Below the pieces are notes generated by a model. It was given only the letters and a program-made list of their open reading frames with translations, was not told the origin of the DNA and searched no databases. A program made the translations under genes and the position numbers. From positions 1 through 34,041 of the forward strand of contig JAIFLC010000065.1 in the NCBI GenBank assembly GCA_020049295.1: 34,041 nucleotides of DNA. The letters are read 5' to 3'. This document shows, piece after piece, positions 1 through 34,041 of this stretch (the first letter of the stretch is position 1; each line of letters begins with the position of its first letter). The stretch comes from Bacteroidota bacterium (lineage in GTDB: Bacteria; Bacteroidota; Bacteroidia; Bacteroidales; UBA12077).

Positions 1-1
1 T

Positions 2-88
2 ACGCAAGAATATTACAGTTCAAATGATTATAATATTACAAGAAAAGGATTTGGTTTCAGAATTGGAACGAGTATTTTCTTGAACTAA
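2..88 (+). CDS. C-terminal end of an unidentified protein, possibly an outer-membrane beta-barrel (truncated by window start)
   Basis: Frame 2 is open from the window edge: TQEYYSSNDYNITRKGFGFRIGTSIFLN*. The alternating hydrophobic/aromatic C-terminal strand suggests an OMP end. Confidence 0.45.
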   Translation, partial: TQEYYSSNDYNITRKGFGFRIGTSIFLN

Positions 89-230
89 CTTTTTAATACA
101 ACCGCTAATATGAAATCAAATGAAATATAGAATTAAGTAGTTTTAGGACTTATCTATTATTTTTAAACGATGGTAATAATTGGCAGTTCTCTGGGGTAAT
201 CTGTACCGAAACAAAATGTAGCTTAGCCAA

Positions 231-944
231 TTATAAAAACAAATAAAAATCGCGTGTAAGGCTTATATAGTTTTCGGAGTATTCGTGCCTGTTTTCGAGC
301 TCAATTATCAAATCCTGATCAACAAGTATTTTCTTTTGTCGCTGAAATTCCAGTAATAATCGTTTTATAGGTGATTTAGGTTTTGGAATTACATTGGTTT
401 GCCGCACACAATAAAGTCCATGTTCGGCTGCTTTAGCGATAAACAAAACACCTTCTATATAAGGTAAAATAATACTTAAAGTCCCATTGATTGAAAGAAG
501 TTTTTCGGCACCATCAAGAATATCGTAAAGCTCAAGCTCACTGTTATGGCGAGCCTTTGTCCGTTGATCATCTTGAGCAACCAATGAATTCTGAAAGTAC
601 GGTGGATTCGTAACAATTAAATCATATTTTTTATCCGTTTCATGCACAAAATCCTGAAAAGACTGATGAATTAAATTGATTCGATTTTCCCAGATTGATT
701 TGTGGAAATTTTCTTGTGCCTGTTCACATGCATTTTCGTCAATTTCGATTGCATCGATTAAAGCATTTGATCGTTGGGCTATCATAAGAGCAATAAGTCC
801 TGTACCAGTTCCGATATCCAATACTTTTTCAGCATTTTCGCAGGTTGCCCATGCACCAATCAATACCCCATCGGTACCCACTTTCATGGCACACTTATCC
901 TGATGAATAGTAAATTGTTTAAATTTAAAATAATTGTTTGCCAT
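231..944 (-). CDS. tRNA1(Val) (adenine(37)-N6)-methyltransferase-like protein (TrmN6/YfiC family)
   Basis: The SAM-binding motif VLDIGTGTGLIALMIAQR and the N6-adenine MTase motif IVTNPPYF are present. The likely ATG start is at 944 (MANNYFKFKQF), not the longer ORF start. Confidence 0.85.
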   Translation of the reverse strand: MANNYFKFKQFTIHQDKCAMKVGTDGVLIGAWATCENAEKVLDIGTGTGLIALMIAQRSNALIDAIEIDENACEQAQENFHKSIWENRINLIHQSFQDFVHETDKKYDLIVTNPPYFQNSLVAQDDQRTKARHNSELELYDILDGAEKLLSINGTLSIILPYIEGVLFIAKAAEHGLYCVRQTNVIPKPKSPIKRLLLEFQRQKKILVDQDLIIELENRHEYSENYISLTRDFYLFL

Positions 945-948
945 TGAT

Positions 949-1722
949 TTAAAACTTTTCAAATATTCCCAGACCAAACAAAGCAAAATCGTATTTTACC
1001 GGATCATTAGGATCAAATTTTCGCAACTTGATTGTAACTTCTTCAACTGCTTGCCAATCGTTTTGATTACGTTGTAAAAGACCAATTTTACGAGCTACAT
1101 TTCCTGTATGCAAATCCAATGGCAAATATAATGCGGATGTCGGAATTTTTTGCCATAATCCAAAATCAACACCGCGATTATCATTACGTACAAGCCATCT
1201 TAAATACATATTGAGCCTTTTTGCTGATGCTCCTTTCGAAACATCTGAAAAGTGCTTTTGTGTTCTTAGCGGATGATTTATCTCAAAAAAAACCTTTCGA
1301 ACTTCTTCCAGTGTTTGTTTAATATTTTTGTGGTGTAAATAGGTTTTTTGAAATAACAAGCCCAATCCACCATGGTTTTTGTAAATATTTTTGAGTGATT
1401 TTATAAAAAATACACAATCAATCCCATTAAAGGTACGATGTACAAAATACTCGAATCGTTTTAATTCTTGATTATTACAATTGGTAATAAAATCATAAGG
1501 TGCATAATCCATCAAAGCCATAAGTTTTCGGGAGTTCTTGATTATTGTTATTCGCTGGCCCCAGGCGATGGTTGCTGCAAGAAAAGCTGAAATCTCTATA
1601 TCATAAGGATCAGAAAACGAATGTGGAATTTGAATAGGATCAGTTTCAATAAAATCGGGATGATTGTACTTTTCATATTTTTCGTCAAGAAAATCTTTTA
1701 AATCAGATATTTCTGCAATCAT
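949..1722 (-). CDS. TIGR02757 family protein
   Basis: 257-aa ORF with LPLDLHTGNVARKIGLL and a C-terminal FDPNDPVKYDFALFGLG, characteristic of the TIGR02757 family. Confidence 0.8.
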   Translation of the reverse strand: MIAEISDLKDFLDEKYEKYNHPDFIETDPIQIPHSFSDPYDIEISAFLAATIAWGQRITIIKNSRKLMALMDYAPYDFITNCNNQELKRFEYFVHRTFNGIDCVFFIKSLKNIYKNHGGLGLLFQKTYLHHKNIKQTLEEVRKVFFEINHPLRTQKHFSDVSKGASAKRLNMYLRWLVRNDNRGVDFGLWQKIPTSALYLPLDLHTGNVARKIGLLQRNQNDWQAVEEVTIKLRKFDPNDPVKYDFALFGLGIFEKF

Positions 1723-1731
1723 GTAGATATA

Positions 1732-2382
1732 CTAAATAAACCGTCCATCTTTCATCATAAGTTTACGATCGGCCATATTTGCGAGTCCTTCGTCGTGGGT
1801 AACAATAACAAATGATGAATTGTATTTTTTGCGAATAGAGAAGAACAAATCATGAAGTTCCTTTTTGTTTTGCGAATCTAAATTACCCGAAGGTTCATCA
1901 GCAAAAATCACTGATGGACCATTAATTAAAGCTCTGGCAACAGCTACACGTTGCTGCTCACCACCCGACATTTCTTTTGGTTTATGTTCGAGACGGTGAC
2001 TCAAATTGAGGAATCCCATAATTTCTCTGGCTTTGTCTTCTGCCTCTTCTCTTTTGGTTTGAGCAATGAATGCCGGAATGCATACGTTTTCGAGTGCTGT
2101 AAATTCAGGCAACAAATGATGAAACTGAAAAACAAAACCAATGTTTTTATTTCGAAAACCTGCTAATTGCTTGTCTTTATAGGTGTTAACCTCGCTATTT
2201 TCGAAAAGGATTTTCCCGGAATCAGGTCTACTTAGTGTTCCAAGTATTTGCAAAAAGGTGGTTTTACCAGCTCCACTTGGACCAACAATAGATATTATTT
2301 CACCCTTTCCAATTTTAAGGTCAATACCTTTAAGCACCTGCAAATCACCGTAAGATTTGGTTATATTTTCAGCAACAATCAT
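1732..2382 (-). CDS. ABC transporter ATP-binding protein, LolD/MacB-type
   Basis: Walker [10 protein letters not shown], signature [15 protein letters not shown], Walker [14 protein letters not shown], and H-loop VTHD. Confidence 0.9.
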
Positions 2383-2412
2383 CGTTATATTTTTTTCTTA
2401 AGTAATTATTCG

Positions 2413-2658
2413 TTAACCAAGAAGATCGCTTTTGGTTTTATCTATATCTTTCTTTATATCATCAAAATCTTTTATTAGATCAGTACCATTCCTATTCATT
2501 TCCTTTTTAATTTCGTCTGTAGCTTTCTTGAATTCTCTCACACCTTTTCCCAATGTTTTAGCAATTTCGGGTATTTTGTCAGCTCCAAAAAATAATAGAA
2601 TAAAAAGAAACACCACAAAAATTTCAGGTCCGCTGATAAAAAGAATTGATTGAAACAT
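2413..2658 (-). CDS. tatA: Sec-independent twin-arginine translocase component TatA/TatE
   Basis: ISGPEIFVVFLFILLFFGADKIPEIAKTLGKGVREFKKATDEI is a typical TatA TM plus amphipathic helix. ATG at 2658 (MFQSIL) is preferred. Confidence 0.85.
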   Translation of the reverse strand: MFQSILFISGPEIFVVFLFILLFFGADKIPEIAKTLGKGVREFKKATDEIKKEMNRNGTDLIKDFDDIKKDIDKTKSDLLG

Positions 2659-2700
2659 AATCTCAATTTTTAACAAATATACATTCTTTATAGAACAAAA

Positions 2701-2725
2701 AAACCTCATTTATAAAATGAGGTTT
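2701..2725 (-). terminator. Rho-independent terminator downstream of secDF
   Basis: Perfect 11-bp stem aaacctcattt-ata-aaatgaggttt, followed on the minus strand by a T-run (complement of the A-run at 2697-2703). Confidence 0.75.
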
Positions 2726-2747
2726 TTCAAAAAAGTTAGATTATTTG

Positions 2748-5747
2748 TTATTCTTCAGTTTTTTCATGTTCATTTTTTCTGTAACCAGCATCATAAACTA
2801 TTGGTGATGCAACAAAAACAGATGAATATGTACCAACCATAATACCAATCATTAAAGCGAATACAAAACCACGAATTACTTCGCCACCAAAAATGAATAT
2901 TATAAATATTACAAGCAAGGTAGTGAACGAAGTATTAAATGTACGTGCTAATGTATCATTAATAGCAGCATTCATAACAGGTTTAACTTTTCGTTTTGGA
3001 TACAATCCTCTGTATTCACGAATACGGTCGAACACAATAACAGTATCGTTAACAGAATAACCTACTACAGTTAGAATTGCTGCAATAAATGCCTGGTCAA
3101 TTTCGAGTGAGAATGGCAAAACACCATAAAATAAAGAGAACACACCTAATGTAATTATCACATCATGGGCCAATGCAACTACAGCTCCCAAGCCATATTT
3201 CCAACTTTTAAATCGAATGAAAATATAAAGGAACATGAAGATGAAAGCAATAATCATAACAATAAATGATCCGATAATAATATCGTCGGCAATGGTTGCA
3301 CCCACTTTTTGTGAGCTCATTTTGTGATTTAAATTGAAATCTTCTAACGTAACCTGATCACCAAGAATGGGTTTTAAACCAGTATATAATTTATTTTCAA
3401 TATCATTATCAACAGCAACATCGTCTTCATCAATTCGATATTTGGTTGTTATTTTTACCTGGTTATCGGCACCGAAAGTTTTTACTTCAGGAGCAATACC
3501 AAACTGATCTTTTAATAGACTTGCAACATTTACGGTACTTACTGAATTATCAAATCGAACCACAAACGTTCTACCACCGGTAAAATCAATACCCATATTT
3601 AATCCACGAGTAAATAATGAACCTAAGCTTAATATTATTACTGCTGATGAGATTATATATGCATATTTTCTATTTTCAAGCCATTTAAATTTAATATTTT
3701 TAAATGCACCCTGAGTCAATTTTGAGGTAAATGAAATTGGTTTATTATGATCTAAATACCACTCAAAAATTATACGTGTTAAGAAAATAGCAGTAAACAA
3801 TGATGATAAAATACCAATTATTAATGTAGTTGCGAATCCTTTAATAGGTCCTGTACCAAAAATATAAAGGATAACAGCTGTAATTAAGGTGGTTAAGTTA
3901 CCATCGATGATTGCAGAGTAGGATTGTTTAAATCCGTCCTTAACTGCAAGTTTTATCCCTTTTCCGGCTGTTAATTCTTCACGAATACGTTCGTAAATAA
4001 TTACGTTCGCATCAACCGCCATACCCATCGTTAAAACGATACCAGCGATACCGGGCAATGTAAGAACAGCACCCATAGATGCAAGCACTCCCATTAGGAA
4101 AAACAGGTTAACCAACAGTGCAATATCAGCTGCCAAACCGGCTCTACGACTATACCAGAAAACCATGTAAGCCATAACGAGAACAAATGCAATTAAGAAT
4201 GAGTTTAATCCTGCATTTATTGCTTCTTTACCCAATGATGGACCTACAACTTCTTCCTGAATAATTTTTGCAGGAGCAGGCAATTTACCTGACTGAAGGA
4301 TATTTGCTAAGTCTTTTGCTTCGTTAACTGTAAAATCGCCGGAAATAGAAGAACGTCCACCTTTAATTTCGTCATTAACACGTGGAGCTGAATAAACATA
4401 ATCATCAAGTATAATAGCAATAAAATTACCTACATTATTCTTTGTTAATCGAGCCCAAACTTTAGCGCCGTCGGCATTCATAGCCATGGTTACCTCAGCA
4501 CCACCCGATTGATCAAATTCTGAACGAGCATCTGTAATTACATCTCCATCAAGAGGAGCTTTACCATCACGACCTGTAACCTTTATTGCATGTAATTCAT
4601 AGTAACTTTTTGAGTCGTCATATTTATAAGGTTTTACGGCCCATTTAAATGCAATATCTCTAGGAAATACAGCCTGAACCTGTTTCATTCCTATATATGT
4701 GTTCACTTTTGCTGTATCTGAAAAATGCGCCATACCAACAGAAGAACCTTCCATTGGAGCATTTGTATTTGGGTTGATACTTGGACGTAAAACTGAAAAC
4801 AATGGATATCGTTCAGCAATTTGCGACTGAGCCAAATCTGAAGTATCTTGTTTTAATGAGTCTGAAGCAATCTGATCAAGTAATGTTAAATCTTCCGAAT
4901 CTTTTTTAACTTGAGTTTCAACTTTTTGTTCAGAGCTGGTTTCTTCAGCTTTATTTAAATCTTTCTGAGCTTTTTCTAATTGGTAAATCACTTCATTTGC
5001 CTGTAGCATAAAGCTATAAACCTGAGTATTGTTATAGGTTTCCCAAAACTCAAGACTCGCTGTTCCTTGTAAAAGCTTACGAACACGTTCCTGATCTTTT
5101 ACACCAGGTAACTCAACCATTATTCTACCTGATTGTTCTAATCGTTGAATATTGGGCTGAATAACACCAAAACGGTCGATACGGCTACGAAGAATATTGA
5201 ATGAGTTATCGATAGCATTTTTTGATTCCTGACGAATAATATCAAGTACTTCTTGGTTGGTTGCATTAAAACTGATTTTATCTTTCAGTTCAACAGTATT
5301 AAATATTGCTGCCAATCGAGCATTAGGATCAACTGTTTCGAAAGCCTGGCCAAAAAGAGTTAAAAAATCTTCGCGGCTGTCTTTTTGATACTGTTTTGCA
5401 AGCGTGATTGCTTTTTGGAATGTTGTATCCTTGCTGTTGTTAGCCATGGCCTTGATAATATCTTCAACAGATATTTCAAGAATAACGTTCATACCACCTT
5501 TAAGGTCGAGACCAAGGTTTATTTCACGTTCCTGGCACTCACGTAATGTATATTTACGAAATCCAAGGTTATAAACAACTTCACCTGACAATGAATCTAA
5601 ATAATGGTATTCCTTCTTTGGATCACCATTTGCGTATTCCTTCGCATCTTTTACTATACTTTGTGTTATAAATGTAAACGACAAGTAGTAAATACAAATA
5701 ATAGCCATAGTGATGGCTAAAAACCGAATAGCTCCTTTAATCTGCAT
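2748..5747 (-). CDS. secDF: Fused protein translocase subunit SecDF
   Basis: 999 aa with the SecD hallmark LGLDLKGGMNVIL, GIAGIVLTMGMAVDANVIIYERIREE, and the SecF hallmark GMDFTGGRTFVVRF and VVGYSVNDTVIVFDRIRE. Confidence 0.95.
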   Translation of the reverse strand: MQIKGAIRFLAITMAIICIYYLSFTFITQSIVKDAKEYANGDPKKEYHYLDSLSGEVVYNLGFRKYTLRECQEREINLGLDLKGGMNVILEISVEDIIKAMANNSKDTTFQKAITLAKQYQKDSREDFLTLFGQAFETVDPNARLAAIFNTVELKDKISFNATNQEVLDIIRQESKNAIDNSFNILRSRIDRFGVIQPNIQRLEQSGRIMVELPGVKDQERVRKLLQGTASLEFWETYNNTQVYSFMLQANEVIYQLEKAQKDLNKAEETSSEQKVETQVKKDSEDLTLLDQIASDSLKQDTSDLAQSQIAERYPLFSVLRPSINPNTNAPMEGSSVGMAHFSDTAKVNTYIGMKQVQAVFPRDIAFKWAVKPYKYDDSKSYYELHAIKVTGRDGKAPLDGDVITDARSEFDQSGGAEVTMAMNADGAKVWARLTKNNVGNFIAIILDDYVYSAPRVNDEIKGGRSSISGDFTVNEAKDLANILQSGKLPAPAKIIQEEVVGPSLGKEAINAGLNSFLIAFVLVMAYMVFWYSRRAGLAADIALLVNLFFLMGVLASMGAVLTLPGIAGIVLTMGMAVDANVIIYERIREELTAGKGIKLAVKDGFKQSYSAIIDGNLTTLITAVILYIFGTGPIKGFATTLIIGILSSLFTAIFLTRIIFEWYLDHNKPISFTSKLTQGAFKNIKFKWLENRKYAYIISSAVIILSLGSLFTRGLNMGIDFTGGRTFVVRFDNSVSTVNVASLLKDQFGIAPEVKTFGADNQVKITTKYRIDEDDVAVDNDIENKLYTGLKPILGDQVTLEDFNLNHKMSSQKVGATIADDIIIGSFIVMIIAFIFMFLYIFIRFKSWKYGLGAVVALAHDVIITLGVFSLFYGVLPFSLEIDQAFIAAILTVVGYSVNDTVIVFDRIREYRGLYPKRKVKPVMNAAINDTLARTFNTSFTTLLVIFIIFIFGGEVIRGFVFALMIGIMVGTYSSVFVASPIVYDAGYRKNEHEKTEE

Positions 5748-5803
5748 TTTTCAATCTATTTTGTTGATATTAATATATTTTTTCTTTTAATTAATTCGAA
5801 GTG

Positions 5804-5811
5804 CAAAGATA
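5804..5811 (-). promoter_or_regulatory. Putative Bacteroidota-type promoter -7 element upstream of secDF
   Basis: The minus strand reads TATCTTTG (matches TAnnTTTG), about 57 bp upstream of the secDF ATG. No clear -33 TTTG was found. Confidence 0.5.
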
Positions 5812-5887
5812 AAATTATTTTTTATATACACACTTTTTCAGTCCATTAAGATATAATTTCATGTATTATAGTTTATTCTGTCTAATG

Positions 5888-6034
5888 ATTGGTGATTGGT
5901 GAATAGTGAACTGGGATTAAAGGTTTAAAGGTTTATTGGTAAATTGGTTTACTTGTGACTATTGACTTGTAGCTCAAAGCTCGCATCTCATACCTTTTTA
6001 ATACTTGATACTCGATACTAAAAATCTTGAGTCT
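5888..6034. repeat. Degenerate intergenic heptad-period (7-bp) repeat
   Basis: Reads in 7-mers: attggtg|attggtg|aatagtg|...|acttgtg|actattg|acttgta|gctcaaa|gctcgca|tctcata|...|gatactc|gatacta. Confidence 0.6.
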
Positions 6035-7517
6035 ATTTTACTAATTCCTCAAAATCTGCTTCGAGAGGTTTGTCATAAACAAAATCGTACAAGGTAATTC
6101 GGCGGAGAGTATAAAAGTCGGACCAATAGCGACGAAGAGCTGAGATATAATTTATTTTAGCTGCATCTTTTTCAGAAAGGGCCACATTTAGATCAAGCAC
6201 ATCCACCTTTCCAATTAAAAAACGTTGTTTGGTAAGATCATATCTTTTTTGAGCAATCGTATCAGATTTTGCAGCAATATATAACTGATCATCCTGCAAA
6301 TTGAACTGCATTACATTAAGATAAATACTTTGTGTAAAATCGGTACGCGCCTGTTCAACGGTAGTTTTGATCACCTCTTCGCTCGATTGAGCCATTCGGT
6401 ATTTTCCACGACCAAGACCCCAATCAAGAATCGGAATATTAAGGCCAAGAGCAAGCATTTGCTGGTTTTGTGGGTTTTGATAAACATCTGGGATATTATC
6501 TGCTTGTTGCGTATAGCCTATGCTTGCAAACAGATCGGCTTGTAATCCTCTTTCTGATCTGGCCTTGGCTACATCACGACGAGCTTCTATTAACTGGCGT
6601 TCAAAACTAATTATGTCTGGGTTATTTTGATTTGCAATATCAAGTGCTTTTTCAATATCTACAGTTAATTCAGGTATTTCTTTTGGGATATTTAATACCA
6701 AATCAACCTTATCATTAAAGCCTAAAAATGAACGTAACTGAAATTTTTTCACTTCCAGATCAACGTTTGATGAATTTAAAGACGAACCAGCATTTAGCAA
6801 GCTCAACTCCATTTGCATAAGTTCGTTTTCGGCAATGGTACCAATATTATAACGGCCTTGCGCGATCTTATAAAGAGTATCGGCATTTGAATAGTTAATT
6901 TTTGCTACTTGTAAGTTTTGTTGTGCTAATGCCAGATCGAAGAAATAATTAACCGCTTTTAGCGAAACCTGCTCAAGATTTAAAATATAATTTCTCTGTG
7001 CTTCTTCGTATTTTAAGGGTTCTATTTTTTTCTCCCATCTATACTCGTTATAAAACAATACAGGCTGACGATAACTTACAGATAAAGGTACTGATGAGTA
7101 TGAAAATGTCTCGTTAGTAAAATTATCAAGTCGCGACAAATCTGTGTTAAAAGACAACTGACCTCCTGTAAAGGGGACACTCTGAGTAATATTTAAATTA
7201 AGGTTTGTTGTATTTTTGTCAACGCGCACATAATATGTACCTGTTGAATCGTTATACTCACGATAACTCCTGTCTAAATTAGGGAAAGAGCTACTTAATG
7301 TAAGACTAGGTCTCAAGCCTGCTTTAAATGTTCTATACTGCCAGTAATTTGCTCTAAATCGATGCTTTGCCATTATCGCATCGGGTGATTGCTCTCGTGC
7401 AAGCTTAATTACTTCGTCGAAAGTAAGTTCCTGAACAATGTTTTGAGCGGTAACCAGATTATAAAAACCAAAAACAAATACAATAATAACTGTTTGAAAA
7501 AGTCTATTCCTCAACAT
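6033..7517 (-). CDS. TolC family outer membrane efflux protein
   Basis: 494 aa with a signal peptide, two repeats of long coiled-coil helices, LTFDEVIKLAREQSPDA, and GLNIPILDWGLGRGKYRMAQ. Confidence 0.9.
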   Translation of the reverse strand: MLRNRLFQTVIIVFVFGFYNLVTAQNIVQELTFDEVIKLAREQSPDAIMAKHRFRANYWQYRTFKAGLRPSLTLSSSFPNLDRSYREYNDSTGTYYVRVDKNTTNLNLNITQSVPFTGGQLSFNTDLSRLDNFTNETFSYSSVPLSVSYRQPVLFYNEYRWEKKIEPLKYEEAQRNYILNLEQVSLKAVNYFFDLALAQQNLQVAKINYSNADTLYKIAQGRYNIGTIAENELMQMELSLLNAGSSLNSSNVDLEVKKFQLRSFLGFNDKVDLVLNIPKEIPELTVDIEKALDIANQNNPDIISFERQLIEARRDVAKARSERGLQADLFASIGYTQQADNIPDVYQNPQNQQMLALGLNIPILDWGLGRGKYRMAQSSEEVIKTTVEQARTDFTQSIYLNVMQFNLQDDQLYIAAKSDTIAQKRYDLTKQRFLIGKVDVLDLNVALSEKDAAKINYISALRRYWSDFYTLRRITLYDFVYDKPLEADFEELVK

Positions 7518-7539
7518 TTTTATAAAAATTATAATTTAC

Positions 7540-8916
7540 TTATTCATATCTTAACGATTCAATTGGGTCGCGATCGGCAGCACGTTTAGCTGGCGAAATT
7601 CCAAAAACAACTCCAATAATTGCGCTTACACCAAATGCAATAATGATTGATCCAGGAGAAATAATGGTTAAAATTCCTGAAAACTTGGTAATCAATTTTG
7701 ATAAAACAACTCCCAGAAAAACACCAATAAGCCCGCCCGAAACGCTAATCATAATTGCTTCTGAAAGAAACTGTGCAATAATATCTACTTTTTTAGCACC
7801 TAAAGCCAATCGTATACCGATCTCTTTAATTCGTTCCATAACCGTGGCATACATAATATTCATAATACCAATACCACCAACGATTAGCGAAATACTGGCA
7901 ATAGCTCCTAACACAATATTAAAAATGTCTTTTGTACGTTGTTGCTGTTTTAATAACAATTCGGGCACGGTTATTTCGTAATCTTTTACTTCCTGATGTC
8001 TTCGCAACAACATTCTGCTTAAAATCTCTGTTGTAGGGGTTATTTGTTCTGTTTCCTCAACCTGAACAATAATTTTATCGAGTTGATTATAATTGCTCGA
8101 AGTTTTTTCCTGGCTATTTGAAAAAGAGAAAAAGAATCCACCACCGAAAAATGATCCACCGCTAAGTTTTTTGGAATTCACCAGCGCTCTGTTTTTATAT
8201 CGAAGTAACATGGTTTGAACAGGAATAAACACATTATCGTTTACCAGGTTTACACCTGCATTTTCAGATGCTGAAAGGCTGATATTGCTTTTTTCGAGTA
8301 CACCTATCACTTTAAGCCAAACATGTCCGAACTTAAGATATTGGTTTATAGGATCGATATCACTAAATATTTTAGCACTAATATTTGCACCAATAACACA
8401 AACCGGAATTCCATTGTCAACCTGATACTCGTTAAAAACAGTCCCTTTTTCAAGGCTCACATTGTATAATTGGAAATAATCGTTGCTAACACCAACCACT
8501 TTTGCAGGTACACGTTTACCGTTTTGCACTACAAATGAGTTTGCAACAATCTCAGGAGTGATTCTTTTTACTGAAGGCACAACTTCTTTAATAGCTTGTA
8601 CATCTTCAAGAGTTAGTCCAGGCGAGAATTTTTTCTTTTCTTTTGATCCGTTTTCCGAACTACTGGAAGACTCTTCTCCATCTTCAGTTGCATCAATAAT
8701 AGGAGTAATAACAATATTATTAACACCTACCATTTTCATTTGTTCAAGGATTTCCTGCTTTGCGCCATTACCAATTGCGAGCATACTAATAACTGCAGCA
8801 GTTCCAAAGATAATACCCAAAGCTGTGAGGCTTGATTTGAGCTTATTATCCAAAATTGACTCCAGTGCAATTTCGATGTCGTGAAAATACCGTTCAAAAA
8901 AATTTATTTTAAACAT
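7540..8916 (-). CDS. MacB-like ABC transporter permease (FtsX/MacB domains)
   Basis: N-terminal ALESILDNKLKSSLTALGIIFGTAAVISMLAIGNGAKQEIL and C-terminal MYATVMERIKEIGIRLALGAKKVDIIAQFLSEAIMISVSGGLIG...SPAKRAADRDPIESLRYE. Confidence 0.92.
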   Translation of the reverse strand: MFKINFFERYFHDIEIALESILDNKLKSSLTALGIIFGTAAVISMLAIGNGAKQEILEQMKMVGVNNIVITPIIDATEDGEESSSSSENGSKEKKKFSPGLTLEDVQAIKEVVPSVKRITPEIVANSFVVQNGKRVPAKVVGVSNDYFQLYNVSLEKGTVFNEYQVDNGIPVCVIGANISAKIFSDIDPINQYLKFGHVWLKVIGVLEKSNISLSASENAGVNLVNDNVFIPVQTMLLRYKNRALVNSKKLSGGSFFGGGFFFSFSNSQEKTSSNYNQLDKIIVQVEETEQITPTTEILSRMLLRRHQEVKDYEITVPELLLKQQQRTKDIFNIVLGAIASISLIVGGIGIMNIMYATVMERIKEIGIRLALGAKKVDIIAQFLSEAIMISVSGGLIGVFLGVVLSKLITKFSGILTIISPGSIIIAFGVSAIIGVVFGISPAKRAADRDPIESLRYE

Positions 8917-9001
8917 CTTTATTAAATTCAGTTACTTAACCTCTGTTTTTAAATTACCAATTTTTAACACCCATTAATGAATGATGAATTATTATGTTTG
9001 C

Positions 9002-10307
9002 TTAATCTTTCTTAAACGGTGGAGTTCCATTTTTGCGACCATTCATTTTCATTATTTTACGTTCTTCAGCCCTGTCTTGCTTTTGCTGTTCTTCAAGTTT
9101 CTTCTGTTTTTCGCGTTCTCTGATAACCGGAATAAGCTCTAAACCTGAATATTTCATTTTCTCTTCTTCTTCAGGCACAGATAAATAAACTTCATCACCC
9201 TCCTGTAATCCTTGTTCGATAATAATATGATTTTCATTCGACATACCGGGAACAATAATTTGTTTCCTATTTGAATTAGTATAAACAAAACTCAAGCTAT
9301 CGTTATTATGTATTGCCTCAAGAGGCAAATAAATAACATCTTTAAATACATCGGTAATAATCTGGTTGCTTGTTGTCATGGATGGTCGAAGGATACTATC
9401 GGTTTGATCGACATTAACTAATACTTCGAAAACTTTTGCATCGGTATTTGGCAACTGTTCTCCAATATTTGCTACTTCCAACACTTTACCGGTATATTTC
9501 TTTTCAGGAAAAGCATCGATACCTATTCGAACCTGCTGCCCAACTTTAACTTTACTAATATCTATTTCATTAACAAAGGTTTTTGATGACATACTTGATA
9601 AATCGGGCAAAGTAGCAATTGACATATCCCAAGGATTAATCGTTGAGCCTACTTTACGTTTTTGTCCATCCCATTCCTTTTTATAAATTACCATTCCGGA
9701 TGCTGGAGCATAAATGCGGAATTTACCTATTACTTTCTCTAGTTCGGTTACTTTTCGTCTGGCTTTTTCGAGATTAATTACGGCTTCACGCATATCGGCT
9801 CTTGATTGCTGTTGCTTTAGAGAGTAGTTTTTTTCAGCTTGATCATAGGCTCTTTCGGATTTGTCGAGCTCTATTTTAGCCTGACGAATTGTGGCAGGTG
9901 GTTCAAACTTACTCTGATCCAAAACAATCTGTTTTTCTTCCATTGCGAACTTAAGATTAACCAACTGATCTCGTAATTCGCGCAACTGCGCTTATCGAAA
10001 CTTCTGATCGATCAAGATCTCCCACGTATTGACCTGAATCAACGAGTGTACCTTCAGGTACTAGATCCTGAATTTTAATTTCCCTTATTCGTAAATCACG
10101 GCTATTACCAAGTTCTGCCGGACCTGTAATATCTATTGAGCTTTTAGCTTGTAATTCGCCAGTTACAGTAACTAAAATTTCAAATTCTCCTTTTTGGGCT
10201 TTTACCGATAATTGATTGTTTAATTTTTCTTTCCCTGATGTGATAATAACAATTGCGATAATTATTACTACAACAACTGCTATTATTAAATAATGTTTTC
10301 GTTTCAT
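9002..10307 (-). pseudogene. HlyD-family efflux periplasmic adaptor, split by a frameshift
   Basis: Two overlapping minus ORFs (9957..10307 N-terminal TM and barrel; 9002..9985 coiled coil onward) join into one adaptor if the frame changes at about 9986-9992. Confidence 0.8.
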
Positions 10308-10318
10308 TTGAGCATTTT

Positions 10319-11704
10319 TTAAACCATTGATTTTATTTCTGATATAATTTTATTTGCCAGTTCTATTGAGCTTTTCTCATCACCGCTCTCAGCATATATT
10401 CTGATAATTGGCTCTGTATTTGATTTTCGCAGATGTACCCATCCATTATCGAAATCAATCTTAACACCATCAATATCATTTACCTGATAATTGCTAAACT
10501 TTTTCTTAATAGACTCCAAAATTTGGTCAACGTTTATTTGAGGTGTCAATTCGATTTTATTTTTTGAGATAAAATATTCAGGATATTGAGCTCTGAGCTC
10601 AGAGCATTTTTTTCCGGACTTTGCAAGATGGGTTAAAAATAACGCGATACCTACCAACGCATCGCGGCCATAATGTAAATCAGGATAAATAACTCCTCCA
10701 TTTCCTTCGCCACCAATAACCGCATTATTTTTTTTCATACTTTCAACCACATTTACTTCGCCAACAGCTGCTGTAAAGTATTTTCCGCCATATTTTTGGG
10801 TTATATCTCTTAATGCTCTTGTTGATGACAAGTTAGAAACGGTATTTCCAATCTTATATTGTAAAATATAATCGGCTACAGCAACTAATGTATATTCCTC
10901 GCCAAACATCGTTCCATCTTCATTAATAATTGCAAGTCGATCAACATCAGGATCAACAACGAAACCCAGATGCGCTTTATTAGTTTTAACTACTCTTGAT
11001 ATTTCAGTTAAATGTTCGGGTAAAGGCTCAGGATTATGTGGAAAAATGCCATTGGGTTCGCAATACAATTCAATAATTTCTTGCACACCCAATGCTCTCA
11101 ATAATTCCGGGATAGCTAATCCTCCTACAGAATTTACAGCATCAACAGCAACTTTAAATTGAGATAATTTAATTGCATCCACATCAACCAATGAAAGATC
11201 AAGTATTTGCTGAATATGAATATCGGTATAATTATTTTTAAATTCTACTTTGCCCAACTGATCAACATCTGCATATATAAATTTTTCTTTCTCAGCAATT
11301 TCAAGTATCTGGGCACCATCAGATGCCGATAAAAACTCTCCTTTTTGGTTTAACAATTTTAAAGCATTCCACTGCTTTGGGTTATGACTGGCGGTTAATA
11401 TTATTCCACCCTGAGCTTTTTCTGATGTAACCGCTATTTCAGTTGTAGGAGTAGTTGCCAGACCAATATCTATAACATCAATACCCATTCCCATGAGTGT
11501 TCCAATGACAACATGATTAACCATTTCGCCCGAGATGCGGGCATCACGTCCAACAATCACCTTAACTTTCTTTTCATTTGTATTATTGATGATCCATTGA
11601 GCATATGCTGATACGAACTTTACCGTATCCAGAGGGCTTAATCCATCGCCTGATTTTCCACCAATTGTTCCGCGAATACCGGATATTGATTTTATTAGTG
11701 TCAT
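10319..11704 (-). CDS. glmM: Phosphoglucosamine mutase
   Basis: 461 aa with the phosphoserine loop GGIILTASHNPKQWNALK, metal loop DPDVDRLAI, GGEGNGGVI, and C-terminal RKSNTEPIIRIYAE. Confidence 0.92.
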   Translation of the reverse strand: MTLIKSISGIRGTIGGKSGDGLSPLDTVKFVSAYAQWIINNTNEKKVKVIVGRDARISGEMVNHVVIGTLMGMGIDVIDIGLATTPTTEIAVTSEKAQGGIILTASHNPKQWNALKLLNQKGEFLSASDGAQILEIAEKEKFIYADVDQLGKVEFKNNYTDIHIQQILDLSLVDVDAIKLSQFKVAVDAVNSVGGLAIPELLRALGVQEIIELYCEPNGIFPHNPEPLPEHLTEISRVVKTNKAHLGFVVDPDVDRLAIINEDGTMFGEEYTLVAVADYILQYKIGNTVSNLSSTRALRDITQKYGGKYFTAAVGEVNVVESMKKNNAVIGGEGNGGVIYPDLHYGRDALVGIALFLTHLAKSGKKCSELRAQYPEYFISKNKIELTPQINVDQILESIKKKFSNYQVNDIDGVKIDFDNGWVHLRKSNTEPIIRIYAESGDEKSSIELANKIISEIKSMV

Positions 11705-11822
11705 AGTTATTAGATTTTATCAGTAGAATTTAAAAAATCGAATAAAGATAATTATTTCGAACCAATGGAAACAATTTTTAAGAAATTTTAACTCGAAATG
11801 ATTAAACAAAATCAACCTTAGT

Positions 11823-11929
11823 AGCCCTACGAGGGTTTTTATCATTATTAACTCTACGAGGCTATCGCCTTTTTAATCCTACGAGGGTTTTAAACCCTCG
11901 TAGGGCTGTGTAAAAACCCTTGTAGAGCT
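11823..11929. repeat. REP-like palindrome cluster built on a CTACGAGGG core
   Basis: Contains the near-perfect palindrome cctacgagggttt-t-aaaccctcgtagg (11878-11904). Further copies are agccctacgagggttttta (11823-11841) and its inverted near-copy taaaaacccttgtagagct (11911-11929). Confidence 0.7.
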
Positions 11930-11949
11930 GTTAACTCAAAATAAAGTAT

Positions 11950-11957
11950 TACCTTTG
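11950..11957 (+). promoter_or_regulatory. Putative Bacteroidota-type -7 element for the pseudouridine synthase gene
   Basis: TACCTTTG (matches TAnnTTTG), 28 bp upstream of the ATG at 11986. The -33 element is weak. Confidence 0.5.
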
Positions 11958-11985
11958 CATCAGGTATTTAAAAGGGACAAGAACC

Positions 11986-12828
11986 ATGAAAAAAGAATTT
12001 CCAAAAAGAGAAAAAAGAGATTACAAATCTGATGAAAGATCAGAAAAGCCTGCAAAAAAGTTTAGTAAACCTTTAAAGTACAAAGAAAAAGAGATTTTAA
12101 AAGACGAGAATGAACCAATTCGACTAAATAAATATATTGCCAATTCAGGAGTTTGCTCACGCCGCGAAGCTGATGAATTAATTGAAGCTGGTTTTATTAC
12201 TGTTAACGACAAAGTAGTTACTGAATTAGGAGCTAAAGTAACAGTAAAAGACAAAATAAAGTACAAAGGAAAACTCCTTAGCAATGAGAAAAAGGTATAC
12301 ATTTTACTGAATAAACCGAAAGATTTTGTTACCACTGTTCGTGATCGACATGCTGAAAAAACAGTGTTGGATTTAGTGAGAAATGCTTGTGATGAACGAG
12401 TTTACCCAGTTGGTCGTCTGGATAAAAACACAACGGGTGTACTTCTTCTGACAAATGATGGCGAGTTAACCAAAATGCTCACACATCCCAGCTATATTAA
12501 AAAGAAAATTTATCATGTTCATCTCGACAAACCTGTAACCAAAGCAGATATGATAAGCATTGTTGAAGGCATTCAGGTTGATGATGACTTTGTTACAGCT
12601 GATGCCATAAGTTATGTTGAAGAAAACGATAAAACTCAAGTTGGAATTGAGATCCATACAGGGCAAAACAGAATTGTTCGACGTATTTTTGAATTGTTAG
12701 GTTATAAAATTGAAAAACTCGACCGTGTTTATTTTGCAGGATTAACCAAGAAAAATCTGCAACGCGGAAGATGGCGCATGCTTACTCCTCAAGAAATTGC
12801 TATGCTTAAGATGAAATCATTTAAATAA
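11986..12828 (+). CDS. rRNA pseudouridine synthase (RsuA/RluB family) with an N-terminal charged extension
   Basis: S4 domain IRLNKYIANSGVCSRREADELIEAGFITVN, catalytic VGRLDKNTTGVLLLTNDGELTKMLTHP, and HTGQNRIVRRIFELLGY. Confidence 0.93.
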   Translation: MKKEFPKREKRDYKSDERSEKPAKKFSKPLKYKEKEILKDENEPIRLNKYIANSGVCSRREADELIEAGFITVNDKVVTELGAKVTVKDKIKYKGKLLSNEKKVYILLNKPKDFVTTVRDRHAEKTVLDLVRNACDERVYPVGRLDKNTTGVLLLTNDGELTKMLTHPSYIKKKIYHVHLDKPVTKADMISIVEGIQVDDDFVTADAISYVEENDKTQVGIEIHTGQNRIVRRIFELLGYKIEKLDRVYFAGLTKKNLQRGRWRMLTPQEIAMLKMKSFK

Positions 12829-13528
12829 ACTTCTCTCTGCGCTGTAAGTTAATTAATGCCCATAACATTGATATAATAGAACCAATCACTAGCATTAATC
12901 TGTTTTGTCCTTGTACATTTTTCCAAATTGTCATACTTATTTCGCTTGGAACATCAAAGGGATTTAAAAAGACATTCCATTTGCTATATTGCAGCGGTTC
13001 GTGCAGAATCCAAAATATAAGTCCAATAATGATTACAATAACAGCAGCACCACTTGCATTTCTAACCAGAGTAGAAAACAGAAACGATAAACAGGACAAA
13101 AAAAGCAATGGATACATGAGTTGATAAACCATTTTTAAAACCGGTATTCGCAAAATTGCAAAAACAGTAAATCCAGACATTAACATTAGAATGACGAATA
13201 ACAGAACCATACTAATTATAAATCTTACCAAATAAACTTTATAACGATAATTTGGAACACCGAATATGATTTCAAGCATTCGGGCATCTTTGTCGTTTTG
13301 AATATTAAAAATTACTGGATAAAATATAATTAATATCCCAGGAAATATTAATGTATTGTAGATATCGCTTTCGGTAGCAACTGAATTCGAAAAAAGCATA
13401 ATACCAATAATCATTAGAAAGAATGCCATTGCTGCAATCAGAAAATAAATAAATTTATTGGCAAATACGATCTTCAGATTGTATTTTACAATATCCCTAA
13501 CTAGTTTTATATTTTGTATTATGTTCAT
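12821..13528 (-). CDS. ABC-2 type transporter permease
   Basis: About 235 aa with six hydrophobic segments. NDKDARMLEIIFGVPNYRYKVYLVRFI resembles ABC-2 permeases. ATG at 13528 is preferred over TTG at 13543. Confidence 0.7.
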   Translation of the reverse strand: MNIIQNIKLVRDIVKYNLKIVFANKFIYFLIAAMAFFLMIIGIMLFSNSVATESDIYNTLIFPGILIIFYPVIFNIQNDKDARMLEIIFGVPNYRYKVYLVRFIISMVLLFVILMLMSGFTVFAILRIPVLKMVYQLMYPLLFLSCLSFLFSTLVRNASGAAVIVIIIGLIFWILHEPLQYSKWNVFLNPFDVPSEISMTIWKNVQGQNRLMLVIGSIISMLWALINLQRREKFI

Positions 13529-13535
13529 GTTTTTT

Positions 13536-13659
13536 AGTATCAAGTAGTGAGTATAGAGTATTGATTATAAAGATATTACTACTTTAATCTCATTTTTCAT
13601 ATCATATATCTCATATTTCAAGTCTCATGTCTAAAATCTAATATCTAATGTCTCAATTT
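13536..13659. repeat. Degenerate intergenic heptad-period repeat (two phases)
   Basis: agtatca|agtagtg|agtatag|agtattg (13536-13563) and tcatatc|atatatc|tcatatt|tcaagtc|tcatgtc|taaaatc|taatatc|taatgtc (13597-13652). Confidence 0.65.
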
Positions 13660-13664
13660 AATAA

Positions 13665-16600
13665 TTAGTTATCACTATTCAGTAAATACAAATAGGCGTC
13701 TTCCAGATTAGCTTTCACCGATTTAGAATCAGCAGTTGGAGCATTATCTGCCAAACAACGGCAGCGGATATTTTCACCCTCTTTCATATGATGAATAATC
13801 ACATAATTATCTTTCATTTTTTCGAAATCTTCTGCAGGTATGTTGAGCGACCAAACTTTTTGTTCGGCAATTTTAGCCATACTTATGGGAGCTCCCATAT
13901 AGCGTATATCTCCTTTTTTCATCACAGCAACCATATTACAAGAACTAGCAACATCTTCGATAATATGTGTTGAGAATATTACAATACGATCGCGGCTTAA
14001 CTCAACCAATAGATTTCTAAAGCGAATACGCTCTCTTGGATCGAGTCCGGCAGTTGGTTCATCTACTACAAGAATCTTTGGAAGATGAAGTAAGATCTGA
14101 GCAATTCCTATTCGTTGTTTCATACCGCCAGAGAATGATCCAATTTTTTCATCTTTATGTTCTGACATGTGAACAGCTCCCAACACATACTCAACACGTT
14201 TTGTTCTTTCTTCTTGATTAACTATTTTCTTTAAAATCCCCATGTAATGTAAGAAATCCCAAGCCGTCATATTTTCGTACATTCCAAATTCCTGAGGCAG
14301 ATAACCAATAAGTCCTTGTAGCTCTTCCCGTTTTTCACTTACATCGATTCCGTTGATCGTAATTTGTCCATAACTTTGCTCAAGTATTCCACAAATAATT
14401 TTCATCAGAGTAGATTTGCCTGCACCATTTGGCCCAAGTAACCCAAACATTCCATTTTCAATATCAATAGATACACCTTTGAGTGCTTTAAATGGAATTT
14501 TCTTTTTGCCAATTACAGGTATAACAAGCACAAACCTATAGAATGCTTGTCGTATTCCTTTAAACTTACCAGTTATACGATTCACATTTACTTGTTTTTT
14601 GTACAAATTGTCGGATGTTACTTTAATCAACATTAACAAATACCATATTACCCCCATTGGGATTACTAAGCCTAATAACTTGTATTTAGAATAAAACAAG
14701 AAAAGAGTAAACGCAGGAAAAGCCCAGAAAAATAGCTGAGTAATAAATAAAATCAAGCTGCTTATCCATTTGTTTTTATTTGCTGATTTTAGATTATATG
14801 CATATTTTTTTATCGGTTCAAGAACAAGTAGAGTGAGCAGATATAAGAAAATGGGTAAAATAAAATACCACAACCCATTCTCAAGATGGAAATAAATAAA
14901 AAACACGATAAATCCAATCAGAGGAAGCTGCCAAACAACTTGATCAAAATCTTTTATAGATTTATATTCGTTTTGTACACCTAATCTTTTTCTCCTGTTT
15001 ATACCAGATTTCCATTCACGCATAAAACGACTGTCCCAATCATAGATCTTAACCAAATTTCTGATCTTGATATGTAACGCTTCGTCTTTTTCGATAAGTG
15101 TTTCGTTTGCTTTTCTAAGACTATTTTGAATAAAATAAATAACTGCAGGAACTAAAATCATTAAAACAATAAAATCAATAATCTGCCACACTCTGCGGTC
15201 TACTTCGGTGAAAATAAAATATGATCCAACCAGCCAAATTGAATATTGAATGATTTTAATACCCGATTTTTGTCCACGCATCCAGTTTAATGATGATTGA
15301 AATCCCGAATTCATTGTTGGAATAAAAACCAATGTAAGCAAGGTACTTATGGTTAATCCACCAATAATTGTAACAGCAAAAGGAACTCCGATAAGTGCCA
15401 CATATTCTGATTTTCCAAGTGCCAGTGGAACCAAAGCAATAATAGTTGTAATAGCTGTGATTAATATTGGACGTACACGTGCAAGTCCTGCCATCATTAA
15501 AGCACGAGACTCATTGTATCCTTGCCGACGCAGAATCCTAGAATAATCAATTAAAATAATACCATTATTTACAACAATACCAAGCAAGATCAGGAATCCT
15601 GTCATTACATTGGTATTCATGATTGAAGTTCCGGTAAGAATTAACAGTATCAGTGAACCTATCGCTGCCAATGGGATTGAAAACATCATAACAATTGGTA
15701 CCGTGAATGACTCAAATACCGACGCTAGAATCATATAAATAAGGATGAAAGCCATGAGTAATAAAAATGCAAATTCACCTAGGTCTTCTTCTTCGTGAAC
15801 CACTTCCAGTGCAATGCCTGACGGAAGAGTCATGCCTTCAACCAGCTCATCAATTTCGAGCCGGGCTGCTTCAAGCAGATCCTTCTCATCCTGAACTTCA
15901 TTAATATATGAATAAACCAACTCTAATTGTTTTTCCTGGTTAGTACGTCTTATAGTAGATAAACCTTCGGTAAAATTAAATTTACTGATATTCTGCAATT
16001 CAAATTGAGAACCTTGTCCGCTGCGAACAGCCAACCCCTTTAGATCTTTTACATTTCGTTCTTTCTGATCCTCATATCCAATGGTTCGAATTAAAATATC
16101 ATATTCTTCAGTCCCCTCCTTGAATTTTACACCACTTGAAAACTCGTGCTGAAATGAATTTAATTCTGAAAGTACTGAAGTAACCGGGATATCATACAAA
16201 GCCATTAATTGCTTATCGAAATTAAGCATTAGCTCTGGTCTTTTTTCAGGAACCCGAATATCAACTTTTTCAATTGAAGTAAGCTGACTTAAATAATATT
16301 TCACATCATTTGCCTGATTCAGCATTTTATCAAAATCCTGTCCTTTGATAATTACTTTTTCGCGCTGAGCACCAATTCCCAGCATTCGGGCAAATCCATC
16401 GTCATCTTCGAAACCACCACCGCCAAAACGGCGTCCGGTAGCAGGTGGATCCCAACTAAATTCTGCAGGACTTACATCTTCGAGTCGTTCAAGAATTTCC
16501 TGTTTTATTTTTGGGATAGAGTAATTTCGGATATCCTTGAAATCATCAACTAGTGATATAGTTAATATAGCTTCTTCCTCATAAATCTGACTTACAATGT

Positions 16601-18299
16601 CTTTCTTTTCTTCCAGATTTTCGAGTTTTTTTTCTGCATCAGCAATCAGAATATCTGTATTTTCGAGAGTTGTACCACTTGGCATTGTAACATAAAGTGT
16701 AATATCTTTTATTTCGGCTTCCTGAGTTGTAATAAAGCTCACACCCAAACTAATAAGTAAAGTAATAAAGAATACACCCAATGCGCGGTATGATATTTTC
16801 TCGAAATTAACTTCCTTATCTTTTTTCTGACGCATTAGAAATGCATGCGAAATCATTGGAACTAACAACAATGCAACAACCAATGAAACTAATAAAGTAG
16901 ATATTATAGATACCCCAATATGTTTACCTATTAAGCCTATAAAGAAATTGGTAGAAAACACAAAAGGTAAAAATACGGTTACAGTAGTTAATGTTGAAGC
17001 AAATATTGATCGCCAGACTTCTTTTGTTCCCTGGACAACAGCTTGATCGGGATGCATTTTTTTAGATGCGAGCCGGTAAATATTTTCCAACACAACGACA
17101 CTATTATCAAGCAGCATTCCTATGGCAAGCGACATCCCCAGCAGAGTTAAACTATTAATTGTAATACCAAAAGCATAAAAGAAATTGAATGCAGTATAAA
17201 CCGAAATTGGAATAGCCAATGCAATAGCAACAACCAGCCTGATATTTTTCAAGAAAATCCAGAGTACAAAAATTGCAAGCAATCCTCCAATTAAAGCAAG
17301 TTGAATAATGGAATCGATATTTTCCTCCATCGTTTCAGCAGAATTGCTCTGTATTACCAATTCAATATCTTTTCCTTCTAAATCTGTATTTAAAATAGCG
17401 ATTTGATCTTTAACTTTATTTGCCAGATCAATAACATTTGCTTGCGAATCTTTAGTCAGGCTTATTGTTACCGCCTCCTTGCCGTTAACACGACTATAAG
17501 ATTCTTGCTCTTTTACTCCATAGTGAATAATGGCAATATCTTTGAGCTTGATTTTACCCTGCTCTTTTACAACCAGATTGTGAATATCATTAATATCGTC
17601 AAACTCAGAAATTACATTTACAAAATGGATCTGATTATTATGAGTAACCTTTCCGGCGAATGTTCTTGATTTGCTATTATTACTTAAAGCTGTTCGAACA
17701 TCTGCAGGAGTTATTCCATAGCTATTGCAAATATCCTGATGAAGAATGATTTCTATTGATTTTTCGCGACCTCCAAATACTTCAGCATTGGCAATACCAT
17801 CAATATTCTTTATCTGATTTATGATCTCTTTATCAGTTACCTGTCGAACTCTATCAATGCCACCACTACCCCGAACCTGAATGGTCATGAACATATTATT
17901 CAGCTGCTCAAGATCAAACTTAAAGACCTGTACCTGAAATTCTGTTGGAAGTAATTTTTTTGCTTCATCAACCTTTTCAGCTAGCTTCAGATAAGCATAT
18001 TTTATATCTGTATTTTTCTGATATGAAATTTGAATGCTTCCAGTTTGCTGACCTGATGTTGATTCGATTTTATCAATACCTTCGAGTGTTCCAATTGCGC
18101 CTTCCAATGGAATAATGGCCTGGTTTTCCATGTATTTCGGATCAACTTCCAAAGGAGTTCCAACCTGAACAAATAACATAGGCAACGTTGCATTTGGATA
18201 CAACTCAACTGGAAGCTGTTGATATGAAATGTACCCCAGCATTGTTAATGCAGTAAAAAACATTGCTATAAGTACTTTTCGTTTTATGATGAAATTCAT
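13665..18299 (-). CDS. RND efflux permease / multi-TM linker / ABC ATPase fusion protein
   Basis: Single 1544-aa ORF. Residues about 1-1007 are RND (GMSLAIGMLLDNSVVVLENIYR, GIVVNNGIILIDYSRILRR, LARVRPILITAITTIIALVPLAL). About 1008-1269 are several TM segments. About 1270-1544 are an ABC NBD (GPNGAGKST, FSGGMKQRIGIAQ, ILVVDEPTAGLDP, IVIFSTH). Confidence 0.93.
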   Translation of the reverse strand: MNFIIKRKVLIAMFFTALTMLGYISYQQLPVELYPNATLPMLFVQVGTPLEVDPKYMENQAIIPLEGAIGTLEGIDKIESTSGQQTGSIQISYQKNTDIKYAYLKLAEKVDEAKKLLPTEFQVQVFKFDLEQLNNMFMTIQVRGSGGIDRVRQVTDKEIINQIKNIDGIANAEVFGGREKSIEIILHQDICNSYGITPADVRTALSNNSKSRTFAGKVTHNNQIHFVNVISEFDDINDIHNLVVKEQGKIKLKDIAIIHYGVKEQESYSRVNGKEAVTISLTKDSQANVIDLANKVKDQIAILNTDLEGKDIELVIQSNSAETMEENIDSIIQLALIGGLLAIFVLWIFLKNIRLVVAIALAIPISVYTAFNFFYAFGITINSLTLLGMSLAIGMLLDNSVVVLENIYRLASKKMHPDQAVVQGTKEVWRSIFASTLTTVTVFLPFVFSTNFFIGLIGKHIGVSIISTLLVSLVVALLLVPMISHAFLMRQKKDKEVNFEKISYRALGVFFITLLISLGVSFITTQEAEIKDITLYVTMPSGTTLENTDILIADAEKKLENLEEKKDIVSQIYEEEAILTISLVDDFKDIRNYSIPKIKQEILERLEDVSPAEFSWDPPATGRRFGGGGFEDDDGFARMLGIGAQREKVIIKGQDFDKMLNQANDVKYYLSQLTSIEKVDIRVPEKRPELMLNFDKQLMALYDIPVTSVLSELNSFQHEFSSGVKFKEGTEEYDILIRTIGYEDQKERNVKDLKGLAVRSGQGSQFELQNISKFNFTEGLSTIRRTNQEKQLELVYSYINEVQDEKDLLEAARLEIDELVEGMTLPSGIALEVVHEEEDLGEFAFLLLMAFILIYMILASVFESFTVPIVMMFSIPLAAIGSLILLILTGTSIMNTNVMTGFLILLGIVVNNGIILIDYSRILRRQGYNESRALMMAGLARVRPILITAITTIIALVPLALGKSEYVALIGVPFAVTIIGGLTISTLLTLVFIPTMNSGFQSSLNWMRGQKSGIKIIQYSIWLVGSYFIFTEVDRRVWQIIDFIVLMILVPAVIYFIQNSLRKANETLIEKDEALHIKIRNLVKIYDWDSRFMREWKSGINRRKRLGVQNEYKSIKDFDQVVWQLPLIGFIVFFIYFHLENGLWYFILPIFLYLLTLLVLEPIKKYAYNLKSANKNKWISSLILFITQLFFWAFPAFTLFLFYSKYKLLGLVIPMGVIWYLLMLIKVTSDNLYKKQVNVNRITGKFKGIRQAFYRFVLVIPVIGKKKIPFKALKGVSIDIENGMFGLLGPNGAGKSTLMKIICGILEQSYGQITINGIDVSEKREELQGLIGYLPQEFGMYENMTAWDFLHYMGILKKIVNQEERTKRVEYVLGAVHMSEHKDEKIGSFSGGMKQRIGIAQILLHLPKILVVDEPTAGLDPRERIRFRNLLVELSRDRIVIFSTHIIEDVASSCNMVAVMKKGDIRYMGAPISMAKIAEQKVWSLNIPAEDFEKMKDNYVIIHHMKEGENIRCRCLADNAPTADSKSVKANLEDAYLYLLNSDN

Positions 18300-18305
18300 T
18301 TAAAT

Positions 18306-18342
18306 TTAGTATTTAGTATCAAGATATGAGTATCAAGATTAT
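18306..18342. repeat. Heptad-period repeat between the RND-ABC fusion and the second RND gene
   Basis: ttagtat|ttagtat, then agtatca|agatatg|agtatca|agattat. Confidence 0.6.
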
Positions 18343-18369
18343 TATTCAGTATTCACTTTGCGGTTAATC

Positions 18370-21300
18370 TTATATAGTTGTTCCCATTTTTTTAGTTCCA
18401 AACAGTTTTTCTTTAGCTATTTCAAAAACATAGTAAACACAAGGAATAACAATTAAAGTAAGAATAGTTGATGTTGTTAATCCTCCAATAACGGCAATTG
18501 CCATTGGCGAACGTAATGCAACGCTTTCACCCATACCAATTGTCAAAGGTAATAAACCTAAAATGGTTGTTAAGCTGGTCATTAAAATTGGCCTTATACG
18601 ATTTTCGCCGGCATATATAATAGAATCACGCAACGATATTCCCTGATCCCTAAATTGATTTATTGCATCAACAAGTATAATGGAGTTATTTACTGCAATA
18701 CCGCCTAGCATAATTATTCCAATATATGCCATAATGCTTAAAGGAATCCCGAGAAGGAAAAATGCCCAGATTGCACCAACTCCGGCTAAAGGAATTGTTA
18801 ATAATATAGTAAATGGATGAATTAATGATTCGAACTGTGAAGCCAGAACCATATATACCAATATAACAGAAAGTAATAATGCAAATCCCAAACTAGACAT
18901 GGCTTCCTGACGTTTTTGTTCTTCACCAACAATCTCCACTTGATACTCTTGTGGTACATCAATGGTAGAAATTTTTTCACGAACACTCTTAACAACCTTG
19001 TCGAATGAAACTGATCGGTCAATATCAGCTGTTACTTTTCCAATTCGGTTCTGATTTCTTCTAAAAAGTTGCTTTGGTGATACCGACTTCTCTATTCGTG
19101 CTACTTCGTATAATGGTACATTATTACTTCCATTTCTAAGTGTTATTGAATTAAACTCAGATAAACTCATATCGGGTAGCTTAACAGTAATGTCATTCAT
19201 TTCGCCATCCTTTTCATATTTACCTGCATCTTTACCCATTAATAAATCCTTTAATTGTGATATGATATTATCAACACTCATGTTGTAAACACCTGCTTTG
19301 TATCGATCAATAACAACATCAATTTCAGGTGCACCTTCTTCGATATTGGTTTTAATATTTATCAATTCAGGTATTTCCTGCAATTTGGTTTTAATTTCAG
19401 ATGATATTTGAGCTAGTACTTCCAGATCTTTTCCCTTAATTTCAACAATCATAGGAGCCTCATCTGTTCCAAGAGTAGATTGCAATGCTGTTTCGTCACG
19501 AACAATTGAAATCTCAGCATCGGGTATGTCTCCAACTAATTCTTCGATTGATGAAATAATATTCTCCGACTGACTAACATATTTTTTGTTTAACTGAATT
19601 TTAATGGTTGCAGTATTTTCATTTTGAAATACTGACTTCTCGCTGGTTGATGAGCTCGATGGTCCAATCTGACTATAAATAACATCTGCTTTTTCTCCTA
19701 ATAAATCTGTAAGCAAATACTCAATATTTTTTACAGTACCCGATGTTCTTTCCAGTTCTGTCCCTTCTTTAAGCTTAATCTCCAAACTAAACTCACTTGC
19801 CCCACTTTTAGGTAAATATTCTGAACCTACTTTAGTTAAAACATATGCTGACAGAGCCAACAAAATAACAGAGGAAATTAAAACGATTCCTTTTCGATCT
19901 AATACTTTTCCTAAAAATTTCCCATACCAAGCAATCCGAACAGATTTTATATCCTTTAATTTCTTATCGTTTTTATACGAATAGTTAAAAAGCATTGGAA
20001 TAACAAGAATGGCAACAAACAATGAAGCCAATAATGAAAAAGCAACAGTCCATGCCTGATCTTTAAATAAGGCACCTGAAGCACCATGTAAATATACAAT
20101 AGGTAAAAAAACAACTATTGTTGTAAGAGTTGAAGCCGTAATTGCACCTCCCACTTCAGCTGTTCCATGAACAGCAGCATCTCTCACAGACATACCTTTC
20201 TCCATATTTCTGAAGATATTTTCAACCACCACAATGGCATTATCAACTAACATTCCAATGCCTAATGCTAGCCCTCCCAATGTCATGATATTCATGGTTA
20301 GTCCATTAAAATACATGAGATTAAATGTTGCAATAACCGAAATTGGAATAGCAAGGCTAATAATGGCAGTTACTTTAATCCTGCGTAGAAAAACAAAAAG
20401 CACAACTACAGCAAGTAAAGCTCCAATCAAAGCTGAATCCTTTACTTCGTCAATTGCAGCCTGAATAAATTTTCCCTGGTTTTGAACTACAATAAATTCA
20501 TAACCGGGTAATGCTTTTTTTATCGATTCTAATGATTTAGTAAGATCTTCAACTGCTTTTATAGTATTAAACCCAGTTTCTTTATAAATTGAAAGGCCTA
20601 TACATCGTTTACCATTTATTCGAACAATATTTTGGGGATCTTTATTTACAAAACTTACTTTAGCTAAATCTCTCAAAAAAATAGGTGCTTTACTATTCTG
20701 ATTTGATTGAGCCTGTAAACTACTTATTTGTTTGTAACTTAATACAATATTTTCAATATCCCGAACATCCTTAACAAGACCAGAGCCTTTAATAATGTAT
20801 TTCTTGCCCATTTCAACAATAGTACCACCCGAAACATTTCTGTTCATATTCTGAATTTCCTGAACAATCTGACTTGTGGTTAAACCATAAGCATCCAACT
20901 TATATTGATCTGTTTCTATCAGGATTTCTTTTTCTTCGGTTCCGGTAAGTGTAACATCGGCAATACCTTCCAAACGAATTAGTTCATTACGAATATAATT
21001 TTCGCCCACTTTTCGGAGCTCATCCATATCGTTAATCTCAGGATGCAACATTCCTATAATCATAACAGGTGAGGCATTCGGATCGTGTTGTGTAATTGTA
21101 AACTCATCTAAATTAGCATTCTGACTATAGGTTGTTAATGCCTTTTGCAAATCCAGAAATGCTTCATCCATATCTCTGCCCCAGGTGTATTCAATCGTCA
21201 CTCTGGCAGAACCGACCATACAAATAGAAGATACCTGTGCAACGCCTTTTTGACGAATAGCCTGAGCTTCTATATCTTCAATATATTGTTTTTCAATTTC

Positions 21301-21474
21301 TTCTGGTGGACGCTCACCTGCTTTTATTTCAACAAATATTCGCGGGGCATTCATGTCAGGAAATAAGTCAACACTTAGTTTTCCGAATGAAATATATCCC
21401 AGTAAAATAATTGCAATAACAATCATCGAAACTGTTACAGGATTATTAACCGAAAATTGTGTAATTTTTTTCAT
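18370..21474 (-). CDS. RND efflux transporter permease (HAE1/AcrB-like)
   Basis: 1034 aa with GLALGIGMLVDNAIVVVENIFRNMEKG, GASGALFKDQAWTVAFSLLASL, and GENRIRPILMTSLTTILGLLPLTIGMGE. Confidence 0.94.
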   Translation of the reverse strand: MKKITQFSVNNPVTVSMIVIAIILLGYISFGKLSVDLFPDMNAPRIFVEIKAGERPPEEIEKQYIEDIEAQAIRQKGVAQVSSICMVGSARVTIEYTWGRDMDEAFLDLQKALTTYSQNANLDEFTITQHDPNASPVMIIGMLHPEINDMDELRKVGENYIRNELIRLEGIADVTLTGTEEKEILIETDQYKLDAYGLTTSQIVQEIQNMNRNVSGGTIVEMGKKYIIKGSGLVKDVRDIENIVLSYKQISSLQAQSNQNSKAPIFLRDLAKVSFVNKDPQNIVRINGKRCIGLSIYKETGFNTIKAVEDLTKSLESIKKALPGYEFIVVQNQGKFIQAAIDEVKDSALIGALLAVVVLFVFLRRIKVTAIISLAIPISVIATFNLMYFNGLTMNIMTLGGLALGIGMLVDNAIVVVENIFRNMEKGMSVRDAAVHGTAEVGGAITASTLTTIVVFLPIVYLHGASGALFKDQAWTVAFSLLASLFVAILVIPMLFNYSYKNDKKLKDIKSVRIAWYGKFLGKVLDRKGIVLISSVILLALSAYVLTKVGSEYLPKSGASEFSLEIKLKEGTELERTSGTVKNIEYLLTDLLGEKADVIYSQIGPSSSSTSEKSVFQNENTATIKIQLNKKYVSQSENIISSIEELVGDIPDAEISIVRDETALQSTLGTDEAPMIVEIKGKDLEVLAQISSEIKTKLQEIPELINIKTNIEEGAPEIDVVIDRYKAGVYNMSVDNIISQLKDLLMGKDAGKYEKDGEMNDITVKLPDMSLSEFNSITLRNGSNNVPLYEVARIEKSVSPKQLFRRNQNRIGKVTADIDRSVSFDKVVKSVREKISTIDVPQEYQVEIVGEEQKRQEAMSSLGFALLLSVILVYMVLASQFESLIHPFTILLTIPLAGVGAIWAFFLLGIPLSIMAYIGIIMLGGIAVNNSIILVDAINQFRDQGISLRDSIIYAGENRIRPILMTSLTTILGLLPLTIGMGESVALRSPMAIAVIGGLTTSTILTLIVIPCVYYVFEIAKEKLFGTKKMGTTI

Positions 21475-21494
21475 TCTTTATTATTTCTATAAAT

Positions 21495-21522
21495 CTTGAT
21501 ACTCGGTACTTGATACTAGTTT
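21495..21522. repeat. Heptad-period repeat between the RND and adaptor genes
   Basis: cttgata|ctcggta|cttgata|ctagttt. Confidence 0.55.
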
Positions 21523-22572
21523 CTATTTAATAACCTTAACCTTGGATCGATTACGAAGTGTTTCAAATCCTTTAATTACAAGCCTTTCATTTTTCTCTAA
21601 TCCTGAAATAATCTGAACTTCTTCTGGATTTTCAAGTCCAAATATAACAGTCCGCTCCTGTGCAAGACCTTTATCTACAACAAACACTGTATTTCCACGC
21701 TGTTTTGAAAGAACAACATTTTTAGGAATAACTATTGTACTATCAGCAGATGCAACAACGATTTCACCTTTAGCAAACATTCCTGGTCTCATTCGTAGTT
21801 CCGAATTTGAAATGTTTATTACTGCCTTAAACGATCGTGTATCAGCATCAATAGCAGGTGATATCTGGGTTATTGAACCTACCAACGTATCTTCAGGAAG
21901 AGTATAATTCGTAATTTTGACTTTTTGTCCTGGTTTTATAAATACTAAATCCTTTTCTGCAAGATTGATCTCCATAAAAAGCCGGCTGTAGTCCATTAAT
22001 TTAAACATTAATGAGTTCGCATCAACCTTAGTTGTAGGAGTATAATAAGGCAAATCGACAATTACTCCAGTAAATGGCGCTTTAATATTCATTTTGGCTA
22101 ATCGTAATGTTGCATCTTCATAGGCATATTTTGCATTAATGAAATTAATTTCAGCATTTTTTAACTCGCTTAATGTAACGCCTCCCTTTTCGAATAATGA
22201 TTGTTGTTTTTCAAATACCTGCTTCGAAATTTCGAGTTGCAACTCTAAAGATTTGATTTTTATATTGTTCTCATATTCCTTATCTTCAAGTCTGATAATT
22301 ACATCACCTTGTTTTACATAATCTCCCAAGGCATATTTTTTACCTGTTGCAGGATTTGTGGCTAACATATAATTTCCTGTCATCTCTGATTTTTGGCTTA
22401 CTTCTTTGTCAGGATTTACAGTACCTGTAGTTTCAATAAACTTTTCGATTGATTGCAACTTTAAATCAATTACTGAGACTGGAACAGAAATGTCTTTATT
22501 CAGTTCTTTGTCTTCATTTTTGCATGAAACAATCACTGCAACTGCGATTAAAAATGTGATAACTCTTTTCAT
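21523..22572 (-). CDS. RND efflux periplasmic adaptor (HlyD/MFP family lipoprotein)
   Basis: Lipobox-like VIVSCKNE, the adaptor core GDYVKQGDVIIRLED ... INIKAPFTGVIVDLPY, and LRMRPGMFAKGEIVV. Confidence 0.92.
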   Translation of the reverse strand: MKRVITFLIAVAVIVSCKNEDKELNKDISVPVSVIDLKLQSIEKFIETTGTVNPDKEVSQKSEMTGNYMLATNPATGKKYALGDYVKQGDVIIRLEDKEYENNIKIKSLELQLEISKQVFEKQQSLFEKGGVTLSELKNAEINFINAKYAYEDATLRLAKMNIKAPFTGVIVDLPYYTPTTKVDANSLMFKLMDYSRLFMEINLAEKDLVFIKPGQKVKITNYTLPEDTLVGSITQISPAIDADTRSFKAVINISNSELRMRPGMFAKGEIVVASADSTIVIPKNVVLSKQRGNTVFVVDKGLAQERTVIFGLENPEEVQIISGLEKNERLVIKGFETLRNRSKVKVIK

Positions 22573-22602
22573 TTTATATTTTTTTGTATGGTTATTATTT
22601 TA

Positions 22603-22667
22603 AGTTTAAAGTTTTTAGTTCCAAGTCTTCAATTCACCATTCACTATTGACCATTCACTATTCGCCA
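22603..22667. repeat. Heptad-period repeat overlapping the 3' end of the TolC gene
   Basis: agtttaa|agttttt|agttcca|agtcttc (22603-22630), then ttcacca|ttcacta|ttgacca|ttcacta|ttcgcca (22633-22667). Confidence 0.7.
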
Positions 22668-24142
22668 GATTTAATATTATTTTGCAACTCTTGTGGAACA
22701 AACGATGTATTGTTTTCAAAATCCCACAATGATTGAATTTTCATATTTAATAATTCGAGTTTATAGTTGATTAATGCATTTGCACGATCCATTTTCTTTT
22801 GCGATAACTGGGTTTGGAAACGCTCCAGATCTATACTGGTTAAGTCGCCGTTTTTATAACGCTCAAGATTGATATCATAAGTTAGCTGTGCATTTTTTTC
22901 GTTTTGCTCAGCAATTAAAATCTGATTGGTGAGGTTAATAAGATTTCTATTCGTTTTTCTGATATTTATAATAATATCTATTTCCTGATCTTTCATATCC
23001 AGTTCACGCGATTCAACAGAAAGCTCAGCAGCCCTTATTTTTGCTTTTCGTTCTCCCCAGTCGAAGATAGGAATAGAAAATGTAACACCAATTTGTGGAC
23101 TACGTGTTGGTTTATCATAAATATCTACAAAGTTCTCATTGTTTCCCATAATTCCGACCGAAAGATCTAAATTCCCCTTGAATTCATTGGTCGCTGATGT
23201 TTCAACTAAATCAAACTCAGCATTGTTTAAATCAATTTTTCGTTGTGTTAGTTCAAGCCGCTGTGTTAATCCATTTTGGATGGCTTTTTCCAAATCAATA
23301 AGAACTGGTTTATACTGAATATCGGTTGAAATTTCAATTTCACTTTCTAAAGAAATTCCAATTAATTTTTTAAACTCATCTTTTGCATTTTCCAGATCAA
23401 CCATTGAATTATCAAGGGTTGATTTACTGGTTGCATAGTTTAGGTCTGCTTGCAATAATTCTTCCTGAGCCGATAATCCACCACTTACTTTGCTTCGAAT
23501 TATTTCAAGACTAACTTTTTGATTTTCAAATTCTTCCTGTGCAATTTTCACGGCCATTTGTTTTTGATAAATTGTGTAAAAAGCTTGTGTAACATATCGT
23601 TCCATGTTAAGCATTTGAATCGAATATGCCAGGGTTGAGTTTTCGAGGCTAAGTTCGTATCGTTTCAGGTTAAGCTTAACCTTGTTATATGTAAATAATG
23701 GCTGATTATAACTCAGATACAGGTTATTATTAAATCCCTTAAAGCTTGAATTGCTGGCTTCACTATAATTATCCTGATATTCAAGTTTGTTTTGAAGAGT
23801 TATTCTACCATCGGTAAACTTAATAGGCTGAGAAATTACCAAACTTCCATTTGCTCCCATATTCTCTGTAGTATACCATTTTGCAAAATAGTCGTCATAG
23901 GATTGGGTGTTTGAATATTGGAAAGGTGTAACATCAAACGAGAAGTTGGACTTTAGCATAGCTAATTGCGCATTAAGATATTCGCGATTTTGCTCCATCG
24001 TGATCCTCGATTGTTTTATGTCAGGACTATTCGTAAGAGCAATTTTCATAGCATCTTCAAGTGTAAGTACCTGCTGCGAAATTGCATAATGGGCATTTAG
24101 TAGTATAGCCCCAATAATGATTATTATTTTAATTCGTGACAT
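22658..24142 (-). CDS. TolC family outer membrane protein
   Basis: 494 aa with a signal peptide, LTLEDAMKIALTNSPDIKQSRI, and GVTFSIPIFDWGERKAKIRAAELSVE. Confidence 0.92.
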   Translation of the reverse strand: MSRIKIIIIIGAILLNAHYAISQQVLTLEDAMKIALTNSPDIKQSRITMEQNREYLNAQLAMLKSNFSFDVTPFQYSNTQSYDDYFAKWYTTENMGANGSLVISQPIKFTDGRITLQNKLEYQDNYSEASNSSFKGFNNNLYLSYNQPLFTYNKVKLNLKRYELSLENSTLAYSIQMLNMERYVTQAFYTIYQKQMAVKIAQEEFENQKVSLEIIRSKVSGGLSAQEELLQADLNYATSKSTLDNSMVDLENAKDEFKKLIGISLESEIEISTDIQYKPVLIDLEKAIQNGLTQRLELTQRKIDLNNAEFDLVETSATNEFKGNLDLSVGIMGNNENFVDIYDKPTRSPQIGVTFSIPIFDWGERKAKIRAAELSVESRELDMKDQEIDIIINIRKTNRNLINLTNQILIAEQNEKNAQLTYDINLERYKNGDLTSIDLERFQTQLSQKKMDRANALINYKLELLNMKIQSLWDFENNTSFVPQELQNNIKSGE

Positions 24143-24209
24143 ATTTTTGTATTTAATTGTAAACCTGTTAATTCGTTAATTTGTTTTTATATTCAACTTC
24201 ATACACCCT

Positions 24210-27200
24210 TTAGTCATTCTTCACCCATTTTATAGCATCGGCAAACACCATTTTTCCAATAGATTTATTTGTTAATTCAACCTTTGCATTTTCGGGTGAA
24301 ATATAAAATGTTCCCATATAATTCCAACCGTTTTCTAATTCTTCGTCAGCTAGTATTATATCGTCCATTCCATCATCATGATATATTTTGAAATTATAAT
24401 TTGATTTTCTTTTCTCCCTATTCCACTCAATATTTATCTTTTCAATATGACAATAAACATCATAATAAGCACCTGAAGGTAATTTGGCATTCCATTGGGC
24501 TATACGAGTACCATCACCTGATCTGGTATACATCCCTGATCTAATATATTTACCATAAAATCCTGATCGTAAAACTGATTTCCACTCTGATGGAGGGCTC
24601 CAGAAATAAATCCCGGTATACTTATATTTCGCTTTTTGATCTTTATTTATTAAGGATTTAAGATAACTTTCATTTGAAACCTGCACATAATTAAATCCTT
24701 CTTCTTCATTATCAACAATAATTTCATTTGGGCTGTTAATTTCATCGAAATACGGAATATTGTTTATAGCATCTAGCATATCGATTTTTTTAACATCATC
24801 AAAACCTGAAAACTCATAGACTAAATTGTTTGGAAGGTTTTCTGAAATACTTGTATATATATTCATTCGTGCTGGTTCAGTTGAAAATACAACACCAATC
24901 TCTTTTGATGTTTGAGCTTTTATGTAAATTTTCTTTGAATAATCTGGTTGTTCAGGTTCATCAGATCCAAAAGGTCTATTATTATTTTTATCATCCAGAT
25001 CAATATTCATAGTAATAATACCATCAACTGTTTCGGGATTAGTAATCTTAAAACGAATCTGGTATTTTGTAAATTCGCCATCCAGTACTTTATATGTTTC
25101 CAACTCTTTTATTAAAAATCCAGGCAGTTGGGTTTTTGTATACCAGCGATCAATTTCCTTTGAAATAGAATCATTATAAGCATTCCTTATTTCACTTTCC
25201 AACTTTTCGAACAAAAAAGGTTTATGTTGATTTTTGAAAATCAGATCATTTAAAAGCGTATTAAATTCTTTTTCTCCATAACGGGCTCTAAATAACGAGA
25301 ACAAATAATCGCCCTTTGCTAAAATAATATCGTTAATAGTTAATGATTCTCCATCTTCATCATCTTCCTGAGTAGTTTCAATTCCCTTTTTAATTAAGTC
25401 TTTCAGAGTTGATTGTTTCAGCTCCAGATTAATTTTTTCGCCTTTGGTTATTCCTCTCCAAAACCATCGGTTCGCCGAGAGGTTCCCTTCATTTCTTTCG
25501 CGCAAATAAACTTCAAGAGCTAAATTAAGAATTGGCCATTTCTCTGATTCAAGACGAGTTACAAAGGTGTAATAATAAGGTATAAGTGAGAAAGTATATT
25601 TATCGACAACTTCAGAGAATTGATACCACTCTGTTGGGGGTGCCATAAGATTACCACGCACAAAACGCTTAAAAATTCGGCATTGTAATTCCTCAGGTGA
25701 CACTTCTTCCTTATTTTCCTTCATTTTTTTTTCGGTATTTTTCTTGCGCTTTCGGAAATCGGTTTCTTCCATTACAACACCTTTTTCTGGATAAAAAAGA
25801 ATCTCAGGTTGAACAGCATCACTCACCACAGACCATATATGTTTATCCAAAGCAAAATGAACAGGCACTTCAGCAAATGAAAAACGTTTAAACCCATACT
25901 TTAAATCAAGTAAGCTTTCATATTCGTTTCTTAATTCGCGTATTAGGGCTGGAATCGTATCTTTAATCTCTGTAAAGTGCTCAAGATAATAATCATTTCC
26001 TTTGGTTGAATAAATTGAATACTCAATAGAATCAACAGTTACAGAATATTTTTGGTAATCGGCAATTAATAAGCTGATTTTTGGTAATGGAATATTATTA
26101 TCAAACTCAAATTCACCATTTTCATAACTCTTAACTTCTCCCTGAGAAACGGCTATTAAAGCCTTCGATGTTTTTACTTTAAGTTTAAATATTGAAAAAT
26201 CTGGTTGATAAAAAGCAGGTCTAACTGTTGCATACGTAACGCCTGAAATTGGATACCACAATGATTCGCTGGTTAAGCAAACAAAGTTTTTTTGGATATA
26301 GGCATAGCGTTTTCTTGCCCTAAAAATCTCCATATTAAAATTATCCTTATACTTATCAGGATCATTATCTAAAAAGTGTGTGTTTTCATTAATCTTACCC
26401 TGGTAATTGAATGTGATTTGCTTTTTGTCGTTGGGATCAGATGGAATAAAATCAGCAATTTTAACTAAATGTAGTTCTCTACTAAAATTTACAGGTTTAT
26501 TATTGATTTCAATGCTACTTATTTCTAATCCAGGATTAATACAAAAAATCAAAGTGTCAATATTTTGATTAGTTCTGTTTGATACATCAATGATCGCTTT
26601 TATCTTAATTTGATCACCCAGATGTTCTAGTTCCAAAGAGCATTTATCAGTATATACTCTTGGATAATAAGCATATTTATTATTCAATGCAATCATTTGC
26701 TTTTTTTGCTCAATTACATCTTTTTTAAGGTTGACATAGACATAAGCAAAATAAAATCCTACAAAAACAAAAAAGAATGTTAGTAATAAAGGCAAAAACC
26801 TGAATGTTTTAGATTGAGGTAATCGGTTTAACTTAAATATGGTAAAAAAGATTAATCCAATACCTATAAAAAAATAGATGCTCCGGTGAACAATTATTTC
26901 GTTTAAATTTCCAAATCCACCAACAGTGGAATTCATCATAGGTATTTTATAGGCTATATAATCAAACAGGTGGTAGTACTTTTCGTTTAAATAAAAGATT
27001 GTGAGAGCAATATAACCCAAAAGAATTATAAACGTTATCGCTTGATTTTTTAAAACGGTCATTAAAAAGAATGATAATCCCAGAATAAAAACAAGTGTAG
27101 GAATACTTATTAATATGGGATATAAAAAGAACTCACCAATTCCTTTAGCCGAGTCGCCACTCAGAAATGAAAAGCCCATTCCTAAAATCAGAATTATAAA

Positions 27201-27566
27201 ATTCAGAATTATAAAAACAGAAAGAATTCCAAGTGTTTTACCTATAATATACTGAGCATTGGTCATGGAGCGGGCGTAAATAACCTCAACAGTATCGTTC
27301 TTCCGATCTTGTTTTAGAAATTCAGATGCTAAAAATACAGCTACAATAGCTTGCCCAAGGTTTAAAATAATAAGATTTGCATATGGAATTGAAGCTGGCA
27401 AAGCTCTATAAAGCCACGGAGCATTGCTGGCATCAACAAAAACAGCAACATTAAAAATTCCTAAACCCACAATAAATAACCCTGCAAAAATTCTAAAAAA
27501 CCAACTCCTAAGGAGCGTTTTCATCTCGAATCGAGCAACAATTTTTATCGTTTGAAATATTGTCAT
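24210..27566 (-). CDS. ABC-2 permease with a degenerate M1-aminopeptidase-like domain and a golvesin/Xly-like C-terminal domain
   Basis: 1118 aa. N-terminal ABC-2 TM region (VARFEMKTLLRSWFFRIFAG), M1-like extracytoplasmic region without HExxH, and C-terminal NYMGTFYISPENAKVELTNKSIGKMVFADAIKWVKND. Confidence 0.8.
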   Translation of the reverse strand: MTIFQTIKIVARFEMKTLLRSWFFRIFAGLFIVGLGIFNVAVFVDASNAPWLYRALPASIPYANLIILNLGQAIVAVFLASEFLKQDRKNDTVEVIYARSMTNAQYIIGKTLGILSVFIILNFIILILGMGFSFLSGDSAKGIGEFFLYPILISIPTLVFILGLSFFLMTVLKNQAITFIILLGYIALTIFYLNEKYYHLFDYIAYKIPMMNSTVGGFGNLNEIIVHRSIYFFIGIGLIFFTIFKLNRLPQSKTFRFLPLLLTFFFVFVGFYFAYVYVNLKKDVIEQKKQMIALNNKYAYYPRVYTDKCSLELEHLGDQIKIKAIIDVSNRTNQNIDTLIFCINPGLEISSIEINNKPVNFSRELHLVKIADFIPSDPNDKKQITFNYQGKINENTHFLDNDPDKYKDNFNMEIFRARKRYAYIQKNFVCLTSESLWYPISGVTYATVRPAFYQPDFSIFKLKVKTSKALIAVSQGEVKSYENGEFEFDNNIPLPKISLLIADYQKYSVTVDSIEYSIYSTKGNDYYLEHFTEIKDTIPALIRELRNEYESLLDLKYGFKRFSFAEVPVHFALDKHIWSVVSDAVQPEILFYPEKGVVMEETDFRKRKKNTEKKMKENKEEVSPEELQCRIFKRFVRGNLMAPPTEWYQFSEVVDKYTFSLIPYYYTFVTRLESEKWPILNLALEVYLRERNEGNLSANRWFWRGITKGEKINLELKQSTLKDLIKKGIETTQEDDEDGESLTINDIILAKGDYLFSLFRARYGEKEFNTLLNDLIFKNQHKPFLFEKLESEIRNAYNDSISKEIDRWYTKTQLPGFLIKELETYKVLDGEFTKYQIRFKITNPETVDGIITMNIDLDDKNNNRPFGSDEPEQPDYSKKIYIKAQTSKEIGVVFSTEPARMNIYTSISENLPNNLVYEFSGFDDVKKIDMLDAINNIPYFDEINSPNEIIVDNEEEGFNYVQVSNESYLKSLINKDQKAKYKYTGIYFWSPPSEWKSVLRSGFYGKYIRSGMYTRSGDGTRIAQWNAKLPSGAYYDVYCHIEKINIEWNREKRKSNYNFKIYHDDGMDDIILADEELENGWNYMGTFYISPENAKVELTNKSIGKMVFADAIKWVKND

Positions 27567-27576
27567 ATTCAGATTT

Positions 27577-28467
27577 TTAAAAATTGGTTTTACTGGTTAA
27601 GTATTCCATAAAATAAACATAGGCATGTTCAAGATTTGGTTCTATTTCAATAGCATGATTTACATTCAGTTTATCACCAACTAACTGAACTTCCCATCCA
27701 TCTTCCGAAGGTATGGTAGAGATAATAGCATATTTTTCTTTCAGCATTTCGTATTCGAAACCTGAAGTATTTACTTGCCAAACATGACCTTTGGTTTTTT
27801 TAATCAACTCCTCAGGCGAACCATTATACTCAACTCTTCCATTGTTTAATAAAGCTAGATTCTGGCAAACACTCGAAATGTCACCAACAATATGTGTTGA
27901 TAAAACAATTATCACATCATGCTGACTAATTTCTGAAAGAATATTTCTGAACCGAATTCTTTCTTCAGGATCAAGCCCTGTGGTAGGTTCGTCGACAATA
28001 ATAATTTTCGGATCACCAATCAATGCCTGGGCAATTCCCAACCGGCGTTTCATACCACCCGAAAGTTTATTGGCATTTCGCTCACGAACATCAAATAAGC
28101 CAACCTTATCGAGCCACTCATCTACTTTTTCTGAACGAATTGTTTTGTTTGTTATACCTGATAAACCAGCTGCATAATCCAAAAATTCCCATGTTTTTAA
28201 TTTGGTAAAGAATCTGAAATCCTGAGGGAGGTAACCTAACATTTTGCGTATTTCGCCTCGATCTTTCTGCAAATCGAATCCATTAACCTTAATAACTCCC
28301 TCGGTAGGTTTCATCAATGTTACCAGAATTCGCATAAGAGTCGATTTCCCGGCTCCATTCGGACCCAGCAGACCAAACATTCCATTCTCAATTTCAAGAT
28401 TTACATCCGAAAGCGCACGTTTACCATTATCATAAATTTTGTTCAGATCGTGTATTTGTATTTTCAT
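27577..28467 (-). CDS. ABC transporter ATP-binding protein
   Basis: GPNGAGKSTLMRI, KLSGGMKRRLGIAQAL, IIIVDEPTTGLDPEERIRFRN, and VLSTHIVGD. Closely resembles the NBD of the RND fusion. Confidence 0.94.
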   Translation of the reverse strand: MKIQIHDLNKIYDNGKRALSDVNLEIENGMFGLLGPNGAGKSTLMRILVTLMKPTEGVIKVNGFDLQKDRGEIRKMLGYLPQDFRFFTKLKTWEFLDYAAGLSGITNKTIRSEKVDEWLDKVGLFDVRERNANKLSGGMKRRLGIAQALIGDPKIIIVDEPTTGLDPEERIRFRNILSEISQHDVIIVLSTHIVGDISSVCQNLALLNNGRVEYNGSPEELIKKTKGHVWQVNTSGFEYEMLKEKYAIISTIPSEDGWEVQLVGDKLNVNHAIEIEPNLEHAYVYFMEYLTSKTNF

Positions 28468-28559
28468 TCTTTCTTTAAAGAATTCTTAATATTCTTTTAG
28501 TTTAGTTTAATAACTTATATATGACGATACTTATTGGTTTACGTTACAAATAATATTCG

Positions 28560-29195
28560 TTACCAAACACTTAATTGTGCCGTTTTAGATTTGCTTAATT
28601 GTTCAATGTTTACCTTACTTGTTAAACTACAACTACTTGAATCTTTTAATTCTCCGGTAAAGAAATTTATATCGCTATGAATCCAAAGACCAGATTGATC
28701 GGAGAGTGATGCATTCAGAAAATTTATTTCTCCAATAACTTCATTTTTATTAGAATTTGTATCCTCGTTTTCGCTGTTTTGAATTGTTAATTTGCTTTTT
28801 CCGTAAAGATTAATCTTTAACGAATCGATATGCTGAGCATTATAGTAAAGAGAAGAGTTCCCCAACATTGTTATCTGCTTAATTTGATAATTTATAAAGG
28901 TAATCTGTTTTTTTATAGAATCTATGTTCGAATTGTTTAGAATAAGTGTACTTCCATCCATTACTATTAAATTTCTAATACTATCATCAGAAAATGTAAT
29001 TTTCCGATCTGTTCCATTCTCTATTTTCACACGCCATCCTGATTCAACTTTTAATTTTGTAAACGAATCTAGTTTTAGTTCAAACATATTATTTTCCTTA
29101 TCGGCCAATACTGATTTAAAATGTAACTGTATTACAACAATAAAAATCAACACCAGTCCGAATAGAGAAGTTAGTATTATATTGCTTGTTTTCAT
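28560..29195 (-). CDS. Putative GIN-domain (adhesin-head-like) membrane-anchored protein
   Basis: N-terminal TM, then beta-helix-like repeats (LKLDSFTKLKVESGWRVKIENG, LNASLSDQSGLWI). Located next to a YtrA-like GntR regulator. Confidence 0.55.
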   Translation of the reverse strand: MKTSNIILTSLFGLVLIFIVVIQLHFKSVLADKENNMFELKLDSFTKLKVESGWRVKIENGTDRKITFSDDSIRNLIVMDGSTLILNNSNIDSIKKQITFINYQIKQITMLGNSSLYYNAQHIDSLKINLYGKSKLTIQNSENEDTNSNKNEVIGEINFLNASLSDQSGLWIHSDINFFTGELKDSSSCSLTSKVNIEQLSKSKTAQLSVW

Positions 29196-29212
29196 TAGTA
29201 AGTTGCTTTCAA

Positions 29213-29578
29213 TTATTTATGTGATTCAAATTCCTGATAAAGTGCTTTTAGGTCATCGAAATTGATGTCCAATAGTTTTATTGTTTTAAATATTGAAGGA
29301 AGATCTTTTTTAATAAACTCTTCTTTACGCATTTTTAGTGTTTTGTCGTAGGCATCTTCAGCAAGAAAATATCCTATTCCTCTTTTATTAAAAACAATTC
29401 CTTTTTCCTGCAAATAGCTATATGTTCTCATAACTGTATTAGGGTTTACTTCAATATTTATTGCCAATTCTCTAACAGATGGTATTCTGTCCCCATTATT
29501 CCATTTCTTCACAAGTATCTCATCACAGAATAAATCTGTGATTTGGAGATATATGGCTTTGTTATAATTAAATTCCAT
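29213..29578 (-). CDS. GntR family transcriptional regulator, YtrA subfamily
   Basis: 121 aa. wHTH AIYLQITDLFCDEILVKKWNNGDRIPSVRELAINIEVNPNTVMRTYSYLQEKGIVFNKRGIGYFL with a short C-terminal tail. Confidence 0.92.
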   Translation of the reverse strand: MEFNYNKAIYLQITDLFCDEILVKKWNNGDRIPSVRELAINIEVNPNTVMRTYSYLQEKGIVFNKRGIGYFLAEDAYDKTLKMRKEEFIKKDLPSIFKTIKLLDINFDDLKALYQEFESHK

Positions 29579-29579
29579 T

Positions 29580-30332
29580 TTAAAGCTCCTTTTCGTTAAG
29601 TTTTAAATAGGTTACAAACCAAAGAACCGGAGGAAGAATATAAAAAATAATAATCTTTGAATAGAGATTCATTAAATCAAACATTTCCTTTGTAAACAAA
29701 TGATTATTAAAATCGAAATTACCAAAAACAAAAAAACCAGACATTTTTACAAAAGCAAAAAGAGTTCCGTTTAATAGAAAAATAAATATGGGAGTTAGTA
29801 TTACAGGATATTTCTTAAAGCTTATGGCACCGAGCAAAAAGATACTATGAACAGATACAAAAACCTGCAATGCAATTAGCAAATCAGTTTGTAAGAAATT
29901 AACATTACTAAAATGATACCCGTAAATAGCGCTAGTTACCCAATTAAAAACCTGGGAATAAAGGAAATAAAACAACATCATAAATACCGTAAAACCAAGT
30001 AGGGATATTACTAGATTAACCAACAACTTTTCAAAAGAAGAGCCTGGAGTTAACAGATAAAAATGGGCGGTGATTTTATTTCGCAATTCTATAAATGAAA
30101 AACTGGCTATAAATGCCCCTCCTGTAAAAAGCATTCCAAGAAAAGCCATACTATGAAATTTCTCAAAAGTTATTTTGCTTTTTATTTCTTCGCCAAATTC
30201 GAAAGTAAGAAATACTGAAATAGTAAAAATACTGAACATGGCAACTATCACCAGCAAATTACGTTTCATGTTTGAATACAATTCACGTTTTACTAAATTG
30301 GTAAAGCGCTCTATATTGATATACCTATTCAT
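29580..30332 (-). CDS. Integral membrane protein, probable ABC-2 type permease
   Basis: 250 aa with about six TM segments, between a YtrA-like regulator gene and an ABC ATPase gene. Confidence 0.65.
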   Translation of the reverse strand: MNRYINIERFTNLVKRELYSNMKRNLLVIVAMFSIFTISVFLTFEFGEEIKSKITFEKFHSMAFLGMLFTGGAFIASFSFIELRNKITAHFYLLTPGSSFEKLLVNLVISLLGFTVFMMLFYFLYSQVFNWVTSAIYGYHFSNVNFLQTDLLIALQVFVSVHSIFLLGAISFKKYPVILTPIFIFLLNGTLFAFVKMSGFFVFGNFDFNNHLFTKEMFDLMNLYSKIIIFYILPPVLWFVTYLKLNEKEL

Positions 30333-30344
30333 ACTCTTTTGTAA

Positions 30345-31178
30345 TTAATTAAACGCATTATTAACAAGCTCTTTGTTCGCGTTAATAGCGTTATAGAGCA
30401 TTTCTAAATCAATCTTTGTCTCCTCGGAATTTACGTTCCTGCTAACAATATTATAACCACCCAATTCTTTGTCAGCATAAAGTACCTCTAAATCATCGTC
30501 CAAATATTTCACCTTTCTAAAAACCAGTTTATTTTGAATTTCGTCTGTAGTTTTGTCAAATATTACTTCGCCGTTTTCAATAATAATAACACTATCGAGA
30601 ATATTATCAAGATCACGCACCTGGTGTGTAGAGATAATAAACGACCTGTTATCGTTTATAGAACGAGCTATAATCTTTCTGAATTTGCTTTTTGAGGGTA
30701 TATCCAATCCATTGGTTGGTTCATCCAACAACAAAATCTTACAGTTTGTGGCTACTGCAAAAGCTAACAAAAATTTTTTCTTCTGGCCAAATGATAATGT
30801 ATTTAGTTTTTCATCAGTATCTAGTTCGAAATCAGCAAGTATCTCATTCATAATATCCTTTGAATATTCTGGATAAAATACAGAGTATAGTTTAATAAAT
30901 TTTTCAATTGTAATTGATGGAAAATCAAATTCCTCAGGAACATAAAAAATCTCTTGTAAAAAATACGGATTGCGTTCTTTAGGAATAAAATCCAAAACCG
31001 AATATTTACCCGACCAGGGAAATAATAATCCGGCTATAAGTTTTAGCATCGTTGTTTTACCCGCTCCATTATGGCCCAATAATCCATAAACTTTACCAAT
31101 GCTCATCTCTGCGTTTAAATGGTTAAACAGGATCTTCCTTTTACTATAACCAAATTTTAATTGTTCTATTTTTATCAT
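30345..31178 (-). CDS. ABC transporter ATP-binding protein (YtrB-like)
   Basis: GHNGAGKTTMLKLIAG, LSFGQKKKFLLAFAVA, ILLLDEPTNGLD, and FIISTHQ. Confidence 0.9.
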   Translation of the reverse strand: MIKIEQLKFGYSKRKILFNHLNAEMSIGKVYGLLGHNGAGKTTMLKLIAGLLFPWSGKYSVLDFIPKERNPYFLQEIFYVPEEFDFPSITIEKFIKLYSVFYPEYSKDIMNEILADFELDTDEKLNTLSFGQKKKFLLAFAVATNCKILLLDEPTNGLDIPSKSKFRKIIARSINDNRSFIISTHQVRDLDNILDSVIIIENGEVIFDKTTDEIQNKLVFRKVKYLDDDLEVLYADKELGGYNIVSRNVNSEETKIDLEMLYNAINANKELVNNAFN

Positions 31179-31191
31179 TGACTTACAATAT

Positions 31192-31217
31192 TAGTGTATT
31201 ACTTTACTAATACACTA
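31192..31217. promoter_or_regulatory. Putative operator of the YtrA-like GntR regulator
   Basis: Perfect inverted repeat TAGTGTATTA-ctttac-TAATACACTA directly upstream of the 31178 start codon. Confidence 0.7.
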
Positions 31218-31247
31218 CAAATGTAAATGTTTTTTTTGAAAATCAAA
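31218..31247 (-). promoter_or_regulatory. Bacteroidota-type promoter for the ABC/GntR module
   Basis: The minus strand reads TTTG (31247-31244), an 18-nt spacer, then TACATTTG (31225-31218), matching TTTG/TAnnTTTG. Confidence 0.65.
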
Positions 31248-31406
31248 ATAGTTGCGAGTTTTTTTTATATTAATTTCAGAATTTATTGAATACCTAATCT
31301 GGAGAGAAAGGCAAAAATCATTACGCGAAGGAGCTTTGCAAATGTTAAAAGATTTGAAAAATTAAAATATAAGAAAGATAACAACATCCTTATTTTTATA
31401 AATACA

Positions 31407-31438
31407 AATATCCCCGAGCAACCATACACGGGGATATT
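31407..31438 (-). terminator. Stem-loop, likely terminator downstream of the ABC permease gene
   Basis: 10-bp stem aatatccccg / cggggatatt with a 12-nt loop, about 80 bp past the stop at 31519, followed by T-rich sequence on the minus strand. Confidence 0.6.
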
Positions 31439-31518
31439 CTAAACTACACTCCTAGAAAAGAAATATAATCTGACACAAAGCTACGCTTTAAATTCTACAG
31501 TTCTCTCTTTTAATTTTG

Positions 31519-32301
31519 TTATTTATGATCAGCCATGCGCCACCATGCAATAGTTCCAAAATATCCAATTAAACTTGTAACAAATAAAATAATATAACTC
31601 GCAGAAACAATTTTCATTCCATCGGTACCTTCGGGAACTGAATGCACGCCGGGAATTGCCCATGGAAAATAAGGACCAAGACCTACCAAAGCAACAAATT
31701 GAGCCATTATAAGCATGAGAATTACAAATGCCAATGCAGCAATAATACCTCTGCTAAAACTGGCAATAAAGGCTACAGGGCTACATAACAATATGGTTAA
31801 ACCAGAAATAAGAATATATTTTGATATAAAATCGGAGAATATTTGTTGTGTCCAACCAGGAATCCCAATAATATTTCCGATTAATATACATGTTACAAAC
31901 AAAATTATAGCTAATAATATACACCAGATTGCTACAATAATAAATTTAGCCGATACAATAGCCGATCGGGGAACAGGCAAAGCAAGTATATTAGTAATGG
32001 TGCGATCAATATATTCACGACCAAATACCCAGCTGGTTACAAAACCAAAGCCAATAAGTCCAACAGAAGCAATTATCTGGTTTTGCATCATTAAATATCC
32101 CTCCCAGTTATTTTCACCAAAAAAATTAGCTTTAGTTCCCACAATACCTAGTTTTGCAGCAATATCAGGATGCTGAGCTACGAGCATCAATAATCCCATC
32201 ATTATAGGAACAAAAATAAAGAAGACAATAGTAATCCAAAATATTTTTGATCTGCGTAATTTCATAAACTCGGTAATTAAAGCAATTGTTAAGTATTTCA
32301 T
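31519..32301 (-). CDS. ABC-2 type transporter permease (bacitracin/lantibiotic-type)
   Basis: 260 aa, six TMs, WVFGREYIDRTITNILALPVPRSAIVSAKFI. The ORF end overlaps the start of the adjacent ATPase gene. Confidence 0.87.
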   Translation of the reverse strand: MKYLTIALITEFMKLRRSKIFWITIVFFIFVPIMMGLLMLVAQHPDIAAKLGIVGTKANFFGENNWEGYLMMQNQIIASVGLIGFGFVTSWVFGREYIDRTITNILALPVPRSAIVSAKFIIVAIWCILLAIILFVTCILIGNIIGIPGWTQQIFSDFISKYILISGLTILLCSPVAFIASFSRGIIAALAFVILMLIMAQFVALVGLGPYFPWAIPGVHSVPEGTDGMKIVSASYIILFVTSLIGYFGTIAWWRMADHK

Positions 32302-33221
32302 TTTACACCTCCATTTATCTCAATAGTTCTTAGAAAATACGATTCCAGATTTTCCTCTTCTACTTGCAATAAAGAAGGAGGACAACCAGCATTTACGAGC
32401 AAAGTAGCAATCTCCTCAGGCATATTAATAGCTTTAGGATCAGTAATTTGAATCGTGTTATTGTTAAGTTCACAGTTTGAATATCCTTTTTGAAGAATTA
32501 TTTTAAATGCAGCATAAATATCTCTCGACTGAACGAGTAATTGTTTCTTACATAACATATCCAACTGATTTGCATCAATTTCCTGCACCATTTTACCTTG
32601 ATGAATTATACCAATTCGAGTTGCAAATCGTGAAATTTCGCCAAGTATATGGCTTGAAATAAAAACTGTTACACCCTGATTCTTAGCCAAATCACTGAGC
32701 ATTTCACGAATTTCAAAAATACCTGCCGGGTCGAGTCCGTTGGTAGGTTCGTCTAATATTAATATTTCGGGATTATGAATAAGGGCGTAAGCCAACCCAA
32801 GCCGTTGAGCATTTCCCAGAGAAAGATTTTTTGCTTTGCGGTTGGCATATTGATCCAACTTAAGTTTATTGATAATTTGATCAACAGATTTTTTATTCGA
32901 AATTAAACGTAAACGACGAACAATCTCAAGATTCTCTCGAACAGTAAGGTTTGGATACGAATAAGGAATCTCGACCAGATAGCCTATCTTGTTAAATAAC
33001 TCGTTATTATTAGCATGTACCTTTTCGTTAAGAATAAAAGCATCTCCTGAAGTTGGCTTTATTAAACCTAAAAACATTCGGATAGTGGTAGTTTTTCCGG
33101 CGCCATTTAAGCCAAGAAATCCATAGATTTCTCCTTTTCGCACGTTTAGGTTAATTTCCGAAACAGCTTTCACATCGCTGTAATGCTTCGATAAATTAAC
33201 GGTTCTGATCATGTTGTCCAT
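32298..33221 (-). CDS. ABC transporter ATP-binding protein (BcrA-like)
   Basis: GLNGAGKTTTIRMFLGL, LSLGNAQRLGLAYAL, LILDEPTNGLDPAGI, and FISSHIL. Confidence 0.94.
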   Translation of the reverse strand: MDNMIRTVNLSKHYSDVKAVSEINLNVRKGEIYGFLGLNGAGKTTTIRMFLGLIKPTSGDAFILNEKVHANNNELFNKIGYLVEIPYSYPNLTVRENLEIVRRLRLISNKKSVDQIINKLKLDQYANRKAKNLSLGNAQRLGLAYALIHNPEILILDEPTNGLDPAGIFEIREMLSDLAKNQGVTVFISSHILGEISRFATRIGIIHQGKMVQEIDANQLDMLCKKQLLVQSRDIYAAFKIILQKGYSNCELNNNTIQITDPKAINMPEEIATLLVNAGCPPSLLQVEEENLESYFLRTIEINGGVK

Positions 33222-33261
33222 AGCTTCTGTTATTATTTTTATAATTTATTCTTTTGTTAAT

Positions 33262-33425
33262 GGACTAAAGTCCTTTTTATTTTTTCCTTTGCAACCCTTG
33301 GCTAAAGCCAAGGGTTAGTCGAGTTTTTTGTATTATGAGTTTTATTTCATCCAAAAAGTTTTCTATAACCCCAGGCTTAAGCCTGGGGTTAATCAGTAGT
33401 ACTATTGAGATGGGTTTTAACCCAT
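33262..33425. repeat. Cluster of four small REP-like palindromes
   Basis: ggactaaagtcc (33262-33273), aacccttggctaaagccaagggtt (33293-33316), aaccccaggcttaagcctggggtt (33367-33390), and atgggttttaacccat (33410-33425). Confidence 0.7.
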
Positions 33426-33459
33426 TTCGTAATTAATACTGTTTTTCTAAAGAACCAAT

Positions 33460-33473
33460 ACCGAACGTTCGGT
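33460..33473. promoter_or_regulatory. Putative TetR-family operator
   Basis: Perfect 14-bp palindrome ACCGAACGTTCGGT between the TetR gene and the ABC ATPase gene. Confidence 0.65.
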
Positions 33474-33496
33474 CTGTTGTTGTATAAAAAAATAGT

Positions 33497-34041
33497 TTAT
33501 TCTTTCAAGTTATTGTAAATAGAATCAAACGCACTGAGTAAGTTGAATTCATAACTTGTATTTTGTTCACTATTCACAAAGCGTATAAAAACACCATCGG
33601 TACAATACAAAAATAAATTAGCAAGTTGCTCATCAGATGAATTAGTTTTGATTTCTCCTGTTTCTTTTGCTTTATTTATAACTTTCACCCATGCTTCAAT
33701 ATCTTTATTATGTTGTTCCAATTCAAACTTTAAAAATTCCGGAAAGCGGCCAATTGCTTCGAACATGATGAGGAAAAAGTTTACAGAAACCTTCCCTTCA
33801 TCAGTAAGTCCAACTAGTTCGTACATTTTATGAAAAGTAAAACGCATGTATTCAACGTAATAATTATAGAATGTTAAAAGTGAATCCTTTGGAAACTTTG
33901 AATAATCAATTGCTCCACTTGAAAAAAATAAGTTGACAATTTCTTTGTACAATTCTTCTTTGCTGGTAAAATAATGATAAAATGCTCCTTTCGAAAGACC
34001 TGTTTTTTCAACAATTTCTTTCATGGTTACATCTTTATAGC
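33497..34041 (-). CDS. TetR/AcrR family transcriptional regulator (5' end beyond window)
   Basis: YKDVTMKEIVEKTGLSKGAFYHYFTSKEELYKEIV is a typical TetR HTH. The frame stays open upstream of the Met at 34024 to the window edge. Confidence 0.92.
   Translation of the reverse strand, partial: YKDVTMKEIVEKTGLSKGAFYHYFTSKEELYKEIVNLFFSSGAIDYSKFPKDSLLTFYNYYVEYMRFTFHKMYELVGLTDEGKVSVNFFLIMFEAIGRFPEFLKFELEQHNKDIEAWVKVINKAKETGEIKTNSSDEQLANLFLYCTDGVFIRFVNSEQNTSYEFNLLSAFDSIYNNLKE

Follow-up and report, generated by a model that had tools for sequence, protein, structure and literature searches.

A putative ABC-2 permease with a zinc-less M1 peptidase fold and a golvesin-type domain, encoded in a conserved operon of ABC and RND transporter genes

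The contig of a Bacteroidota bacterium analysed here (the window, 34,041 nucleotides at its full length) carries seven genes on its minus strand, separated by short gaps, in the order w17, w16, w15, w14, w13, w12 and w11. The first gene, w17 (27577..28467), encodes a 296-aa ABC ATPase (ABC_tran, E 3.7e-33), assigned to the permease encoded 10 bp downstream by the second gene, w16 (24210..27566). The following genes encode a TolC-type outer-membrane channel (w15, 22658..24142; OEP, E 7.8e-44), a membrane-fusion (periplasmic adaptor) protein (w14, 21523..22572; TIGR01730 RND_mfp, above cut-off), an RND pump of 1034 aa (w13, 18370..21474; ACR_tran, E 1e-222) and a protein of 1544 aa in which an RND pump is fused to an ABC ATPase in a single ORF (w12, 13665..18299; ACR_tran, E 2.6e-155; ABC_tran, E 3.3e-30 at residues 1273-1417). 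The operon ends with w11 (12821..13543), a small ABC-2 permease of 6 TM helices whose match to ABC2_membrane_3 (E 0.00098) is below cut-off.

The w16 ORF is intact and 1118 aa long, in agreement with the length and motifs given in an earlier note on this DNA. Its membrane part (residues 1-298; 26673..27566) contains seven TM helices according to hydropathy and AF2 secondary structure. In the AF2 model (pLDDT 86, pTM 0.82) the seventh is a long helix running into the ectodomain. Because there are seven hydrophobic helices and the last continues into the ectodomain, the C-terminal 820 residues are predicted to lie in the periplasm. The Pfam match of this region to ABC2_membrane_2 (residues 11-192, E 0.0036) falls under the Pfam cut-off; despite this score, w16 has both the 6-TM ABC-2 core and the partner ATPase that characterise an ABC-2 permease, and its N-terminal part aligns in profile comparison with the permease part of permease-M1 fusions. 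The ABC-2-like N-terminus proposed in the earlier note is borne out by the seven helices, the adjoining ATPase gene and the alignment to fusion permeases, besides the sub-cut-off Pfam match. Taken together, profile searches and structure prediction confirm the assignment of w16 as a putative 7-TM ABC-2 half-permease with an M1-aminopeptidase-fold ectodomain and a C-terminal domain of the golvesin/xanthan-lyase type, which was identified from the ORF, Pfam, profiles, AF2 and Foldseek.

The ectodomain starts with the region corresponding to the N-terminal beta 'saddle' of M1 peptidases (residues 299-520; 26007..26672), continues with the fold of the catalytic domain (residues 521-815; 25122..26006) and is followed by a beta-sandwich seen as strands in the AF2 model (residues 816-920; 24807..25121). 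A single-sequence search of PDB with w16 gave no useful match, and a family profile built from 58 sequences (A2) was required. Searched against PDB sequences, this profile matched the M1 metalloprotease 6a8z at residues 304-393 (3e-5) and the M1 peptidases 3cia (4e-6) and 3q7j/1z1w (2.5e-5) at residues 731-837, two regions that lie either side of the expected active site. Standalone proteins of M1 length also match at model positions 255-390. Alignment with hhalign of the w16 family against intact M1 peptidases of related genomes, a set that included the M1 gene of the source genome itself (L101), gave a probability of 99.5 and an E value of 2e-22. The earlier note had described an M1-like layout and proposed a Foldseek comparison with M1 peptidases; M1 aminopeptidases made up 50/50 among the matches listed for the AF2 model (best E 1e-16), with no unrelated fold. 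Both parts of the M1 fold, the beta saddle and the thermolysin-like helical domain, are found in w16, and because the PDB profile search, hhalign, and AF2 with Foldseek agree, the predicted M1 fold is a firm assignment. The fold is common to aminopeptidases such as ERAP1, PepN, tricorn F3 and the cold-active aminopeptidase 3cia, which possess the HExxH motif and the NEGFA glutamate, whereas w16 has neither.

The zinc site was studied in an alignment of 127 distinct w16 homologues. The helix at residues 624-639 (25650..25697) was taken as the HExxH helix and reads RIFKR-FVRGN in place of HExxH-xWxGN; the helix at 680-690 (25497..25529) was taken as the NEGFA helix and reads LNLALEVY in place of LNEGFAxY, so that the third zinc ligand is gone. 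The two helices occur in the expected order in the AF2 model, with a longer stretch between them. The register of hhalign is weak near the active site, and the correspondence of the motifs is inferred from helix order, column counts and our own reading. In the columns equivalent to HExxH, the first histidine (630) and the glutamate (631) are each found in 0/127 homologues and the second histidine (634) in 2/127, and at the column equivalent to the NEGFA glutamate (682) E occurs in 0/127. The HExxH(18)E arrangement of active M1 enzymes is therefore found in 0/127 homologues, and HExxH occurs nowhere in the w16 ORF, nor in family members at about 20% identity (L082-L084). The exopeptidase motif GxMEN also has no counterpart: G[GA]ME is absent from w16 and every full-length homologue scanned, and the equivalent region, of uncertain exact register, reads AVQPEILFYPE. 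What the 127 homologues conserve instead is W437, Y438, E566, P568, P587 and E594. Judged from the alignment, the M1 zinc site is lost across the whole w16 family (127/127), which extends to the family what the earlier note had noticed in a single ORF. Hydrolytic activity of the ectodomain, be it through an unusual metal or without any metal, is very improbable: E566 and E594 are indeed invariant in the 127 sequences, but all three M1 zinc ligands have been lost (0/3 kept), and no His/Cys column more than 90% conserved exists in residues 295-860 from which other residues might build a replacement metal site, a possibility that had been suggested for checking. A HETKH sequence in two homologues (L018 and L049) was not taken as an active site; that of L018 is situated near residue 885, beyond the aligned M1 region.

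The C-terminal domain (residues 994-1115; 24222..24587) matches Golvesin_C (PF25275) with E 4.8e-12 and 46.5 bits, above the gathering cut-off of 31.6, and profile A2 matches it to the xanthan lyase 6f2p (E 3.8e-10). The earlier note had assigned the last 163 residues to a domain of this kind; the type of domain holds, and its extent is reduced to about 122 aa. Because the golvesin end is kept in 125/127 homologues, w16 belongs to an old family and is not a lone decayed gene, and decay of a single gene as its origin is ruled out by the 127 homologues. The domain is also kept in the two distant members scanned (L083 and L084, of L082-L084), and D1110 is present in 125/125 homologues whose sequence reaches that column. 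A domain shared by golvesin and xanthan lyase has been found in proteins reported as lectins (PMC9166713). Elsewhere the golvesin/xanthan-lyase C-terminal domain is carried by a secreted lyase or a Golgi protein, whereas in w16 it sits on a membrane permease. In place of an exported substrate, its ligand might be protein or peptidoglycan. The interpretation of the earlier note, substrate capture rather than hydrolysis, is a reasonable hypothesis.

The second RND gene of the operon is arguably more unusual than the permease itself. In w12, residues 1 to about 1030 form the RND pump. Membrane helices and an ABC ATPase domain come after it, the latter with its Walker A, SGG signature, Walker B and H-loop motifs all intact. 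When roughly 180 residues comprising four membrane helices are excised, the ATPase and w17 align from one end to the other, and because of this the membrane segment (residues about 1089-1268; 14496..15035) can be placed within the ATPase domain, where it separates the first strand (LHIKIRNLVKIYD) from the remainder; domain alignment, hydropathy and the AF2 model agree with this position. In tripartite RND systems the pump is proton-driven and its protein carries no ATPase, whereas w12 does carry one. A frameshift or assembly artefact is ruled out, since the ATPase is present in 21/21 complete w12-type ORFs from different genomes. Loss of the RND proton-relay aspartate as a special feature of w12 was discarded: in homologues of w12 the conserved Asp is usually followed by Asn, and w13 has Asn there as well.

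Full-length members of the w16 family were found in about 40/294 genomes of the order. Permease and RND-ABC fusion occur together in 37 of these 294 genomes and are both absent from 252; three genomes have the permease only (G038, G153, G193) and two the fusion only (G260, G278), and in G038, G260 and G278 the missing partner falls at a contig end. In the GTDB collection, relatives of w16 are encoded by 436 candidate stretches. The best 80 of the 436 include isolates of Labilibaculum, Marinifilum, Ancylomarina, Prolixibacter, Mariniphaga, Maribellus and Sunxiuqinia, as well as contigs labelled KSB1, Krumholzibacteriota and Latescibacterota, bins that can be mislabelled. The order of the operon is kept in Bacteroidota and on the contigs with those three labels. 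The succession permease-OEP-MFP-RND-RND was found at 71/92 distinct loci; at 17 of the remaining loci the series is cut off by the end of the contig or of the fetched stretch, and at 4 a small or fragmented ORF breaks it. The ATPase gene lies directly upstream of the permease in 87/88 loci uncut on that side. Downstream, w11 follows w12 in 19/20 fetched loci, once with a 214-aa ORF between them; in L140, where the contig ends, it found no match. This fixed seven-gene ABC and RND operon, which the earlier note missed, is the most informative evidence on the function of w16. Its pump, adaptor and TolC-type channel genes lie together as in tripartite RND systems, and it resembles AcrAB-TolC and MdtABC in having one adaptor, one TolC-type channel and two RND genes. 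It differs from them in its two ABC-2 permeases and in the ABC ATPase, itself containing a membrane insertion, that its second RND protein bears. Open-access PMC text was searched for the w16-type permease, for the RND-ABC fusion and for the operon, and no description of any of them was found. The component families are all known; their combination appears new, as does the presence on an RND pump of an ABC ATPase that a membrane insertion splits.

The genes flanking the seven differ between lineages and give no clue to a substrate. The region upstream of the operon in the source genus (28560-33221, minus strand) encodes a short regulator of the GntR type, additional ABC transporters and a protein with a below-cut-off likeness to DUF2807. 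A GntR-type regulator next to ABC transporters is a layout familiar from peptide-antibiotic responses. This neighbourhood (w19-w23), together with a best NCBIfam match of w21 to PmtA that is below cut-off, would fit an arrangement in which the ABC-2 pump (w17/w16) and the RND pump are functionally separate, share the operon and are both induced against the same envelope-active compounds, and the dead M1 domain shields against or senses antimicrobial peptides. We regard this as possible but rather unlikely: only 10-11 loci have the upstream regulator and permease, and this neighbourhood is not conserved in most other lineages, whereas the core is kept throughout; the operon has a single TolC/adaptor set; and the RND-ABC fusion w12 physically joins both systems. 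A recurring protein of about 195 aa with a signal-peptide-like start is encoded near the operon in 14 loci (6002-6592 in L117, and 13 others).

The reading that we tentatively favour, at somewhat less than an even chance, is that w16 serves as permease to an ABC-2 type (type V) exporter within a composite ABC-RND system, and that its pseudo-M1/golvesin ectodomain captures the substrate and hands it over. The ATPase w17 and the permease w16 would extract an amphipathic substrate, for which a lipid, a glycolipid or a lipopeptide-like molecule is a candidate, from the inner membrane. In the periplasm, the pseudo-M1 cleft and the golvesin domain would bind this substrate but leave it uncut, and the ectodomain would hand it on to the adaptor, to the RND pumps (w13 together with w12) and to the TolC-type channel. 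On the RND side, a second step driven by ATP may come from the ATPase part of w12, probably in combination with the permease w11. The observed gene linkage is no proof of a physical complex. A functional analogy is offered by mycobacteria, in which DrrABC, an ABC-2 (type V) exporter, and MmpL7, of the RND type, each take part in the export of the same envelope lipid, PDIM (PMC11539658). Their operon is unrelated and contains no M1 or golvesin domain, so the likeness to the proposed w16 system is of function only. The strict linkage of w16 with adaptor and RND genes, and the invariance of W437, E566, P568 and E594 where the catalytic residues are gone, could also be explained if the main role of the pseudo-M1/golvesin domain were structural, namely to dock the permease onto the membrane-fusion protein or the RND porter domain, and if it bound no substrate. 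An M1 cleft and a domain of carbohydrate-binding type would be an unusual choice for a mere spacer, and no RND gene accompanies two of the paralogues (L088 and L096) in the flank that was fetched, which makes this explanation unlikely.

RND pumps are driven by protons and ABC pumps by ATP, and the two are known as separate machines. If the composite system favoured here exists, it may go as far as an undescribed class of exporter in which ABC and RND components form one machine: the RND subunit would carry its own ABC ATPase with the four-helix insertion, the dead peptidase/golvesin ectodomain of a second ABC permease would load substrate into the RND channel, and RND transport would be coupled to ATP. 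This stronger version is doubtful, though conceivable. If true, a conserved operon with an RND-ABC fusion would allow ATP-coupled or relay transport across two membranes to be tested directly. The dead peptidase of w16 is an example of a common enzyme fold reused as a transport ectodomain. The operon is present in cultured species of Labilibaculum, Marinifilum and Prolixibacter, and is hence testable.

The earlier note had stated that permease/M1-aminopeptidase fusions exist in Bacteroidota, and three were found in the same phylum (L085-L087), with HExxH intact and Pfam Peptidase_M1 above cut-off. Permease and M1 domain align with those of w16 across the junction (hhalign 99.6, E 1.5e-24), and the adjacent ABC ATPase gene resembles w17 (41-45%). 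These fusions contain two ABC-2 halves (12-13 TM), keep HExxH and have no golvesin match, whereas w16 has one half, the golvesin domain and no HExxH. Unlike w16, they have no OEP, MFP or RND genes recognised in the fetched neighbourhood. Paralogues of w16 with no RND gene recognised in the fetched flank were seen in three cases (L098 besides L088 and L096), in genomes that carry the operon too. Diverged permease paralogues with 25% identity to w16 are present in one genome (G285): at one locus (L099) a single paralogue lies just ahead of the ATPase gene of the operon, and at another (L100) two paralogues are consecutive.
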